A stretch of 64,000 nt of DNA from the NCBI GenBank assembly GCA_937912125.1, contig CALDOK010000002.1, positions 1 to 64,000 of the forward strand, in the 5' to 3' direction. This DNA is from an uncultured Pseudomonadota bacterium (GTDB lineage: Bacteria; Myxococcota_A; UBA796; JAFGLY01). The notes under the pieces are model-generated. The model had not been told where the DNA came from. It ran no database searches and saw nothing but the letters and a program-made list of their open reading frames with translations. Numbering within the stretch: position 1 is the first letter of the stretch; every line of letters starts with the position of its first letter. This document shows, piece after piece, positions 1 to 64,000 of the stretch. The translations under genes and the position numbers were made by a program.

Positions 1-31
1 GCCCGTTCCTCTTGGACCGGGCTTTCTTCGC
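1..31 (+). terminator. Rho-independent terminator, possibly cut by the window edge
   Basis: A hairpin begins at the first base: GCCCG at 1-5 pairs with CGGGC at 18-22. The stem extends through TCC/GGA with one mismatch to a TCTT loop at 10-13. It is followed by TTTCTTC. This looks like the terminator of a plus-strand gene lying before the window. The stem may continue further left. From about 32 to 164 I see no gene or clear signal. Confidence 0.5.
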
Positions 32-164
32 TTCAGCGCTCTTCGGGTTCCGGTGTGTAGCGCGCCAGGAGCGTGCTTCCCCCGGAACGTCAGCCGCGCC
101 ACGAACTAGGGAACACCAGCGCGCCACGATGAAGGGACCCCCTGTCGTGACGCACGCCGCCCCT

Positions 165-1643
165 CTACCTCCGCCTGATCACCACCTCGAGCTCGCGCTC
201 GCCGGGCAAGACCACGAAGCGGCGATCACCCAGGGCGTACACCCCCCAAGGTAGGCGGCCGGTGAAGCGTCCTGAGTCCGCCACCTGCGAGATGGCGGCC
301 TCGATGGCGGTGCGCTGGTCTGGCGCCATGGGCATGCGCGCGGCGGTGAGGCTTGCACCGCCAGGGCGGTCGTGGAGCTTGACCCGGCCGTAGCTGCGGA
401 CAAGCTCGTCCAGCCACTGCCGCGTCTCCAGGCTGGGCTGCAAGGCCTCGAGGCGCTCTAGCCGGGAGTAGACGGCATCCACCTTGCCCAGGGCTCGGGC
501 CGCTTGCGCGCCTAGGCCGAGGTCCTCGATGGAGGGGACGATGCCGCTGGGGGCCAGGCCTTCGAGGTCGAGGAAGGCCTGCTCCACCCCCTTCCACGCA
601 TTGCGGCTGCCCAGGTGCCGCATCTCGCTGGTGAGCTGATCGTGGCTCGCCCTGGCGGCGGCATCGGGCTCCACGGGCGGCTGTTCTGGGGCAGGCGGGG
701 GAGGGGGCGGGCTCCAGGCGAGGGACTCCGCCCGGACCTGCGCCTGATACCGGGCGACGTCGTAGAGGGTGTTGTCCAGATCAGGAGAGGGGAGGGCGGC
801 GGTGACAAGGGGCGTGCTGCCGCCAGCGCCGTGAACCTGCGGGCTCTGCGGCACCAGGCGCTCGGTGGCCTGAAGCACGCCCAGGATCCACTCCACGGCT
901 TCGTTGGCCGTGACCTGTCCATCCCCACTGCCATCGGCCCAGCCCCGGAGCGCCCCGAGCATCAGGGTGGAGAAGGCGGGCAGCTCTGTACCCAGCAGGC
1001 TGCCGGCGAGCTCGTCGTCCTGGGCCGCGGTGATCAAGACGGTGTGCTCGCTGGGCGCCAGATCGATGGGTGGCATCACAGGGAGCATCTCGCACCCGAG
1101 CTTGTCCAGAGAGCGATCTCGCTGGTTGATGCTGGCATCGATGAGCACGATGTTCCTCTGCTGCGAACCGATCTCGAGCAATCCCTCGAGGGAGCGCCAG
1201 GTGAACGCGCCCTGGATGTAGCCTGGGGCCTCGGGGCCGGCGTCGGGCTGGAAGAACAGCACGTCCGAGCCGTCGCACGAGGGCGAAGCTTGCCCGACGA
1301 AGACGAACCAGAAGGCGGCCTCGGGGCCCGCGTCGAGGGCCGCCTCGGTGACCGCTGCAGCCATGGCTTGGGCCGTGGCCTCGGAACCGACGAGCAGGTG
1401 CAGGTTGAGCGCCGGCATCCCCAGGCCCTGCTCCAGCCAGCGATGCCAAGCGATGGCGCTGTCGGTGGCCCCTGGCACGTCGACCAGGTGGTCGTAGTCC
1501 TCGATGCCGATGACTACGGCGACGTCGTTGGGCCTCGGGATGGCCGCGGTGGTGGGCTGTGACAGGTCGGGCCAGCCCCCTTCGGCGTGTGCGACTGGGC
1601 TCGCCAGCAGGCAGACGAGAGCGGAGAGCCAGAGACGTGGCAT
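165..1643 (-). CDS. Exported caspase-like (peptidase C14) pseudoenzyme
   Basis: 492 residues with a signal peptide (MPRLWLSALVCLLASPVAHA) if translation starts at 1643, which is why I prefer that start; an ATG at 1676 is the alternative. Residues 40-310 follow the bacterial caspase/metacaspase fold: VVIGIEDYDHL strand, GATDSA helix, FWFVFVG strand, NIVLID strand, then a DGSGDGQVTANE segment typical of the family. The catalytic His of the usual SGHG is Gln118 (VGQAS). The Cys usually following the IDA strand is Ser171 (LIDAS). Both dyad residues are therefore missing and the protein should not cleave peptides. A Pro-rich linker (about 370-395) leads to a C-terminal region of unknown role. It stands divergent from thiE. 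A non-catalytic binding or scaffold role in the envelope is inference. Confidence 0.8.
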   Translation of the reverse strand: MPRLWLSALVCLLASPVAHAEGGWPDLSQPTTAAIPRPNDVAVVIGIEDYDHLVDVPGATDSAIAWHRWLEQGLGMPALNLHLLVGSEATAQAMAAAVTEAALDAGPEAAFWFVFVGQASPSCDGSDVLFFQPDAGPEAPGYIQGAFTWRSLEGLLEIGSQQRNIVLIDASINQRDRSLDKLGCEMLPVMPPIDLAPSEHTVLITAAQDDELAGSLLGTELPAFSTLMLGALRGWADGSGDGQVTANEAVEWILGVLQATERLVPQSPQVHGAGGSTPLVTAALPSPDLDNTLYDVARYQAQVRAESLAWSPPPPPPAPEQPPVEPDAAARASHDQLTSEMRHLGSRNAWKGVEQAFLDLEGLAPSGIVPSIEDLGLGAQAARALGKVDAVYSRLERLEALQPSLETRQWLDELVRSYGRVKLHDRPGGASLTAARMPMAPDQRTAIEAAISQVADSGRFTGRLPWGVYALGDRRFVVLPGERELEVVIRRR

Positions 1644-1906
1644 GGGCAAGCTTGGACACCCGGGTTCGAGAGGCATGCGAGGAGGGTCTTGGGCCCCTAG
1701 TCTAACGAACCCCCGCGAGGGCTGTGGGCCGAAGGCTGTCATGTGGTGCGGCCAGCTGTCGGTCCGGTCGCGGACTGGCGCTCCTGCGGTCGCCTGGGCG
1801 CCTGGCTGGATGGCGGGTACGACCGGGGTTAGCGCGTGTCGCGACAAGCTCCAGTCCCCCGATCGCCGAGGTCCAGCTGGTGCGCAGCCCCCAAGGCAGG
1901 ATGGAC

Positions 1907-2512
1907 ATGGGCTTCGAGATTGGCTTCTACGGCATCATCAGCGAGCCAGTGGTGGGCTGGGTGGCCATGGCGGACGCCATGGTGGCCTGCGGCGTGCGAT
2001 GGATTCAGCTTCGCATGAAGCATGGGTCCCCCGCAGAGAGGCTGGCCGTGGCACGCGCCGTGCGCGCTCGCATTCCCGTGGACTTCCACTACATCGTGAA
2101 CGATCATCCGGCCCTGGCTCTGCAGGTCGGCGCCGACGGCGTTCATCTGGGCCAGGGTGACCTCTCACTGGAGCAGGCCAGGGAGGTCCTGGGCTCGACC
2201 GCACTCATCGGGCTCTCCACCCACAGCCCGGATCAGGTGCGGTCCGCCTGCGCTCTCCAGCCCGCCTACATCGGCATGGGCCCGGTCTTCGGAACCACCA
2301 CCAAGCTCGATGCCGAGGCAAGCATCGGGCTCGCGGGGCTCGCGAGCATGGCCCGGGTGGCGACGGTGCCTGCGGTGGCCATCGGGGGCATCAGCGGGTC
2401 CAGGGTGGCAGCTGTCATGGATGCAGGGGTGGATGGATTCTGCGCGGTGGGCCCCGTGAACGCCAGCAGGGAGCCCGCCGCGGTGATCCGATCCCTGCTG
2501 CGGTCGCTGTGA
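1907..2512 (+). CDS. thiE: Thiamine-phosphate synthase
   Basis: About 201 residues, close to the usual length for ThiE, which joins hydroxymethylpyrimidine diphosphate and thiazole phosphate in thiamine synthesis. Family motifs occur in order: WIQLRMK, YIVNDHPALAL, DGVHLGQGDL, GLSTHS, YIGMGPVFGTTTK (phosphate and pyrimidine binding) and the AIGGIS loop near the end of the barrel. The common NDR is NDH here. ATG codons at 1901 and 1907 are both possible; GGCAGG sits six bases before 1907 and directly abuts 1901, so 1907 is favoured. The frame stays open further upstream but lacks conserved sequence. No other thi genes and no TPP riboswitch are seen nearby, so it is a stand-alone gene. Confidence 0.93.
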   Translation: MGFEIGFYGIISEPVVGWVAMADAMVACGVRWIQLRMKHGSPAERLAVARAVRARIPVDFHYIVNDHPALALQVGADGVHLGQGDLSLEQAREVLGSTALIGLSTHSPDQVRSACALQPAYIGMGPVFGTTTKLDAEASIGLAGLASMARVATVPAVAIGGISGSRVAAVMDAGVDGFCAVGPVNASREPAAVIRSLLRSL

Positions 2513-2824
2513 ACGTACGATCTTCCAATCGTCTCGCGCACCGTTTCCCCGCTCAGAGCACCGCGCCGACGATATGGTCATGTGGCGGATGGTTTTCGTT
2601 GCATCGCCGGATCGGCGCCGCCCTACGGGATTCTTGGTGTCTGCCGAAAACAGGCGGACAATGTAGTGGATGGATGGGCGCGTAGCTGGAGGCGCCAGGG
2701 TATTGCTCTGCGCGCATCCAGGTCGCGGGCACTGTGGGCTTCAACGCTCGAGGGGGCGGCTTGAAAGGGCCTCTCGAGTTCCACTACACTCCTGCTCGTC
2801 CGACCCAACCAGCGAGGTGCTCGA
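2513..2824. other. Gene-free stretch between thiE and the next gene
   Basis: 312 bases without a convincing gene. It holds an imperfect hairpin (TGTCTGCC 2638-2645 with GGCGGACA 2653-2660, loop GAAAACA) of unknown purpose. It also holds the promoter annotated at 2761-2790. Short open frames here have no recognisable start context. Its base composition is less GC-rich than its flanks, consistent with regulatory sequence. Confidence 0.5.
2761..2790 (+). promoter_or_regulatory. Sigma70-type promoter
   Basis: TTGAAA at 2761-2766, an 18-base spacer, and TACACT at 2785-2790. It lies 34 bases before the start at 2825, with an AGGTG ribosome binding site between. It should drive the tandem membrane-protein pair. 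Confidence 0.55.
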
Positions 2825-3511
2825 ATGGCGGATTACGACAAGGTCCACCAGCTGCTCGACCAGATCGGCGAGGAGCGTGCAAAGGGCCGAATGCATCGTC
2901 GTGCCTTCACGGCGGGATTTCTGCTCATTTTTGTGATCTTCTTCGGCAACATGTATGCCAAGATCACTGGCTTCGACACGGATGCGTTCATGGTGGAGCT
3001 GCAGTCTCAGGCAGCGACCACCGTGTGGCCCATCTACTCCGCAGAGCTCAAGAAGGTGGCGGATGACGCCATGCCGGCTCTGTCCACGGCCATGGCCGAT
3101 GAAGCTACCAACCTGCTCCCCAAGGTCAGCGAGAAGCTCGAGACCGAGGGCTTGGTCTTCCAGGCCAACATGGCCGAGTTCATGAAGACCTCCCTCGACG
3201 AGGCCTTCGTGACCGCAGCCGAGGCCAACAAGGAGACCCTCGTGGCTCGCTTCCCGCGCTTCTCCGAAGAGCCGGACGCCTACCAGGAGCTGGTCGAGAG
3301 GATGCAGTCCTCCAGCCGCATCTGGGCGCAGGTGCAGCTCGACACCACCTTCGAGAAGCATGTGCTGCTGCTGCAGTCCATCAACGACACCGTCAAGACG
3401 CTCCAGACGCAGGCTGCCGATGAGCGTGCGAAGACCGGCGACCGCTCCATGGAGGACGTGCTGTACCTCATGAGCGATATCTTCAATACCCGTGTCGCCG
3501 GGGAGGGCTAG
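2825..3511 (+). CDS. Single-pass membrane protein with long helical domain, first of a pair
   Basis: 228 residues; I do not recognise a family. The first 24 residues are charged and probably cytoplasmic. One membrane helix follows at about residues 27-45 (FLLIFVIFFGNMY). The remaining 180 residues look almost wholly alpha-helical and rich in Ala, Glu and Lys, with repeated small/acidic heptads, and would lie outside the inner membrane. AGGTG before the ATG at 2825 supports the start. The next gene begins two bases after its stop and has the same plan: charged N-terminus, one helix, helical ectodomain. The two are probably diverged duplicates forming one complex. Function is unknown; an elongated periplasmic spacer or stalk would fit the shape. 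Confidence 0.8.
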   Translation: MADYDKVHQLLDQIGEERAKGRMHRRAFTAGFLLIFVIFFGNMYAKITGFDTDAFMVELQSQAATTVWPIYSAELKKVADDAMPALSTAMADEATNLLPKVSEKLETEGLVFQANMAEFMKTSLDEAFVTAAEANKETLVARFPRFSEEPDAYQELVERMQSSSRIWAQVQLDTTFEKHVLLLQSINDTVKTLQTQAADERAKTGDRSMEDVLYLMSDIFNTRVAGEG

Positions 3512-3513
3512 CC

Positions 3514-4230
3514 ATGACTGCTGACAATGGAATCCAGGATGTCCTCGAGCGTCTCGAGCTCGAGCTCGAGAACGAAGTCAAGGGCAACAAGTCCTTCAAC
3601 ATCGTGGCCGGCATCTTCGTGGCGTTCATCGCCCTGTACCTGATCTGGCTGTCTTCCGCGCTCGGGACCTTGCTGCAGCCCCAGGGGCTCGCCGAGGCCG
3701 CGGCTGGCGCTGCCCTCGATGCGGCTCCGGCGCTGTCCGACAACCTGCGTGAGCTTGTCGTCGAGGGTGCTCCGAACCTCGCTGGCGCGGCATCCACCGC
3801 TGCCATCGACATGATCCCCTCCTACCGCGGTGTGCTCGAGGAGGAGCTTCGGCCTGTCATCGACGAAGTCAGCGCTGTTGTCGCCGCTGCCGCCCTGAAG
3901 AAGATGGTCGAGAACGGCGGCGACGCCGAGGACGGCCTGGCGCTCCAGGAAGCGGCCGATGCGGCCGTGGCTCGCTTGGACTCCGTCCTGAACGAAGCCA
4001 TGGACGAGCCCATCGGCGTCGATGAGCCTACGCCTCGGCAGGTCATCGAGGGCTCCCTCGAGCAGCTCGAGGTCGTGGACCGTGGCCTGAAGCGCCTGGC
4101 GCGCGGTGGCGGCGACTCCGCCGAGCGTGAGCTGGTGTTCGCGTGGCTCAACGTGCTGCAGCAGCACAACGCCGACCGCGACAAGAGCCTGTCCGAGGAC
4201 TACCGCGAGGGCGTGGTCGTCCCCGACTGA
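3514..4230 (+). CDS. Single-pass membrane protein with helical domain, second of a pair
   Basis: 238 residues, family unknown. The acidic N-terminus (about 25 residues, LERLELELENEV) precedes one membrane helix at about 30-48 (FNIVAGIFVAFIALYLIWL). A 190-residue Ala/Glu/Asp-rich helical domain follows. It starts two bases after the preceding stop, so the two are co-transcribed and probably translationally coupled. The layout and length match the upstream neighbour, although clear residue identity is low by eye, which suggests an old duplication. The helical part carries many aliphatic/acidic alternations compatible with coiled-coil contacts between the two products. A GC-rich hairpin at 4251-4274 follows the stop. 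Confidence 0.8.
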   Translation: MTADNGIQDVLERLELELENEVKGNKSFNIVAGIFVAFIALYLIWLSSALGTLLQPQGLAEAAAGAALDAAPALSDNLRELVVEGAPNLAGAASTAAIDMIPSYRGVLEEELRPVIDEVSAVVAAAALKKMVENGGDAEDGLALQEAADAAVARLDSVLNEAMDEPIGVDEPTPRQVIEGSLEQLEVVDRGLKRLARGGGDSAERELVFAWLNVLQQHNADRDKSLSEDYREGVVVPD

Positions 4231-4245
4231 CGCTCCGAGTCCATC

Positions 4246-4274
4246 AAAAACGGCCGGCCCTCTTGGGCCGGCCG
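4246..4274 (-). terminator. Rho-independent terminator of the repeat lipoprotein gene
   Basis: Perfect 10-base arms CGGCCGGCCC (4251-4260) and GGGCCGGCCG (4265-4274) around a TCTT loop. On the minus strand the stem is followed by TTTTT (plus-strand AAAAA at 4246-4250). It therefore ends the minus-strand transcript of the gene stopping at 4296. The stem may also stop the plus-strand pair ending at 4230, which has no U-tract. Confidence 0.85.
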
Positions 4275-4295
4275 CTCTGCTTCAGGGGCTGGCGA

Positions 4296-5849
4296 TCAGG
4301 GGTAGAAGCTCGAGTAGGAGTTGAGCTCCCGAATCTCCACCACCGAGCCGCTGGTGTCGACCTCTTCGGTGTAGACCATGCCGAGGCGCTCGACGAAGTA
4401 CATGGTGGCCACGACCTCGCGGTCGAACATGCCCAGGCCCATGGCGTCGGTGAGCTTGTACTCGTTCTCGATGACCAGGGCGTCGAAGGTCCCGGCGGTG
4501 ATGGTGATGGTGTCCATGCCGATGATGGTGTAGACACCCGAGGCGATCCAAGCGGTGCCCATGGAGGCGTCGGCAGCTTCGTAGCCGTACGCCCAGGTCT
4601 CACCGGGGACCATGGAGGCCTCGTCGAGCAGGAACTTGCGCGGGTTGGTGTATGCGGCGCTGAGGGCCGCTGTGCCGTGCATGATGTAGTCGAGGCCGGT
4701 CATCGAGACGCCGCGGCTGTTGCAGGTCCAGTACTCGTCGATGATGGTGGCGGCGCCAGTGGTGTCGGTCAGGGTGCGCTCGAGCACGGCCTCGCCCAGG
4801 GAGGCGTCCCATGAGGTGATGAGCACGTCCTCGACATAGACCACGCCGTCACGGGTGGTGTCGTAGGTGCGCAGAGCCGCGGAGCCGTTGGCCAGGGGCG
4901 CGTAGAGGTTGCAGTAGCCGTCCTCGTCCACGTCGCCGTCGCAGTCGCTGTCGAGCCCATCAGGGGCGCTCTCGTCGCCGTCGGGGTTGACGGTGGCGTC
5001 GCTGTCGTCGCAGTCGTCGCCGTCGCAGTCGGCATCCACGAAGCCGTCGCCATCGACGTCGGCGTCGTCGGTGATGCCGTTGCAGTCCTGATCGATGCCG
5101 TCGCCGCACAGCTCGATCCCATCGGGGCTGATGCTCGAGTCGTCGTCGTCGCAGTCGTCGCCGCTGTAGTCGGCGGAGACGAAGCCGTCCTGGTCGCAGT
5201 CGTAGTCGTCGAACGTGCCGCAGTCCTGGTCCACACCGTCGTAGCAGGGGTCGGCTGCGCCGGGATGAATGGCGTCGTCGGTGTCGTCGCAGTCGTTGCC
5301 GTCGTGCTCGGAGGACTCGTAGCCGTCGCCGTCTTGGTCGAAGTCCGAGCCGCCGTCGCAGTCTTGGTCCACGTCGTCGTACCAGATCTCGGTGGCGCCA
5401 GGGAAGGCGTCGGCGTCGGCGTCGTCACAGTCGTCGCCGTCGCACTGCTCGCCCTCGAACCCGTCGCTGTCGCAGTCGCACTCGGTGTCGCCGTCGCAGT
5501 CGTGGTCGATGAAGTCGCCACACTCGTCGTCGGCCCCGGGGTGGTAGGTGGCGTCGGAGTCGTCGCAGTCGTCGCCGCCGCTGGCCTCGCAGTCGTGGCC
5601 GTCGCCGTCTTCGTCCACGAGGTCGCCGTCGGCACAGTCGTTGTCGATGCCGTCACAGGGGAGCTCGTCCGCGCCAGGGTTGACCGCCGCGTCGGCGTCA
5701 TCACAGTCGCCCTCGGCCACGGTGTAGCCGTCGTTGTCGTCGTCGGCGTCGGTGTTGACGGGACCGGTGTCGTCGACCTTGGAGTCGGTGTCCGCCGGGT
5801 CGCAGGCCATCAGACCGAGGGCCAGCATGAAGAGGGGCAGGGTGCGCAT
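4296..5849 (-). CDS. Lipoprotein with six MopE-type Asp/Cys metal-binding repeats
   Basis: 517 residues. A lipoprotein signal (LALGLMAC, lipid Cys at about 16) marks it for an outer membrane or surface location. Residues 40-330 hold six imperfect repeats built on GDDCDDxDxxxxPGAxE followed by DGxDxDCDG. This is the acidic Cys-bearing motif family found with MopE and common in Myxococcota surface proteins; calcium or copper binding is family knowledge, not shown here. The DNA of this part is itself repetitive (GTCGTCGCAGTCGTCGCC-like units). The last 190 residues are an ordinary beta-rich domain without a recognised family. GGAG lies eight bases before the ATG. The gene lies 42 bases downstream of the HtrA-like protease in the same direction, and a terminator follows it. 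Confidence 0.85.
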   Translation of the reverse strand: MRTLPLFMLALGLMACDPADTDSKVDDTGPVNTDADDDNDGYTVAEGDCDDADAAVNPGADELPCDGIDNDCADGDLVDEDGDGHDCEASGGDDCDDSDATYHPGADDECGDFIDHDCDGDTECDCDSDGFEGEQCDGDDCDDADADAFPGATEIWYDDVDQDCDGGSDFDQDGDGYESSEHDGNDCDDTDDAIHPGAADPCYDGVDQDCGTFDDYDCDQDGFVSADYSGDDCDDDDSSISPDGIELCGDGIDQDCNGITDDADVDGDGFVDADCDGDDCDDSDATVNPDGDESAPDGLDSDCDGDVDEDGYCNLYAPLANGSAALRTYDTTRDGVVYVEDVLITSWDASLGEAVLERTLTDTTGAATIIDEYWTCNSRGVSMTGLDYIMHGTAALSAAYTNPRKFLLDEASMVPGETWAYGYEAADASMGTAWIASGVYTIIGMDTITITAGTFDALVIENEYKLTDAMGLGMFDREVVATMYFVERLGMVYTEEVDTSGSVVEIRELNSYSSFYP

Positions 5850-5891
5850 GTGGGGCTCCGGGGAGAGAACGCAGGGGGGAGACTGGAGAGG

Positions 5892-8762
5892 TTAGTCGGT
5901 GGAAGGCCGGCTCGCCAAGGACGAATCGACCCGACGCGTGGTCCAGCCGTCGGCTCCGTGTTCGATGAGAACGGTGGGCCAGTAGACCGTGTCGGTGAGC
6001 AGGGTGGTGACGTCGCGTACGTGCTTGAGGCTCTCGACCTCGAGGCGAACGGCGTCGCCATCCTGAAGGTCCACCACCGCCGCGAGGAATTCGTCCAGGT
6101 TGGCCACCGGCTTGCTGTTGACGCTCCGGACCAGGGTGCTGGCCTTGAGCCCGTAGTGAGCGGCGGGACCGCCGTACCAATACCAGGAGACGTACAGGCC
6201 GCTCGCGGGCTCACCGTAGGCCATGCTCACAGGGGAGTGGGGCTCGTGGAACAGGGCACCGGCGAAGGAGACCACGCGCTTGACGCCCAGCCCGTCCAAG
6301 ACCAGGGGAGTGAGCGCTACGTCCTGGACCGCGCCGTCGTGCAGGCGGGTGATGGCGACCTGGCCCTCGGAGCCCTGGACCATGGCCTCGAGGGTGTGGG
6401 GGCGCGTGACCGGGACGCCGTCGACGGCCAGCAACACATCGCCGCCGACCAGGGATCCGAAGGCAGGGGCCTCGGGGTGGGTGCGCACGATCTCGAGGGC
6501 TTGACGTCGCTGGGGATCGGCGTCGGCGAGGCGAGCCACCCAGTCGGCCGGAACCCCGCGGTCGGCCGCGGCCGCGAGGCTGATGGGCTGGACCTCGACG
6601 CCCAGATCCCGGAGGCCCTGTGGCACATCGCCCGAGCCTGGGGTGAGCAGGTCCGTGAGGTAGTCCACCGGCAACCCGATGAAGTTCCCGCCGTCGCTAT
6701 CGACGTTGAAGGTCCACAGGCCCACCACTCGCCCCTGGTCGTCGGCCAGCACGCCGCCGATGGACGAGGCGTGCTCGGCCAGCTTGTAGGCCTCGGTGTT
6801 GGTCTCGCGGAAGGCGGGAGGGGAGGGGAGGAAGCCCGAGATCGCATCGACCCGTGAGATGGTGGTGGCCTGGGTGACCACCCGCATGTTGGAGGTCAGG
6901 CCTACCTGGACGACGTCGTCGCCCGCGTCGAGGTCTGTGCCAGGCAGCAGCTGCGCGCTCTTCACGGGGACGTCGCCCAGCGCCGCGGGGTCATAGCGGA
7001 GCAGCGCCAGGTTGTGGCGAGGGTGGAGGTAGATGACCTCGGCGGGCACGCGCACCGATCCCGCGAAGGTGAGCACGGCGTCGCCCAGGCCGATGGGGAC
7101 GGTGCCGCGGTCGGTGTAGACCAGGCCGCGCTCGGCGTCGACCACCAAGCCCGCGCCCACATAGGTCCAGCCTTCGACGCCCTCGGTCCGGTAGGGGATG
7201 GTGAAGCGGATGTGGCAGAGGGAGGGCGCGAGGATCGCCGCCACGGGATCGCGCACCTGCTCGAAGCTGCCTGTTGGGGCGGGGCCCTGGGGCGGCTCCA
7301 CGGAGCCAGGGGCGGGCCCGCTGAGCTGGGTGCAGTCCCACAGCCCCTTGGAGTCGTCGCGCTCACAGCGCTGCATGGGCGCCCATCGATGGTCGATGGT
7401 GAGGGAGGCGACCTCGTTCTGGCGAGGCGTGCTGAGGTCACGGTAGGAGACGCGGACGCGCTGACCGTCGGGCAAGGACGTCAGGATGCTCTGCAGCGCG
7501 TCCAGGCTGGGGATGGGCTCGCCGTCGATGGCGTCGATGACGGCACCGGTGGGGATGCGCGCGCGCCTGAAGGCGTAGCCGGGCTCCACCAGCACCACGC
7601 CCTTGGCGGGCACGTTGTGGTTGCGCGCGAGCTGCAGGGAGGTGGTGTGCAGGATGGCCTGGGAGAACTCGAGGTAGCTCGTGGGCACCAGGGCATGGAG
7701 ATCGTCCACAGGCAGCTCGACGCCGATCTGCTCGCCCCCTCGCTCGATGAGCACGCGCACGGTCTGGCCCACCCTGGCGTCCAGTTGGTCTTCTACGAGG
7801 TCGAAGCTGACGGCGGGGAGATCGCCGATGGTGACCAGGATGTCCCCAGGCGCCAGCTGCCCGTCGGCGGGACCGCCCGGGATCACCTCACGAATGACGA
7901 GCATCCCCGTGGCGCCCGCCTGGTGCGTCCGGACCAGGGTCTCGGTCTCAGGCCGCAGCCCCAGCCGCCGCAGCTCTTCGAAGGGCTCGAGGCGGTACAC
8001 GGCTTGCAGAGTGCCCCGGGCCACAGGCTCGTCGTTGCGAAGCTTCTCGAGCACGCGCTTGGCACGGTTGACCGGGAGGTAGAAGCTCGAGGCGGCGCTG
8101 CGGCTGCCCCCGGCGTTCAACGCCACCACGGCGCCACTGACGTCCACGACGGGCGAGCCCGATGAGCCCCCGGAGGTGGAGGTGGCGGCCTGGTAGTAGA
8201 AGGTGTTGGCGTCGTTGTAGGAGCTCTGCCCGTAGAAGGGCGCGGGCCGGTCCAGCCGCGCCAGGGTGCCATCGAGGATGGAGAGCTTCTCGCCGGCGTC
8301 GTTGCCCATCACCCGGATCTCGACGCCCACCCTGGCCCGCTCGGGGGCCAGCTCGAGCTCCTCGAGCTCCATGAAGCGCACCTTGGAGGGGTCGAAGCGG
8401 TAGAAGCCGAAGTCGTGCACCGGGTCGCGGTAGATGGCGTGGAGCTCGACCTCTTCGTTGTCCTGGAAGATGCCCCGAGCGCGCACCGGGCCCACGTGGA
8501 CCATGTGGCGGTTGGTGAGCACCAGGCCCAGATCCTTGTCGACGACGAAGCCGGTGCCTTGGGAGGAGGAGGCGCCCTCGGTGTCCAGTGAGCGGGTGAC
8601 CGATAGCTGGATGGACAGCACCGAGTTGGTGACCCGAGACACGGTCTCGGCCCAGGGGTCCCGGGGCGCGCGTCGCGCATGGGCCGGCCAGGGCGCCGCC
8701 AGCAAGGCCATCAAGAAGAGACAGAAGGAGGCGCGGACGAGGGCTTGGACGGGTGCACGCAT
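5892..8762 (-). CDS. Double-protease HtrA of Nma111/Deg7 type, exported
   Basis: 956 residues with a signal peptide from the ATG at 8762 (to about residue 29). The first trypsin-like domain keeps the triad: His86 in TNRHMV, Asp117 in VHDFGFY and Ser201 in GGSSGSPV. Two PDZ domains follow (around 320-400 and 410-500). A second trypsin-like fold comes next (about 545-715) whose triad is gone: TDRGTV for His, RHNLALL for Asp, SSIGGVL for Ser. Two more PDZ-like modules end the protein; one contains SWYWYGGPAAHYGL, a stretch I associate with yeast Nma111p. This active-protease/PDZ/dead-protease/PDZ order is that of eukaryotic Nma111p and plant Deg7 rather than bacterial DegP, which has one protease and two PDZ domains. 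Expected role: periplasmic protein quality control. Confidence 0.88.
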   Translation of the reverse strand: MRAPVQALVRASFCLFLMALLAAPWPAHARRAPRDPWAETVSRVTNSVLSIQLSVTRSLDTEGASSSQGTGFVVDKDLGLVLTNRHMVHVGPVRARGIFQDNEEVELHAIYRDPVHDFGFYRFDPSKVRFMELEELELAPERARVGVEIRVMGNDAGEKLSILDGTLARLDRPAPFYGQSSYNDANTFYYQAATSTSGGSSGSPVVDVSGAVVALNAGGSRSAASSFYLPVNRAKRVLEKLRNDEPVARGTLQAVYRLEPFEELRRLGLRPETETLVRTHQAGATGMLVIREVIPGGPADGQLAPGDILVTIGDLPAVSFDLVEDQLDARVGQTVRVLIERGGEQIGVELPVDDLHALVPTSYLEFSQAILHTTSLQLARNHNVPAKGVVLVEPGYAFRRARIPTGAVIDAIDGEPIPSLDALQSILTSLPDGQRVRVSYRDLSTPRQNEVASLTIDHRWAPMQRCERDDSKGLWDCTQLSGPAPGSVEPPQGPAPTGSFEQVRDPVAAILAPSLCHIRFTIPYRTEGVEGWTYVGAGLVVDAERGLVYTDRGTVPIGLGDAVLTFAGSVRVPAEVIYLHPRHNLALLRYDPAALGDVPVKSAQLLPGTDLDAGDDVVQVGLTSNMRVVTQATTISRVDAISGFLPSPPAFRETNTEAYKLAEHASSIGGVLADDQGRVVGLWTFNVDSDGGNFIGLPVDYLTDLLTPGSGDVPQGLRDLGVEVQPISLAAAADRGVPADWVARLADADPQRRQALEIVRTHPEAPAFGSLVGGDVLLAVDGVPVTRPHTLEAMVQGSEGQVAITRLHDGAVQDVALTPLVLDGLGVKRVVSFAGALFHEPHSPVSMAYGEPASGLYVSWYWYGGPAAHYGLKASTLVRSVNSKPVANLDEFLAAVVDLQDGDAVRLEVESLKHVRDVTTLLTDTVYWPTVLIEHGADGWTTRRVDSSLASRPSTD

Positions 8763-8808
8763 GGTGCCCCCATAGCCCGTTCGCGGCGGGCTCAGGGGGC
8801 TTCCATGA

Positions 8809-9192
8809 TCAGTGTCGCGACAGGACCGCGATGGCGTCGACCGCGGCGCTGCGGACCTCGGGGTCCACATCCTGCATCCGGGCTCGGAGCACCGGCAAGG
8901 CGTTGCGGGCCCGCAGGTCGGTGAGGGAACGGCATGCTTCGGCCCGCACCTTGGGGGAGGGGTCGTTCAGCGCGCGCTCGACCGCCGGCAGGGCGTCGTG
9001 GCTCTCGGTGAAGCCCAGCAGCTGAACCAGCAGGTAGCGCACGCCGTCGGTGTGCGCGCCGCAGGTGTAGCCTTCGATGAGATCGGGCAGCGCTTGCTCC
9101 CGATCGAAGAGGATGGCGTCGAACGCCTTGTCCACCTGGTGCGGATCGTGATCGCCCAGGCGTCGGAACAGATCCGAGTAACGTGGCCGCAT
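8809..9192 (-). CDS. Small HEAT-repeat protein
   Basis: 127 residues, no signal peptide, probably cytoplasmic. The sequence is a run of about three HEAT/PBS-lyase-type helical pairs, clearest at HDALPAVERALNDPSPKVRAE and in the unit repeating VRAEACRSL / VRSAAVDAI. Such repeats make curved solenoids that bind other proteins; no catalytic residues are visible. It starts at an ATG at 9192. It ends 46 bases before the HtrA-like gene in the same direction, so the two may share a transcript. No specific partner can be named. Confidence 0.8.
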   Translation of the reverse strand: MRPRYSDLFRRLGDHDPHQVDKAFDAILFDREQALPDLIEGYTCGAHTDGVRYLLVQLLGFTESHDALPAVERALNDPSPKVRAEACRSLTDLRARNALPVLRARMQDVDPEVRSAAVDAIAVLSRH

Positions 9193-9319
9193 GTTGGCTC
9201 TCGATGAAATCTTGGGGGAAAGGTCGGCTTAGGCCGGAGGGGAAGCTGGCGGGGGAGGGGGGGAGGCACGCTGGGGGAGGGGGGCGCGGGCCACGTTTTT
9301 TATACCACGATTCGGGGCC

Positions 9320-9347
9320 TTGGGGGATGCCCGATCCGGGTTAATAC
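9320..9347 (+). promoter_or_regulatory. Possible sigma70 promoter for surE
   Basis: TTGGGG at 9320-9325, 16-base spacer, TAATAC at 9342-9347, ending 19 bases before the surE start. Only the -10 half is close to consensus. Confidence 0.35.
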
Positions 9348-9366
9348 TCCGGCCCCCTGGAGAGCC

Positions 9367-10137
9367 ATGAACCTGCTCCTGTCCAACGACGACGGCATCT
9401 CGGCTCCTGGCCTCGCGGCCCTCGAACACGGCCTCGGCCCGCAGGGGACCTGCTGGGTCATCGCGCCGGCTGGGGAGTACAGCGCCGGCAGCCACGCCCT
9501 GAGCTTGCACCGCCCCCTGCGGGTCACGCCCGCCGGCGAGCGCCGCTTCGCGGTGGACGGCTCTCCCGCCGACTGCATCTACCTTGGGCTGGCGCACTTC
9601 GTGCCCGAGAGGCCCGCGGCGGTGGTCTGCGGCATCAACCGCGGCGCCAATGTCAGCCTGGACGTCTATTACTCGGGCACCGTCGCCGCGGCGCGCGAGG
9701 CCGCCATGTGGGGCGTCCCCGCGGTGTCGGTCAGCCTCTTCACCGACGGCGGTGGGGCCCAAGGGGAGCTGCACTGGGCCACCGCAGCCCACTTCGCCAG
9801 CCGGGTGGTGGGTGAGGTGCTGGCCCGCGGCATAGGCTTCGAGGGCTCGCTGAACCTCAACGTCCCCAACCTGCCCCTGGCGGAGGTCCGCGGCCTGCGA
9901 GTGGCTCGCCTGGGGCGGCGCCACTGGAGCCGCGTGGTGGACGCGCGGAGAGACATCAAGGGTCGGCCCTACTTCTGGATCGGCGGCCACCACCAGGGCT
10001 TCGACGACATTCCCGACAGCGATGGCCCCAACATCCAGCAGGGCTGGGCTACCCTGACCCCCCTGCGGCTGGACTGCACCGACGAGCCCATGCTCAGCGA
10101 GCTGGCCGCCTGGGATACCGTCTGCACGGAGCGATAG
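9367..10137 (+). CDS. surE: 5'/3'-nucleotidase SurE
   Basis: 256 residues, normal length. SurE is a divalent-metal nucleoside monophosphate phosphatase linked to stationary-phase survival. The metal site NDDG is at residues 7-10. The phosphate-binding loop region EYSAGSHALSL follows, then the VDGSPADC motif and the long signature CGINRGANVS...YYSGTVAAAREA. The end of the protein carries the usual less conserved dimerisation arm. GGAG nine bases before the ATG at 9367 fixes the start. The next gene begins four bases after the stop, so surE heads a short plus-strand operon with a COG2426 membrane protein and apt, giving a nucleotide-salvage flavour. Confidence 0.95.
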   Translation: MNLLLSNDDGISAPGLAALEHGLGPQGTCWVIAPAGEYSAGSHALSLHRPLRVTPAGERRFAVDGSPADCIYLGLAHFVPERPAAVVCGINRGANVSLDVYYSGTVAAAREAAMWGVPAVSVSLFTDGGGAQGELHWATAAHFASRVVGEVLARGIGFEGSLNLNVPNLPLAEVRGLRVARLGRRHWSRVVDARRDIKGRPYFWIGGHHQGFDDIPDSDGPNIQQGWATLTPLRLDCTDEPMLSELAAWDTVCTER

Positions 10138-10141
10138 AACC

Positions 10142-10645
10142 ATGGCAATGCACATCTTCTGGATGGTCCTGCTCACCTTCCTGCCTACGCTCGAGCTGCG
10201 CGCCTCGATCCCCTACGGCTACCTGATGCTCTCGCAGGACGGGCAGCTGCACTGGGCGGCTGTGGCCGCGCTGTGCATCGTGGCCAACTTCCTGTTGGCG
10301 CCGCTGGTCTGGTTCTTCGTCCACTACGTGATGGAGTTCTTCCTGCGCGTGCCCTTCATCAAGCGCATCTACGACTGGGCGGTCAAGCGCGCCCAGCGCA
10401 GGGTCGAGCCCTATGTGCGCAAGTACGGCACGGTGGGGCTGGCGCTGTTCATCGGAGTGCCCCTGCCAGGATCCGGCGTCTACACCGGCTGCCTGGGGGC
10501 CTACCTGCTCGGCTACCGCTTCCGCGACTACCTGTGGGCCTCCGCCCTGGGCGTGCTCATCGCTGGTGCCGTGGTCACCGCCCTGGTGGTCAGCGGCGCC
10601 GAAGCCTTCATCTTCTTCAAAGACCCGACGCATCTGCCCGGTTAG
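10142..10645 (+). CDS. COG2426 small membrane protein (putative small multidrug export family)
   Basis: 167 residues with about four to five membrane helices. The sequence fits the COG2426/PF06695 family: PTLELRASIPYG near the N-terminus, a basic amphipathic middle (KRIYDWAVKRAQRR), then KYGTVGLALFIGVPLPGSGVY and GCLGAYLLG. The family was named for multidrug export, but it is also distantly related to DedA/SNARE-associated membrane proteins; the real substrate is unknown. The ATG at 10142 lies four bases after the surE stop, implying translational coupling. Downstream, apt begins after 35 bases. Confidence 0.85.
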   Translation: MAMHIFWMVLLTFLPTLELRASIPYGYLMLSQDGQLHWAAVAALCIVANFLLAPLVWFFVHYVMEFFLRVPFIKRIYDWAVKRAQRRVEPYVRKYGTVGLALFIGVPLPGSGVYTGCLGAYLLGYRFRDYLWASALGVLIAGAVVTALVVSGAEAFIFFKDPTHLPG

Positions 10646-10680
10646 GCACTTCGTCCCAGCAAGACTCACAGGAGCGCAGC

Positions 10681-11208
10681 ATGTCCGATCTCCAGCAGCG
10701 GCTCGACGCCACCATCCGCGACATCCCCGACTTCCCCAAGCCTGGCATCCTGTTCAAGGACATCACCCCCGTGCTGTCCGACCCCGGCCTGCTCGGAGAT
10801 GTCATCGACTACCTGGCCGAGCTGTACCACGACAAAGACATCGACGCGGTGGTGGGCATGGAGTCCCGCGGCTTCATCTTCGGCACCCCGCTGGCGCTGT
10901 CCCTGGGGACGGCCTTCGTGCCGGCCCGCAAGCCAGGCAAGCTGCCCTACAAGAGCGTGGGCTACGAGTACGAGCTCGAGTACGGCACCAACCGCCTCGA
11001 GATGCATGTGGACGCCATCAAGCCCGGCCAGCGCGTGCTCGTGGTGGACGATCTGCTGGCCACCGGCGGCACCGCCGACGCTACCTGCAAGCTCATCCGG
11101 CAGCTGGGCGGCGAGGTTGTGGCCTGCTGCTTCGTGGTGGAGCTGGGCTTCCTCAACGGCCGCGAGAAGCTCGGCGACGTGCCCGTCGAGAGCGTGATCA
11201 TCTTTTAG
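10681..11208 (+). CDS. apt: Adenine phosphoribosyltransferase
   Basis: 175 residues, the usual size. It converts adenine and PRPP to AMP in purine salvage. Visible features: DIPDFPKPGILFKDITP at the N-terminus, the ESRGFIFG loop, RKPGKLPY, and the PRPP-binding motif VLVVDDLLATGGT at about residues 120-132. AGGAG ten bases before the ATG at 10681 sets the start, although the frame is open far upstream inside the previous gene's alternative frame. The stop overlaps the convergent coaE stop by four bases. Confidence 0.96.
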   Translation: MSDLQQRLDATIRDIPDFPKPGILFKDITPVLSDPGLLGDVIDYLAELYHDKDIDAVVGMESRGFIFGTPLALSLGTAFVPARKPGKLPYKSVGYEYELEYGTNRLEMHVDAIKPGQRVLVVDDLLATGGTADATCKLIRQLGGEVVACCFVVELGFLNGREKLGDVPVESVIIF

Positions 11209-11801
11209 CCGCCCAGGATGCGGGGCAGGGCGGCGATCACCGCCTGCTCCAGGTCCTCCCGGCTGCCGTCGTTGTGGATCACCAGATCGGCCAGCTGCTC
11301 CTTGCGGGCGGCTGGCAGCTGCGCGACCAGCCACGCCTGGGCTGCGTCCGGCTGCATGCCGCGATCGGCCACCAGCCGCTGCACCTGCAGCTCAGGGCTG
11401 CAGCTGACCACCACCAGCATGTCGTAGAGCCGCTCCTGGCCAGTCTCCACCAGCAGGGCCGCCTCGACCACCGCGGTGCCCACCCCCAGGCTGGCCTGCG
11501 CCTCCAGCCAGGCCTGGATGTGTGCGTAGATGGCAGGGTGGGTGAGACCGTCGAGGTCCAGGCGGGCGACGGGGTCCGCGCGGATGATGCCCCCCAGGGC
11601 CTCACGGTCCAGGCTCCCGTCGGCGGCCAGCACGCCGGCACCGAAGCGCTCGCAGATGGCGTCCAGCAGCGCGCAGCCGGGCTGCACAAGCTGGCGCGCT
11701 ACAGCGTCGGCGTCGATCACCGGCAGCCCGTTGCGCCGCAGCAGTCGAGCCACGGTGCTCTTGCCGGAGGCGATGTTGCCCGTGAGCCCAACGGAGCGCA
11801 T
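11205..11801 (-). CDS. coaE: Dephospho-CoA kinase
   Basis: 198 residues. It catalyses the last step of coenzyme A synthesis, ATP-dependent phosphorylation of the 3'-hydroxyl of dephospho-CoA. The Walker A motif GLTGNIASGKST opens the protein, followed by VIDADAVARQL and the LTHPAIYAHI segment near residues 100-110. VVVSCSPELQVQRLVADRG and the VIHNDGS element near the C-terminus complete the family pattern. The start at 11801 places Walker A at residue 6, as in other CoaE proteins; the frame extends upstream into unrelated sequence. It begins two bases after the preceding HEAT-like gene's stop and is the last gene of a three-gene minus-strand operon led by the FHA regulator. Confidence 0.95.
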   Translation of the reverse strand: MRSVGLTGNIASGKSTVARLLRRNGLPVIDADAVARQLVQPGCALLDAICERFGAGVLAADGSLDREALGGIIRADPVARLDLDGLTHPAIYAHIQAWLEAQASLGVGTAVVEAALLVETGQERLYDMLVVVSCSPELQVQRLVADRGMQPDAAQAWLVAQLPAARKEQLADLVIHNDGSREDLEQAVIAALPRILGG

Positions 11802-11803
11802 GG

Positions 11804-12295
11804 TCAGGGCGTCATGACCGCGACGGGCCCGATGGTCTCGAGGGCATCCAGGGCCTTGCGCTGCGCCCTGCGGTTGGCCTCGCTGCCAGGCTGGACCATG
11901 GCCTCGAGCTCCGGGATCGCGGGCTCGTAGGCCAGCTGGCCCAGGATCCATGCGCAGTGGTGGGCCACGTTGCGGCTGGCGAGCGCCTGGATGCAGGCGG
12001 GCGCCACCAGCAGCTCGAAGTCGTCCAGGGCGGCCAGGGCGTCGATCTGCCGCAGGGTGCCCTCGCGGCGCTCGGAGTCCGCCAGGGCCACACGGAGCCG
12101 CGAGCGCAGGGTGCGCGCCGCGTAGAGCCGGTCGCTCCGGTCCTGGCCGGTCAGATCATGGATGTAGCGCTCGTTGGAGGTGTCGATGGGGGCGTGGCTC
12201 TGTGCTTGCTGCATGCGGCTGCCCGACCCCAGCAACAGGGGCAGCAGCAGCGGGAGGAGCCAACCGCGGCCCAGGGGAGCTCTGCTACTGGGCAT
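11804..12295 (-). CDS. HEAT-like helical protein with signal or anchor sequence
   Basis: 163 residues. A basic start and a strong hydrophobic run (about 12-23, LLPLLLPLLLG) form a signal peptide or N-terminal anchor without a lipobox Cys. The rest is helical, with RLYAARTLRSRL and two pairs resembling HEAT repeats (FELLVAPACIQALASRNVA and AIPELEAMV...). No catalytic motif is evident. Its start overlaps the end of the upstream FHA/sigma54 regulator gene by 11 bases, and its stop is two bases from coaE, so the three genes are co-transcribed. Function unknown; a periplasmic protein-binding solenoid is the simplest reading. Confidence 0.7.
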   Translation of the reverse strand: MPSSRAPLGRGWLLPLLLPLLLGSGSRMQQAQSHAPIDTSNERYIHDLTGQDRSDRLYAARTLRSRLRVALADSERREGTLRQIDALAALDDFELLVAPACIQALASRNVAHHCAWILGQLAYEPAIPELEAMVQPGSEANRRAQRKALDALETIGPVAVMTP

Positions 12296-14063
12296 CGTCG
12301 AACTTCTCGATGTAGCGGAAGATGGTGCGAGGGTCGACGCCCAGGTCCCGTGCGGTCTGGGCCTTGTTCCAGTTGTTGACCTCGAGCACCTCGCGCACGT
12401 AGCCCATCTTGAACTCTTCCTCGGCCTCGGCCAGGGGCTTGATGTGCCGGCGATCGCCGTCGGCCAGGCCGAGATCGGTGGTGTTGAGCAGCGCCCGATC
12501 GCTCATGATGGCGGCGCGCTTGACCCTGCTCTCGAGCTGTCGCACATTGCCGGGCCAGTAGTAGCCCTTCATAGCCTTGATGCACTCGTTGGTGAAGCCT
12601 TGGGCCCTGGAGCTGTACTGCTCGGCGTACTTGTTGAGGAAGAACCGGGCCAGCAGCGGGATGTCGTCGCCCCGATCCCGCAGGGGAGGCAGGCTCACGG
12701 TGACTTCGTTGAGGCGGTAGAAGAGGTCTTCGCGGAAGCGGCCCGCCTTGATCTCGACCTCGATGTCGCGGTTGGTGGCGGCGATGACGCGGATGTCGAT
12801 GGGGCGGGGTTGGAGCTCGCCGACCCGTTCGATCTTGCGCTCCTGCAGCACCCGCAGGAGCTTGACCTGCAGGTTCATGGGCATCTCGCTGATCTCGTCC
12901 AGGAACAGCGTGCCGCCTGCGGCCGCCTCGAACTTGCCCATCTTGTCGGTGACCGCCCCGGTGAAGGAGCCCTTCTTGTGGCCGAACAGCTCGCTCTCGA
13001 GAAGATTCTCGGGGATGGCGCCGCAGTTGATGGACACGAAGGGCTTGCGGGTGCGCTCGGAGAGACGGTGCAGATCGAGGGCCACCAGCTCTTTTCCGGT
13101 GCCCGTCTCGCCCAACACCAGCACCGAGATGTCGGTGGGCGCCACCCGGCGCAGCACCTTGAACACGGCCTGGATGGGATCGCTCGAGCCGATCATCTCG
13201 CCCTGGCCGGACTTGCGCAGCTGCTGGCGCAGGTTGCGGTTGGTGGTCTTGAGCTCGTTGAGCATCAGGGCGGTGTGCACCAGCAGGGAGGCCTGGCTGG
13301 CGAAGACGTGGAGCAGGTCGAGGTCGCGCTTGGTGAACAGGTCGGTGACCTTGTCGTTGCCCAGGTAGAGACAGCCCAGCAGGTCGTCCCGGTAGAGCAT
13401 GGGGACGCACATGACCGAGGACAGGCGCAGGTCGACCACGGACTTGGCGTGGGCGAACTGGGCGTCGTGCATGGCGTCGCTGACGATCAGCGGCTTGCGG
13501 GTGTGGACCACGCGCTCGACGATGCTGTCGGAGATGCGCGCCACCGCGGTGGAGTCGTCTTCGACATTGTGGCTGGCGGCCAGGTTGCGCTGACCGTCCT
13601 GCATCAGGATCACGAAGCCCTTCTCGGCGCCGGTGAGGAGCACGACCGCCCGCAGCAGCTTGCGGAACAAGGCCTGCGGTGAGGTGTCGCGCATCAGCTC
13701 CTGGGAGAAGTCCACCAGCTGCTTGAGGGCGTCGATGGTGTCGGGCTGGTCTGCGGCGGCGTCGGGGGCGGGTTGGCCCTCCATGAGGGTGAGCTCGTAG
13801 CGCCCGAGCAGCGCGCGGTCGCCGTAGCCGAGATCTGTCTGGCGCGTGCGCTTGCCGTTGACGTACAGCTCGTTCGAGCGGTCCAGCACCGAGATGGAGT
13901 AGCCCTGGCCGCTCTTGATGAGGTTGGCATGCGTGGCGGCGACGGTGGGGTCGCTCAGGATCACGTCGTTGCCATCGCGGCGGCCGATGGAGTTGATGGG
14001 CTTGCGGAGGACGACCTCGTTGGAGGTGCCGTGCATGGTGTCGAGGATGCGCAGGTACGCCAT
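12285..14063 (-). CDS. FHA-GAF-AAA+ sigma54-dependent regulator
   Basis: 592 residues. An FHA domain (about 5-95: SIGRRDGNDVIL, THANL) suggests control by phosphothreonine binding. A GAF domain (about 125-280) probably senses a ligand or a partner. The AAA+ module (about 290-525) has Walker A GETGTGKE, the sigma54 contact loop as GSFTGA (the usual GAFTGA with Ala to Ser), Walker B TLFLDEI, and the arginine-finger region. A Fis-type helix-turn-helix closes the protein (NKAQTARDLGVDPRTIFRYI). It should activate sigma54 promoters on phosphorylation of a partner by a Ser/Thr kinase, a layout frequent in myxobacteria. The gene heads a cluster with the HEAT-like gene and coaE. Confidence 0.93.
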   Translation of the reverse strand: MAYLRILDTMHGTSNEVVLRKPINSIGRRDGNDVILSDPTVAATHANLIKSGQGYSISVLDRSNELYVNGKRTRQTDLGYGDRALLGRYELTLMEGQPAPDAAADQPDTIDALKQLVDFSQELMRDTSPQALFRKLLRAVVLLTGAEKGFVILMQDGQRNLAASHNVEDDSTAVARISDSIVERVVHTRKPLIVSDAMHDAQFAHAKSVVDLRLSSVMCVPMLYRDDLLGCLYLGNDKVTDLFTKRDLDLLHVFASQASLLVHTALMLNELKTTNRNLRQQLRKSGQGEMIGSSDPIQAVFKVLRRVAPTDISVLVLGETGTGKELVALDLHRLSERTRKPFVSINCGAIPENLLESELFGHKKGSFTGAVTDKMGKFEAAAGGTLFLDEISEMPMNLQVKLLRVLQERKIERVGELQPRPIDIRVIAATNRDIEVEIKAGRFREDLFYRLNEVTVSLPPLRDRGDDIPLLARFFLNKYAEQYSSRAQGFTNECIKAMKGYYWPGNVRQLESRVKRAAIMSDRALLNTTDLGLADGDRRHIKPLAEAEEEFKMGYVREVLEVNNWNKAQTARDLGVDPRTIFRYIEKFDDAQ

Positions 14064-14133
14064 GAACTCTCCGTTGACACAGCGATTCCTTGTATCCCGT
14101 TCACCCCCTGGCCGATGAGCCCGTTCCCGATCC

Positions 14134-14922
14134 CTAGAAGCTCAGCTCCCACCGCACCGAGCCTGGCCCGATCATCAGCTCGCTGGTGGTGTGCTCCGTT
14201 GCCCATGCATCGCGGGCCGCGCGCTGGTCGGCGCGCCAGCGCACCGAGGCCTCGACCGTGCCCGTGATCCAAAGGGCCGTGAAGGCTCCGCCCAGGGCCC
14301 AGTTCCAGCTCCGCATGGCCACCAGGCGGCTGTACTCGGGCTCCTCGGCCGCGCTGTTGATGTACAGGGGGATCCCGGTACCCAAGGTGCCAGCCAGTGT
14401 GCCCACCTGGCCCGCAGCCAGCAGGGCGAACCAGCCGAAGCGTCCCTGGCGGGCCTGGTGGATGCCGAACGGGGTGTAGCCCGTCCAGTGCATGGCGTGG
14501 AACTCGGGGGGCAGGGGGATGGGGTCGGGCAGCTGGGGTGGAGGATCGTCGGGACCCATGGCCAGGGTGGCGGCGCGGACCATTCCGAAGAAGTCCAGCA
14601 CGTCGGGGGGGTGCTCGTAGGGATCGAGCTGGTGCTCCCGGTCGGCCTCGAGGATGGCGCGGAAGGTGTCCCAGGCCTGAGAACGGTTGCCGTCGGCCAG
14701 CAGGATCTCGCCGAGGTAGACCCGGGCTTTGATCTTGAGCTCCAGATCCTCGATGGCGGGATCGTTGAGCAGGCTGATCAGCGTGGCGCGGGCCTGGGCG
14801 TGGTCACCAGAGCGGTAGAGGCGGATGGCGAAGGCCAGGCGCTCCTGCCCCATCACCGGCAGCTCCTGAGCCAGGAGCGCCGTGGGGTTGAAGATCAGTA
14901 GGAGTGCCGGGAGCCAGCGCAT
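14134..14922 (-). CDS. Exported TPR-containing protein with membrane-associated C-terminus
   Basis: 262 residues, function unknown. A signal peptide (MRWLPALLLIFNPTALLAQ) starts at 14922. Residues 20-95 form two or three TPR-like helical pairs (RLAFAIRLYRSGDHAQARATL, KARVYLGEILLADGNRSQAW). A Pro-rich link (PPPQLPDPIPLPPE) leads to two hydrophobic segments around 160-180 and 205-225. Proteins with this TPR plus two-helix plan are common as uncharacterised envelope proteins in Myxococcota; that is family impression, not a firm match. It lies 70 bases upstream of the FHA regulator in the same direction and could be in the same unit. Confidence 0.75.
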   Translation of the reverse strand: MRWLPALLLIFNPTALLAQELPVMGQERLAFAIRLYRSGDHAQARATLISLLNDPAIEDLELKIKARVYLGEILLADGNRSQAWDTFRAILEADREHQLDPYEHPPDVLDFFGMVRAATLAMGPDDPPPQLPDPIPLPPEFHAMHWTGYTPFGIHQARQGRFGWFALLAAGQVGTLAGTLGTGIPLYINSAAEEPEYSRLVAMRSWNWALGGAFTALWITGTVEASVRWRADQRAARDAWATEHTTSELMIGPGSVRWELSF

Positions 14923-15024
14923 GCCATCGGGAGGTTAGCCGCCATTCGGAACCCGGTCAATCGAGTGGAGAGTCGCGGGACGAGGGGGCCGCGCCGAGGA
15001 AATGGGAGGCGCGGTGAGCCCTCG

Positions 15025-17427
<2,403 letters not shown>

Positions 17428-17490
17428 GGTTCACTCCGCGGTGGAGGTGATGGCCTACTGCTGTGCGTGCAAGCGCTGGCCAAGGGTGGA

Positions 17491-17518
17491 GACATATCCC
17501 CGAGGTCATCTAAATCAA
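17491..17518 (-). promoter_or_regulatory. Promoter for lon
   Basis: On the minus strand TTGATT (17513-17518), a 16-base spacer, then TATGTC (17491-17496), 64 bases before the lon start. I see no clear heat-shock sigma motif here. Confidence 0.45.
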
Positions 17519-17574
17519 GAGGCAGAACGCGGCTGGTGTGATGCAACCGGGAGCCCACCGCGGTCCAGGCTGGC

Positions 17575-19554
17575 TTAGCGCCCATTTCCCGGAGTGTGTT
17601 CTCGCTGGCTGGGCTCATGCCCAGGGAGGCGTCCTTGGGCTTGGAGGAGCTCCTCGTAGCTGGGTGGCCCCTCGATCTCCCAGCTGCGCTCGGCCAGGCG
17701 CTCGGGGCTCGGGGCCAGGGCTGCGGGGCTCTGCGCGCCTCCCTGCAGGTCCCAGACCACCAGGGCGCCCTCGACGGCTGTGGGAGGACCCAGGGCCTCG
17801 CTGATGGCGTCGGTGGTGAGAAAGGGGAGCCGCTCGAGGGCGGCGGGATCGAGGGCGACCGAGCTGTCGCCCCGGGGCCCTCCGGGCAGGCGGTCGCGGT
17901 TCTCGGCTTCCACCAGATCCCGGTGCAAGACCACCCAGCGGAAGCCCTCGCCCTGAAGCTGCAGCAGGCCCCGCTGGGTGGCGGGGGGCTCGGCGCGCTC
18001 GGGGTCGATGGTGGCGCGACGCAGGAAGCGGATAAGGTCGATCTTTACCCTGGCCTCGAAGCCTTCGGGCCACAGCAGGCGGGCGTTCTCGCCCATACCG
18101 CCGAAGATGGGCTGGCCGTGGACGGTCTGCCAGATGATGGCCGGTTGGTTGATGCCGAAGGGCAGGTGGATCAGGGCGCCGCCCTGGTCCCCGATCCAGG
18201 TGAACACGGCCGGTGGCTTCACGTCTCGGGTGACGAAGGGCCAGCAGAGCTGGCGGTGCTGGCTGGTGAGGTTGGCGCTCAGGAGGAGCGCTGCCAGGAG
18301 CAAGGGACCCCAGGCCGCCAGCTGTCGGCGTGGTGACGCGGCCAGCCCGCGCATGAGGGGGACCAGGGCCGCACCGACCGTGGCGGACAGCACCAGGAAG
18401 ACCATCACCACCAGGCGGTAGGGGAACCACAGGCGGTCGAGGAAGGGGACGGTGTTGTACAGCAGCAGGTAGGGGTACCAGGGGGTGCTCTGACCCGGCC
18501 CGACAGGCAGGGCGGGCCCTATGGCCACCACCAGCAGCAGCGCCGCCGCGCCGAGCCAGCGCAGGCGGTCCGGCCCGCGCCAGGCCACCAGGGCGATGAC
18601 CGCCAGCCAGCTGACATGGCCCAGCATGGGGGCGCCCCAGCGCTCCATCATCCAGTAGCCGTGCAGCTGGGTGGCCACGTTGTTGTGCAGCGCCTGGGGT
18701 TGAGCGAAGAGCCCGCCCCCGCCGATGAGCCCAGGCACGGCCCCTGATCTGGCCTCGATGGCCATGCTCACCACGAAGGGCGAGACCAGCAGCAGGCAGA
18801 CCCCGGCCGCGGTGGCGTAGCGCGCCAGCAGCCGTGCGCGCAGGGGGCTGCGGGCCAGGGCCCAGGCACCAAGCCATGCCCAGAGCAGCAGCTGGAAGTA
18901 GCCCATGAACCAGTAGACCAGGGCCTGCAGGGCAGTGAGCGCGCCCGCAGCCAGGGCGTCGCGATGGCGAGGGGCGGGGCCCTCGAGGGCCAGGAGGCGG
19001 TCCAGGGCCAGGGGCAGGAACCAGAGGAAGGCCTGGGTGGGGCGGCCGGCGGTGATCTCGAAGAGGGAGAAGGAGCAGGCCTGCCACAGGCCCGTGGCAA
19101 CGAAGGCGGCCACGGTGGCCTGCCCGCCTCCCAGGGCCTGGCTCCACCAGGGGGTCTGGCTGGCCGAGCCGGCGAAGCGGGCGGCCAAGGGGCGGAAGCT
19201 CAGGGCGTTGCCCAGCAGGATCACCGCCACGAAGACGGGCTGGTAGCGGGGGAAGCGAAAGACCCACTGGAAGGGAGCCGAGAGGGCGGCATCCACGAAG
19301 TTGTTGCCCGTGTGGGCGAAGATGTCTTTGCCCAGCGGGTGGAAGAACAGGTCGGTGAAGCCGGGGTCGTGCAGGTGGGCGATGCAGTCCTGGATCCACC
19401 AGTAGAACCAGAGGGTCCCGTACAGGTCCACGCCGTCCCCCACCACGTGGCTGCCCCGCACCAGGGCAGGAGCCACGGCCACCACGGCCACGGCGGCATA
19501 GAAGCCCAGCTCGAGCCAGCGTGGAAGGGTGGGATCGCGGGAGGCTCGAGGCAT
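17575..19554 (-). CDS. Large polytopic membrane protein, GT-C/YfhO-like layout
   Basis: 659 residues with about 10-12 membrane helices through residue 430, then a soluble domain of about 200 residues. The first external loop after helix 1 carries VGDGVDLYGTLWFYWW with acidic residues, the place where GT-C glycosyltransferases hold their catalytic Asp. HPLGKDIFAHTGNN follows. The overall plan resembles uncharacterised YfhO/GT-C membrane proteins that transfer sugars from a lipid carrier. The C-terminal domain has FGGMGENARLLW and a beta-rich stretch. A glycosyltransferase role is inference. It stands alone, divergent from the ImuA-like gene with 59 bases between starts. Confidence 0.75.
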   Translation of the reverse strand: MPRASRDPTLPRWLELGFYAAVAVVAVAPALVRGSHVVGDGVDLYGTLWFYWWIQDCIAHLHDPGFTDLFFHPLGKDIFAHTGNNFVDAALSAPFQWVFRFPRYQPVFVAVILLGNALSFRPLAARFAGSASQTPWWSQALGGGQATVAAFVATGLWQACSFSLFEITAGRPTQAFLWFLPLALDRLLALEGPAPRHRDALAAGALTALQALVYWFMGYFQLLLWAWLGAWALARSPLRARLLARYATAAGVCLLLVSPFVVSMAIEARSGAVPGLIGGGGLFAQPQALHNNVATQLHGYWMMERWGAPMLGHVSWLAVIALVAWRGPDRLRWLGAAALLLVVAIGPALPVGPGQSTPWYPYLLLYNTVPFLDRLWFPYRLVVMVFLVLSATVGAALVPLMRGLAASPRRQLAAWGPLLLAALLLSANLTSQHRQLCWPFVTRDVKPPAVFTWIGDQGGALIHLPFGINQPAIIWQTVHGQPIFGGMGENARLLWPEGFEARVKIDLIRFLRRATIDPERAEPPATQRGLLQLQGEGFRWVVLHRDLVEAENRDRLPGGPRGDSSVALDPAALERLPFLTTDAISEALGPPTAVEGALVVWDLQGGAQSPAALAPSPERLAERSWEIEGPPSYEELLQAQGRLPGHEPSQREHTPGNGR

Positions 19555-19596
19555 GGGCTGAGCCTATCGGGCCGGGGCTTGCAAGAGAAGCGATTT

Positions 19597-19608
19597 GAAC
19601 ATATGTTC
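19597..19608 (+). promoter_or_regulatory. Palindromic operator GAACATATGTTC, LexA-like
   Basis: A perfect 12-base palindrome (GAAC-N4-GTTC) lies five bases before the start of the RecA/ImuA-like gene, overlapping its likely promoter. GAAC-N4-GTTC is the LexA (DinR) box form of Gram-positives. Several deltaproteobacterial LexA boxes differ, so the repressor identity is inference from the damage-response nature of the gene. Confidence 0.6.
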
Positions 19609-19613
19609 AGTAT

Positions 19614-20288
19614 ATGTCCACCAGCCGCGCCAACGCCCTCGCCGAGCTGCGCCGGACCCTGTCGTCCCAGGGGGCGCTGGTGGATCCCGCGCCTCCTGGA
19701 GGTGTGCCCACAGGCTTCGCGTCCCTCGACGCTACGGCTGGCTGGCCCGCTCCAGGGCTGGCCGAGCTGTGTGGGCTGCCAGGCTCTGGTCGCCTGGGGC
19801 TGCTCATGCCGCTGCTCGTCCGCAGCACGCGCGCGGGGCGCTGGGTGGCCATCATCGACGTGCTCGGACGCCTGCATCCACCTGGGCTGGCGGGCGTGGC
19901 CTGGTCGCGCCTGCTGGTGGTGCGCCCCGGGGCCGAGCGGGCCGTGTGGGCGGCCGAGCAGCTGGCGGCCTCGGGGGCTGCTCCGGTTGTGGCGCTGCTC
20001 GATCCCATGCCCGTGGGGCGTGCGGGCTATCGCCTGCTGCGCGCGGCCGAGCAGGGCAGCAGCACCGTGGTGGTCGTAGGCGAGCGCAGTGAGCAGTCGC
20101 TCCCCGCCAGCCTGCGCCTACAGGCCCTGGGGCAGAGCCCCGGCACCCTCCACGTCCGCGTGGTCCGGGCCCCCGGCCGCCACCTGCCGGGTCGGGAGCT
20201 CGAGCTGCCTGCTCCGGTGCCCTGGTCGCCTCAGTCGTCCAGCAGCGTATGCTCGATCAACGCCTGCAGGGCATCGCCGCGCTGTTGA
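19614..20288 (+). CDS. ImuA/RecA-superfamily protein with altered Walker A
   Basis: 224 residues. The fold order fits the ImuA (SulA-like, RecA-related) family that partners ImuB and DnaE2 in error-prone repair: ALAELRRTLSSQG, then PTGFASLDATAGWPAPGLAELCG, P-loop GLPGSGRLG, strand WVAIIDV, and VVALLDP. The Walker A Lys is Arg (GSGR), so ATP use is doubtful; that is also seen in some ImuA-type proteins. No imuB or dnaE2 lies next to it. No ribosome binding site is evident before the ATG, and translation may be close to leaderless. The last about 20 residues (Ser/Cys-rich) overlap the convergent radical SAM-CoaB gene by 58 bases and look non-conserved. Confidence 0.7.
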   Translation: MSTSRANALAELRRTLSSQGALVDPAPPGGVPTGFASLDATAGWPAPGLAELCGLPGSGRLGLLMPLLVRSTRAGRWVAIIDVLGRLHPPGLAGVAWSRLLVVRPGAERAVWAAEQLAASGAAPVVALLDPMPVGRAGYRLLRAAEQGSSTVVVVGERSEQSLPASLRLQALGQSPGTLHVRVVRAPGRHLPGRELELPAPVPWSPQSSSSVCSINACRASPRC

Positions 20289-21730
20289 TACCAGGCGTGG
20301 GTGCTGGCGGTGACCAGGGCGACGCGCTCGCCCAGTCGGCCCAGGACGTTGGCGAAGACCAGGTCGGAACCCGTGCGCTGGGCCTGCTCGCGGGCGATGG
20401 CCACCAAGGCCTGGTCGCCGGTGTCGGGGGCGGCGGCCTTGAAGCTCACCAGGACCAGATCCGGACCTCCCCAGGCGCGGACCTGATCGAGGATCTTGGG
20501 GGTGGGGCCAAGGGACAGCTCCCAGCTGGCCTTGCCGCTCGAGACCTTGCCAGCGCTGGCCCGGGGGGCGTAGTCCCCCACCGCGGCTGCATGCACGACG
20601 ATGCCCCGGGGATTGGCGCGCACCCAGCGCTCCATGCGCGCCATCAGATCGTCGGTGCTCTCGAACAGCTCGGTGGACTCGATGCCGGCAGCCGTGGCAC
20701 GCAGCTGGGCCTGAGGGCTGGCGAGCAGGTGTACGGCGTGGTCGGGCTGCAGGGCCTGGGCGAGGGCTACACCTGTGCCGCCGCTCGAGTTCGCGGTGAT
20801 GCAGCGCATGCTGTCGATGGGGTTGCGGGTGGCCCCTGCGGTGACCAGCACGGGTCGCCGCCCCCAGCGGCCCGGGTGTACCGAGGCGGCCAGGCCGTGA
20901 CCGCGCAGCTGGGCGGCGATGGCCTCGAGCCGGGTGCGACCCAGCGCCCTGCAGGCGGGGTCTCGCGGCGCCCGCGCCACGGTGGTGACCTGGACCTCCC
21001 GGACTCGGCCTCCGCTCTGGACCACCTGCAGCAGGCGCTGCACCCAGGCGTGGATCTCGGCGGCGGTGGGCGCCTGGCCGTGGAGCTCGCTGAACAGGCT
21101 CTGGACGACCACCGGGCGCTGGCGGGACGCCAGCATCAGGTTGTCCAGGATGCGCTCGAGGGGGACCGTGCTGCAGTTGATGCGCTGGTAGGCCTGGGGT
21201 GTGCCGGCGTCGAGCTTGAACCACAGCTCTCCGCCCAGGGCGTGGAAGCGCGCCAGCGCCAGGCGCCCTGTAGGGGTGTGGAACCCCGAGCCGTTGCTCA
21301 GGAGCCGTAGCGGTACGCCCTCGAGCCGGTGCCGGGCTCGGGCCAGCCCCACCATGGCCACCGCGGCGGCCAGCTGTGGGCTGGTGCTGGGCTCACCGTC
21401 GCCGGCGAAGGCGATGTCTGCGACCCGGCGCAGCTCGTCGCGGACGGTGTCGAAGGGTGGGTGCTGCCACAGCTTGCCGGACCCCACCAGCCCCAGCAGC
21501 GCCTCGAGCTCGGAACCCAACCGGTCCAGCAGGACTGGCACGGCCTGCGGGGGGGCGCTGCGCTCCACCTGGCAGTAGCGACACAGGAAGCTGCAGTCGC
21601 GGCCCGGGTTGAGGTTGAGCCCGATGGAGAGGCCCTGGGCCCTGCGGGACACCACCGCGTAGACATAGCGATTCTGCCCGAGTTCACGCCGGTGATCGCG
21701 GAAGTCCAGCACGCGGGCTTTGGTGGTCAT
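20231..21730 (-). CDS. Fusion of radical SAM domain with CoaB-like (phosphopantothenoylcysteine synthetase) domain
   Basis: 499 residues. Residues 1-290 are a radical SAM enzyme: GLNLNPGRDCSFLCRYCQVE gives the CX3CX2C cluster (Cys46, Cys50, Cys53). FAGDGEPSTSPQL is the glycine-rich SAM-binding element seen in COG0731/TYW1-like proteins. Residues 293-499 match the CoaB/DFP domain: VLVTAGATRNPIDSMRCIT, NSSGGTG, AAAVGDYAPRAS, LGPTPKILDQV, VLVSFKAAA and DLVFANVLG. CoaB makes the amide between CTP-activated phosphopantothenate and cysteine. The usual CoaB partner, CoaC decarboxylase, is absent and replaced by the radical SAM part. The ORF runs without interruption, so this is not an assembly join of two frames. 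It is the third gene after two small lipoproteins. Substrate is unknown. Confidence 0.85.
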   Translation of the reverse strand: MTTKARVLDFRDHRRELGQNRYVYAVVSRRAQGLSIGLNLNPGRDCSFLCRYCQVERSAPPQAVPVLLDRLGSELEALLGLVGSGKLWQHPPFDTVRDELRRVADIAFAGDGEPSTSPQLAAAVAMVGLARARHRLEGVPLRLLSNGSGFHTPTGRLALARFHALGGELWFKLDAGTPQAYQRINCSTVPLERILDNLMLASRQRPVVVQSLFSELHGQAPTAAEIHAWVQRLLQVVQSGGRVREVQVTTVARAPRDPACRALGRTRLEAIAAQLRGHGLAASVHPGRWGRRPVLVTAGATRNPIDSMRCITANSSGGTGVALAQALQPDHAVHLLASPQAQLRATAAGIESTELFESTDDLMARMERWVRANPRGIVVHAAAVGDYAPRASAGKVSSGKASWELSLGPTPKILDQVRAWGGPDLVLVSFKAAAPDTGDQALVAIAREQAQRTGSDLVFANVLGRLGERVALVTASTHAWYQQRGDALQALIEHTLLDD

Positions 21731-21756
21731 GGCGGGAGGGGCGGGTGATCCCGCCG

Positions 21757-22095
21757 CTACTCTTCGCCTGCAGGCGGCTCGGTCACAGCCTCGCTGCCCG
21801 CCTCGCTGCCCGCCTCTAGGGCGGTGGCGTAGCGTTGCGAAGCCTGGGGATCGGAGGCGATGGCCACCAGCATGGTCTCCCAGCCCTCGCTGGTGAGGTC
21901 GTGGGCCTGGAGTACGGCGCTGTGCTGCTCAGGGCGCTGCTGCAGCTCACCGGCCACCACGATGGCCAGATCCACGTCCACCGCCTCCACCACGCTCTGG
22001 CTGAACGCCATCACGGGCTCGGGAGGTGGGCTTGGTTGCTCGGGGGGCACGGGCGAGCCGCATCCCCCGAGGAGCACGATCAGGAGGCCGAGCAT
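21757..22095 (-). CDS. Small lipoprotein
   Basis: 112 residues from the ATG at 22095. MLGLLIVLLGGC is a lipoprotein signal with lipobox LLGGC, so the mature protein is acylated at Cys12. A Pro/Glu-rich linker (SPVPPEQPSPPPEP) precedes a small folded part of about 85 residues (VVEAVDVDLAIVVAGELQQRP, WETMLVAIASDPQASQRYA) and an acidic, repetitive tail (EAGSEAGSEAV). The frame is open far upstream but lacks any protein-like sequence there, so the internal start is preferred. It begins 13 bases after the previous lipoprotein gene's stop, and the radical SAM-CoaB gene starts 26 bases after its own. Function unknown. Confidence 0.7.
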   Translation of the reverse strand: MLGLLIVLLGGCGSPVPPEQPSPPPEPVMAFSQSVVEAVDVDLAIVVAGELQQRPEQHSAVLQAHDLTSEGWETMLVAIASDPQASQRYATALEAGSEAGSEAVTEPPAGEE

Positions 22096-22108
22096 CACGA
22101 CCTTCGGA

Positions 22109-22498
22109 CTACTTGCTGGACTTCTTCGAGGAGCTTCCGCCCGAGGAGCTCTTGCCACCCGAGGAGCTCTTGCCGCCCGAAGAGCTCTTGCCGCCCGAGG
22201 AACTGCCACCCGAGCTCCGGCCGCTGCTGGTGGAGCCGCTGGTGCGGACCACCGGGGTGGTGGTCGTCGGGGTGGTGGTGGTGGGCTTGTCTTCGACCTC
22301 TTCCTCGACGTCAGCTGCGTTGGCCTGCTGGTCGTCGGGCACGGGGGCGGTGACGGGGGGAGGAGGGGCCACGGGGGGGGGAGGAGGAGGCTCGGTGGGG
22401 ACGGCCTGAACCTCGACAGCTTCGTCAGCGTCGCCGCCGCCACAAGCGAGTGCGAAGCCGAGCAGCAGGGAGAACGCGATGAGGAGACGGAGTCTCAT
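22109..22498 (-). CDS. Low-complexity lipoprotein with Ser/Gly/Lys repeat tail
   Basis: 129 residues from the ATG at 22498, with AGGAG nine bases upstream. Signal and lipobox are MRLRLLIAFSLLLGFALAC. The mature chain starts acidic (GGGDADEAVEVQ), continues as Pro-rich (PPPPPPVAPPPP) and Thr-rich segments, and ends in SSGGK repeats. The repeats are encoded by 18-base units at about 22139-22202. No folded domain is visible. Such basic, flexible tails bind anionic surfaces such as peptidoglycan, polysaccharide or DNA; this is inference. A run of nine G at about 22373-22381 encodes part of the proline stretch. Confidence 0.7.
   Translation of the reverse strand: MRLRLLIAFSLLLGFALACGGGDADEAVEVQAVPTEPPPPPPVAPPPPVTAPVPDDQQANAADVEEEVEDKPTTTTPTTTTPVVRTSGSTSSGRSSGGSSSGGKSSSGGKSSSGGKSSSGGSSSKKSSK
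22139..22202. repeat. 18-base tandem repeats encoding the SSGGK tail
   Basis: About three and a half copies of an 18-base unit (cttgccgcccgaggagct with few changes) inside the lipoprotein gene; each adds six residues. Copy number could vary by slippage. Confidence 0.7.
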
Positions 22499-22602
22499 GG
22501 GACACTCCTGGTGTGGGAGAGAGAGGGGTTTCAGAGCCGTGGGATTCGACACCTAGGCGATAATCCACTGTTCGAACCACGGCCACGCATGCACGCTGTG
22601 TA

Positions 22603-23013
22603 TCAGCCGAGATCGACCACCCTGCCGAAGCCGGGGATCTCGTCGCGAAGCAGAGCCTCGACACCCATCTTCAGGGTCATGCCCGCGCCGGGACAGCCTC
22701 GGCAGGCGCCTTGAAGCCGCACGTGCACGTCGGCGCCGCGGATCTCCACCAGCTCGATGTCGCCGCCATCAGCGCGCAGGGCGGGTCGGACCTGTTGGTC
22801 GATCACCTGCTGCACGAGCGCCGCGTCGAGGCTGGGCGCCTCGATACTGGGCGCTTCGATACTGGGCGCTTCGATACTGGGCACGACGCCCTGTGCATCG
22901 GCGCCTGGGGGGCCGGCTGGGGGGCTCGGGCGCGGGATCGGCGGTGTGGTCGTGGGCTGGGGAGAGCGGCCCAGGAGCCGACGGAAGCCGGCGGAGAGCT
23001 TGTCGCGAATCAT
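22603..23013 (-). CDS. NifU C-terminal-domain (Nfu) iron-sulfur scaffold with repeat linker
   Basis: 136 residues. The C-terminal 75 residues are an Nfu domain that carries or delivers iron-sulfur clusters: VIDQQVRPALRADGGDIELVEI and the CXXC motif ACRGCPGAGMTLKMGVEALL. The N-terminal half is unusual: a basic helix (IRDKLSAGFRRLLGRS), a Pro-rich stretch and three PSIEA repeats from identical 15-base units at 22834-22878. It lacks the NifU N-terminal scaffold domain and the NfuA A-type domain, so it is a minimal Nfu. It lies upstream of the radical SAM gene in the same direction (105 bases from the first lipoprotein). A supply link to that cluster enzyme is possible but not shown. Confidence 0.88.
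   Translation of the reverse strand: MIRDKLSAGFRRLLGRSPQPTTTPPIPRPSPPAGPPGADAQGVVPSIEAPSIEAPSIEAPSLDAALVQQVIDQQVRPALRADGGDIELVEIRGADVHVRLQGACRGCPGAGMTLKMGVEALLRDEIPGFGRVVDLG
22834..22878. repeat. Three 15-base tandem repeats in the Nfu gene
   Basis: Three copies of gggcgcytcgatact in direct tandem, in frame, each encoding five residues of the linker (PSIEA on the minus strand). The first copy differs at one base. Confidence 0.85.
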
Positions 23014-23073
23014 GAGCTCCTCAGCAAAGCGCGCCGACGCCCGAAGGCGCCGGCGCAGCTGAAAGTGGGACGC

Positions 23074-23646
23074 TTAGGGCTTGGTGGGGATGCCGGCGGC
23101 CTGGGCGGCGGCCATGATGGCGTCGCGCTGGCTCTCGTAGAACAGCCAGTGGGCCACGAAGACCATCGGGGCGGCGAGGAAGATGGGCAGGTAGCAGCAC
23201 AGGGCGGCCAGGAAGACCACGATCATCGCGGCGATGTAGAACATGATGATGGCGCCGATGTTGCTCTTGGCGTGGGCCAGCGAGGCCTTGGCGGCGTCGA
23301 AGGCGGCGAACTTGCCTTCAGCGGCGAGCATGGGCATCCAGAAGAGGAGCAGGGCGACGACGGGGGCGCCGACGAAGCACAGCAGGGAGCCGAGGGAGAT
23401 GCCGCCGACCCACACGATCACGGCGACCAGGTCGTCCATGAAGTTGTCGAAGTTGAAGAGATCACCGATGGAGGGGCCTTCCTGGCGCACGATGGCGTTG
23501 CGCACGGCGCGGTAGGCGTTGGGCATGAGGATGACGCCGAGGCCGCCGGTGAAGGAGTTGAAGATGCCAAAGACGAGGATGAAGATGATCCAACCGACGA
23601 GGTTGGCCTTCACGATCGGCCAAGCGGCCTTGAAATGATCGAACAT
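23074..23646 (-). CDS. Integral membrane protein of unknown function
   Basis: 190 residues with about four to five membrane helices: WIIFILVFGIFNSFTGGLGVIL, VAVIVWVGGISLGSLLCFVGAPVVALLLF, and IGAIIMFYIAAMIVVFLAALCC with following YLPIFLAAPMVFVAHWLF. Both termini are short and polar. GEGP-type loops (RQEGPSIGDLF) resemble small DUF4013/DUF975-like membrane proteins of uncertain function; the match is by general look only. AGGAG lies near the ATG at 23646. Upstream is the START-like gene in the same direction, 83 bases away; downstream the Nfu gene begins 60 bases later. Confidence 0.75.
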   Translation of the reverse strand: MFDHFKAAWPIVKANLVGWIIFILVFGIFNSFTGGLGVILMPNAYRAVRNAIVRQEGPSIGDLFNFDNFMDDLVAVIVWVGGISLGSLLCFVGAPVVALLLFWMPMLAAEGKFAAFDAAKASLAHAKSNIGAIIMFYIAAMIVVFLAALCCYLPIFLAAPMVFVAHWLFYESQRDAIMAAAQAAGIPTKP

Positions 23647-23729
23647 GGATGACTCCTGGGGACCGGCTCGGCCGGGATGGAAGTAGGCGTTTATCGCGCG
23701 ACGCGCGGCATGGTAGCGGTCGCGGCCGC

Positions 23730-24308
23730 TCAGTGCAAGGTGGACGATTCCGCGGGCTCGGCGGGGGTAGTTTCCTGGGCAGAGGCGGCGGGTGCGCGCC
23801 GGAGGATGAGGTCTCGCACCGCCTGCATCGTGAGGCGCGCCGAGCGCTTCACGTTCTTCGAGATGACCAGATCGGGCACGGGGAGGTCGATGCCCACCGA
23901 GAGCCTGTAGATGATGTGGGTGCCGCCAGCCACGGGCAGCAACTGGATGTCAGCGTCGTAGCGGGTGAACGAGTCGGACTCGAGCAGGGTCTCGCGCCAG
24001 CCGCCGGCCGAGGGGCAGCGCTGGGTGCTGTAGTGCAGGGGTTCGAACAGACCCCGGGAGACAAAGCTGAGCTGCTTACAGCGGCCGCGAGCTTGCACGT
24101 CCATGGACTGAACGTCGGGGGTGAAGCCGACGAAGGTGTATGGATCATCGAGGATCGCCCTGACCTCTGCCTCGGTCGCAGGGACCAGCGTGCGGGTGAT
24201 GATGGTGCCGGGCTCCTCGGTCTGGACCAGAGGCTCGTTGGGGGTCTGGGCCAAGGCGCCCGCACTCAGGGACAGCCCCGCCAAGACGCAGAGCAACCCT
24301 CGCGTCAT
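23730..24308 (-). CDS. Exported SRPBCC/START-like protein
   Basis: 192 residues with signal peptide MTRGLLCVLAGLSLSAGALAQ, which favours the start at 24308 over an ATG at 24341. The body fits a START/SRPBCC lipid-binding fold: TRTLVPATEAEVRAILDDPYTFVGFTPDVQSMDV is the first strand-helix unit, a beta-sheet follows, and the long C-terminal helix is KRSARLTMQAVRDLILRR. These proteins bind hydrophobic ligands in a deep cavity; the exported form may carry lipids or polyketides in the periplasm, which is inference. A minus-strand TATACT (plus 24364-24369) could be its -10 box. The next gene upstream, mscS-like, ends 103 bases before. Confidence 0.72.
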   Translation of the reverse strand: MTRGLLCVLAGLSLSAGALAQTPNEPLVQTEEPGTIITRTLVPATEAEVRAILDDPYTFVGFTPDVQSMDVQARGRCKQLSFVSRGLFEPLHYSTQRCPSAGGWRETLLESDSFTRYDADIQLLPVAGGTHIIYRLSVGIDLPVPDLVISKNVKRSARLTMQAVRDLILRRAPAASAQETTPAEPAESSTLH

Positions 24309-24411
24309 GGGCGTCTGGGCACGTCCGATGGCTGCACTCACCTGCTCACTCCGTAGCTGCGTGAGTATAGCCTATGTGCTCCGTCCACGCTGATGGATCG
24401 AGCGTTCCAGC

Positions 24412-25629
24412 TCACTCCTGAACATCGTGTTCACAGGGTCCCATGGGGGGGCCGAAGACCTCCTCCACCAAGTCCACCATGGTGCCCCGGAATCGGTCGG
24501 CGTAGCGGGCATCCAGCAGGCGGGCCTTGACGCGCCAGCGCTTGGGATCGTCGGCTTGGCGGTAGACCTGCGGATCCTCGCCTGGCGCCAGGTAGGGGTT
24601 GAGCAGCACCAGCTCACGGATGGTGTTGCGGGCCTCGACCGAGGACCGGCAGGGCGGAACCAGCAACAGCACCGAGACGGGAGCGTACAGCTCGGGGTCC
24701 AGCTCGAGGGTGGCGCTAGTGAGCTTGCGGTTGGGGATGGCGATGTCGGCGCCCTCGTCCGTGCGCAGCCAGGTGACCCTGAAGGTCATGCGGGTGAGGG
24801 TGCCGGTGATGCCCTCGAAGCGCAGGCGTTGCCCGCTGCGGAAGCTGCGCTCGAGGGTGAAGATGAGCCCCACGAGCACGTCCTGGACGACCTCGCGCAC
24901 CGACCAGCCGACGGCCAGGGCGGTGCCCACCAGCACGTAGGCTACCGCAGGTGACCAGGCGGCAGGCACCAGGTGGAGCAGGCCCAGGAAGGCGACCAGC
25001 AGGGCGCCGCTGCGGCAGATCACCACGACGGTCTTGAGCACGCCGGGCAGGATCCCGTGGGCCGCCAGGCGCCCCAGGGGGCGCTCTGCCAGGTTCGCCA
25101 GCCCTACGCAGGCCAGGGTGGCCAGCAGAAGCAGCAGCGCTCGCAGGAGGTTGGGCTTTGGGGGGCTGGGCAGGAGGGCGGCGGCCAGGTCGGCGGCCAG
25201 GTCCGGGCCAGGGGACACCGAGGCCGAGGGCGTCGCCGAAGGGGCCAGCTCGATGGCCTCTGGCGTGGGCGTGGAGACGATGGCGGGCGCCTGTGGGACC
25301 AGGACAGCGGAGGCGTGGGCAGGCGCAGGCTCTGGGTCTGGCGCAGGTGCCGGTGTTGGCGCTGAGGCTGGCTGGGGCTCCGGGACCGCGACATCCTGGG
25401 TCGCGGGCTCGGGTGAGGGCAGCGGGACAGGGGCGCTGGCCTGCTGGAGGGGCTGCTGCGGCGCGGGCTCGGGCGCCAGCTCGAGGACGGGCTGGGGGGC
25501 CGGGGCGTCGACGGCCGACACCGCCACATGGGGCAGAGGGGCGCTGTGAGTGGCGGGCTGCTGGGCGTAGGTGGGCGCGGCCAGCGCGAGGCCGACGGCG
25601 ACGGAGAGGGTATGGAGGGCGCGCGTCAT
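24412..25629 (-). CDS. MscS-family mechanosensitive channel with Pro/Ala-rich periplasmic region
   Basis: 405 residues. A signal peptide (to about 22) is followed by about 115 residues of Pro/Ala/Glu/Val low-complexity sequence, then three membrane helices (about 160-250). The pore helix and MscS beta domain follow (RFEGITGTLTRMTFRVTWLRT, IPNRKLTSATLE), then the alpha-beta cytoplasmic domain ending about residue 400. It opens under membrane tension and releases solutes on osmotic downshock. Its ATG overlaps the stop of the giant antiporter fusion by four bases, so it is translated in the same operon as the K+ genes, which makes osmotic relief the logical job. The long disordered periplasmic part is unusual for MscS. 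Confidence 0.9.
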   Translation of the reverse strand: MTRALHTLSVAVGLALAAPTYAQQPATHSAPLPHVAVSAVDAPAPQPVLELAPEPAPQQPLQQASAPVPLPSPEPATQDVAVPEPQPASAPTPAPAPDPEPAPAHASAVLVPQAPAIVSTPTPEAIELAPSATPSASVSPGPDLAADLAAALLPSPPKPNLLRALLLLLATLACVGLANLAERPLGRLAAHGILPGVLKTVVVICRSGALLVAFLGLLHLVPAAWSPAVAYVLVGTALAVGWSVREVVQDVLVGLIFTLERSFRSGQRLRFEGITGTLTRMTFRVTWLRTDEGADIAIPNRKLTSATLELDPELYAPVSVLLLVPPCRSSVEARNTIRELVLLNPYLAPGEDPQVYRQADDPKRWRVKARLLDARYADRFRGTMVDLVEEVFGPPMGPCEHDVQE

Positions 25630-28600
25630 CCCATCAAGCTCCTCTCACGTAGAACCTGGTGGATGGCCCCCGCGAGCTCGGGGGCGAAGCGGTAGCAGCA
25701 CTCGTCCACGCGTTGCAGCAGCCCGCTGTGCTCGAGCCGGGTGAGGTAGCCGGCGCTCCAGGTGGCCTCGGTGCGGAACTGGCGGGCGTGGTCCTCGGCG
25801 GTGATGCGGCCCTGGCGGGCCAGCTGCCTGAGGGTGATCAGGTCGTCGAGGGGCAGCCTGCGGATAGCCTCCAGGGGGGGCTCGGGCAGCCCGCCGATGG
25901 TGATGGTGTCGGTGCTGCTGCCGATGCCGGCGACCGCGGCGAGCCACAGCCGCAGGGCATCGCTGAGGATGCCGCCGGTGGCCTCGTGCAGCTGCTCGAA
26001 GAAGTGCCGCTCGTGGAGATCTTCTTCGGCCGCCTTGCGTGTGAGCAGCTCCTGCAGCCACCAGCCGAGGTGGCCCGTGGGACGCTGGAAGTGGAGACGA
26101 TAGCCAGACATGGCGTGGCGCAGCAGCAGGGTGTTGCGCAGCTCGTCCACCGACAAAGCCCCCAGATCGAAGCGCTCGCAGAAGATGTCCTCGAGGGGCA
26201 GCACGCGCTTGGCGTAGGACCACACCGGCCGCTCGGTGCTGACGAGCCAGCCGTTGCCCCCGCGATCCGCGAGGACCCCGTCGATGAGGGCGCGCAGGGG
26301 GGCGAAGCCTCCGGGCCGAATGGTGAACAGCCAGTGCACGCCTTCGACGACCATGATGTCGCCGCGGCCCGCGCGCATGGGCGCCAGCAGCCGCTCCTCG
26401 ACCTCTTCGACCGTGGCCTGGGCCTCGAAGCGGACGCGATGGATCGCCGCTTGCTCGGGCAGGCCCCGCAGCAGCGTGTTGATCACGGCGGCGTTGCCGA
26501 TGCCCGCGACCCCCACCACGGCGACTGTACGGCTGGGGCTGCCGCGGCCCGTGAGGGTGCGGCGCACCCGCTCAACGTCAGCCTCCCTGCCCGCCAGCAG
26601 ATCCCCGCCCTCGAGGCCCTGGTCGCTGAAGAGGCGACGGTAGACCGTGGGGATGGGGACGCGCTCGGCGGGGGGGGTGAAGGTGTGTGGGTGCTCCTTG
26701 GCCTCGGCCTCGAGGTCCCGCAGGCCCAGCACGGCCTGGACGCGAGCCAGGCTGCGTGGTCCGAGGGCCACGGTGAGCACCTGACCAAGCTGCTCCGCGG
26801 CGTTGACCAGCTCGCGCAGGGCGCCGTGCAGCTCGTGGCCTCCGGCCGAGGCGGCGTCCAGGGCCAGGCGCAGCTTGAGCTCGCTGTGTCGGCCCTCGAC
26901 CAGGATGTCGGTGAGCCGCTCGAGGTTGCCCGTGACCGCCTGGCGCACGGCCAGACCGGCCTGGTCGGGGATGTCTTGTGCGGTGAGGTGGAGGGCGCTG
27001 GCGCGGTTGGCCAGGCGCTGCAGCGTGCCCACCAGCATGTCCCGCAGCAGCTCGATGGTCTCGTCCTCCAGGAGTTCGTCCGGGAGCACGTCCAGCTCGG
27101 CGCCAGCGAGATCGCTGTTGAAGGCCAGCACGCGCTGGACCTCGTCGATCCCAACGTAGGTCTCGTCGATGCGCGTCCGGATGGCGCCCAGGGAGACGGT
27201 CAGGTCGCGGCCGGCCTCGGCTTCCATGTAGGACCGCACCGCCTCGCGGAAGTGCAGGTCGCGGGTCTGGGGCCTGGGCGGGAAGCTGCGCCCGCGGGGG
27301 GCGGGCGGGTCCGTCACCACCAGGAAGCGGTCGGTGAGATCGTCGATCTCGGTGCTCAGGGCGCGCAGCAGCGGCCCCACGGCGCTCTCGTTCTTGAGGG
27401 AACCACGCAGCTTCTCTGCGATGGTCAGGATGTCGTGCACCGTGTGGGCAAGGGGGCCGGTGGCGTCCAGGATGCCCTGGCGGATGAGCTCGCGGCTGGG
27501 CTCGGGAGTCCCGAGGAGGGTGCGGAGCTTGGTGATGGAGGCGGGCAGCCCGGCGTCCAGGCGATCCAGCTGGGCCAGCAGGCGCCCACGGATGTCCCGC
27601 TCGAGGCCCGTGGCCGCGTCCTCGACCGCCTCGCGCACGTGGACGCGCAGCCGCACCATCTCCAGCTCCATGGCCAGGCTGCTGGCGATGCCCCGGGTGA
27701 GTTCCCTGGACACCGAGAAGCCTTCCTCGAGCTGCTTCAAGGCCTGCTCCCGCGCGTCGTAGATGCGGCTGAAGCGGTAGCGGGAGGAGGGCAGCTCGGG
27801 CGTGCCGGCGCTGTCCACCATGCCGATCAGCTCCCGATAGGCGCGGCCGAGGGCGGAGGCGGTGACGCGCACCGCGTCGTCGGCCATGCGGTCGACCTCG
27901 CGCGCGGCCAGGGCGAAGTCCTCCTCGACCTCGGTGCGGATGCTCTCCAGGGCCTGCTTGCGCTGCTCGAGATCGTAGTCCTTGTCCAGCAGGCTCTCGA
28001 GGGCCTGGTTGTAGGACTCGAACACCGCCCGCGCCCGCGCCAGCAGGTGGCGCTCTCCCATGGCGATCAACGCGGCGGCCTCGATCAGGTGGGTGGGGGC
28101 CACCCCCGACATGCAGTAGCGAGTGAGTGCGCGCAGCTCCACGACCCGGGTGTCTGCGGCCGGGCTGCCCAGGATGCCGAGCACACGCCGGCGAGCGCGG
28201 GCCCACCAGCGGTGAGCCGAGAGGCGCAGGGTGTCGTCCTCTCTCGCGTCGGCCCAGTGGGGATCGAGGGGCACCTCCAGGGCTTCGGGCGTGTCCTCGA
28301 TGCTCCGGTCTACCTGATCCAGGATGTCCTGGAAGGTCCGCAGATCCTGGCGGAAGTCCGTTGTGGCCGCGCGGTCGAGCAGGAGCCGCTCCCAGCGACT
28401 GGCCAGCTCACCGCGCTCCCGGCGGATGGAGTTGCGCCATGCGTCGGTGTGCTCGGCGCCGACGGTCAGGGTCGTGTGCCGGTGAGCGCGCAGGAACTCT
28501 CGGCGCAAGAGGCCCAGGAAGCGGGCTGCCTGCTCGCGACGGCGGGTGATGGCGCCGGCTCGGAGGTCCCGCACGATGCCATGCAGGTTGCTCTCGAGGT

Positions 28601-30116
28601 GCTTGCAGAGGTGGCGCAGGCGGTCGGAGCGGGTGGTGGGGGGAGGCCCCCAGGCGTTGCGTCGGCTGCGGCCGGGCTCCGGCTGCCACTCGGGCAGGCG
28701 TTGATCGTGGTCCCGGGTGGCGTCGTCGTCGGGGGCGTCGGCCTCGTCCACCACCGCGCTGGGAGTCCCGTCGGGCCCCTCGCTGGCGGCGGTCGGGGCC
28801 TGGGCGACGCCCTGGCGCTTGGCGCGGACCTCGCCAACAAGCCCCAGCGCGCCCTGAAGCAGGGCAGGACCCACCAGCTCGTTGAGGCCGATGGTGGCCA
28901 CGGCCAGGGTCTCGAAGGTGGCGCCCCAGCCGCCGAAGGCGTGGCCGGCCACCATGGCGAGGCTCAGTGCGATGCCGGCCTGCGGTCCGAAGGTCATCCA
29001 GCCGTAGCGCCCCAGGCCGTCGGGACCCCGGGTGAGCTGGGCTCCTAGGCGCGTGCCCAGCCAGAGGCTGACCAGGCGCCCGCCGAAGATCAACAAGGCG
29101 GCGGGCCAGAGCGTGGCCAGTGCGTCCAGGTGGAGCCCCGCGCCAGCGATGAAGAAGAAGACTACGTAGATGGGCAGCGAGAGCCGCTCCACCACGGCGA
29201 AGAGGGCGACGCTGCGGGGGGAGGCGTTGGCGAAGGTGAAGCCCGCCACGATGAAGACCAGCACGGGCTCGGTGCCCAGCTGCCCCGCCAGGTGAGTGAC
29301 GACGAAGCACAGGCCGATCACCAGCAGCAGCAGGTGGGTGCCGACGAAGCGCAGGTAGGCCCACAGCACCAGGCCCAGCAGCAACCCCAGCCCGATGGAG
29401 CCGCCCAGGGTGCCGAGCACGTCAATGATCAGGCGTCCGTCGCCGGCGCTCGCTCCCACCAGGCGCTGGGCCATGGCCAGGGTGGCCGCGAAGACCGCCA
29501 CCACCACCACGTTGTTGAGGATGGAGATGCCGAGCACCTTGTCGGTGACCGGGCCGCTGGCGCGCACGCCGTGGATGACCGCGATGGTGGCCGCGGGGGA
29601 GAAGGCGGCCGCGATGGTGCCCAGCAGCAGGGCCACCGCCAGGACCCGCGGGAAGCCGCCCTGCTGCAAGAAGTCCAGGCCGAGCCCTGGGATGGGCAAG
29701 GACAGCAGCATGACCAGCAGCCCGACGCCCAGCATCACGGCGGCGAACTGGGCCGCGATGACCCCGGCGATGACGCGGAAGCCGGCCTGCAGGTCCCGGA
29801 TGCGGAGGGCGCCGCCCGCGCTGAGGCCGATCAGGGCCACCGCCAGGACGTTGAACAGCCCCAGGTCGCGGACCACCACCTGGTCGACCAGGCCCAGCAC
29901 ATAGGGCCCGCACACCAGGCCGGTGACCAGATACCCCGTGATGTGGGGCAGGCGGATGCGCTCGGCGAGCTCGCCCAGGGTGTAGGCGGCCAGGACGATG
30001 AAGCCAAAGGCCGCCATTGAAGCGGGGTTGACCGTCCCGTCGAGGGGCGAGATCACCAGGGGCAGCCCGGTCATGATGCCGAAGAGCACCGCGACGATGA
30101 CGAGCTGTCGGAGCAT
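25626..30116 (-). CDS. CPA2 antiporter fused to long helical region and degenerate STAND-like P-loop domain
   Basis: 1496 residues, about three times a normal antiporter. Residues 1-440 are a KefB/CPA2 sodium- or potassium-proton exchanger with about 12-13 helices (LAAYTLGELAERIRLPHITGYLVTG; ILNNVVVVAVFAATL). An acidic linker (about 455-495) leads to roughly 620 residues of predicted helix without a KTN/RCK domain, the usual CPA2 regulator. From about 1180 comes LLAGREADVERVRRTL and a P-loop-like VVGVAGIGNAAVI at about 1200-1210. Here the Walker A Lys is Asn, so ATP is probably not bound in the normal way. MVVEGVHWL resembles Walker B. A winged-helix-like end closes it. The gene lies between trkH (3-base gap) and mscS (4-base overlap). 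An STAND-like sensor controlling ion exchange is inference. Confidence 0.85.
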   Translation of the reverse strand: MLRQLVIVAVLFGIMTGLPLVISPLDGTVNPASMAAFGFIVLAAYTLGELAERIRLPHITGYLVTGLVCGPYVLGLVDQVVVRDLGLFNVLAVALIGLSAGGALRIRDLQAGFRVIAGVIAAQFAAVMLGVGLLVMLLSLPIPGLGLDFLQQGGFPRVLAVALLLGTIAAAFSPAATIAVIHGVRASGPVTDKVLGISILNNVVVVAVFAATLAMAQRLVGASAGDGRLIIDVLGTLGGSIGLGLLLGLVLWAYLRFVGTHLLLLVIGLCFVVTHLAGQLGTEPVLVFIVAGFTFANASPRSVALFAVVERLSLPIYVVFFFIAGAGLHLDALATLWPAALLIFGGRLVSLWLGTRLGAQLTRGPDGLGRYGWMTFGPQAGIALSLAMVAGHAFGGWGATFETLAVATIGLNELVGPALLQGALGLVGEVRAKRQGVAQAPTAASEGPDGTPSAVVDEADAPDDDATRDHDQRLPEWQPEPGRSRRNAWGPPPTTRSDRLRHLCKHLESNLHGIVRDLRAGAITRRREQAARFLGLLRREFLRAHRHTTLTVGAEHTDAWRNSIRRERGELASRWERLLLDRAATTDFRQDLRTFQDILDQVDRSIEDTPEALEVPLDPHWADAREDDTLRLSAHRWWARARRRVLGILGSPAADTRVVELRALTRYCMSGVAPTHLIEAAALIAMGERHLLARARAVFESYNQALESLLDKDYDLEQRKQALESIRTEVEEDFALAAREVDRMADDAVRVTASALGRAYRELIGMVDSAGTPELPSSRYRFSRIYDAREQALKQLEEGFSVSRELTRGIASSLAMELEMVRLRVHVREAVEDAATGLERDIRGRLLAQLDRLDAGLPASITKLRTLLGTPEPSRELIRQGILDATGPLAHTVHDILTIAEKLRGSLKNESAVGPLLRALSTEIDDLTDRFLVVTDPPAPRGRSFPPRPQTRDLHFREAVRSYMEAEAGRDLTVSLGAIRTRIDETYVGIDEVQRVLAFNSDLAGAELDVLPDELLEDETIELLRDMLVGTLQRLANRASALHLTAQDIPDQAGLAVRQAVTGNLERLTDILVEGRHSELKLRLALDAASAGGHELHGALRELVNAAEQLGQVLTVALGPRSLARVQAVLGLRDLEAEAKEHPHTFTPPAERVPIPTVYRRLFSDQGLEGGDLLAGREADVERVRRTLTGRGSPSRTVAVVGVAGIGNAAVINTLLRGLPEQAAIHRVRFEAQATVEEVEERLLAPMRAGRGDIMVVEGVHWLFTIRPGGFAPLRALIDGVLADRGGNGWLVSTERPVWSYAKRVLPLEDIFCERFDLGALSVDELRNTLLLRHAMSGYRLHFQRPTGHLGWWLQELLTRKAAEEDLHERHFFEQLHEATGGILSDALRLWLAAVAGIGSSTDTITIGGLPEPPLEAIRRLPLDDLITLRQLARQGRITAEDHARQFRTEATWSAGYLTRLEHSGLLQRVDECCYRFAPELAGAIHQVLRERSLMG

Positions 30117-30119
30117 GGG

Positions 30120-31622
30120 CTAGCGCTTCCAGAAGCGGGGGTTGAGCAGGGCGAGCAGGGTGAAGAACTCGAGACGACCCAGCAGCATCAGGCAGGAGAG
30201 TACCAGCTTGGCGGCCGGGGAGAAGAACCCGTAGTTGTCGATGGGGCCCACCAGGCCGAGGCCGGGGCCCACGTTGGCCACGCAGGCCAGGGAGGCCATG
30301 AAGGCGGTGGTGAGGTCCACCGGGTCGAGCGCGGCCACCAGCACCGCGCCCACCAGGAAGGTGAGCAGGTAGACGGTGATGAAGGCGAAGACCTCGGAGA
30401 GGGCGCTGGCGGGGTAGGGGCGACCATCCACCATCACCGGAGCGACCAGCTTGGGGCGATGGACGCGGCGGAGCTCGATGAGCAACACCTTCACGATGAT
30501 GATGATGCGGATGACCTTCATGCCCCCCGCCGTGCTGCCCGCCGAACCGCCGACGAAGTAGCACAGGATGAGCATCAGGCGGGACAGCGCGGGGTAGACC
30601 TCGAAGTCGTCCGTGCCGAAGCCGGTGGTGCTGATCACGGCCGCCACCTGGAACGATGCGAAGCGGAATGCCTGTAGCAGGCTCTCCTTCAGGGGCCAGA
30701 TGTTCAGCGCCACCACCACTACAACCAGGGCGTAGAACGCCAGGTAGACGCGCAGCTCGGTGTTCCTGAGCAGCAGGCGCCAGGAGCGCTTGTGTGATGC
30801 CTCGAAGATCAACCCGAAGTTCATGCCCGCGATGACCATGAACGCCACGATGATCATCTCGGCCGGCACGTTGTGGAAGCCGGCGATGGAGCTGTTGAGG
30901 GTCGAGAAACCCCCGGTGCCCATGGTGGAGAAGGAGTGGGCGATGGAGTTGAAGGGGTCCATGCCCGCCAGCATGAGCAGGAGGACTTCGGCCAGGGTGA
31001 TGACCAGGTAGATGCGCCACAGGGCCTTGGAGGTGTCGCGGATGCGGGGCACCAGGCCCTGGCTGCGCGGCCCAGGTACCTCGCTGTGGTACATGTGCTT
31101 GCCGCCCACCCCAAGGGCCGGGAAGATGGCGACGAAGAGCACCACCAGGCCCAGCCCCCCCAGCCAGTGGGTGAGCAGGCGCCACAGGTGCAGCGGCTGG
31201 CTGAGGCGCAGCTCGATCTCGGTCAGGATGGTGGCGCCGGTGGTGGTGAAGCCGCTTGTGGCCTCGAAGATGGCGTCGGGCAGGGAGAAGTCAGCCCCCA
31301 ACAAGAAGGGGAGCCCGCCGTAGGTGCCCAGGGCCACCCAGGCCAGCGCCACCACCAGCAGCCCCTGCCGGCGACCGAAGTTCTCGGTGGCCTCTCGGCG
31401 GGAGCCCCAGCGCAGCAGGAGCCCGCTGCCCGCCGTGATCAGGGCCGAGAGCACCATGGCCCAGACACCGGCCCAGCTGTCGGCGAAGAGCCGACCGACC
31501 ACGGCGGTGCCCAGCATGAAGACCGCCAGCACGATGAGCAGCGCCCCCAGCGGCCGCGCAGCGCCCACGAGCAGGCGGACCTGCTGGGCGGTGACGCGAC
31601 GACGGGAGTGCCTCGATCCCAT
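30120..31622 (-). CDS. trkH: Trk/Ktr potassium transporter membrane subunit TrkH
   Basis: 500 residues with about 10-12 membrane helices. All four selectivity-filter loops of the TrkH/KtrB fold can be read: SGFTTTGAT, FSTMGTGGFST, STTGFGTDDF and CVANVGPGLG, each with the central Gly that lines the K+ path. KAIHHFTMGTGG-like spacing and GGSAGSTAGGMKVIRI match the family. It imports K+ under control of TrkA, encoded one base upstream of its start. An N-terminal basic patch (MGSRHSRRRVT) precedes helix 1. The gene is the third of five in the K+ operon. Confidence 0.97.
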   Translation of the reverse strand: MGSRHSRRRVTAQQVRLLVGAARPLGALLIVLAVFMLGTAVVGRLFADSWAGVWAMVLSALITAGSGLLLRWGSRREATENFGRRQGLLVVALAWVALGTYGGLPFLLGADFSLPDAIFEATSGFTTTGATILTEIELRLSQPLHLWRLLTHWLGGLGLVVLFVAIFPALGVGGKHMYHSEVPGPRSQGLVPRIRDTSKALWRIYLVITLAEVLLLMLAGMDPFNSIAHSFSTMGTGGFSTLNSSIAGFHNVPAEMIIVAFMVIAGMNFGLIFEASHKRSWRLLLRNTELRVYLAFYALVVVVVALNIWPLKESLLQAFRFASFQVAAVISTTGFGTDDFEVYPALSRLMLILCYFVGGSAGSTAGGMKVIRIIIIVKVLLIELRRVHRPKLVAPVMVDGRPYPASALSEVFAFITVYLLTFLVGAVLVAALDPVDLTTAFMASLACVANVGPGLGLVGPIDNYGFFSPAAKLVLSCLMLLGRLEFFTLLALLNPRFWKR

Positions 31623-31623
31623 G

Positions 31624-32967
31624 TCAGAACGACCGCTTGCGGAAGAGGCGCTCTACGCTGGCGCGAACGCCAGAGGTGGTCAGCACCACGACGGTGCTGC
31701 CGGCGCTGACCACGTCGTCTCCGCTGGGGACGCGCACGCCCTGGGCGTCGACGATGGCGGCGACGATGGCCCCCCTGGGAAACTCGAGGCGCTTGAGGGG
31801 CACGCCCACCACCCTGCTGTCGGGCATGGTGGTGAACTCGAGCACCTCGGCTTGGCCGCCCTCGAGCACGGTGAGGGACTGCAGCTCGGTGAGCCGTGCG
31901 TAGCGGAGGATGTGGTCGGAGGCTACGCGCCGGGGGGACATGACCACGTCGATGCCCAGCTGCCGGTAGATGTCCATGTAGTCGGAGCGCTGCACCAGGC
32001 AGAGGGTGCGCTCGGCTCCGACCCGCTTGGCCAGCAGGCCCGACATGAGGTTGGCCTCGTCGTCGTGGGTCAGGGCGCAGAACAGATCGAAGTCACCGAC
32101 CTGCTCCTCCTCGAGCAGGGTGAGATCCGTGCCGTCGCCGTGGAGCACGGTGACGCCAGGCAGGCCCACGGCCAGGCGCTCGGCGGTGGCGCGGTCCTTC
32201 TCCAGGAGCACCACCTCGAGGCCGCCAGTGGCCATCATGCGGGCGGTGGCCAGGCCGATCTCGCCGCCTCCGACCACGAAGACCTTGGCGGCCTCGCGGC
32301 CACCGCAGAAGAGGCCCTCGAGCTTCTCCATGCGGCCGGCGTGGCCGATGAGGTAGCAGCGGTCGCCGGCCAGGAGCACGTCAGAGCCGCCGGGCACGAA
32401 CAGCTCACCGTCGCGCACCACCGCGGCCACCAAGGAGGGCTTGGGGAGGGTGAGCTGGGCCAGTGGCTTGTGCAGCACCTTGGAGTGAGCCGGCAGCTCG
32501 AGCTGGACGAGCTCGAGGCGGTTGCCGGCCAGGCCCAGGACGTCGAGGGCGCCGTGGGAGCGGGCGACCTTGGCGATCTCCGAGGCCACCAGGATGCGCG
32601 GATTGACCACCACGTCGATGCCCAGCAAGCCGTGGTAGACGCCCTCCTCGCGGTCTTCGAACTCCGAGCCCTGCAGCCGGGCGATGGTGCGCCGGGCGCC
32701 CAGGTGCTTGCCCGCGATGCCCGCGACCAGGTTGACCTCGTCGTCGTCGGTGACGGCCACGACGAGATCGGCCTCGGCGGCCCCTGCTTCGCCCAGCAGG
32801 CGCAGGTTGGCGCCGTAGCCCTGGACCGTGGCCACGTCGTGGCGCTCTTCGATGACGGCCAGGGCGTCGGCGTCGCGATCCACCGCCACCACCTCGTGCT
32901 GCTCGCTGGCCAGAGCGGCCACCACGTGGCGCCCCACCATGCCCATGCCTACGACGATGGCGTACAT
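31624..32967 (-). CDS. trkA: Trk system NAD-binding regulatory protein TrkA
   Basis: 447 residues, made of two RCK units. Rossmann motifs are GMGMVGRHVVAAL near residue 8 and VVGGGEIGLATARMM at about 233. Each is followed by the acidic ribose-binding position (VVAVDRDADAL; VVLLEKDRATA) and by a C-terminal RCK_C-like strand set. TrkA binds NAD(H) and ATP/ADP and gates TrkH. It overlaps the upstream antiporter stop by one base and the trkH start follows after one base, so all three are translated together. Length and double-RCK form are as in E. coli TrkA. Confidence 0.96.
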   Translation of the reverse strand: MYAIVVGMGMVGRHVVAALASEQHEVVAVDRDADALAVIEERHDVATVQGYGANLRLLGEAGAAEADLVVAVTDDDEVNLVAGIAGKHLGARRTIARLQGSEFEDREEGVYHGLLGIDVVVNPRILVASEIAKVARSHGALDVLGLAGNRLELVQLELPAHSKVLHKPLAQLTLPKPSLVAAVVRDGELFVPGGSDVLLAGDRCYLIGHAGRMEKLEGLFCGGREAAKVFVVGGGEIGLATARMMATGGLEVVLLEKDRATAERLAVGLPGVTVLHGDGTDLTLLEEEQVGDFDLFCALTHDDEANLMSGLLAKRVGAERTLCLVQRSDYMDIYRQLGIDVVMSPRRVASDHILRYARLTELQSLTVLEGGQAEVLEFTTMPDSRVVGVPLKRLEFPRGAIVAAIVDAQGVRVPSGDDVVSAGSTVVVLTTSGVRASVERLFRKRSF

Positions 32968-34229
32968 CAGCTCGCCTCCTTGGGGCCCGCCGCGGCCGTG
33001 ATGTCACCGGCGTCGATCAGGAAGCCCTTGAGCAGCCGCGCGGACCACAGCTCGTTCAGGACGATGGAGAACAGCACTGCGGTGAAGACCCAGTCCACGA
33101 AGGCACCTTCGTAGACCAGGCGGAGGTTCAGGGCCATGGCCACCGCCACCTCGCCGTGGCCCAGCAGCCCTCGCCCCAGGTCCCTGCGTATGGAGGGCCC
33201 CATGGACAGCGCGGCCAGCCAGCCGCCGCCGAGCTTGCCCAGGCTGCGGACCGAGACGAACAGCAGCGCCAACACGAAGGCCGGCCAGGACACCGGGGTC
33301 CACAGGGCGCCAGCGAAGATCAGCAGCAGCAGCACCATGGGCTTGTGGGTGCGCAGGATCACCGGCAGGACCCGCCGAGCATGGCGGCTGGTGTTGCCCA
33401 GCACCATGCCCAGCACCAGGCTGACGAGGAGCGGGGAGAGGTGCAGGTACCAGGCCGCGCCGCTGGCGAAGACGATGATGCCGGTGAACGCCAGGAACAG
33501 GTGGTTCTCGTCATCTTCTTCGCCCAGGAAGAAGTGGAACACCACCCCCATGATCACCCCCAGCAGCACCATGACCACGTACCACTCAGTGGGGGTGAAG
33601 GGGCGCCCCAGGCCCGACTGCTGGGCCGGGTGGAACAGGCAGAAGATGAGCCCGAAGACCAGGATACCCACGAGCTCGTCGATGGTGCCGCCGTCCTGTA
33701 GCAGCCGGCTGTGGCGGCCCTGGGTGGGGAAGCGCCGGTGTACCAGCTCCCAAGCCGCGGGGGAGGAGACCGCGGCCGTGGCGCCCAGGAACAGGGCGGC
33801 CATGGACGCCTGCCCGGCCTCGAGCCCCAAGAAGCCCGTGCCCGCCAGCACCCAGCGGCAGACACCGTAGACCAGGCCGAAGGTGACCCCCGCCTGGACG
33901 GTGCTTAGGGTGAATGCGCCGCTGCGGCTGTTGAGCATCGCCCGCAGATCGAACTGCAGCCCGTAGACCAGCCCGGCCCAGCCGATGGCCAGGCTGATCA
34001 GCGGAGCCAGCTGGCGCAGCACCTCGTGATGCACGACGCCTTGCCAGGCCACGGGGTGGCCGGTCAGCGCGGTGACCAGGGCGGGCAGCTCGGGACCCAC
34101 CAGCACGCCCAGCAGGATGTACTCACCGCCCGTGGTGTACAGGAAGCGAGCCTGCGCTTTGCCGAGCACGAAGTGCGCGAGGAGCGTGGCCGCTACGACG
34201 AGCGCCAGCAGCGTGATGGCAGTCAGCAT
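32967..34229 (-). CDS. CPA-type cation/proton antiporter membrane protein
   Basis: 420 residues with about 11-12 membrane helices and no cytoplasmic regulatory domain. The N-terminal GGEYILLGVLVGPEL and the helix pair near LGATAAVSSPAAWELV resemble the Na+/H+ exchanger (CPA) fold, with the unwound-helix position at SSP. ILRTHKPMVLLLLIFAGALW and GHGEVAVAMALNLR match the second inverted repeat. Proton- or sodium-coupled cation exchange is family knowledge; the ion is not known. It starts the K+ operon, 24 bases after an upstream lipoprotein gene, and its stop overlaps trkA. It therefore gives the operon a second, unfused antiporter. Confidence 0.82.
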   Translation of the reverse strand: MLTAITLLALVVAATLLAHFVLGKAQARFLYTTGGEYILLGVLVGPELPALVTALTGHPVAWQGVVHHEVLRQLAPLISLAIGWAGLVYGLQFDLRAMLNSRSGAFTLSTVQAGVTFGLVYGVCRWVLAGTGFLGLEAGQASMAALFLGATAAVSSPAAWELVHRRFPTQGRHSRLLQDGGTIDELVGILVFGLIFCLFHPAQQSGLGRPFTPTEWYVVMVLLGVIMGVVFHFFLGEEDDENHLFLAFTGIIVFASGAAWYLHLSPLLVSLVLGMVLGNTSRHARRVLPVILRTHKPMVLLLLIFAGALWTPVSWPAFVLALLFVSVRSLGKLGGGWLAALSMGPSIRRDLGRGLLGHGEVAVAMALNLRLVYEGAFVDWVFTAVLFSIVLNELWSARLLKGFLIDAGDITAAAGPKEAS

Positions 34230-34253
34230 GGTGGGGGCGCCCGTGGGTCGACC

Positions 34254-34958
34254 CTAGATGCAGAGGGTGGTGAGGTTGACCCACTCGTACTGAGACGGAC
34301 CGCCATAGTCGTCCGTGGCGTCGGGGAGCACCGTGCCCTTGGCGTAGCTCGAGTCGAAGGAGAAGTATCCGTCCCAGAGGATCGCGTGGTAGACGAGCAG
34401 GGCGTTGTCCTGGTTGGGCTCGCCGGACATGGTCAGGGTGTCGAACTTGAAGACCACGGTGTCGTAGGCGTTCTGGGAGCCCGCGTCGGTGGCGATGATG
34501 CCGTCGTAGCCGATGTTGCAGCCGTTCTCGACCTCGGTGTTCTCGTTGTAGGATCCCCAGTACTCTTCCTCGCAGGTGCCGCAGGGATCGTTGGCGCCCC
34601 AGGCGTAGCGGGTGGCCACGCCCCGGTAGTCGAACTGATCGACGCAGTCGCCGTCGAAGTCGTCCTTGCCGTGGAACCAGAACCAGCGCTCCGAGACGTA
34701 CAGCACCATCTCGTCGTCGCCGCTGATGCTCTCCTGGACCGAGTAGCCTTCGGCCAGGTGGTAGACCGCGGACTTGCCGTCTTCGCAGCCGGAGGCGTCC
34801 CAGTCCCACTTGGTCTGGTAGTCGTCCGGCACCAGCGGGTGGGAGGTGGGGGCGGTGTTGGAGTCGGCCGTGTCGTCCTTCTTGACCTTGTCGTCGTCGC
34901 CGCAGGCGATGAGCAAGGAGACGACCAGGAAGAGTGTACCGATGGGCGCCGTGCGCAT
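34254..34958 (-). CDS. Secreted lipoprotein with several Cys and Trp/Tyr-rich domain
   Basis: 234 residues. The signal (MRTAPIGTLFLVVSLLIAC) has the lipid Cys at 19, followed by an acidic stretch (DDDKVKKDDTADSN). The body contains six to eight cysteines and aromatic strands (ERWFWFHGKDDFDGDC, EEYWGSYNENTEVENGC, YHAILWDGYFSFDSS), suggesting a disulfide-bonded beta domain. Family not recognised. The start at 34958 is set by GGAGG ten bases upstream; the frame is open above it. A TTGTTC/TATCAT promoter lies at 34990-35019. The K+ operon begins 24 bases after its stop in the same direction, so it may be the first gene of that transcript. Confidence 0.78.
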   Translation of the reverse strand: MRTAPIGTLFLVVSLLIACGDDDKVKKDDTADSNTAPTSHPLVPDDYQTKWDWDASGCEDGKSAVYHLAEGYSVQESISGDDEMVLYVSERWFWFHGKDDFDGDCVDQFDYRGVATRYAWGANDPCGTCEEEYWGSYNENTEVENGCNIGYDGIIATDAGSQNAYDTVVFKFDTLTMSGEPNQDNALLVYHAILWDGYFSFDSSYAKGTVLPDATDDYGGPSQYEWVNLTTLCI

Positions 34959-34989
34959 GAGCGGCCTCCGGGCGGCTGGGGGTGGCAGC

Positions 34990-35019
34990 ATGATACCGGC
35001 TCCCTGGGGAGCGGAACAA
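34990..35019 (-). promoter_or_regulatory. Promoter of the lipoprotein gene, possibly of the K+ operon
   Basis: Minus-strand TTGTTC (35014-35019), 18-base spacer, TATCAT (34990-34995), about 32 bases before the ATG at 34958. It may also be the main promoter of the five-gene K+ cluster downstream. Confidence 0.45.
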
Positions 35020-35082
35020 GTGCTAACCCGCGGGCAGGTTCCGGGCCGTGGCGGTGCAGGCGGGGCGGTCTACGCTCGGGGG

Positions 35083-36906
35083 CTAGTAGCGGCTGGTGTT
35101 GGCCTCGACCGCCTGGCGGTAGGCGTCCATCGCACCGGCGTTGTCGCCCTGCTCTTCGAGGATGGAGCCGCGCAGGGCCAGCAGGCGGCTGCGGTACACC
35201 GTGGTGCTTCCGCTGGCCGCCAGGCCCTGCCCCACGGTGGCCAGGGCCGTGCCGCGCTGCCCCTGCTGCAGCTGCAGAGTAGCGATACGGAACGCAGCGT
35301 CCTGGACCACCCGGGGGTAGGAGCTGGACAGCAGGGGGACCAGCACCGCCAGTGCCGCCGCGGCGTCGCCGCTGACCAGCGCCGCCTGGGCCTGGCCGTA
35401 GGCGTTGGCCAGCTGGGTCTTGGTGGCGGCATTCAGGGCCGGATCTCCCAGATACCACTCGCTGCGGTAGTCGAGGGGGTTGGCGCTCGCGCGCAGATCA
35501 TCGAGGCTCAGGGCGCTGGAGCCCTGAGGCTGGGCGGGCGCGGGGCCGGCCTCCTCCAGGTCGTCAGACCGGGCCTTGGGCGCCCGACTGGAGCGTCCAC
35601 TGCTCTGGCCGCGAACCCGCGAAGAGGCGTAGCGCGATGCGCTGATGGACTCGACCTCTTCGGCCTCGGCCGGCTCGGCCTCTTCGCCTGTCATGGCGAG
35701 GTCGTCAGCGTCGTAGGCGATGGACCGCTCACCGGCCTCGGCCTGCTTGCGGCGGGACCGATCGGGGGAATCCGCGGCGCCGGCATCGAAGCTGTCGAAC
35801 TCCGCGAAGCCCGCGCCTTCGTCTTCCCAGGTTCGCTCTTCGCGGTCGCGGCTATTGTCGGCGATGGCGCCCCCTGTGACCTCGGCGGGCGCGGGGCTGG
35901 GGGTGCTGACCGTGGGCGGTGGGGCGGGCATGTCGGCGGGCGGGACTGGACCCTGGGCGATGGAGGCGTCGCCGCGGGTGCTCACGCCGTCGCGGAGCAG
36001 GTCGGTGGTAGCCCCAGCGGGCGCGCTGGTGGCGATGCTGGAGGTGGTGTACCAGGCTGGCGGCGGCTCGGCTGCGGCGACGGCTTCGGGCTCGGGGGCC
36101 GGGGGCCCTGCATCGCCGGCCCTGTCCTTCTTGGGCTCGACCCCGTCCCTGCCTTGGTCGCCCCGATCGGGGGCGGGGGCGCCGGAGGAGCCGCTGCCGA
36201 GCAGGCTGTCCAGCAGGCCTACCACGCCCTCGCCGGTGCGGGAGTCCTGGCCAGCCGTGGGCTTGCCCGCGGCCCGCGTGGGGCCCTGGAGCTCCCGGGC
36301 CAGGCGCCCGTCGAGCTCGTCGGGCTGGGCGGGTGAGGGATCCGAGACGGTGGTGCGCTCGGTCTCGTCGTCCTCGAGCTCGGCGATGGCAGGCATGACG
36401 GGGGTGGCGGCGGGCTGCTGCAGCGGGGCGTAGAGGGCCTCGTCGGAGATGCCGCTGTCCAGGTGGGGGACGGCGACGATCAGGGCCATAGCGGCGGCGG
36501 CCACCGCGCCGACCGTGGACCACATCCATGGGCTGCGGCGCCGGCGCTCGCTCGCCAGGTCGACCACAGTGGGAGCGGCGGGCGGCTGCGATGACGCCGC
36601 GTCATCGGGCTGCTCGTCGGTCGGTGCCTCGACCAGATCGTTCGCGTCGGCCTCTTGGCTGGGTGGGGGGAGGGACAGCTCCACCAGCTCGCCGGTCGCG
36701 GCGGGCTGGGCGAAGGGGCCGGTGGTGATGCCGGCCAGGATGTCGTCCACCGAGAAGCTGGGCGCGGGGGCGAGCTCGGGGCGCAGCGCGTAGATCGTCT
36801 CCAGTACGTCGGGATCCACCCCATCGGGCGGGGCGGCGCCGGGGTGGTCGTCGAGCCAGCGCGCCAGCCGGGCGGCCTGCTCTTCGATGGTGTGGAGATC
36901 CTTCAT
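35083..36906 (-). CDS. Membrane-anchored sigma-factor partner (anti-sigma-like) with C-terminal TPR
   Basis: 607 residues. The first 120 are soluble, acidic and helical without a zinc-finger HX3CX2C motif. One membrane helix follows (WMWSTVGAVAAAAMALIVAV, about 126-146). About 330 residues of Pro/Ser/Asp/Glu low complexity come next, and a C-terminal region (about 475-607) of TPR-like helix pairs (LANAYGQAQAALVSGDAAAAL, RLLALRGSILEEQGDNAGAM). It overlaps the sigma gene stop by four bases (ATGA), the classic spacing of a sigma/anti-sigma pair, which is the basis for the role. The large periplasmic part would sense the envelope. It is not a canonical zinc anti-sigma domain, so the call stays tentative. 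Confidence 0.75.
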   Translation of the reverse strand: MKDLHTIEEQAARLARWLDDHPGAAPPDGVDPDVLETIYALRPELAPAPSFSVDDILAGITTGPFAQPAATGELVELSLPPPSQEADANDLVEAPTDEQPDDAASSQPPAAPTVVDLASERRRRSPWMWSTVGAVAAAAMALIVAVPHLDSGISDEALYAPLQQPAATPVMPAIAELEDDETERTTVSDPSPAQPDELDGRLARELQGPTRAAGKPTAGQDSRTGEGVVGLLDSLLGSGSSGAPAPDRGDQGRDGVEPKKDRAGDAGPPAPEPEAVAAAEPPPAWYTTSSIATSAPAGATTDLLRDGVSTRGDASIAQGPVPPADMPAPPPTVSTPSPAPAEVTGGAIADNSRDREERTWEDEGAGFAEFDSFDAGAADSPDRSRRKQAEAGERSIAYDADDLAMTGEEAEPAEAEEVESISASRYASSRVRGQSSGRSSRAPKARSDDLEEAGPAPAQPQGSSALSLDDLRASANPLDYRSEWYLGDPALNAATKTQLANAYGQAQAALVSGDAAAALAVLVPLLSSSYPRVVQDAAFRIATLQLQQGQRGTALATVGQGLAASGSTTVYRSRLLALRGSILEEQGDNAGAMDAYRQAVEANTSRY

Positions 36907-37484
36907 GACACGTAGACCTTGCGGAAGGCCTTGCAGGCGCGGTGGAAGATGACGTCGAAGTTACCCACTGTGACGTCCAGGGCGGCCGCGCATTCTTCGC
37001 GGTCCAGCTCTTCGAGCAGGCGCATGCGCAGGGCCGAGGCGTAGCGGGGGTTGAGCAGCTCGAGGGCGGATCGCACCATGTCGCGGGTCTCGCCGATCTC
37101 CGGGGCCCGATCCGGCGACAGCGGGCGCTGGCCCACGGTGCGATCGGGCTCCATCTTGACCGCCTCTTCGAGCTTGCGCTGCCGCTGCCGGGCCCGGTGC
37201 ACGTCGATGGCCCGGTTGATGGCGATGCGGCGCAGCCAGAAGAAGATGCTGGCGCCCTGGGGCTGGTATTGTTGGATGCGTTCCATGGCCAAGCGGAAGG
37301 TGTCTTTGAGGACGTCCTCGGCGAGCTCGGGGACGGGGAGACGTGGGAGGATCACCTGTCGATACAGCCGTTGCCCGAACCACCCGTAGAGGGTGGCCAG
37401 TGCGGCACGGTCGCCCTGCTGTAGCCGCTGGACGAGCGCTGCCTCCTGGGTCGGTGAGACCGATTCGGGAACCGTTGATGACAG
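36903..37484 (-). CDS. ECF-type sigma-70 factor with an apparent CTG start
   Basis: About 193 residues if translation starts at the CTG at 37484. Region 2 is clear: ALVQRLQQGDRAALATLYGW, then LAEDVLKDTFRLAMERI and FFWLRRIAINRAIDV. Region 4 is ALELLNPRYASALRMRLLEEL and the helix-turn-helix DREECAAALDVTVGNFDVI. Between the in-frame stop at 37533 and a GTG at 37355 there is no ATG, GTG or TTG, yet conserved region 2.1 lies wholly before 37355. A perfect GAGGAGG stands four bases before the CTG codon. A GTG start at 37355 would remove region 2.1. The stop overlaps the membrane partner by four bases. It directs envelope or stress transcription as ECF factors do; targets unknown. Confidence 0.85.
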   Translation of the reverse strand: MSSTVPESVSPTQEAALVQRLQQGDRAALATLYGWFGQRLYRQVILPRLPVPELAEDVLKDTFRLAMERIQQYQPQGASIFFWLRRIAINRAIDVHRARQRQRKLEEAVKMEPDRTVGQRPLSPDRAPEIGETRDMVRSALELLNPRYASALRMRLLEELDREECAAALDVTVGNFDVIFHRACKAFRKVYVS

Positions 37485-37873
37485 GGTGCCTCCTCGTTCA
37501 CCCGCTCGGGGAACGTGGACAGGCTGGATATCTTACAGCTGTGCTGATGGCGAGAGACGCGTAGCTTCGGAGCCGTAAATCGGGCGGCGGTTCCCTCTCT
37601 GAGGCGGAGGAATCGACCAGAGCCCCCGCGCCTGGACCCGGCGGAGGCGGGCGGGGTGGCGGCTCCAGAGGTGTAAGTGTAGGGAAAAGGCGGATTATTC
37701 CGTGCTTGCGGGCGATGGTTCGGGCGGATAGACTCCGCGCCAGCGGGCCCCATAGGATGTCGGACGCCCACCGCCACATCGTTGCCTCCTCGTCCCTTTG
37801 TCGGGCCAGAGCGGGATGGCAGGGATCGAACGGGACGTTCCCATCCACCACGAGGGTCAGGAGCTTGCGCCCC
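37485..37873. other. Gene-free stretch between ECF sigma and the polysaccharide export gene
   Basis: 389 bases. It holds the sigma ribosome binding site at the left end, the plus-strand promoter at 37706-37734, and about 130 bases of leader before the exporter ATG. The long open frame across the right half has no protein-like sequence. No hairpin with a U-tract is seen. Confidence 0.5.
37706..37734 (+). promoter_or_regulatory. Promoter of the polysaccharide export gene
   Basis: TTGCGG at 37706-37711, 17-base spacer, TAGACT at 37729-37734. Expected start of transcription is near 37741, giving a leader of about 130 bases to the ATG at 37874. Confidence 0.45.
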
Positions 37874-38755
37874 ATGCTATGCATCCACACCATCGTCATG
37901 CTCGTCCCGTTGCTGGTCTCGTCCGTCCTGGCCGAGCCGGCGCAGGCCCAAGAGCCAGCTTCGCAGCCCAGCTTGTGGCCCGAGGTGGAGCCGTCGGGCC
38001 AGGCCGTGCTCACTGGCGCCGTGCCTCATGGCTACGCGCTGGGTGTCGGCGATCAGGTCAAGGTCGAGGTCTATGGCGAGCAGGATCTCTGTGGCGCCTA
38101 CCAGGTCTACGAGGGTGGCTTCATCAACTACCCGCTGGTGGGCAAGGTCCAGGTCCAGGGCCTCACCCTGCCGCGCGTGGCCGAGCTGCTCACCCTGCAG
38201 CTGGCCGAGCGCTTCCTGGTGGACCCCCACGTCACGGTGCACATCGACCGCTACAGCTCCCAGCCCATCCAGGTCTTGGGTGCCGTGGACAAGCCCGGTG
38301 TGTTCTACCTCGAGGGCCACACTACGGTCCGGCAGATCCTGGCCATGGCCGGGGGCATCGTCTCCGAGAAGTCCGTCAAGGAAGTCCGGGTCGAGCGCCA
38401 GGTCGGCGGTCGGCGCGACGTGATGGTCGTGAAGCTGGATCGGCTGCTCGCCGACGGTGAGAACGACATCGTCCTCGAGGCCGGTGATGTGGTGAACGTG
38501 GTCGAGGGGATGGTGGTCTACGTCAGCGGCGAGGTGAAGGAGACCGGCGCGGTGGCGTTCTGGGATGGCCTCACCGTCACTCAGGCCCTGGCCGAGGCCG
38601 GGGGGCCTGGCACCTACGCCAAGCTGCGCGAGGCATACGTGCTCCGGGACGGAGCGCGCATCGTCTTCAACCTCAAGCGCGTGCTCCAGGGTCGCGATGA
38701 AGACCTCCTGCTCGAGGCGGGCGATCAGCTGATCATCGAGGAGTCGATGTTCTAG
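37874..38755 (+). CDS. Wza-like polysaccharide export protein with SLBB domains
   Basis: 293 residues with an N-terminal signal (LVPLLVSSVLAEPAQAQ) and no lipobox Cys. The Poly_export domain (about 50-135) reads YALGVGDQVKVEVYGEQDLCGAYQV with DGGxIxxPL-type GGFINYPLVGKVQVQG and VAELLTLQLAERFLVDPHVTV. Two SLBB domains follow: QPIQVLGAVDKPGVFYLEG / LAMAGGI and GMVVYVSGEVKETGAVAFW / ALAEAGGPG. Wza-type proteins form the outer-membrane exit for exopolysaccharide. No polysaccharide genes are adjacent; the neighbours are the sigma pair and the RDD protein. The ATG at 37874 has AGGAG 13 bases upstream, somewhat distant. Its stop overlaps the convergent RDD gene by four bases. Confidence 0.9.
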   Translation: MLCIHTIVMLVPLLVSSVLAEPAQAQEPASQPSLWPEVEPSGQAVLTGAVPHGYALGVGDQVKVEVYGEQDLCGAYQVYEGGFINYPLVGKVQVQGLTLPRVAELLTLQLAERFLVDPHVTVHIDRYSSQPIQVLGAVDKPGVFYLEGHTTVRQILAMAGGIVSEKSVKEVRVERQVGGRRDVMVVKLDRLLADGENDIVLEAGDVVNVVEGMVVYVSGEVKETGAVAFWDGLTVTQALAEAGGPGTYAKLREAYVLRDGARIVFNLKRVLQGRDEDLLLEAGDQLIIEESMF

Positions 38756-39273
38756 GGGCCTACCGCGGGCGCCGCGGCGCCGGGGCGCTCCCGTTCGATC
38801 ACCATCGTGCCCGCGACCATGTCGCCGAGGCGGCGGTGCCGTGGGTCCAGGCTGGCGGCGACCAGCCCCACCAGGCCCAGGGCGGGCAGCAGGTCTACCA
38901 GGAGCATCAGGTTTCGGATCACCACGGCCGCCGCCCCCGGGGCGCGGCCCTGATCGTCGGTGACGGCCAAGCCCAGCATGCGCTTGCCCGGAGTCTGGCC
39001 CTGCCACAGCAGCTCGAACAGGACGGGGTAGAGCCAGGCGCTGGCCAGGATGCCCAGCACCGCGAGCACCAGCAGCACCACGCGAGCGGTGGCCTCCGCC
39101 TGGGTGTCGGCGGCCATGCGCTCCACCACCATGGCGGGGAGCAGCAGGCAGGCCCCCGCGAGGATCACCTGGCAGAGCCCGTCCACCGCCCGGGCCACCA
39201 GGCGAGTGGCCAAGCCGGCAGGGCGGATGTCGAGGCGACCGCCTTCTTCGAGCAACAGCGGCGTGGAGGGCAT
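38752..39273 (-). CDS. RDD-family membrane protein
   Basis: 173 residues. RDD proteins take their name from Arg-Asp-Asp residues; here ATRLVARAVDGLCQVILA carries the first Arg and Asp, and GQTPGKRMLGLAVTDDQG the second signature. About three membrane helices follow the pattern (ILAGACLLLPAMV, VLLVLAVLGILASAWLYPVLFELL, LMLLVDLLPALGLVGLV), ending in DPRHRRLGDMVAGTMVI, also a family hallmark. Function is unclear in general, but RDD genes travel with SpoIIM, DUF58 and MoxR genes as they do here. It stands divergent to the SpoIIM-like gene with 44 bases between starts. Confidence 0.9.
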   Translation of the reverse strand: MPSTPLLLEEGGRLDIRPAGLATRLVARAVDGLCQVILAGACLLLPAMVVERMAADTQAEATARVVLLVLAVLGILASAWLYPVLFELLWQGQTPGKRMLGLAVTDDQGRAPGAAAVVIRNLMLLVDLLPALGLVGLVAASLDPRHRRLGDMVAGTMVIERERPGAAAPAVGP

Positions 39274-39317
39274 GGCTCCTGGTATCCGCGGAGTGGGATA
39301 GGCTCCACAGGGAACCC

Positions 39318-40226
39318 GTGACCATGCCCCTCGAGAACCAGCCCTCCAAGCCCCCCGACGACCCCGTGACCTTGGTGCGGGAGTACCGTCGCCTGGCGGT
39401 GCTGGCAGGGCGCGCCCGCGGCCGGGGGGACCCTCGGGCGGATCGGCTCGAGGCCGGCGTGTTGGAGCTCCGGGGTCGCCTGACCAGCGCGGGCTGGCGA
39501 CGCTCGCTGCTGCGCTCCCTGTGGGACGCGGTGCGGAGCTTTCCCGTCCACGTCCACGCCCTGCGCTGGCACGTCGCGCTGGCCGCCCTCTGCTTCTTCG
39601 GCGCCGCGGTCTTTGGCTGGATCGCCACCACCCGGGATCCCACCGCCGCCACCTGGCTGCTCCCGGATGCGGTGCACGACGGTGTGCTGGCCCGGCTGGC
39701 GGACGGCCAGCATTGGCTCGAGCAGGTGGATCTCGCGGGCGCTCCTGCGCTGTCGGGATCCATGCTGGTCCACAACGTCGAGGCCGCGATGCAGGCGCTG
39801 GCCTTGGGGGTCTTCGGCGGCATCGGCGCTGTGGTGGCGATGATCGAGAACGGGGTGTTCCTGGGCTCCGTGGCGGGCCTGGTGCACAGCCGTGGGCTCG
39901 ACCGGGTGCTGTGGGCCTTCATCGCCCCCCACGGGGTGCTGGAGTTCCCAGCGGTGTGGCTGGCTGGCGGCGCTGGGCTGGCGTTGGGTCAGGCGGTGTT
40001 GGTGCCAGGGCCAGGCGGGCGGGGCGCGGCCCTGCGCAAGGCGGCCTCCCACGCAGGGCCGGTGGGTGTGGCCCTGGTGCCCTTGCTCGTGCTCGCGGCG
40101 CTGCTCGAGGGCTTCTTCTCCCCCATCCCCAAGCCCGACATCGTCAGCTTCGGGCTGGCGTTCATCCTGGCCGTGGGCTTGGTGGGCTACCTGGCCACGG
40201 GGTGGCGGCGCCCGGTCCAGGGTTGA
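39318..40226 (+). CDS. SpoIIM/DUF95-family membrane protein
   Basis: 302 residues. A cytoplasmic N-terminal 80 residues precede about five membrane helices. Family marks: HNVEAAMQALALGVFGGIGAV, the NGVFLGSVAGLVHSRG segment, and APHGVLEFPAVWLAGGAGLALGQ, matching the SpoIIM/DUF95 family known from spore engulfment and found widely in non-sporulating bacteria with MoxR/DUF58 genes. GTG at 39318 (AGGGA four bases upstream) or ATG at 39324 can start it. Its 3' end overlaps the convergent DUF58 gene by 65 bases. The last residues (GWRRPVQG) follow a membrane helix. The real role outside sporulation is unknown. Confidence 0.88.
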   Translation: MTMPLENQPSKPPDDPVTLVREYRRLAVLAGRARGRGDPRADRLEAGVLELRGRLTSAGWRRSLLRSLWDAVRSFPVHVHALRWHVALAALCFFGAAVFGWIATTRDPTAATWLLPDAVHDGVLARLADGQHWLEQVDLAGAPALSGSMLVHNVEAAMQALALGVFGGIGAVVAMIENGVFLGSVAGLVHSRGLDRVLWAFIAPHGVLEFPAVWLAGGAGLALGQAVLVPGPGGRGAALRKAASHAGPVGVALVPLLVLAALLEGFFSPIPKPDIVSFGLAFILAVGLVGYLATGWRRPVQG

Positions 40227-41457
40227 ACCTGGCCCTGCGGCCCCCCGCGTCCAGCACTGTGGCACCGGCGGCGCGCCAGCGCGCCACCGCCTGGCGGCGT
40301 TGCTCAGCGAGGGCCAGGGCGGCGCCGCAGCGGTAGGCCCCTTCCAGGTGGTACACGGGGGCGTGCTCCTGCCGGGTCAAGGCCGGCTCGCCCACCAGGA
40401 GCACCCTGACCGCCGCGTAGGGGCGCAAGGCCGCCAGGGCGCCGGCCAGGGCCTGGGGCTCGCCGTCGGGCTCGGTGAGGATCACTACGCTGCAGGCCGG
40501 TGGGAGCAGGGGGCGCAGGGCGCTGGCGAGCTGGGTGGGGTCCCAGGGCCATGCGGCGGGCTGTAGGGCAGAGAGGGGCTGGGAGCCCGCGATGCCTGCC
40601 GAACGAACCCAGAGGTCCATGCCTGCGCTCCAGGCGCCCAAGCTGACGGGGCGTCCGGCGCTTCGCAGGGCGCGGAGCAGGCCGGTGGCCACCCCGACCG
40701 CTCGATCCAGGCGCGTACTGCCATCGTCCATGGTCACGGACATGCCGGCACCCCGGTCCAGCAGGAGCAGCACGGGGCCCTCCCGGGGACCCTCCCAGGT
40801 TCGCACCATGGGGCCGCCGCAGCGGGCGCTGGCGGACCAGCTGAGGTCCCTGGCGTCGTCGCCTGGGACGAAGGCACGCAGGCCGGCGAACAGGACACGC
40901 TCGGGGGTGGGCTGAGGGCGATCCGGCAGGGCGTCGGGGTACAGCGCCGCGAGCAGCGTGGCCGAAGGGGTGGCAGGATGGACCTGAAGCTCGGCATGCA
41001 GCGGGAGCTCCACCACCCGCTCCACCCAGCCCAGGCCGGTGCGCAGGCTGGCGCGCAGGGTGCCGCAGGCCAGGGCACCGCGCTGCAGGGGGATGAGGGT
41101 CAGGGAGCGCTCGGCCTGCTCGCCGGGTGCCAGGGAAGCTTGCAGGCGCCCCTGCGGCACCCGCATGGCGGCGTGGTGCGTGTGCGCCGCGTCTACAACC
41201 AGGCGCTGGAAGTGGAGGTTCGAGAGGGTGAGCTGGAGGACGATGGGCTGGCCGAGCTTGGCGGAGCCTCGCTGGTCGAGCTCGATCAGCAGGTGCTCGG
41301 TGCTGGGGAGCCGCGCCACGGAGACCAGGGTCACGGTGAGCCAGGCCAGCAGCGCAAGGACGAGCCACAGGCCAGCGTCGGGACGCAGCGCCATGGCCAG
41401 GGCGGGGATCAAGCAGACCCCCAGCCCCACGATGGCGAGCGGCCCTGGCCGGATCAC
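40162..41457 (-). CDS. DUF58-domain protein (MoxR partner)
   Basis: 431 residues. Two N-terminal membrane helices (about 5-45) are followed by a beta-rich extracytoplasmic part. The DUF58 signature is at about residues 210-230: AFVPGDDARDLSWSASARCG. A von Willebrand A-like half comes next (VLLLLDRGAGMSV, with DRGAGMS near the usual DXSXS). It starts at the GTG at 41457, overlapping the MoxR stop (GTGA) for coupled translation. Such proteins are thought to be presented or metallated by MoxR ATPases; this is general family knowledge. A long C-terminal tail rich in Pro, Gly and Ala overlaps the SpoIIM-like gene and is probably not conserved. Confidence 0.88.
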   Translation of the reverse strand: MIRPGPLAIVGLGVCLIPALAMALRPDAGLWLVLALLAWLTVTLVSVARLPSTEHLLIELDQRGSAKLGQPIVLQLTLSNLHFQRLVVDAAHTHHAAMRVPQGRLQASLAPGEQAERSLTLIPLQRGALACGTLRASLRTGLGWVERVVELPLHAELQVHPATPSATLLAALYPDALPDRPQPTPERVLFAGLRAFVPGDDARDLSWSASARCGGPMVRTWEGPREGPVLLLLDRGAGMSVTMDDGSTRLDRAVGVATGLLRALRSAGRPVSLGAWSAGMDLWVRSAGIAGSQPLSALQPAAWPWDPTQLASALRPLLPPACSVVILTEPDGEPQALAGALAALRPYAAVRVLLVGEPALTRQEHAPVYHLEGAYRCGAALALAEQRRQAVARWRAAGATVLDAGGRRARFNPGPGAATPWPGSPPSPRPG

Positions 41458-42410
41458 CGAGGGACCTCGACCCGCGCGCGCGCCTCCCCGAGCACGGTCT
41501 CTGCGCGCAGGCCGTCCATCAGCGCCTCCGGGTGCAGGGCGATGCGGTGCGCAAGCGCAGGCTCCAGCAGGCTGGTCACGTCGTCGGGGACCACGTGCTC
41601 GCGGCCGGCCAGGGCGGCGGTGGCCCTGCACAGGCGCGCCAGCTGCAGCGCCGCGCGGGGGGAGGGGCCGAGGGCGACGCGGGCGTCTTCTCTGGCGGCA
41701 TGCACCAGGGCCAGCAGGAAGCCGCGCACCCTGGCGCCCAGCTTGACCTGCTCCGCCAAGGTGCAGAGGGCCTGCAGCTCCGCCGCGTTCACCAGGGGAC
41801 TCAGATCGCCCAGGGGGCCGCTGCGCGCGTCGGGGCCGCCGTCGGAGCGCTCCAGCAGCGCCGCCTCGACCGCGGGGTCGGGGTAGTCCATGCGCAGCCG
41901 CAGGGCGAAGCGGTCCAGCTGTGCTTCGGGCAAGGGCCAGGTGCCCTCCGTCTCCACGGCGTTGAGGGTGGCGATGACCGTGAAGGCCGGATCCAGGGGC
42001 CGGCTGTGGCCGTCGACGGTGATCTGCCGCTCCTCCATGGCTTCGAGGAGCGCGGCCTGGGTGCGGGGGGGGGCACGGTTGATCTCGTCGGCCATCAGCA
42101 GGCCCGTGAACAGGGGACCGGGCCGGAAGGTGGGCTGGACGGCGCCCGGCTCGAGCACCAGGGTGCCGGTGAGGTCCGCTGGGAGCAGGTCCGGGGTGAG
42201 CTGCACGCGGCGAAAGGGCAGGCCCACCAGGCGGGAGAAGCTCTGGCCGAGCAGGGTCTTGCCGGTGCCTGGCACGCCCTCGAGCAGGCAGTGTCCGCGG
42301 GCTGCCAGGGCCGCCAGGAGAGCCCTGGCCAGGGGTGCGCCGCCGACGACCACGGTCTCGATGCGCTCGCTGAGCGCATGGGCCAGGCGGGGTGCGTCAA
42401 TCGTTTGCAT
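41454..42410 (-). CDS. MoxR-family AAA+ ATPase
   Basis: 318 residues. Walker A GVPGTGKT, Walker B LMADEINRAPPRTQAALLEAMEE, sensor TVIATLNAVETEGTWPLPEAQLDRF and the C-terminal lid region identify a MoxR ATPase. It acts in the cytoplasm as a chaperone-like activator of membrane or VWA-bearing partners. The DUF58 partner is downstream with a GTGA overlap, and upstream the DUF4350 stop overlaps its start by 14 bases, so MoxR sits in the middle of a tight operon. Confidence 0.95.
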   Translation of the reverse strand: MQTIDAPRLAHALSERIETVVVGGAPLARALLAALAARGHCLLEGVPGTGKTLLGQSFSRLVGLPFRRVQLTPDLLPADLTGTLVLEPGAVQPTFRPGPLFTGLLMADEINRAPPRTQAALLEAMEERQITVDGHSRPLDPAFTVIATLNAVETEGTWPLPEAQLDRFALRLRMDYPDPAVEAALLERSDGGPDARSGPLGDLSPLVNAAELQALCTLAEQVKLGARVRGFLLALVHAAREDARVALGPSPRAALQLARLCRATAALAGREHVVPDDVTSLLEPALAHRIALHPEALMDGLRAETVLGEARARVEVPR

Positions 42411-43452
42411 GGGGGCCTCGGGATGGGGGGGAGGGAGGGTTGAGAGCGCGGGCGGCGGCCAAGAGATCTGCCTCGGCGTCCCCCGTCTCAGGGGGCATGG
42501 GCACGCCCCGGCGCTGAGCCTCGGCGTGTACCAGGGGCAGCACCGAGGCGGCGGAGCGGGAGGCAGCCAGGCGCTGGCTCAGGGGGGTGATCAGGGCGGG
42601 GAGGCCGCCAAGGTGGGCCGGCACGGGCGCCGGGGTGGGCTCGGGGCGTGTGGCGAGGCGCCACAGGCTGAGCAGGGCCAGCAGGCTGGCCAGGACCAGG
42701 GCGGGGGCCAGGCCTCGGGCGCGGGCGTAGGCCAGCGCGCCCCGCCTGGGCTCGAAGCCGTGGTGGCGCTCGTCGAAGCGGATCGGGCTGGGCAAGGCGT
42801 TGGCCAGGCGCCAGGCGAAGCGCAGGTTGCCGTCGCGGCGGATGCCCTCGTTGGAGAGGATGAACGGGTCGGTGACCACCAGCAGGCGGCCCTGACCGGC
42901 GGCCACCGTGGCCACGCGGGAGCCATGGGCCGAGCCGTAGAGGGACAGGACGCCCTCGGCCGAGGCCAGCAGGGCCATGCCGCGGCTCTCGAGGGGAGCG
43001 GTTGGATCCACCAGAGGCGAGGGGACCTGGGGTCGCGAGGCAGCGGGCAGGGGCACCTGGCGCAGGGCCAGGCCCTCGAGCTCGAGCAGCTCAGGGAGCT
43101 CGTCAGCCACCAAAAGCACGGTCCCGCCGGCCTCGGCGTGGAGCCTGAGCTGGCGTTGCTCCTCCAGGTGCATGGTGGTGGCGGGGGCGAAGACCACCAG
43201 GGTGCCGCCGGGCGGGAGCTGGGTGAGGGGACGGGTCCAGCGCTCCACACGCCCCTGGGTGCGGCCGAGCATGCGGAACAGGTCCGAGCTCCCCCGCGGG
43301 CCGTCCTCGTAGCTCGACCCCTCGAGCTGCTGGGCGTCCAGGGCGCCTGGGCCGCCCAGGGCGTTGGGTCTGGCGCCTCCCAGTGCGATCCAGGCCACCA
43401 GGCCGAGCACGGCCAGGAGCAGGGCCACCGCCGGGCCTGCGAGGCGGCTCAC
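42397..43452 (-). CDS. DUF4350-type membrane protein
   Basis: 351 residues from a GTG at 43452, which overlaps the DUF4129 stop by three bases (GTGA). A first membrane helix (about 5-25, AVALLLAVLGLVAWIAL) is followed by a soluble alpha/beta region with LPPGGTLVVFAP, TVLLVADELPEL and GRLLVVTDPFILSN. This resembles the DUF4350/GATase-like fold found in these clusters. A second helix lies near 255-275 (GLAPALVLASLLALLSLWRL) and a cytoplasmic tail follows. No active site is visible. Function unknown; the context with MoxR and DUF4129 is its main evidence. Confidence 0.82.
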   Translation of the reverse strand: MSRLAGPAVALLLAVLGLVAWIALGGARPNALGGPGALDAQQLEGSSYEDGPRGSSDLFRMLGRTQGRVERWTRPLTQLPPGGTLVVFAPATTMHLEEQRQLRLHAEAGGTVLLVADELPELLELEGLALRQVPLPAASRPQVPSPLVDPTAPLESRGMALLASAEGVLSLYGSAHGSRVATVAAGQGRLLVVTDPFILSNEGIRRDGNLRFAWRLANALPSPIRFDERHHGFEPRRGALAYARARGLAPALVLASLLALLSLWRLATRPEPTPAPVPAHLGGLPALITPLSQRLAASRSAASVLPLVHAEAQRRGVPMPPETGDAEADLLAAARALNPPSPPSRGPHAND

Positions 43453-44330
43453 GACATCCTCCCGATCCGCCGCTCGAGCTGCTCCAGCAAGGCGTGCTCG
43501 GTGGGGCCGGGCGGGTGGCCGCCGTAGCAGGCGCGGTCGTGGGCCCGGATGGCCGGCTCCACCAGGCCGCGCTGGCTGTCGGGGAGGGCGGCCAGCACCT
43601 CGCCGTTGGTCATGTGGGCGGGGCGGGTGAGCAGCCCCTGCCGCGCGAGCTGGTCGAGGATGGCCAGCAGGCGGCGACCCAGGCTGGTGTGAGTATGGCC
43701 CGGGTCCCGCTGACGTGGCGGCGCCGAGCCGCCCTTGCGGCGCGACAGGTTGGCGATCAGAGGCCAGAGCGCCAGCAGCAAGGCCGCCAGGCTGGTGCCC
43801 ACCAGCACCGCCGCGGTCACGCCAGCGCCGCCGCGCCCTCGCCCGGAGACGGCGATGCCGACCCAGGCGCGCACGCGGCCCCAGCCCGCCTGCAGGACCG
43901 TGGTCCAAGGGGAGGTGACCCGAGCTGGCTGGAGCAGGCGGGTGGCGGTGGCGAAGAGGGTGCCGTCGGGGCGGATCGCTTGGGAGTAGGGAGGGGGGGG
44001 GCTCTCGAGCAAGGCGTCCACCTCGCCCTCGACCTGCGACAAATACAGCGCCGCGCCTTGATAGGCTGCGGCCGTGTCCTCGCCTTGCTCGACGGCCCGC
44101 TCGATCTGGGCCGTCACCCGCATCAGCTCCCGGTCGTCCACCACCACCACGCCGCCGTCCAGGTCCTGCACCTGGCGGTCGGACAGGCGTCGGAGCGCCA
44201 CCAGGGCGCGGGGCGTCTCCTCTCCCACATGGCGCTGGGCGTCGCGCACCAGGGTGCGCCAGCCCTGGGGGCTCATGGCCTCGGCGTGGGCGGCGCCGAT
44301 CCACAGCAGCAGCGCCAGTACCATCAGCAT
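43449..44330 (-). CDS. DUF4129-like membrane protein
   Basis: 293 residues. A signal peptide (MLMVLALLLWIGAAHA) precedes a periplasmic helical domain (about 20-165). A single membrane helix follows near 175-195 (VTAAVLVGTSLAALLLALWPL). The cytoplasmic end has TSLGRRLLAILDQLARQGLLTRPAHMTNGEVLAAL, matching the DUF4129 C-terminal pattern. The start at 44330 overlaps the previous membrane gene by seven bases and lies just after a ten-G run on the plus strand (44341-44350). DUF4129 genes accompany MoxR/DUF58/DUF4350 and sometimes transglutaminase; the biochemical role is unknown. Confidence 0.82.
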   Translation of the reverse strand: MLMVLALLLWIGAAHAEAMSPQGWRTLVRDAQRHVGEETPRALVALRRLSDRQVQDLDGGVVVVDDRELMRVTAQIERAVEQGEDTAAAYQGAALYLSQVEGEVDALLESPPPPYSQAIRPDGTLFATATRLLQPARVTSPWTTVLQAGWGRVRAWVGIAVSGRGRGGAGVTAAVLVGTSLAALLLALWPLIANLSRRKGGSAPPRQRDPGHTHTSLGRRLLAILDQLARQGLLTRPAHMTNGEVLAALPDSQRGLVEPAIRAHDRACYGGHPPGPTEHALLEQLERRIGRMS

Positions 44331-45061
44331 GGCGGCGCCTGGGGGGGGGGCGGGTGGTCGAGCTGGAGGGCGAGGATCATGGCCAGCGCCCGCCAGGGCT
44401 CCACCAGGGAGAGGGAGAGCAGACCGGCGACGGCCCACAGGCGAGGATCAGAGAGCTGGGGCAGCAAGCTGGGGGCGTCAAGCAGCGATCCGTGGGTGAC
44501 CCAGCCCGCCAACACCACCAGGTTGGCGGTGACCAGCCCCAGCAACACCCAGGCCAGGATCTGGGTGGCGACGACGCCCAGTGGTGGTGCGCTGGCGGGT
44601 CGGGGCGCGCTTCGGGGCAGGCCCAGGGCTGCCCGCACGGGCCAGGGAGCGGTGATCACGCGCGCCAGCGGCAGCGCGGTCCCCAGCGGGACCAGCGCTA
44701 GCAGGCTGAGGCCGGTGCGGGCGGCGTGGGCCGCGGCGGTGGCCGGGAACAGGTCGAGCAGGTGGCTCAATGAGGGCCGCCCGGGCACGGGTTCACCCCT
44801 GGCGCTGGCCAGGGCTTGCTGGTGGAGGAAGATGATGCCCAGCAGGTACCAGGCCCAGCCCACCACCACCAGGCAGGACCAGAGCAGCAGCAGCAGCAGA
44901 TCCCCGGCCTGGCTGGGCAAGCCGTGATCGAGGGCCCTGTGGACCAGGCCGTAGCTCGCCATCAGCAGGGGCAAGGCGGCTGCCCACCAGGTGAAGACCA
45001 GCCCGGGGGTGCGGGCCAGGGCTCGCAGGGCATGATCCGCGGGCCGCAGCGCGCGCCTCAT
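44324..45061 (-). CDS. Polytopic membrane protein in the MoxR cluster
   Basis: 245 residues with about six membrane helices (VFTWWAAALPLLMASYGLV, DLLLLLLWSCLVVVGWAWYLLGIIF, GLSLLALVPLGTALPLARVI, ILAWVLLGLVTANLVVLAGWV, LWAVAGLLSLSLV). Family not recognised. It begins at 45061, overlapping the upstream gene's stop by four bases (ATGA). Its 3' end contains ten consecutive C on the coding strand, encoding DHPPPPQAPPC; slippage there would change only the last residues. It probably belongs to the MoxR/DUF4129 membrane assembly. Confidence 0.75.
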   Translation of the reverse strand: MRRALRPADHALRALARTPGLVFTWWAAALPLLMASYGLVHRALDHGLPSQAGDLLLLLLWSCLVVVGWAWYLLGIIFLHQQALASARGEPVPGRPSLSHLLDLFPATAAAHAARTGLSLLALVPLGTALPLARVITAPWPVRAALGLPRSAPRPASAPPLGVVATQILAWVLLGLVTANLVVLAGWVTHGSLLDAPSLLPQLSDPRLWAVAGLLSLSLVEPWRALAMILALQLDHPPPPQAPPC

Positions 45062-45744
45062 GGGCCCTCCACCCAGACCACCACGTCGTCGCCCTGGGCG
45101 ACCCCTGCGAACTCGGCGCCGCCCAGGCCCGGGGTCTCCACCTGCCCGTCCGGCCCGGGGGAGGCCAGGTAGACCCAGTCGCCCTGGGGGTTGGCGTAGT
45201 ACAGCACCGCGTTGCCCCGGCGGTCGGACAGGCCACCTCGGCGGGAGGACCAGAGCAGATCCTGGCGCCCCAGATCCAGGTAGGGTCCCCGCCACTCGGG
45301 CAGGGGCGCGCCATCCAGGTCCGGATCGGACGAGACGAGGGCGGCGAAGCCCTCGGTCACGGTGGGGTAGCGCCCCAGGTCCAGGTAGAAGTCCTCGAGG
45401 GCGAAGCGCAACCGCGCCAGGGTCTGCCGATCGGCACGGGCCTGGCGGGATGTGCCGTGCCACGCCAGGGCCAGGGACAGGCCGAAGATGCTCAGCAGGG
45501 CACCCATGCCCAGGAACAGCAGCGAGGCTGCGGGGCCGGCGCCTCCGCGCTGGAGCGCGGGGCTGGTGGAGGCGGGCAGGCAGTCCTGGCAGAGGCTTCG
45601 CCCCTGGTGACGGTGGATGCAGGCGCCGCAGAGGGACCGACCGCAGCCGACGCAGGCTGCTTGCTCGGGAGAGAGGGGGCGGTGGTGGCAGGAGGGCGTC
45701 GCCCGGGCCTCGGTGTGTTCGGGCGCTCCGTGGCTGGGCGGCAA
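45058..45744 (-). CDS. Zinc-finger plus membrane helix plus GspG-like pseudopilin domain
   Basis: 228 residues. Residues 15-60 hold a Cys/His-rich B-box-like element (SCHHRPLSPEQAACVGCGRS and CGACIHRHQGRSLCQDC). One membrane helix follows (about 73-93, LLFLGMGALLSIFGLSLALAW). From about 110 the sequence matches the C-terminal domain of type II secretion pseudopilin GspG: FALEDFYLDLGRYPTVTEGF, WRGPYLDLG, RGNAVLYYANPQGD and SPGPDGQVE. It has no prepilin peptidase site, so it is not a normal pilin. The B-box may be cytoplasmic and bind metal or partner. Its stop overlaps the next membrane gene; it starts 12 bases after the MoaB-like gene. Confidence 0.75.
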   Translation of the reverse strand: MPPSHGAPEHTEARATPSCHHRPLSPEQAACVGCGRSLCGACIHRHQGRSLCQDCLPASTSPALQRGGAGPAASLLFLGMGALLSIFGLSLALAWHGTSRQARADRQTLARLRFALEDFYLDLGRYPTVTEGFAALVSSDPDLDGAPLPEWRGPYLDLGRQDLLWSSRRGGLSDRRGNAVLYYANPQGDWVYLASPGPDGQVETPGLGGAEFAGVAQGDDVVVWVEGP

Positions 45745-45756
45745 GGCGGCGGGCTC

Positions 45757-46959
45757 CTAGCGGCTGGACCAGCGCAGGGCCAGGGATGCCAGCGCGCTCG
45801 CGGGGCTGCCCTCTTCGCGGGCGCGCTTGCCGTCCCAGCTGAGGACCCTGGTGCCGTCGAGCACCGAGATGCGGTCGGTCTCGATGGCGAAGAGCTGGCC
45901 TTCGTCGGGGTAGGGGCGGCCGGTGACTTCCTGGCCCACACGAGCCGGATCGTTGCCCGTGTTGGGCCAGCCGGGCAGGGCCTGACCCCAGCGGCAGAGC
46001 ACGCCTACACGGCGGGGGTGGCGGTGCAGGGCCAGGACGGCGCCGAAGGGCTCGCCGGGACCCACCAGGAGGACCTTGGAGGAGGCGCGGAGCAGATCGG
46101 GGAAGCCGTACAGGCCGTAGCGCTGGCCCTGGTGTACCAGGGAACCACGCTGCATCGCCGTGTCGAGTACGTTGCATAGCGCGGAGTTGCCGGCCAGGGC
46201 CGGGGGCAGTGGCGGGCAGTCGCTGCGCTTCCAGTCCGGGTCGAGCTCGGCCAGAGTCTGCTGCCAGGGGGCCAGAGGCTCGGGCTCGTCATCCACCGGG
46301 GGGGCTTGCTGGGGCTGGGGCTCGGGCTCTTCTTGGACGTCCACCACCAGCCCACGGCGGTCGCCTGCGGCTGCGAGATCGCCCTGGGGTGCTTCGGCCT
46401 GCGGGGCCGTGGGGGCCACGACGCCGGGCAGGTCGGCGGGGGCCGAAGGCCCCTCCTTGCGCAGCTCGTAGAGCATGTGGTGGATCTCGGGCAGGATGAT
46501 GGCGTCCAGCGCCAGCCTGCAGGCAGCGGGGGAGCCCGGCAGGGCGAAGACGAACATACGGCCGGACAGGCCTGCCGTGGCGCGGGACATGACAGCGGCG
46601 GAGCCGATCTCGTCGTAGCTCAAGCGGCGGAACAGCTCGCCGAAGCCGACAAGCTCTTTGTCGAGCACCTCGACCACGGCCTCGTAGGTGCGGTCGCGGA
46701 CCGACAGGCCAGTGCCCCCTGACAGGATCACCGCCTCGACCGCGCCTTGGGCCCGCAGGGCCTCGAGCCGGGCGCGCACGGCGGCTTGGTCGTCGGGGAG
46801 GATGTCCCTGCCGACCACGCGATGCCCAGCGGCCTCGAGGCTCTGCTGGATCAGAGGGCCGCTGCGGTCGCTGCGGTCGCTGCGGCTGGTGGAGACGATG
46901 ATGACATGGAACGCGGCCGGTTCCGATGCGGCTGCCTCGCGGTGTTCCTCGGCTCCCAT
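45757..46959 (-). CDS. MoaB/MogA-like protein with unknown C-terminal extension
   Basis: 400 residues. The N-terminal about 170 residues fit MoaB/MogA, which adenylylates molybdopterin: VIIVSTSRSDRSDRSGPLI, VEAVILSGGTGLSVRDRTYEAV and MFVFALPGSPAACRLALDAIILPEIHHML. An acidic Pro/Gln-rich linker (about 175-240) joins a C-terminal domain of 160 residues without a known match (ALCNVLDTAMQRGSLVHQGQ, VGVLCRWGQALPGW, FAIETDRISVLDGTRVLSWD). The extension is not normal for MoaB (about 170 residues). moeA ends 69 bases upstream in the same direction. The extension may be a separate enzyme or a binding module; unknown. Confidence 0.82.
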   Translation of the reverse strand: MGAEEHREAAASEPAAFHVIIVSTSRSDRSDRSGPLIQQSLEAAGHRVVGRDILPDDQAAVRARLEALRAQGAVEAVILSGGTGLSVRDRTYEAVVEVLDKELVGFGELFRRLSYDEIGSAAVMSRATAGLSGRMFVFALPGSPAACRLALDAIILPEIHHMLYELRKEGPSAPADLPGVVAPTAPQAEAPQGDLAAAGDRRGLVVDVQEEPEPQPQQAPPVDDEPEPLAPWQQTLAELDPDWKRSDCPPLPPALAGNSALCNVLDTAMQRGSLVHQGQRYGLYGFPDLLRASSKVLLVGPGEPFGAVLALHRHPRRVGVLCRWGQALPGWPNTGNDPARVGQEVTGRPYPDEGQLFAIETDRISVLDGTRVLSWDGKRAREEGSPASALASLALRWSSR

Positions 46960-47028
46960 CCTGGCTCCTGGGCTGGGGTCTGGTCCAGAACCATAACGCT
47001 GGCGGCCGGGCGGCGGGGCACGGGTTCG

Positions 47029-48282
47029 TCACCAGCCGTAGTCGGGCTCCCGGCTGTGCAGGAAGGACCAGTCCAGCACCATCACTGACACGCGCTCGCC
47101 CTGGGCGACCCCGGTGGACTCCCGGTGCAGCAAGAGCAGGCCGTGGGCCTGGGACATGGAGCTGAGCACCCCCGAGGACTGGCTGCCCGTGCGCGAGGCC
47201 AGCAGCCCACCGCTGGGGTCGCGATCCAGCACCACTCGCTCCAGCCAAGCGCGGCCCGGTCGCTTGCAGATGGTCTCGGACACCGTGGCTGGCACCACGG
47301 GCAGGTGGGGGCGCGGATCGCCCAGCATCAAGCGGATCACGGGGCGAACCCACTGGTAGAAGCCCACCATGCAGCTGACAGGGTTGCCCGCCAGGCCGAA
47401 GATCCTGCAGGCCCCGAGGCTGCCGAAGCAGGCCGGCTTGCCAGGCTTGACCGCGACCTTCCAGAACTGCAGCTGGGCGCCTTCGGCCTCGAGGGCCACG
47501 CGGACCCAGTCCCGTTCGCCCATGCTCACGCCGCCTGTGGTGATCAGGACGTCGGCGGCCGCGGCTTGGCGCAGTGCGGCGCGGGTGGCGTCCAGGTCGT
47601 CCAGCACGATCCCGCAGTCGATGGGCAGCCCGCCGCACTCCCGCACCAGCCCCAGCAGGGTGAAGCTGTTGGAGTTGAAGATCTGCCCAGGTCCAGGCTG
47701 CTGACCCGGGCGGACCAATTCGTCGCCGGTGGAGAGGATGGCCACCCGCGGTCGCTGCACCACCTGGACGTGGCCCACGCCCAGCGAGGCCAGCAGCCCC
47801 AGGTTCGCCGCGTTGACAAGTGCGCCGGCGGGCAACACCTGCTGGCCCGGGCGGATGTCCTCACCCGCGCGACGTACGAAGCCGCCCGGGGCTGCGCCCA
47901 CGAGGATGTCCACCTGCTCGCCGCCATCGGTGGGTGCGACGACCCGGGTGTCCTCCACGCGCACCACCGCGTCCGCGCCGGCGACGGGCATGGGGGCGCC
48001 GGTCATGATGCGCACGGCATGGCCGGGGCCCAGCGGCCCGGCGGGAGGATCCCCAGCGAAGGTGGTGGTCGCCACGCTGAGCCGAACGGGCGGCTGGCCC
48101 AGGTCGGCGGACCGCACCGCGAAGCCGTCCATCGCGCTGTTGTCCAGGGGAGGCACGCTCAGGTCCGAGAACATCGGCTCGGCCAGGATGCGGCCGTGGG
48201 CCTCCGCGAGGGGGAGCGTGCGCGCGGGCTTGCGGGGCACGCCGCGTGTCAGCTTGGCGATGGCCTGGTCGACGTCCATCAT
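47029..48282 (-). CDS. moeA: Molybdopterin molybdenumtransferase MoeA
   Basis: 417 residues. MoeA inserts molybdenum into adenylylated molybdopterin. Motifs in order: LPLAEAHGRILAEPMFSDL, PPLDNSAMDGFAVRSADL, HAVRIMTGAPMPVAGADAVV, RVAILSTGDELV, NSNSFTLLGL, DVLITTGGVSMGERDWV, FWKVAVKPGKPACFGSL and IFGLAGNPVSCMVGF. All are typical and complete. It can start at 48282 or the adjacent ATG at 48279. The mltD-type gene lies 16 bases upstream and the MoaB-like gene 69 bases downstream, in the same direction. With the MoaB-like gene it gives a small molybdopterin pair. Confidence 0.96.
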   Translation of the reverse strand: MMDVDQAIAKLTRGVPRKPARTLPLAEAHGRILAEPMFSDLSVPPLDNSAMDGFAVRSADLGQPPVRLSVATTTFAGDPPAGPLGPGHAVRIMTGAPMPVAGADAVVRVEDTRVVAPTDGGEQVDILVGAAPGGFVRRAGEDIRPGQQVLPAGALVNAANLGLLASLGVGHVQVVQRPRVAILSTGDELVRPGQQPGPGQIFNSNSFTLLGLVRECGGLPIDCGIVLDDLDATRAALRQAAAADVLITTGGVSMGERDWVRVALEAEGAQLQFWKVAVKPGKPACFGSLGACRIFGLAGNPVSCMVGFYQWVRPVIRLMLGDPRPHLPVVPATVSETICKRPGRAWLERVVLDRDPSGGLLASRTGSQSSGVLSSMSQAHGLLLLHRESTGVAQGERVSVMVLDWSFLHSREPDYGW

Positions 48283-48298
48283 TGCGCGTCCTGCGGGG

Positions 48299-50131
48299 TC
48301 AGCGCTGAATGCGCAGCTGCTGGCCCGGGTAGATTGTGCTCGAGCCCAGGCTGTTCCATGTCTGGAGGTCGGACACGGCGCAGCCGTAGCGGCGGGCGAT
48401 GCCCCCGAGGGTGTCGCCCTTCTGGACCGTGTAGGAGGTCCAGCCCGAGGTGTTGGGGCGGACCTGGATGACCTGCCCGACCTTGATCTTGGAGGGGTCG
48501 CCGATGTTGTTGTCGCGCTGCAGCTGGGCGGAGCTGACGCCGAACTGGGAGGCGATGCCCCCGAGGGTGTCGCCCTTCTTGATGGTGTATTGCACCGCGG
48601 CGGCACCTGCGGGTGTGCCGCCGCCCACCCGCAGCCGTTGGCCCGCTTGGATGCGGTCGGGGTCGCTCAGGTCGTTCCAGGCCATCAGATCCTGCACCGT
48701 GGCCCCGTAGCGGGCGGCGATGCTCGCCAGGTTCTCGCCCGCCCGCACGGTGTGCAGGGTGGTGGGGCCCGCTGGGGCTGGGGTCGCAGCAGCGGTGGGC
48801 GTGGCGGTCGAGGCGGCGCTGCTGGTGGCGCCGCCCGTCGCGCCCGGGACCGGGATGACCAGCTCCGTGCCCACGTAGATGCGGTTGCGGTTGACGATCT
48901 TGTTCATGCGCACGATGGCGTCGACGCTCACCCCGTAGTGGGTGGCGATGGAGCCCAGGCTCTCGCCGCGGGCCACCGTGTGGCGCATGAAGGAGACGCG
49001 CTCGGAGGGGGGGATGGCCTGGACGCAGGCGTCGAATACCTGGCCGCTGCCCGCGGGCACGTGGACCGCGTAGTGATCCGGCTCGGGGGGCAGGGCCCAG
49101 CGGCGAAGGGAGGGGTTGAGCTCGAGGAACTCGGCCTCGCCCAGCTGCGCGCAGCCCGCCATGGCGTCCACCGAGGTGGAGTGGGGGACCTGGACGGTGT
49201 CGTAGGCCATGGCCGGCTGGTACTCGATGCCCGTGAACCCGTAGCGCTCCGGGTGGTGGCCGATGATGGCCGCCGCGAGGAGCTTGGGCACGTAGTTGCA
49301 GGTCTCGCGGGCCAGGTAGCCCGGCTGGGCGACGGACCAGTAGTCTTCGCCTCCGGACTTGCGGATGGCGCCCCGCACGCGCCCGGGTCCGGCGTTGTAG
49401 GAGGCTGCCGCCAGGTACCAGTCGCCGAACATCTCGTGAAGATCCCGCAGGTGGTCGAGGGCCGCCCGGGTGGCCAGCTCAGGGTCCCGACGCTCGTCGA
49501 CCCACCACTCCACCCGCAGGCTGTAGGCTCGGGCGGTGGGGGCCATGAACTGCCACAGGCCCACCGCCGAGGCCTTGCTGTAGGCCTGGGTGCTGAAGCC
49601 GCTCTCGATCATGGCCAGGTAGAACAGATCCTGGGGCATCCCCCGGGCGCTTAGCTCGGCCTCGATCATGGGCCGGAAGCGGGTGGAGCGCTCCAGGTAG
49701 CGGGCGTAGTACTTGCGCCCGGAGCCAAGGAAGTAGCGCATCCACAGCTCGACCTCGTCATTGACCACCAGGGGCAGGTCGAACTCTTCGGGGTCGATCC
49801 GGTCGAGGAAGAGGGGGTCCTCGGTGAGGTAGGCCAGGGGGTCGCGGTACCAGTCCATGGCCTCTTCGAGGCCGCGGCCTTCGACCACCTCGAGGAAGTC
49901 CAGCTCCGCGCTGCGCTCGGCGGCCAGCTCGCCACTGGCCTGGACCACGTCTTCGCTGGGCGGCTGACCGTCCATGGCGTCTTCGATATAGTCCCAGAGC
50001 GAACCCTCGCCGGCCAAGGCGGCGGGCTCGTCCCAGCTGGAGGCCACGGGGGCGTCGGGCTCGGCGTGGACCGGGACCGTGGCGCATGAGGCGAGCAGCA
50101 GCAGGGCCGCGGCAGCGGGCATGGGGGACAT
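48299..50131 (-). CDS. Lytic transglycosylase MltD-type lipoprotein with four LysM repeats
   Basis: 610 residues. The lipobox ALLLLASC places lipid Cys at 16. The SLT lysozyme-like domain (about 165-300) has the catalytic Glu176 in FYLAMIESGFS, followed by AVGLWQFMAPTARAY and ASYNAGPGRV. Four LysM modules at about 380-430, 465-510, 515-560 and 565-610 (e.g. HTVARGESLGSIATHYGVSV, YTVQKGDTLGGIARRYG) bind peptidoglycan. It cleaves murein glycan strands in the envelope; E. coli MltD has two LysM. It heads a long co-directional series toward moeA and the MoxR cluster. Confidence 0.95.
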   Translation of the reverse strand: MSPMPAAAALLLLASCATVPVHAEPDAPVASSWDEPAALAGEGSLWDYIEDAMDGQPPSEDVVQASGELAAERSAELDFLEVVEGRGLEEAMDWYRDPLAYLTEDPLFLDRIDPEEFDLPLVVNDEVELWMRYFLGSGRKYYARYLERSTRFRPMIEAELSARGMPQDLFYLAMIESGFSTQAYSKASAVGLWQFMAPTARAYSLRVEWWVDERRDPELATRAALDHLRDLHEMFGDWYLAAASYNAGPGRVRGAIRKSGGEDYWSVAQPGYLARETCNYVPKLLAAAIIGHHPERYGFTGIEYQPAMAYDTVQVPHSTSVDAMAGCAQLGEAEFLELNPSLRRWALPPEPDHYAVHVPAGSGQVFDACVQAIPPSERVSFMRHTVARGESLGSIATHYGVSVDAIVRMNKIVNRNRIYVGTELVIPVPGATGGATSSAASTATPTAAATPAPAGPTTLHTVRAGENLASIAARYGATVQDLMAWNDLSDPDRIQAGQRLRVGGGTPAGAAAVQYTIKKGDTLGGIASQFGVSSAQLQRDNNIGDPSKIKVGQVIQVRPNTSGWTSYTVQKGDTLGGIARRYGCAVSDLQTWNSLGSSTIYPGQQLRIQR

Positions 50132-50220
50132 GTCGGCCTGCGTGTGACGCGGAGGGAGGGCGAAGATAGCATCACCGCCCCCCGCGAGCGAGCGCAGGGT
50201 GGCTTTCCGGGAGGAGCGTC

Positions 50221-51468
50221 TTGGCCCAGATCGTCATCGCCACTCTGGACGAGACCCTGCGCGAGGGGCTGTCCACACAGCTCCTCGAGGGTGGTCATGC
50301 GGTGGGCTCGGTCTCCACCTGGCCCCGGCTGGTCGAAGCCTTGGCCCAGCGGGACACGCGGCTGGTGCTGCTGGATGTGCAGTCGGAGCCCCTGACGCTC
50401 TCGGGCAAGGCCGGCGAGGTGTTGCTCGGGCTGGCGGCCACCCTGCCCACCAACCCTCAGGTGCGCGCGGTGCGCGGCAGCCTCGAGCCCCTCGAAGAGC
50501 TGGCTCTGCAACGCCACACCCTGACCTCGCTGGCTCGGCGCCTGGCGGGGCCGGCGGTGCCCAAGGACGAGCTGCGTCTGCTGCAGCTGCTCGGTGTAGG
50601 CCCGCGCCCCCTGGGTGCCCTGGCCAAGCTGGCCCGCTCGCCCCTGCCTGTCTGCTTGCTGGGTGAGCGCGGCACCGGCAAGATGCGCGTGGCGCAGGCC
50701 ATCCATCGCCTGGGCGGTGGCGGGTCCTTCATCACCCTCAAGACGCCTGGCGCCCGCAGCACCCTCGAGGGTGACGCCGCGGTGGCGGACTCGGGCGCCG
50801 GTCGAGGCACCCTGTACCTGCCACTGCAGGACGGCTGGCCCCTCGAGCAGGTGCTGGACGTCTGCCGCAGGGCTGGGCGCCAGGGCTGGCGCGTGGTCGC
50901 GGGCACCCGCCAGCCGCTGCCCAAGGGCGTCGGGCAGTGGGCGTTGCTGCGGCTTCGTCCCCTGCGCGAGCGCCCTGACGAGCTGCACAAGCTCACGCTC
51001 TACTACATCGACCTGCACCGCAAGGCCCTGGGCCTGCCCCGCCGTCGCCTGGGCAAGGGCACCTGGGCGCTGGTGGAGAGCTACCGCTGGCCCCGCAACG
51101 CCAGGGAGCTCGAGACCTTCGTGGTGTCCATGCTGAGCGTGGTGGATCGCGCGCTGATCCTGCCGCGGCACCTGCCCGCCGAGCTTCGCCGGCTGGTGGC
51201 GCCCAGCACCGACGCCGCGGCGGTGGGGGCCGCAGCGGCCTTCGAGGACCTGGTGGACGCGCCCATTCGGCGGGTGGTGGATCTCTACGAGCCCGGGGGC
51301 GATCTGACCCTGCATCGGCTGGTGCTGGACGGGGCCGAGCGCCCCCTGCTGAGGGCCGTGCTGGCGCGCACCGGCGGCAACCGCAAGTCCGCCGCCGCCC
51401 TGCTGGGCATGAGCCGCAACACCCTCAAGGCCCACGAGGAGCGCCTGCTTCGTGGCGGAACGGGATAG
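50221..51468 (+). CDS. Enhancer-binding-like regulator lacking sigma54 loop and Walker B
   Basis: 415 residues starting at a TTG with GGGAGGAG five bases upstream. A degenerate receiver-like N-terminal domain (about 1-110, IVIATLDETLREG, LVLLDVQ) is followed by a shortened AAA+ region with Walker A LLGERGTGKM. The GAFTGA loop is absent, and Walker B (normally FLDEI) is TLYLPLQ. RLRPLRERPDELH and YRWPRNARELETFVV mark the AAA+ C-terminal end. A Fis-type helix-turn-helix closes the protein (RAVLARTGGNRKSAAALLGMSRNTLKAHEERL). It can bind DNA but should not open sigma54 promoters. holB starts nine bases downstream. Confidence 0.82.
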   Translation: MAQIVIATLDETLREGLSTQLLEGGHAVGSVSTWPRLVEALAQRDTRLVLLDVQSEPLTLSGKAGEVLLGLAATLPTNPQVRAVRGSLEPLEELALQRHTLTSLARRLAGPAVPKDELRLLQLLGVGPRPLGALAKLARSPLPVCLLGERGTGKMRVAQAIHRLGGGGSFITLKTPGARSTLEGDAAVADSGAGRGTLYLPLQDGWPLEQVLDVCRRAGRQGWRVVAGTRQPLPKGVGQWALLRLRPLRERPDELHKLTLYYIDLHRKALGLPRRRLGKGTWALVESYRWPRNARELETFVVSMLSVVDRALILPRHLPAELRRLVAPSTDAAAVGAAAAFEDLVDAPIRRVVDLYEPGGDLTLHRLVLDGAERPLLRAVLARTGGNRKSAAALLGMSRNTLKAHEERLLRGGTG

Positions 51469-51477
51469 CGGTCGACC

Positions 51478-52530
51478 ATGAGCGAGCTGAACGACCGTCC
51501 GAGCATCGCGCCGGGCACCGATGACATCCTGGGCCAGCAGCAAGCCTGCCGGCAGCTCTGGGCCGCGGTGCGCAGCGATCGCCTGCACCACTGCTACCTC
51601 TTCGAGGGCCGCCAGGGCGTCGGCAAGGCCACCGTGGCCCTGCGCCTGGCCATGGCCGCCAACTGCGAGGGTCCCCCGGGTGGGCCACTTCCCTGTGGGG
51701 CCTGCCGGCCCTGTCGCAGCATCGCAGCCGGTCAGCACCCCGACGTCATCGAGCTCACGCCAGCGCCCGGCAAGGCCTCCGGCACCATCACTGTGGACCA
51801 GGTCCGCGAGGTCCTCCGCCAGCTGGCTCTGCATCGCCACAGCGCGCGCCGGCGCTTCATCATCGTGGATCCGGTGGATCTGGTGCGGGTCGAGGCCATC
51901 AACGCGATGCTCAAGACCCTCGAGGAGCCGCCCGAAGCTACGGGCTGGATCCTGGTCACCTCCCGCGTGGCGAGCCTGCTCCCCACGGTCATCTCGCGGT
52001 CCCTGCGGGTCCGCTTCCGCTCGGTGCCCCCCGCCGATCTGGCGCCCTGGCTGGCTCGGCGCGGCTTGGCCGAGCCCGAACGCTTGGCCAGGCTGTCCCT
52101 GGGGTCTCCCGGGTTGGCCATCGAGCTCGGCGGCGGCCGGCTCGAGTCCTTGGCCCAAGCTCGCGACGCCCTGGTCGAGGCCCTCTCCCAGGGGCCCGGG
52201 GGGTTGTTCGCCTACTGCGAGAAGCTCAGCGCCTCTCCGCGCACCGCCTGGGAGCCCAAGGTGGGGCTCTGCCTGGACGTGCTGGAGCTGCTGCTGCGCG
52301 ACGCGGTGTGCTGCGCGGCGGGCCAGCCCGAGCGGGTGCTGGACAGCGCGCAGGGCGCACTGGCCGGTGACTGGGCAGAGCGGCTCTGGCCCAGCGGCAT
52401 CGAGCGCATGGAGCGATCCCTCGAAGACGCCAGGCAGCGGCTGCTGCTGAACGTGCCCCCCAGGCTGGTGCTCGAAGCACTGCTCAGCGGGTTGGTCGTC
52501 GAGCTGGGACGCCCGAAGGCGAGCACCTAG
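51478..52530 (+). CDS. holB: DNA polymerase III delta' subunit
   Basis: 350 residues. Part of the clamp loader. DILGQQQACRQLWAAV, then HHCYLFEGRQGVGKATVAL (P-loop GRQGVGK), a zinc-binding set (NCEGPPGGPLPCGACRPC, PC...C residues), HPDVIELTPAPGK, DQVREVLRQLAL, RRFIIVDPVDLVRVEAINAMLKTLEEPPE and SRVASLLPTVISRSL (sensor and arginine region). The C-terminal part is helical. It overlaps the 59-residue minus-strand gene by four bases at the 3' end. Confidence 0.93.
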   Translation: MSELNDRPSIAPGTDDILGQQQACRQLWAAVRSDRLHHCYLFEGRQGVGKATVALRLAMAANCEGPPGGPLPCGACRPCRSIAAGQHPDVIELTPAPGKASGTITVDQVREVLRQLALHRHSARRRFIIVDPVDLVRVEAINAMLKTLEEPPEATGWILVTSRVASLLPTVISRSLRVRFRSVPPADLAPWLARRGLAEPERLARLSLGSPGLAIELGGGRLESLAQARDALVEALSQGPGGLFAYCEKLSASPRTAWEPKVGLCLDVLELLLRDAVCCAAGQPERVLDSAQGALAGDWAERLWPSGIERMERSLEDARQRLLLNVPPRLVLEALLSGLVVELGRPKAST

Positions 52531-52706
52531 TCTTTCTGAACCTTGGCCGGAGAGACCTGCGCCGGAGCGTTGGCGTCGGCCTCTGGCGTGTGGATCGGAA
52601 AGACCGGAGTGGTGCCGTTTGCCTGACGCGCATTCTTGGCCTTACGACCAGCCTTGGCGTGACGGAGCTTGCGGCGGTACTCGGTAACCTTGGTATTGGA
52701 AGCCAT
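52527..52706 (-). CDS. Small basic conserved-type protein, 59 residues
   Basis: Starts at the ATG at 52706 with GGAG nine bases upstream and a near-consensus promoter at 52762-52790. The product begins MASNTKVTEYRRKLRHAKAG and continues with RKAKNARQANG: a strongly basic N-terminal half and an acidic/Pro/Ala C-terminal half (HTPEADANAPAQVSP). Similar short proteins occur as uncharacterised conserved genes in related bacteria; I recall them only in outline. Basic and short, it looks like a ribosome- or RNA-associated protein. Convergent with holB. Confidence 0.72.
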   Translation of the reverse strand: MASNTKVTEYRRKLRHAKAGRKAKNARQANGTTPVFPIHTPEADANAPAQVSPAKVQKD

Positions 52707-52761
52707 GTCGGTCTCCAGGCAGATCGTTGGCGCCTCAAGGACCTGGGGCGCGCGGCCCGCG

Positions 52762-52790
52762 TAAGTACTGTCCCCCGGGTATGCTGTCAA
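52762..52790 (-). promoter_or_regulatory. Near-consensus promoter of the 59-residue protein gene
   Basis: Minus-strand TTGACA (52785-52790), exact 17-base spacer, TACTTA (52762-52767). It is the best sigma70-type promoter in the window and suggests high expression of the small gene. Confidence 0.65.
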
Positions 52791-52845
52791 GCGCTGGGCT
52801 CACCTCCGGCTCCCGTGCGCCCGTCTCTTCGCTGATCACCGCCCC

Positions 52846-53505
52846 TTGCCCCGGACCGCCGCTGTGGCCAGATTCGGGGCACAGCCGTCTCCGGAGACCA
52901 TCCTGGACCCAGCCCTCCCCAGCCCCCCGCCGAGCCGTGATCAGGTCCAGGCGCTGCTCGATGAGCTCGAAGCCCACCGGGAGCACGCCCACACCCTCGC
53001 GGTGCACGACGCGCTCTACGGGCTCCGCGTGGCGCTGGACGATGGTGGTGGGCAACCCGGTGTGGCTGCGGCTTTGAGCGGCCTGGCGCAGGCGGCAGCC
53101 CTGGAGCACCCCTTGCGCGCCCGCTTGCTGGCGCTCACGGGGCAGCGCCTGACGGTCCAGCAGCGCAGCCTCGAGGCCATCCTGGCCGATCAGCCCGGGG
53201 TGCCCCTGCGCGAAGACCCCCTCGAGGCGCTCGAGCTGCACCTGCGCCAGCGCCGGGAGCTGGTGGTGCTGCTCGAGCAGCGCCAGGAAGAGCTCGTCCG
53301 CAACCTGCAGCGCACCAGCCGCCTGTTGGACCTGACAGCGGGGGCGGCGGTGGTGCTGTTCCTGTTCTGCGGGCTGGGCTGGGCGATAGCGATGGACTGG
53401 CTCTCGGTGGTCGATGAGCCCATGATCGAGGACGCCCAGGACGAAGAAGAGCAGGAACCCCCGGCCGGCGCCAGGGGTCGGAACCACAGGAGCGAGTCAC
53501 CATGA
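52846..53505 (+). CDS. Helical protein with C-terminal membrane anchor
   Basis: 219 residues from a TTG at 52846; a GTG at 52864 is also possible. The body is alpha-helical with Leu/Glu/Arg-rich coiled-coil potential (ALEHPLRARLLALTGQRL, EALELHLRQRRELVVLLEQRQEELVRNLQRTSRLL). One membrane helix lies at about 165-185 (AAVVLFLFCGLGWAIAM). A short acidic tail follows (MIEDAQDEEEQE). No family recognised. Its stop overlaps the M50 protease start by four bases (ATGA), so it is the upstream partner of that protease, perhaps a substrate or adaptor; this is inference from linkage. Confidence 0.72.
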   Translation: MPRTAAVARFGAQPSPETILDPALPSPPPSRDQVQALLDELEAHREHAHTLAVHDALYGLRVALDDGGGQPGVAAALSGLAQAAALEHPLRARLLALTGQRLTVQQRSLEAILADQPGVPLREDPLEALELHLRQRRELVVLLEQRQEELVRNLQRTSRLLDLTAGAAVVLFLFCGLGWAIAMDWLSVVDEPMIEDAQDEEEQEPPAGARGRNHRSESP

Positions 53506-54200
53506 AGAGTCTGCACTTCCGTTTTCTGCGCTTCCCCATCGAGGTCCACCCCATCGCATGGATCGTGCTGGGCTTCATCCTGCTGAGCCGCGCCTCCGGG
53601 GGGCCCTCGGCGCTGCTGGGCGGGGTGGTGCTGGCGGTGGTGCTCTTCGTCTCCATCCTGGTGCACGAGCTGGGGCATGGCCTGGTGGCCCGCGGCTTCC
53701 ACCTGGGTCCCGTCCAGATCACCATCCATGGCTTCGGTGGGCTCACCACCCATCGCCGCAGCCCCAGCCCGGGTCGCTCCATGCTCGTCACGGCCGCCGG
53801 TCCCGCCGCGGGGTTGCTGCTGGGGGGGGTGTCGCTGGCCATCTACCTGCCCCTGGTGCTCGCGGGCTTCACCGAGGGGCTCTCCTCCACCAGCCCCATG
53901 GGGCTGCTGGTGGAGCTGCTGGACAAGCTGGTGTGGGTCAACATCTTCTGGAGCTTGTTCAACCTGCTGCCGATGGCCCCGCTGGACGGGGGTCAGCTGC
54001 TGGATGCAGGGCTGGTGCTGCTGGGCGTGAAGCCCATCGCAGCCCACAAGGCGGTGGCCGTCATCTCCATCGGCCTGGCCGTGCTGGTGGCCATCGGAGC
54101 CATCTACTCGGGCTGGTGGTTCATGATCTTCGTCGCCTTCCTGGTGCTGCAGCGCAACCTGCCAGCCCTGGGCGTCAGCCTGGGCGGACGAAGGCTCTGA
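53502..54200 (+). CDS. Site-2 protease family (M50) membrane metalloprotease
   Basis: 232 residues with about six membrane helices. Zinc motif HELGH at residues about 55-59 (VSILVHELGHGLVARGFHLG) and the second half-site LFNLLPMAPLDGGQ near 155-168 supply His, His and Asp. It cleaves within membrane helices. No PDZ or CBS domain is visible. It is translated together with the preceding anchored helical protein (ATGA overlap). Confidence 0.93.
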   Translation: MKSLHFRFLRFPIEVHPIAWIVLGFILLSRASGGPSALLGGVVLAVVLFVSILVHELGHGLVARGFHLGPVQITIHGFGGLTTHRRSPSPGRSMLVTAAGPAAGLLLGGVSLAIYLPLVLAGFTEGLSSTSPMGLLVELLDKLVWVNIFWSLFNLLPMAPLDGGQLLDAGLVLLGVKPIAAHKAVAVISIGLAVLVAIGAIYSGWWFMIFVAFLVLQRNLPALGVSLGGRRL

Positions 54201-54242
54201 AGGCGCTGCGTCTTGCGCGCGGCGGCCCTGTGGAGGCAGCGC

Positions 54243-55097
54243 TCAGGGCGCCCAGGAGCGCAGATCGGTGATGGGCTCGGGCTGGGGGGCCGTGGTGTCC
54301 GGAGGCGGCTGGGGGGTGAGGCGGTCGCTGCGCTCGCCCACCGGATCCCACTCGAACTCGCCCTCGGCCGCGCGCCGGTGCTCGCGGTAGAGCACCTCGC
54401 CGATGGCCGAGAAGCCCGTGAAGACCCACCCCTGGTCCTCGCCCGGCTCGAGGGGGCACCAGCTGCGTCCCAGATCGGGGCGGTAGAAGTGGAAGCGGGG
54501 CTGGGGGTAGGCCGCCATCTTCTCTGGCCAGTAGGAGATGACCCCCAGATCGGTGGCGTTGGACCAGGCGAAGCCGTGGGCCAGGGTGGCGATCTCCTGG
54601 GCCACCCCCGTCTGGACATCGTAGATCGTGATGTCCAGGAGGTCGCCGGACATGGTGCCCAGGGCGAGGTAGCGCCCAGATCGTGACCAGCGAGGGGACC
54701 ACCATGCCTCGTCCGGGTAGCCGGGGAAGGGCAGGGTGGCTTGGGCCCGGCCCTCGACGTCGATGAGCTCGAGCTCGTGGCCTGCCTCGCCATGGTCGCG
54801 CACCATCACCGCGCGCAGCCCGTCGTGGGTGGCCCAGCCCTGCCCGAGCTGCTCAGCCAGGGGGCCCAGCCGCCGATAGACGTCTGGAGGCGGAACGCGG
54901 ATGCCCTCGGTGGTGGGGGTGGTGGACTCGGCGATCAGGCGGGCGCCCACTCCGGGGGCCTTCTCGCCCAGGGCCTCGGCCTGCGCGTAGCTCGGCAGAT
55001 CCGCGGCCGTAGGCAGGGGTCGCTCGATGACTTCGGGCGCCGGTGGGGGCGGCTCGCCGCCGCAGGCCAGGAACAGGGAGAGCAGGGTAGCGCTCAC
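54243..55097 (-). CDS. Lipoprotein with TolB-like beta-propeller repeats
   Basis: 284 residues from a GTG at 55097 that overlaps the previous stop (GTGA). Lipobox SLFLAC gives a lipid Cys at 12. Propeller-like blades with DG/WSPRWSRSGRYLA and DLLDITIYDVQTG resemble TolB/WD40 repeats (SPDG-type turns). A Pro-rich tail (LTPQPPPDTTAPQPEP) follows. No catalytic motif. It is co-expressed with the SGNH protein. Confidence 0.72.
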   Translation of the reverse strand: MSATLLSLFLACGGEPPPPAPEVIERPLPTAADLPSYAQAEALGEKAPGVGARLIAESTTPTTEGIRVPPPDVYRRLGPLAEQLGQGWATHDGLRAVMVRDHGEAGHELELIDVEGRAQATLPFPGYPDEAWWSPRWSRSGRYLALGTMSGDLLDITIYDVQTGVAQEIATLAHGFAWSNATDLGVISYWPEKMAAYPQPRFHFYRPDLGRSWCPLEPGEDQGWVFTGFSAIGEVLYREHRRAAEGEFEWDPVGERSDRLTPQPPPDTTAPQPEPITDLRSWAP

Positions 55098-56770
55098 GGG
55101 CCCTCCTTCACCTTCATGGGTTGGTCGGTGACGATGGGACCACTGCTGCTGGGGGCCTGAGAGGCCGGGGGACCGTTCTGGGGAGCGCTCTGGGGCTGGC
55201 CGTCAGCGGGGGGCGCGCCATCGCTGGAGGGCTGGGCGCCACCCTGGGTCTGGTCCGAGGCGAAGGTGTGGGTGGCCGCTCCGGCGCCGAGATCGAGCTC
55301 CACGCCCTCGAGCTCGCCGCTGGCAGGGAGCTCGAGGCCGCCTCCGTACAGCTCGATGCGGGTGTCGCCGGGCCCCGGGCCGTCACCGTTGCTGTCGATG
55401 TAGGCGATGAAGACCACCACGTCGGCGAGATCGGAGAGCAGCAGCTGGAAGGGGCCGGCGCCCTCGAGCCGCTGGGTGCCCAGGATGGTGGGCTGAGCCG
55501 TGCCCCGGGCCATGGCGTCGAGCTGGATGGGGGCGCCTTCGTGTTCCGCAGGCACGACGAGGGTGCCCGAGATCCGTCCGACCGAGGTGCCGCGGTGATC
55601 CTGGAGGGAGGGGTCGCTCTGGGGCGTCTCCCCTTCGGGTGGAGCGTGCTCGCCCTCGACGAACTTGTCCTCGTACTCGGGCATGGCGCCGGGCAACGGG
55701 TCCCGCTCGAGGGGCTGGCCGGCCACCCAGCCGCGCTCGTCGAGGGTGTTCAGCGCCAGATCGGCCCACAACTGGTGACCTTGGGCCGTGGGATGCATCT
55801 CGTCCAGGAACAGCGCGTCGGCCTCGACGCCCGCCTCGACAAAGAGCGCGGGAAGCTCGAGCACGGGCGCACCGTGCCGCTTGGCCGTGTCGCGCATCAC
55901 GTCGCGGTACGGATCCCAGGCGGCTCCGGACGCGTTGACGGTGAGAACGTCCTCGCGGTTGGGCAGCACCATGAAGGCCACCTCGGCGCCGGCCCCGTGA
56001 GCCAGCTCCACGATGGACTCGAGGTTGCGGGCGTACTCCCGGATGGGCACTCGTCGTTCGCCGGTCTTCTCGCCGCGGCCGACCATCCAGCCCACCCTGC
56101 GCTCCTCGGGGAAGGTGCGCAGCACCCGCAGCTTGTAGTCGAGGATGGTGTAGAGGGAGGATCGGCGCAGCAGATCGTGGGCCGCGCGGGCGTGGCGGTT
56201 TCGGAAGCTCGAGTAGGCCGCCAACAGGTCGCGGTCCACGAACGAGTCGAAGTTGTTGTCGGACCAGATGCAGCCTACCAGGAGCAGATCGGGCTGGAGC
56301 GAGAGCCCGCGGATCTGCAGCAGGTTGATGGCCTGGTAGGTGGAGTAGCCTGGCACGGCGGCGTTGATGACCTGGACCGCGTCGCCCAGGGCCTGGTCGA
56401 TCCTCGCGGTGAAGACCTCGTCGTCCTGGACGCCGAAGCCGTAGACGCTGGAGTCGCCCACCGCCATGATCCGCCGAACCCCGCTGGGCTTGTCTCGGGA
56501 CCACTCGGGTCCCCGCAGGCCGTAGCTGTTGATGGCGATGTCGATGCCGCTCTCGAAGCGCTTGCCCGGGGACATCTCGTAGAGCAGGAAGGGGTTGCCC
56601 AGCAGGTTGGGGGCACCCTCGGTGGACACGGGCGGCGGGCTGGCGGCCTGATCGAGCACATCCTTGCCCAGCACGCGGGCCAAGCCCTCGGCGGTGCCGA
56701 TGACGATGGCGAACATGGCCAGGCTGAACACGAGGCGCCGAGAGATGCTGGTGCGGGTGGAGACGGGCAT
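55094..56770 (-). CDS. Membrane-anchored SGNH/GDSL-type hydrolase
   Basis: 558 residues. An N-terminal helix (about 12-30) anchors it. SGNH block I is MAVGDSSVYGFG, a Gly/Asn block occurs in the next half, and the DxxH block is LDEMHPTAQGHQLW. The later part (about 350-470) is a beta domain with Asp/Gly repeats (IDSNGDGPGPGD), and a Pro/Gln/Ser-rich end follows. SGNH enzymes are esterases or acyltransferases; here probably on envelope polysaccharide or lipid, inference only. The ATG at 56770 begins the two-gene unit with the propeller lipoprotein. Confidence 0.85.
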   Translation of the reverse strand: MPVSTRTSISRRLVFSLAMFAIVIGTAEGLARVLGKDVLDQAASPPPVSTEGAPNLLGNPFLLYEMSPGKRFESGIDIAINSYGLRGPEWSRDKPSGVRRIMAVGDSSVYGFGVQDDEVFTARIDQALGDAVQVINAAVPGYSTYQAINLLQIRGLSLQPDLLLVGCIWSDNNFDSFVDRDLLAAYSSFRNRHARAAHDLLRRSSLYTILDYKLRVLRTFPEERRVGWMVGRGEKTGERRVPIREYARNLESIVELAHGAGAEVAFMVLPNREDVLTVNASGAAWDPYRDVMRDTAKRHGAPVLELPALFVEAGVEADALFLDEMHPTAQGHQLWADLALNTLDERGWVAGQPLERDPLPGAMPEYEDKFVEGEHAPPEGETPQSDPSLQDHRGTSVGRISGTLVVPAEHEGAPIQLDAMARGTAQPTILGTQRLEGAGPFQLLLSDLADVVVFIAYIDSNGDGPGPGDTRIELYGGGLELPASGELEGVELDLGAGAATHTFASDQTQGGAQPSSDGAPPADGQPQSAPQNGPPASQAPSSSGPIVTDQPMKVKEGP

Positions 56771-56848
56771 CGCGGTTCGGGGTGGGAGGGTTCCAATAGC
56801 CTACCGCAGTGAGCGGGCTCGTTCACAGTGGGCCGGGGCGGGCGGTGT

Positions 56849-58135
56849 CTATCGCTGGCTTCGGCTGCTCTTGCTCTTCTTGCTCCCGGAGCCGCTGCCG
56901 CCCTCGCTGCCGCTCTTCTGCCCCTTGTCCTTCTTGCCCTGCTTGCGCTCCTGGATCTCGGCGGAGCCTTGCAGCGACAGCGCGCCGCTGCCGCCCTGGG
57001 CGCGGTCGACGGTGAGCACCAGCTTGGCGCCGCCGATGGGCTCCTGGAGCTTGGCGGGACGGGCGATCTGCAGGGCGTCTTCGATGGCGTCGAGGATGAT
57101 GCCCTTGGCCAGCAGGGCCAGGGGGTCCACCAGGCCCGCGCCGCGGCTGTGGTCGAGCTCCACCACGTCGCTGGGCTCGAGCTTGATCTGCTGGTCTTCG
57201 ACCTCGAGGGTGCCGCTGACCTGGTAGTCGCGCCACCAGCCGGCGCCCGCCAACCTCCACAGGCGCAGGCCCATGGTGAAGGCCCGCTCGTCTACCGCGA
57301 GGCTCTGGGGGTCCGCGTAGACCTCGAAGTCCAGCTCGCCGGTCTCGAAGGCCTCCCGTCGCGCCAGCCCCAGCAGGACGCGCTCGTCGAGGCTGAGGTA
57401 CCAGTCCCCGCTCGCAAGGGGCGTCAGGGCCGCCTCGGAGCGCACCGGGGAGCTCGTGAGCACCTGGATGGTGAGGTACTCGGGCTGCGCCCCCAGGCGG
57501 ACGGCGCGCACCGGGACCTCGTCGGTGCCGATCTCGGCCACGGGGATGGGCGGGAACTCTCTCTCGATGAGCCCCTGGAGCCAGCGCACCAGGGGGTCGT
57601 TCAGGTCCACCCGCAGGCGATCCACCTGGAGATCCTTGGGCAGTTCGACCGTGGCGCGCTTCAGCTGCGCCTCGACCACGGTGGCCTCACCCTGGGCGCG
57701 GGCGACCATCTCGAGCACCGCCTGGACGTTCAGATTCATGGGCACCGAGCCCTTCAGGCTGCCCAGCTTCCAGTCCAGCTCTCCGTCGAAGCCGGCCGAG
57801 ACCCGCACGCAGGCGTCGCAGGCGCGGGCCGGTCCGATCTCGGTTTCGGTGAGCTCGACCCTGGGGGCCAGGCTGGCCTCGGCGCCCAGGGGGAGCTCGA
57901 TGCGCAGGCGGCTGTCGGGGCTCTCGAGGCGCTGCTGGAGCTCCCGCACGGCCAGGGTGGTGACCAGGTCCCAGGACAGGCCGAGCTCGCCGTCAGCGGC
58001 CCAGTCCGACGCCGTGGGCCCCGGGTCGGCCAGGGCTTCGAGGCGGGCCTCCTCGTACTGGGCGTGGATGGTGCTGCCGCAGCCTGCGGCCAAGGTGGCG
58101 GCGAAGAGCAGGGGCAGGGGTTCGAAGCGGGACAT
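56849..58135 (-). CDS. Large lipoprotein of unknown function with basic Ser-rich tail
   Basis: 428 residues. The signal has lipobox TLAAGC. Beta-rich repeated units (VELPKDLQVDRLRVDLNDPL, VRAVRLGAQPEYLTIQVL, DWYLSLDERVLLGLARREAF) look like a long lipid-binding or beta-barrel-associated fold; a DUF4403-like match is possible but not certain. The final 40 residues are Lys/Ser/Gly-rich (KQGKKDKGQKSGSEGGSGSG), a second case of a basic low-complexity tail in this window. AGGAGG precedes the ATG at 58135 by six bases. Divergent from the HEAT/TPR gene. Confidence 0.75.
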   Translation of the reverse strand: MSRFEPLPLLFAATLAAGCGSTIHAQYEEARLEALADPGPTASDWAADGELGLSWDLVTTLAVRELQQRLESPDSRLRIELPLGAEASLAPRVELTETEIGPARACDACVRVSAGFDGELDWKLGSLKGSVPMNLNVQAVLEMVARAQGEATVVEAQLKRATVELPKDLQVDRLRVDLNDPLVRWLQGLIEREFPPIPVAEIGTDEVPVRAVRLGAQPEYLTIQVLTSSPVRSEAALTPLASGDWYLSLDERVLLGLARREAFETGELDFEVYADPQSLAVDERAFTMGLRLWRLAGAGWWRDYQVSGTLEVEDQQIKLEPSDVVELDHSRGAGLVDPLALLAKGIILDAIEDALQIARPAKLQEPIGGAKLVLTVDRAQGGSGALSLQGSAEIQERKQGKKDKGQKSGSEGGSGSGSKKSKSSRSQR

Positions 58136-58294
58136 GGGACCTCCTGGCGTCCCTCCAAGCTATCGCCTCCGGGGTGGCTTGGGTCGCCCATGGCCCAGGT
58201 GGGGGCTGCGCTCGCCCCGGTGGGGGCAGCTTGATAGGCGAGTGGCCTGTCCTTCACGTGTCCGCTGCGGGCACAGCCCCCCTGGGGAGGTGCT

Positions 58295-59569
58295 TTGACC
58301 AAGCAACTAGACACCCTGGCCTCATTCGACAGCGGCGGCGTCGCGGTGCGCGCCGAGGCCGTCCGCGAGCTGGGTCGGGCCGGTGACGAACAGGTGATCG
58401 ACCTGCTGCTGCAGGCAGCGCTGGGGGACAAGTCCCCTGGTGTGCGCCTGGCCGCGGCCAGCGCCGCCGCCGACGTGCTCTCCCGCTACCGCCTCGAGCC
58501 CCATCGGGACGCCCTCTCCCCGCAGCGCCGCGCGGCCATCATCCACCAGCTGCGGTCGGTGGATCCCGGGCGCAACACCGGCCTGTTCCAGGTGCTGGCC
58601 TGCGCGGGCGATCCCGCGGTGGTCCGCAACCTCGGACAGGGTGTGCGCGATCCCCGGGTGGATGTTCGCACCGGGGCCCTCGTGGGGCTCGAGCGACTGG
58701 TGTGTTCCGGCAGCGTCAACGGCGATCCTCGCATGGCCGCCGCGCTGAGCGCGCTGCTGTCCGAGCGTCGGCTGCGCTCGGATGCCAGCCTGGGTCTGGC
58801 GCGGATCGCCTGGCGTACAGGCCTGTGGCAGCTGCGCCCCCAGGTCCAGGACCTCGCCTCCCGCCTCGAGGAGCGCTGGCTGCCTCTGCTGCAGGAGCTG
58901 CTCGAGGGCTTCCCCACCGGGCTGTCCAGCGAGCACATCCTGGGCTGCTGGGCCGGGAGCGGCCTGGACTGCGGTGAGCAGCGCCCCGAGCGCGACCCGA
59001 CCACCACGCTCATCGTCCTGCCCAGCACCGTGCTGGTGGGTGCCGACGATTCCATGCAGCAGGCGCCCTGGAGCCTCGAGGGCAGCGTCCTCGACAGCCC
59101 CATGTTCGCCGGTCAGGGGCCGAGGCCCGTGCGCGTGCTGCGGTCGTGGTTCGAGGGCCAGGAAGCCAGCGAGGTGATCCAGATCGGCTCCAGCTCCTAC
59201 GGGCGCCTGGGCGAGAAGGACCTCCCTGCCGTGGTGGACCAGCTCGCGCTCCAGAGCTTCGACATCGCCCCTGCCTCTCGGCAGCTGCTGGCCCTGCTCG
59301 AGCCCCAGCTCTCCAATCGCGCCGCGGGCGCCTACGCGCGTGCGGTCCTGCTGCTGCTGGCGGGTGATGTGGAGAGCGCATCGAAGCGGCTCCAGGCTTT
59401 GGCCGCGGCCAAGCGGCCCCGCCCCGAGCTCGCCTGGCACCATGCCTGTCTCCGGCGCCAGCAGGGCTCCCAGGCCGAGGCCCTGAAGCTGGCCCAGGCC
59501 TACCTCGAGGCTGCGCCTCGCAAGAGCCCCTTCGTCCAGGCTGCGCGCCGCTGGGTCGAGGGAGAATAG
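58295..59569 (+). CDS. HEAT-repeat protein with C-terminal TPR-like end
   Basis: 424 residues from a TTG with GGGGAGG five bases upstream. The first about 150 residues form HEAT/PBS-lyase-type helical pairs (AVRAEAVRELGRAGDEQVIDLL, GVRLAAASAAADVLS, DVRTGALVGLERLV). The middle (about 225-310) is not repetitive, with a FEGQEASEVIQIGSSSYG stretch. TPR-like pairs close it (ELAWHHACLRRQQGSQAEAL). No signal peptide; cytoplasmic protein-interaction scaffold. Linked by an eight-base gap to the DUF2058 gene. Confidence 0.78.
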   Translation: MTKQLDTLASFDSGGVAVRAEAVRELGRAGDEQVIDLLLQAALGDKSPGVRLAAASAAADVLSRYRLEPHRDALSPQRRAAIIHQLRSVDPGRNTGLFQVLACAGDPAVVRNLGQGVRDPRVDVRTGALVGLERLVCSGSVNGDPRMAAALSALLSERRLRSDASLGLARIAWRTGLWQLRPQVQDLASRLEERWLPLLQELLEGFPTGLSSEHILGCWAGSGLDCGEQRPERDPTTTLIVLPSTVLVGADDSMQQAPWSLEGSVLDSPMFAGQGPRPVRVLRSWFEGQEASEVIQIGSSSYGRLGEKDLPAVVDQLALQSFDIAPASRQLLALLEPQLSNRAAGAYARAVLLLLAGDVESASKRLQALAAAKRPRPELAWHHACLRRQQGSQAEALKLAQAYLEAAPRKSPFVQAARRWVEGE

Positions 59570-59576
59570 GCCAGCC

Positions 59577-60134
59577 ATGTCCCTGCGCGACCAGCTGCTC
59601 AAGGCCGGGGTGGTCGACCGCAAGCAGAAGCAGGCGGCGGAGCGTGAGCTCAAGCGCCAGCGCAAGCTCGAGCAGGCCGCCCGCGGGCGCAAGAAGGACC
59701 TCGAGCGCGCGGCCATGGAACAAGCCGAGCAACAGCGCCTGGCGGCCGCGGCCGAGCGTCATGCCCTGCGTCGCCGCGTCCAGGTCGAGCAGGAAGCCTC
59801 GGCCCGCAGCCTGCGGGCCAACCAGATCGTCGAACACCACTCCATGCGTGCCGCCGCAGGGTCACAGCCCTTCTGGCACCACACCCCGGGAGGCGTCTTC
59901 CTCCATCGGCTGGACCTGCCACGCTCGCTGGCCGAGCAGCTACGGCTGGGCCGTCTGGCGGTGGTGTGGGTCGACAGCTTCGGCGAGCCGAGCTTCCACG
60001 TGGTCAGCCGCGAGGTGGCCGAGCGCCTGGGCGCCATCCTCGCCGAGCGGGTCCTGTTCCTGAACCGAGAGCCGCCGGATCCAGAGGATCCGGCGGAGAA
60101 GCTCGCAGAGCCGAGGGACGGTGAGAGGCCCTAG
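59577..60134 (+). CDS. DUF2058 (YaiL-like) nucleoprotein-type protein
   Basis: 185 residues. An N-terminal basic coiled-coil half (LRDQLLKAGVVDRKQKQAAE, RKLEQAARGRKKDLERAAM) precedes a small beta-rich domain (PFWHHTPGGVFLHRLDLP, AVVWVDSFGEPSFHVV, SREVAERL). This matches the DUF2058/YaiL family, reported as nucleic-acid-associated. ATG at 59577. A perfect 11-base inverted repeat lies in the coding 3' end (60072-60096). Confidence 0.85.
   Translation: MSLRDQLLKAGVVDRKQKQAAERELKRQRKLEQAARGRKKDLERAAMEQAEQQRLAAAAERHALRRRVQVEQEASARSLRANQIVEHHSMRAAAGSQPFWHHTPGGVFLHRLDLPRSLAEQLRLGRLAVVWVDSFGEPSFHVVSREVAERLGAILAERVLFLNREPPDPEDPAEKLAEPRDGERP
60072..60096. repeat. Perfect inverted repeat within the DUF2058 gene
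   Basis: CCGCCGGATCC (60072-60082), AGA loop, GGATCCGGCGG (60086-60096). It is coding for PPDPEDPAE and lies 38 bases before the stop. Without a U-tract it is not a standard terminator but would be a very stable RNA hairpin at the 3' end of the transcript, perhaps limiting read-through into convergent minE. Confidence 0.75.
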
Positions 60135-60148
60135 GCCTCGGCAGGCGT

Positions 60149-60426
60149 TCAGGCGGTGCCGTGGAGGGCCGAGCGGGCCGTGACGCGCTTGACGGGCACG
60201 GAGCTGACCAGGGCCACCTTGTCCTGTAGGCGCTCGAGCTTGAAGACCGTGTCGCTCTGGTCCACGTCCATGTAGCGGGCGATGACCTCCATGATCTCAG
60301 CCTTCATGGCCTCGAGCTGGGCGGGGGTCATGTCCACCTGATCGTGGATGAGCAGAAACTTCAGGCGCTGCTTGGCGTCTTCTTTGGAGTTGCTGCCCCT
60401 GCCAAAGAACTTGTTGATGAGGTGCA

Positions 60427-60430
<4 letters not shown>
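60149..60430 (-). CDS. minE: Cell division topological specificity factor MinE
   Basis: 93 residues. MinE stimulates MinD ATPase. The N-terminal MMHLINKFFGR is the membrane-targeting and MinD-binding region. The anti-MinCD segment KQRLKFLLIHDQVDMTPAQL and the topological domain EIMEVIARYMDVDQSDTVFKL follow. Starts at 60430 with ATGA overlap to the minD stop. Last gene of minC-minD-minE. Confidence 0.94.
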
Positions 60431-61241
<811 letters not shown>

Positions 61242-61245
<4 letters not shown>

Positions 61246-62108
61246 GCGTCGCTCCTTCTGCTGGCGTTGCGAGGCAAGCGGCCTCGGTAAGGCTCGGTGA
61301 CGATGACGCCGTCACGAACGAAAGCGATCTCGGGGCCGGCGGCCCGGGGAGCGCCATGCTTGGACGGCTCGGTGGCGATGATGCGCTGCCCGATGCGCAG
61401 CTGTGTGGGTCGCAGCTCGTGGGCCATGATCCAGGACCGATCGCCCATCCTGGTGCCGGCGTGGGCCATGCCCTTCATGGTCCCCAGGACCGTGATGCTG
61501 CCGCCGGCGATGACCTCGGCGCCGGGGTTGACGTCGCCAAAGAGCAGCAGATCGCCGCTGTGCCGCAGCACGATGCCGCCGCGCAGGGTGCGCTCCACGA
61601 TGCGGAGCTGGGAGCCGGTGGCGCCCAGGGGCTCGGAGGCGGTGTCCGGGTCATGGGAGAGGGGGGCCTCCCGGACGGGCTCAGGGGTGGTCTCCGCGGT
61701 CGTGCACGGCTCGATCTCGGCGCTGGGCTCGGCCTCGCTGGGCAGCCCCGCGGCTTCGGGGGCTGGCGCCGTGCTCTGCAGGTGGATGCGGACCTTGAGC
61801 TCCCGCTCTGCGAAGCGGCGCAGGGCGAGATCCTGGCAGCGCATCCCGACGATGTTGATGTCGAAGTCGTCCTTCAACATGTGCATCAGGCGTCGCAGGT
61901 CGAACAGGTCTGGCTCTCGCAGCCCCAGGTCCAGGTGGGCCTCGGCGCCGCCCCACGCTGCGCTGACGTTCTCGAGCACCGCGCGGGCGTCCTCGCGGAT
62001 CTCGGTCCAGCTGGCCTGGTGGTCGAGCAGGATGACCGGCGGCTGCACGGTGGGATCCAGCTGGACCGAAGGGCTCCTGTTCGGAGCTGCGGTGAGATCG
62101 TCGATCAT
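61242..62108 (-). CDS. minC: Septum site-determining protein MinC
   Basis: 288 residues from the ATG at 62108. The N-terminal MinC_N part (about 22-130) is SWTEIREDARAVLENV and DFDINIVGMRCQDLALRRFA. A Pro/Glu/Ala-rich linker follows (about 135-175), longer than in E. coli. The beta-helical MinC_C domain is VERTLRGGIVLRHSGDLLLFG, DVNPGAEVIAGGSITVLG and KGMAHAG, which are the standard motifs. It inhibits FtsZ assembly off mid-cell. An in-frame TTG at 62264 would add 52 non-conserved residues. Overlaps minD. Confidence 0.92.
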
Positions 62109-62315
62109 GGGGGGGAGGGGCGGGGAGCGGGGGAGCAAGGAGAGCGCGAGCGGGGAAGGGGAGGGGGGATGGACCAGCGTTACCACAGCGGGCGTCGACG
62201 GATCAAGCTGATCTTGCCAGGTCAACAGTGATTTGTCGAGAAGATTTTCAGGGATCGTCTCCAACCCCGTGCAGCACGCACTACCCGGCCGGGGAGGAGC
62301 GGCACCTGAAGCGAC

Positions 62316-62341
62316 GAACCCCCCGCGGCTGCGGGGGGTTC
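62316..62341. terminator. Strong inverted repeat after the small lipoprotein gene
   Basis: GAACCCCCCGC (62316-62326), GGCT loop, GCGGGGGGTTC (62331-62341): perfect 11-base arms. No U-tract on either side. It lies 23 bases past the stop of the minus-strand gene at 62364 and before minC. It probably terminates or insulates. Confidence 0.55.
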
Positions 62342-62363
62342 GGTCGGGCGGGATTTGGCGCGG

Positions 62364-62780
62364 TCACCAGCCCAGGTAGGGGTAGACCGCGTACGTGTCG
62401 AAGGCGTCGTAGGTGTCGTAGGCGACGAAGTCCACCACGTAGCCTCCGTAGGCGCAGTCCAGCCAGGTCTGGCGCTGCACCCACTCGGTGCTCCAGAAGC
62501 CGCCGCCGAAGTCCGACAACAAGAAGCTGTCCACCAGCTCGCCCGTGCGCTCGTCGAAGACGTCTGCGTAGACCTCCCAGACATCCAGAGTGCCATCGGG
62601 GTCGGTCACGTCTGCGTCGAAGTACCAGATCCAGTCGTGGGCGCCGTTGTCCCAGAAGCAGCCCGCGTCGGCCCAGGTGATGGAGGGGGCGTAGTTGATG
62701 GGCCCGGGCCGGCTGTCGGTGTCGTAGACGTAGCAGGCGGGGAGGGCGAGGAGGGCGGCGGCGATCAGGGAGCGGTTCAT
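62364..62780 (-). CDS. Small lipoprotein with Trp/Tyr/Asp-rich mature domain
   Basis: 138 residues. MNRSLIAAALLALPAC is a lipoprotein signal. The mature part has four to five aromatic-acidic strands (SITWADAGCFWDNGAHDW, WYFDADVTDPDGTLDVWEVY, DFVAYDTYDAFDTY). A beta-sandwich domain of the kind seen in Myxococcota surface lipoproteins is likely; no family assigned. GGAG lies upstream of the ATG at 62780. Confidence 0.75.
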   Translation of the reverse strand: MNRSLIAAALLALPACYVYDTDSRPGPINYAPSITWADAGCFWDNGAHDWIWYFDADVTDPDGTLDVWEVYADVFDERTGELVDSFLLSDFGGGFWSTEWVQRQTWLDCAYGGYVVDFVAYDTYDAFDTYAVYPYLGW

Positions 62781-62909
62781 CGTGGACTCCTGGGTTGACC
62801 TTTTTTTCGAGTGGACGGCTCGCGTACACTGCGCCTCGACGGGTCGGGTCCGCTATTATTCGGCACGTTCGAAATTTCTGCGGTCGGCCCCCGTGGCCTG
62901 GAGCGAGCC

Positions 62910-64000
62910 CTGATCGACCTGATCCTCGAAAACGACACCGTCGGTCCCGTGGCCCGGGGACACCCCTGGGTGTACAGCGGCGGTGTGCGCGGCTCCGCCC
63001 CCGTGGGCGAGCTTGTGCGGCTGTTGGACGGCCGCGGTCGGCCGGTGGCCTTCGGCCTGGCCGATCAGGGCGACATCGTGGTCCGTGTCCTGGGGCGTCA
63101 CCCCCTGCCCCTGGGCGAGCTGCTGCCCCAGCGCATCCACGCGGCCCAGGCCTGGCGCAGGGCCATGGTGCCCGCGGCCACGGACGCCTACCGCCTGGTG
63201 AACGGCGCTGGCGATGGCCTGCCCGGCGTGGTGGTGGACCGCTACGCCCAGGTGGCCGTGCTGCGCTTGTACAGTCAGGCGTGGGTGTCCCACCTGCCGC
63301 TGCTGGTTCGTGCGCTGTCCCAGCTCCCGTGGGTGCGCACCGTGGTCCGACGCCTCGGCGTGCAGCGGGTGGATGGCGGGCGTGGGCTCGAGCTGTTGGC
63401 GGGGCCCGAAGCCCCAGAGGAGCTCGTGGTGCTGGAGCACGGCCTGCGCTTCCTGGTGCGGGTGCGTCAGGGCCAGAAGACTGGGCTGTTCCTGGATCAG
63501 CGCGAGAACCGTCACCGGGTGGCGGGGTGGGCGCGCGGGCGCGAGGTGGTCAACCTCTTCGGCTATAACGGCGGCTTCTCCGTGCATGCCGCGGCGGCGG
63601 GATCCGGGCGAACCGTCACGGTGGACCAGGCGCCCGAGGCCTTGGCCGACGCGCGGGAGAACTTCAGGCTCAACGGACTCGACCCCGATCACCACGGGTT
63701 CGAGCAAGCGGACGCCTTCCACTGGCGTCCGCCACGGCAGGTGGGCCTGGTGATCAACGACCCCCCCTCCCTCTCCCATGGAACCCGCTCCGACGGCGCG
63801 GCCCGCTCGGCGTACCGAGACCTGAATGCCCACGCCGCCACCATGGTGGAGCGAGGCGGGTTGTTCGTCACGGCCTCCTGCACGGCGCGCCTGCGGGAGG
63901 ACCGCTGGCTCGAGGCGGTGCGCCATGGCGTGGGCAAGGCTGGAGGGCCCTGGGTGCAGGTGCACCAGGCGCGCGAGCCTGCGGATCACCCCGTGGCGGC
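62910..64000 (+). CDS. RlmI-like class I SAM-dependent rRNA methyltransferase, 3' end outside the window
   Basis: At least 363 residues. The N-terminal PUA-like part (HPWVYSGGV, LVRLLDGRGRPVAFGLAD) is followed by the RlmI middle (RLVNGAGDGLPGVVVDRYAQ, VRVRQGQKTGLFLDQRENR) and the Rossmann SAM motif EVVNLFGYNGGFSVHAAAAG with VDQAPEALADARENFRLNG. The catalytic-type motif NDPPSLSHG and ASCTARL follow. It methylates a 23S rRNA cytosine in known relatives. No in-frame ATG precedes the conserved part: options are GTG 62811, CTG 62910 (GGAG six bases upstream) and GTG 62949. 62910 fits the family length best. Truncated by the window end. Confidence 0.85.
   Translation, partial: MIDLILENDTVGPVARGHPWVYSGGVRGSAPVGELVRLLDGRGRPVAFGLADQGDIVVRVLGRHPLPLGELLPQRIHAAQAWRRAMVPAATDAYRLVNGAGDGLPGVVVDRYAQVAVLRLYSQAWVSHLPLLVRALSQLPWVRTVVRRLGVQRVDGGRGLELLAGPEAPEELVVLEHGLRFLVRVRQGQKTGLFLDQRENRHRVAGWARGREVVNLFGYNGGFSVHAAAAGSGRTVTVDQAPEALADARENFRLNGLDPDHHGFEQADAFHWRPPRQVGLVINDPPSLSHGTRSDGAARSAYRDLNAHAATMVERGGLFVTASCTARLREDRWLEAVRHGVGKAGGPWVQVHQAREPADHPVA

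Follow-up and report, generated by a model that had tools for sequence, protein, structure and literature searches.

A single open reading frame in the genome of an uncultured bacterium encodes a radical SAM protein together with a CoaB (PPCS) domain of CoA synthesis. The gene is likely to have formed in this lineage alone, by the in-frame joining of two complete and once separate proteins, the sole CoaB of the organism and a radical SAM protein. It most likely arose as a one-off gene accident, rather than as a new kind of enzyme. The gene lies in the window (the whole stretch of 64,000 nucleotides analysed here) of G000, a draft genome of 9.27 Mb in 527 contigs that is 98.9% complete with 5.2% contamination and is the only genome available for its species. 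To the extent that this assembly can show, the fusion is genuine; its parts are as follows.

20231..21730 (stop codon included), minus strand: fusion gene for a radical SAM protein plus CoaB/DFP domain, 499 aa
20864..21730, minus strand: radical SAM half, residues 1-289, full length against stand-alone relatives (PF04055; identity to the G005 protein)
20849..20869, minus strand: junction, residues 288-294 (R-W-G-R-R-P-V), placed from the ends and starts of relatives
20234..20863, minus strand: CoaB/DFP half, residues 290-499, the only PF04127 domain of the genome (Pfam; 61% identity to the sister-genus coaB)

The frame runs from an ATG at position 21730 down to 20231 and specifies 499 residues. 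The interval is exactly that of the original prediction, with the gene on the minus strand; read on the plus strand, the same interval is broken by a stop. Pfam searches identified a Radical_SAM domain (PF04055) at residues 41-206 (E 4.9e-7, 30.5 bits for a cut-off of 29.5) and a DFP domain (PF04127) at residues 292-466 (E 3.1e-29, 102.5 bits for a gathering cut-off of 22). Alignment with single-domain relatives covered residues 2-288 for the stand-alone radical SAM gene of G005 (54% identity, E 7.7e-89) and residues 286-498 for coaB of the sister genus, represented by G001 (61% identity, E 2.4e-70), indicating that each half is of full length, with the join placed to about 3 residues. The CX3CX2C radical SAM half and the complete CoaB half that had been proposed were thus both borne out. 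The GC content at codon positions 1/2/3 was 0.76/0.51/0.91 in the radical SAM half and 0.73/0.53/0.88 in the CoaB half, the same coding signature. The architecture appears to be undescribed, as originally suggested: it was absent from the libraries and the relatives, PHROGs returned no match, and a limited, incomplete search of the open literature found no paper joining radical SAM with PPCS or COG0731 with radical SAM.

At the join, neither the radical SAM stop codon nor the ATG of the sister CoaB remains. The closest radical SAM relatives end in ...YPGR(AES)*, about three residues after YPGR, and the CoaB of G001 starts with MSRPVLVTAG where the fusion reads ...HPGRWGRRPVLVTAG. The codon of Trp289 (TGG), one base away from TGA, sits where the relatives' radical SAM proteins end. 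In frame 5 codons further on, behind GGGGGCGG, there is a GTG codon (Val294, 20849-20851) that is a possible internal start. These two features, in a gene known from a single draft genome, could mean that two proteins are made after all, either from the internal GTG or because a TGA was read as TGG through an assembly or sequencing error. We regard this as unlikely, because the sister's ATG start has been lost as well as the stop, the frame runs through without a break and is coding on either side of the join, and conserved gene order on both sides of the fusion rules out a crude contig chimera.

The gene order was compared between positions 9367-23013 of the window and loci L038 and L153, G001 being the only other genome of the family. 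The block surE-apt-coaE-sigma54-type regulator-lon-membrane gene-recA-like-coaB-nfu was common to G000 and G001, with two genes lying between coaE and lon. Since this synteny continues on both sides of the fusion, a chimeric contig is unlikely. Two members of the block bear directly on the fusion.

11205..11951, minus strand: coaE (dephospho-CoA kinase), the last CoA pathway step, in the same syntenic block as the fusion
22603..23013, minus strand: Nfu-type gene (NifU C-terminal domain; PF01106, E 2e-26), an old neighbour of coaB

In G001, coaB is unfused and the radical SAM part is absent at that locus; G001 also has no close copy of the radical SAM gene. The radical SAM gene therefore arrived at an old coaB locus. 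It would have come to lie directly upstream of coaB, after which it would have lost its stop codon and coaB its own ATG. The nfu gene is real, upstream of the fusion and in the same direction, as had been pointed out. The hint drawn from it fails, as nfu also adjoins the G001 coaB, which has no radical SAM part. It predates the fusion, provides no evidence for the function of the radical SAM half, and was excluded as a partner of that half. The recA-like gene, a small RecA-like/ImuA-like protein on the plus strand at positions 19614-20288 of the window, lies opposite the 3' end of the fusion gene. Its Pfam RecA match reached only E 0.08, and, with the boundaries given in the ORF list, it shares 58 bases at its 3' end with the fusion gene.

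Examination of the CoA pathway indicated that the CoaB half has a housekeeping role. The fusion carries the only DFP domain in a genome that is 98.9% complete, and a search for a separate or second, ordinary coaBC elsewhere in G000 found none. A stand-alone CoaC of about 180 aa is encoded on contig C444, a type III pantothenate kinase (CoaX) on contig C492, and coaE about 9 kb from the CoaB sequence on one strand. The CoaB half is the sole PPCS candidate in an organism that has other steps of the pathway. Because it is the only DFP domain and CoaC, CoaE and CoaX are encoded separately, we infer that it almost certainly serves as the housekeeping phosphopantothenoylcysteine synthetase, which here, as in other members of the order, is separate from CoaC. 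This sole-copy status argues against a specialised enzyme making a modified pantetheine, an idea raised in the original prediction that found no support. The same prediction had placed the radical SAM domain where CoaC would normally sit. This holds as geometry; the order encodes CoaB and CoaC apart, however, the CoaB of relatives has no N-terminal partner, and the organism's own CoaC is on another contig.

Three positions of the CoaB active site deserve attention.

20546..20548, minus strand: Lys395, aligned with E. coli CoaB Lys289 and invariant in the clade (alignment A2)
20792..20794, minus strand: Ala313, at the position of Asn210 in E. coli CoaB (Asp in the 1u7u chain), from the alignment
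20822..20824, minus strand: Asn303, where ordinary CoaB has the Glu of its T-R-E-P motif, from the alignment

Lys289 is the catalytic lysine of E. coli CoaB, and the role of Lys395, its equivalent in the fusion, would follow from this. The 1u7u chain is the N210D protein of E. coli CoaB, an enzyme in which Asn210 also has a role; the fusion has no asparagine at this position, with Ala313 instead. The combination of Ala at the Asn210 position and Asn for the T-R-E-P Glu was common to all 20 stand-alone CoaB sequences aligned from the order (among them L038, L041, L043, L045-L047, L049-L051, L053, L055, L056, L070-L076), which are the only synthetases of their genomes. CoaB proteins fused to Nudix domains and the outgroup CoaBC keep Glu and Asn at the two sites. 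The double replacement therefore characterises the clade and does not indicate that the fusion is decaying. In a leave-one-out comparison, 0/37 near-invariant clade sites were changed in the CoaB half, indicating that it is still under ordinary constraint, and it grouped with G001 in the tree (support 0.95). As a guess, the two asparagines might directly swap roles, Asn303 standing in for Asn210. Structure predictions for two sequences reached a mean pLDDT of only 49.

The radical SAM half retains its cluster cysteines and the GDGEP and KLDAGT motifs.

21572..21595, minus strand: CX3CX2C cluster motif, C46-C50-C53, invariant in alignment A1
21389..21403, minus strand: GDGEP motif, residues 110-114, GGE-like and predicted to bind SAM, invariant in alignment A1

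The CX3CX2C motif and the Pfam score, just above the cut-off, place it in the radical SAM superfamily, and it presumably resembles the TYW1/wyosine-type radical SAM proteins (COG0731-like). A profile search against solved structures yielded no solved relative of the family at E 0.01. From its motifs, it probably still binds a [4Fe-4S] cluster and SAM. Leave-one-out comparison identified changes at 7/65 near-invariant sites, where relatives had at most 1/59. The mean radical SAM/CoaB distance ratio was 1.07 in G000 and 0.70-0.92 elsewhere (12 genomes), and the half formed the longest branch with no firm place in the tree (support 0.52). Our reading of these sequences is that this half is evolving faster, through relaxed or altered function; the changed sites and long branch may mean an altered or fading function and not an unchanged passenger. 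A variant of the fusion reading would go further and make this half a decaying relict or structural passenger on an essential gene, its activity lost. The divergence and the lack of a close copy in the sister genus agree with such decay, but the retained motifs and a frame kept open across 870 bases with ordinary codon use make it improbable.

The distribution of the two halves in relatives was in agreement with an isolated event. No second protein matching both halves was found in overlapping sets of genomes from the order (58), the class (71) and the phylum (377), so that looking for the two-domain arrangement elsewhere, as had been proposed, produced no other copy. In a scan of genome contigs for other copies of the fusion, the sole match was a radical SAM relative that stands alone. 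In most families of the order, a stand-alone radical SAM gene and a stand-alone CoaB lie on different contigs, the former about 45-54% identical over residues 5-288 and the latter 45-61% identical to the corresponding halves. CoaB and CoaC are encoded apart in this order, and the outer families f7-f9 have an ordinary CoaBC. Several genomes of family f3 have the same CoaB without the radical SAM gene, indicating that the association is not strict; in G058 and G026 the radical SAM gene occurs alongside another kind of CoaB or CoaBC. Since the two halves are apart and unlinked in every other genome that was checked, and do not strictly co-occur, the fusion is best read as two independent domains.

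A possible link was seen in f40, another family of the phylum. In the genera of G179 (loci L081/L092/L122) and G253 (L082/L091/L121), the gene next to a coaB-coaC pair, in divergent orientation, encodes a radical SAM protein from a related, distinct subfamily. This adjacency lends weak support to a functional link between radical SAM proteins and CoaB. The halves might form a functional pair, in which the radical SAM half either modifies an intermediate of the CoA pathway or regulates CoA synthesis as a sensor of SAM or oxygen, and the fusion channels or couples the two activities. Both active sites are largely intact, and a change of role might cause the divergence of the radical SAM half at conserved sites. 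However, a third f40 genus lacks the adjacency, and elsewhere in the class the genes of this subfamily lie away from coaB. Other relatives lack fusion or linkage, co-occurrence is inconsistent, and the CoaB half must serve the housekeeping pathway. We therefore consider a functional pair very improbable. The adjacency was also rejected as a general rule, being found in only two genera of one other family. Equally improbable is a working bifunctional enzyme in which the radical SAM domain acts on or controls a CoA intermediate and the clade's synthetase has a re-wired site, with the Asn of the T-R-N-P loop replacing Asn210.

Comparison with known systems placed the CoaB half closest to the monofunctional, streptococcal-type CoaB. 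It shares with these proteins the DFP fold as judged by sequence, the T-A-G-x-T...D...R and V-x-D-Y motifs, Lys395, the FK motif and the absence of an attached CoaC; it differs in the two replaced residues and in the N-terminal radical SAM half. Among solved structures, PDB 2gk4 (Streptococcus-type) was closest to the DFP half, followed by CoaB domains from mycobacteria and E. coli. The fusion scored far below the cut-offs of the NCBIfam equivalogs PRK06732 (81.6 vs 265 bits) and TIGR02114 (70.1 vs 217.2 bits). Its DFP half also aligns to positions 185-352 of the bifunctional CoaBC (Dfp) model TIGR00521, at 78.9 bits for a cut-off of 219.7. Unlike CoaBC, the fusion has no N-terminal flavoprotein CoaC half, CoaC being a separate gene. 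The stand-alone radical SAM proteins of the order (e.g. those of G005 and G015) are 47-54% identical to the other half over their whole length and have the same cysteine and GDGEP motifs, whereas they are unfused and the fused copy differs at 7 near-invariant residues.

A second kind of CoaB fusion was observed in the order (L058-L067, in G008, G026, G055, G022, G045, G060, G059, G053, G041 and G032). Here an ordinary-type CoaB is extended by about 300-350 residues, at the end of which lies a NUDIX domain (PF00293; E 1e-18 to 3e-19 for the three proteins examined). Like the radical SAM fusion, these proteins join CoaB and a domain foreign to it in a single reading frame; they differ in that the partner is C-terminal and the CoaB is of the ordinary Glu/Asn type.

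We infer the enzymatic activities, the nucleotide preference and the independence of the two domains of the one-off fusion, which together would give a simple scheme. The CoaB half would use a nucleotide to activate 4'-phosphopantothenate and then join the activated compound to cysteine, and the separately encoded CoaC would then decarboxylate the resulting compound. The radical SAM half would keep its [4Fe-4S] cluster and SAM and take no direct part in CoA synthesis. Counting against the one-off fusion are its occurrence in one draft genome, with many contigs and some contamination, the changed near-invariant sites of the radical SAM half and the hint from the f40 adjacency.

Should the two halves act together, this gene would give the first indication that radical chemistry or SAM sensing is connected with CoA synthesis. 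It would also serve as a Rosetta-stone clue to a radical SAM family that is widespread but without a known substrate. An isolated fusion is of less consequence. More open to testing is the replacement of Asn210 throughout the clade, in an organism's only synthetase, since it raises the question of which residues are needed for the second half-reaction.

Follow-up and report, generated by a model that had tools for sequence, protein, structure and literature searches.

Gene content of the locus

The DNA analysed here (the window, 64,000 nucleotides) carries a minus-strand run of five genes, CPAx-TrkA-TrkH-giant-MscS, in which adjacent genes overlap or are separated by gaps of at most 4 bp (Table 1). 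This operon is present throughout the group. The fourth gene encodes an unusually large protein, here called the giant. In the protein encoded downstream of it, the MS_channel beta domain was found after the pore helix, and both parts of a Trk system, the TrkH transporter and a TrkA with two KTN units, could be identified upstream. For CPAx no Pfam match was obtained, and its assignment as an antiporter is described below.

Table 1. Features of the operon and of the giant protein in the window.
Feature	Position	Strand	Evidence
MscS-family channel, start codon overlaps the stop codon of the giant by 4 bp	24412..25629	-	Pfam MS_channel_2nd (PF00924) 2e-12
Giant protein of 1496 aa with a CPA-fold domain, a helical region and a P-loop/winged-helix module	25626..30116	-	ORF, Pfam, codon composition, full-length homologues
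Giant, residues about 1415-1496: winged helix (MarR-like in paralogues)	25629..25874	-	AlphaFold2; EutK winged helix 1.8e-4
Giant, residues about 1178-1393: AAA_22/STAND-like P-loop domain with lid	25938..26585	-	AlphaFold2, Foldseek, AAA_16 in relatives, hhalign
Giant, Walker B acid Glu1258, in MVVEG (most relatives have Asp)	26343..26345	-	Alignment
Giant, degenerate Walker A GVAGIGNAA (residues 1202-1210; Asn1208 at 26493-26495)	26487..26513	-	Sequence, family alignment
Giant, residues about 498-1130: long helices with two short beta hairpins	26727..28625	-	AlphaFold2
Giant, residues 1-430: NapA/NhaP-fold antiporter-like membrane domain	28827..30116	-	Pfam 4e-20; Foldseek NapA
Giant, Asn201-Asn202 at the ion-binding pair (ND in NHE/SOS1, QD in KefC, DD in NapA); essential Asp lost	29511..29516	-	Profile alignments; role of Asp, PMC11150392
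TrkH potassium transporter	30120..31622	-	Pfam/NCBIfam
TrkA (two KTN/RCK units), regulator of Trk	31624..32967	-	Pfam/NCBIfam
Partner antiporter CPAx, 420 aa, acid kept at the ion site (DE)	32967..34229	-	hhalign, PDB profile match

A predicted lipoprotein of 245 aa is encoded 24 bp upstream of CPAx (34254-34991, minus strand). It has no Pfam match, and a weak relative was found at the same place in locus L073. Elsewhere on the minus strand, small proteins with short in-frame repeats are encoded at 22109-23013 (SSSGGK units, and IEAPS units before a NifU-like domain), and a 517-aa protein with six copper-binding MopE-type motifs is encoded at 4296-5849, where tandem DNA repeats are located at 5138-5508.

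The giant is a conserved fusion protein

The reading frame of the giant is open over 1496 codons, and its GC content at codon positions 1, 2 and 3 (0.75, 0.47 and 0.93, respectively) is of the coding type. An antisense ORF of 1129 aa lies opposite to it (25659-29048, plus strand), and comparable long antisense ORFs were observed in some relatives (e.g. L121). Because the giant has both the coding-type codon signature and relatives, the antisense ORF was set aside as a gene and is probably a by-product of the high GC content.

Many genomes of the order to which this genome belongs carry full-length relatives of the giant with 30-45% identity, and such relatives also occur in further families of the phylum Myxococcota. 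The giant was not found in any of the sampled genomes of one family of that order (f2). When contigs were scanned with the single giant sequence of the window no match was obtained, and it was the alignment-based scan of 84,980 species that yielded 43 giant loci, with titles that belong to the Myxococcota/Deltaproteobacteria sphere or to unresolved bacterial bins. The named relatives are metagenome assemblies of Myxococcota/Deltaproteobacteria, and the assembly that carries the giant has a size of 9.27 Mb. The giant and its relatives have 1488 aligned columns in common. Since the same architecture occurs in full-length relatives, the fusion is neither due to chance nor an assembly artefact.

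Two AlphaFold2 models, of residues 490-1496 (mean pLDDT 87) and of residues 1-1140 (pLDDT 85), were used for the assignment of domains. Together with the relatives, the modelling confirmed the original prediction that an antiporter domain is followed by a helical region, a P-loop domain and a winged helix. The expectation that this domain order has not been described also held, as no such family was found in Pfam, NCBIfam or PADLOC. A search of open-licence papers returned nothing relevant on the fusion, the operon or a pair of an NTPase and MscS. We regard the architecture of the giant and its gene association as very well supported.

The helical region, predicted to span 620 residues, was recovered in the model as long helices. 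Searches of solved structures and of Pfam gave no credible relative of it, and in a comparison with the N-terminal part of the unfused paralogues (see below) hhalign aligned the C-terminal module only. In the model the region looks like two similar halves, each composed of long helices, a beta hairpin and again long helices, and an internal duplication is possible.

The membrane domain has lost the ion-binding aspartate in the window's branch

The Pfam family Na_H_Exchanger matches residues 44-373 of the giant at 4e-20. The modelled membrane domain resembles NapA, MjNhaP1 and KefC, with a TM-score for NapA of 0.76-0.78 of the target; Foldseek matches to the multi-domain models span part of the query only (query-normalised TM-score ~0.15-0.3) and were taken for the domain fold only. 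The domain had been classified as a CPA2 antiporter. Its CPA fold was confirmed, but by key residue and fold it is as close to NapA/NhaP/NHE as to KefC-type CPA2 proteins. As had been noted, the C-terminal KTN/RCK domain (TrkA_N) is missing: Pfam gave no such match in the giant, and the P-loop/winged-helix module is present instead.

In profile alignments the motif ILNNVVVV of the giant aligns with the ND pair of SOS1/NHE and with Q155-D156 of KefC, which places Asn202 at the position of KefC D156. The essential ion-binding Asp (KefC D156, NapA D157) is thus absent in the giant. In KefC, the D156N variant showed no density for bound K+ and its K+-induced signal was below that of the wild type (PMC11150392). 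As the essential Asp is lost here and also in close relatives, the giant of the window is unlikely, judged from its sequence, to exchange ions alone, and the proposal that its own antiporter is gated in a new way is unlikely to apply to this protein.

The distribution of the Asn was followed across the family. It is limited to the branch of the window, i.e., the window itself, L069, L073, L072, L037, L121, L068/L132 and L071/L036, where the ion sites of L068 and L071 were scored, for tree purposes only, from two joined predicted-protein pieces on different contigs or in different frames. In the rest of the giant family the pair is mostly KD, and Asp or Glu is present outside the Asn branch. 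L070 and L035 are nested inside the Asn-Asn branch of the window and carry an Asp in this TM5 pair, which suggests that the acid was regained. Therefore, the function of the ion site may be changing rather than lost.

CPAx is a related antiporter-like protein with an acidic ion site

CPAx and the membrane domain of the giant are homologous according to hhalign (99.5% over 373 columns). In addition, CPAx gave a PDB profile match to NHA2, and its DE aligns with the DD of NHA2 (PMC8850199). At the aligned position an acid is present in CPAx, in DE in the window and in SD, GD or AE elsewhere. In several deep relatives (L048, L050, L056, L057, L133) CPAx is without the acid and the giant has it, and no locus was seen in which the acid is lost in both proteins, a pattern that could be due to chance.

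Neighbours were counted at unique loci with enough sequence. CPAx was found upstream of the fused giant in 38 of 43 cases, and TrkH was located directly upstream of 34 of 45 fused giants versus none of the 24 genes that encode the module without an antiporter. The deepest fused genes (L056, L057, L133, L186, L187, L170) have CPAx upstream and no Trk. Trk thus probably joined later to the antiporter pair and the fused form.

Antiporter pairs were also observed without the module, as tandem overlapping genes for a CPAx-like protein and a protein like the membrane domain of the giant (L136, 4303-6902; L137, 4940-7104; L135, 2052-4624). In L136 and L137 they adjoin a divergent CPAx-TrkA pair, so that the operon is split there.

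The C-terminal module has an AAA/STAND-type fold and a variable Walker A lysine

The C-terminal part of the giant had been predicted to resemble a STAND or AAA_16 NTPase on the basis of the motifs AGREADVERV and GVAGIGNAA, both of which are present. Structure prediction indeed returned a P-loop alpha/beta core, a lid and a winged helix, and Foldseek matched this part with ORC1/Cdc6, RuvB, archaeal ATPase_2 and the NLR Sr35. AAA_16 was detected in 7 of 14 homologues, and in the homologous module of unfused paralogues AAA_22 and MarR_2 were above the Pfam cut-offs, MarR_2 in one paralogue. The Walker B acid is present in the giant and the Walker A Lys (GxxxxGK[ST]) is absent; its replacement by Asn, which had also been predicted, was confirmed.

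However, the loss of the Lys is not a fixed feature of the family. Among 51 members the Lys is found in 32, and N, Q, R, S, A, G, L or V is found in the other 19; the commonest form is GVDGVGKAA, and a canonical GK[ST] occurs in 5 of the 51. On a maximum-likelihood tree, built leaving out these columns, the state of the Lys changes at least 6 times. The position is therefore drifting within the family. This speaks for a family that can do without normal ATP hydrolysis, and against the gain of a special Asn by one lineage. The module may still bind nucleotides, since the loss of the Walker Lys alone leaves binding possible. A repeated co-loss of the ion-site Asp and the Walker Lys was also considered and is unsupported on the tree, which shows only two changes of the Asp and hence two independent pairs (p = 1).

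The module occurs without an antiporter and is linked to MscS

The P-loop/winged-helix module is also the C-terminal end of about 30 other membrane proteins of Myxococcota that have no antiporter domain. The modules of the giant and of an unfused paralogue are clearly homologous (hhalign, 99.7%, E 2e-25). Of 331 sampled Myxococcota genomes, most gave matches to the module profile at E <= 1e-5, with a few copies each, although matches at the weak end of the list (E above about 1e-20) are likely generic AAA proteins. A second copy is present in the genome of the window itself (L168, contig C68, about 18000-34000), as part of a 1292-aa protein without an antiporter, which has an MscS gene 4 bp downstream. 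In this paralogue Walker A is intact (SDRGMGKTT).

An MscS gene is located directly downstream of 41 of 43 fused giants and of 29 of 31 unfused module genes. As it accompanies both forms, and TrkH is not found upstream of the unfused one, MscS goes with the module whatever its N-terminus is, and the fused form is the one that the antiporter pair accompanies, according to the CPAx and giant neighbour counts. No other gene is linked as strongly to the C-terminal module as that of the MscS channel, which the original prediction had left aside.

Discussion

The content of the operon points to a function in potassium and turgor control. With Asn at both presumed active sites, for the ion and for the nucleotide, the giant of this genome resembles a sensor or partner subunit rather than a working exchanger. 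Our preferred reading, to which we give somewhat less than even credence when the whole chain is considered, is that the giant is a regulatory membrane subunit of a potassium/turgor-control operon of Myxococcota and not a stand-alone antiporter. On the basis of gene adjacency, its membrane domain would pair with CPAx in a hetero-oligomer in which CPAx carries the ion exchange, and the membrane half of the giant itself would serve as a scaffold or as a sensor of ions, pH or turgor. Together with CPAx, the giant could still act like a regulated exchanger. The helical region would signal to the C-terminal module what state the membrane part is in, and this module, again because of gene adjacency, may contact or control the neighbouring MscS channel, by which potassium uptake and exchange would be linked with emergency solute release. 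Ancestrally, the module was probably a switch driven by nucleotides, and in the branch of the window it might act through binding and a change of conformation, with no normal ATP hydrolysis.

A bolder version, which we consider doubtful, is that a two-gene device, undescribed so far and widespread in Myxococcota, places MscS under the control of a membrane-anchored AAA/STAND-like switch. One branch would have grafted this switch onto the antiporter pair and Trk, so that potassium uptake, exchange and release would be combined in a single complex, and in the lineage of the window the switch would be a double pseudo-enzyme, neither exchanger nor NTPase, with no role other than that of sensor and scaffold. 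According to the usual description, membrane tension and osmotic crowding are what gates MscS channels. If the device exists, its conserved NTPase-type switch partner would suggest that some MscS channels are under active cellular control. The operon would be a case in which one assembly may run potassium uptake, potassium/proton exchange and emergency solute release. Furthermore, the Asp that some members have lost naturally corresponds precisely to the residue that was engineered in KefC D156N, which makes the idea of a transporter-derived sensor directly testable.

Alternatively, the giant could be an active K+ or Na+/H+ antiporter whose fused C-terminal domain gates it allosterically, in the way in which RCK acts on KefC or the cyclic-nucleotide domain on SLC9C1; such gating was the original idea. 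The fold is intact and so is most of the antiporter core, and as the ion-site Asp (KD) is kept in most members this may hold for the family at large. However, the giant of the window and seven relatives lack this Asp, the operon holds a second antiporter gene with an acid at the ion site, and the module has MscS as its neighbour even where no antiporter is present, which makes this explanation unlikely.

It is rather improbable that the C-terminal winged helix binds DNA, so that the giant would be a membrane-anchored transcription regulator which senses ions or turgor and controls the operon, with the adjacency of MscS reflecting regulation of a shared operon. Both the modelled winged helix and the match of one paralogue to MarR_2 would fit with this, but most members lack a basic winged helix (net charge -6 to +7; +1 in the window), and in AAA/STAND proteins such as ORC/Cdc6 and NLRs a winged helix is part of the NTPase module itself.

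The STAND/NACHT-like relatives of the P-loop and the adjoining channel as a possible effector are also reminiscent of a device for defence or cell death whose module opens MscS upon sensing an invader. This is very unlikely, as PADLOC gave no match for the giant and weak ones only for paralogues, the operon is made of potassium housekeeping genes, and the module is not patchily distributed. That the giant is a decaying remnant in which both the antiporter and the NTPase domain are losing function, as the two lost key residues and its absence from the sampled genomes of family f2 might imply, is hardly credible given the intact frame, the columns shared with relatives, the confident structure model and the kept operon spacing.

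The reading of the giant as a regulatory membrane subunit can be compared with several known systems. Like the E. coli K+/H+ exchanger KefC, which has a role in potassium homeostasis, the giant combines a CPA-fold membrane domain with a fused cytosolic regulatory domain of nucleotide-binding type, but it has 620 helical residues and an AAA/STAND-like winged-helix module in place of RCK/KTN, and NN in place of QD. The best structural and profile matches of its membrane domain are NapA/NhaP/NHE/SOS1, from which it differs by Asn202 instead of the essential Asp; to our knowledge, no such C-terminal module occurs in these families. A large sensor or regulatory region behind the exchanger domain is also found in sea urchin SLC9C1, where it consists of a voltage sensor and a cyclic-nucleotide domain. 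With AAA_22/AAA_16/STAND NTPases and ORC1-Cdc6 the giant shares the P-loop core, lid and winged helix in the same order, but it lacks the Walker A Lys, is membrane-anchored and is paired with MscS. The downstream gene product has the beta domain of MscS/MscK channels; unlike in these, the channel is encoded by a single gene beside the switch module and is not fused to a sensor domain of its own. The unfused Myxococcota paralogues (e.g. L168) share with the giant the homologous C-terminal module and the MscS gene directly downstream, whereas their N-terminal part is different, with few TM helices and no antiporter, and their Walker A is mostly intact.
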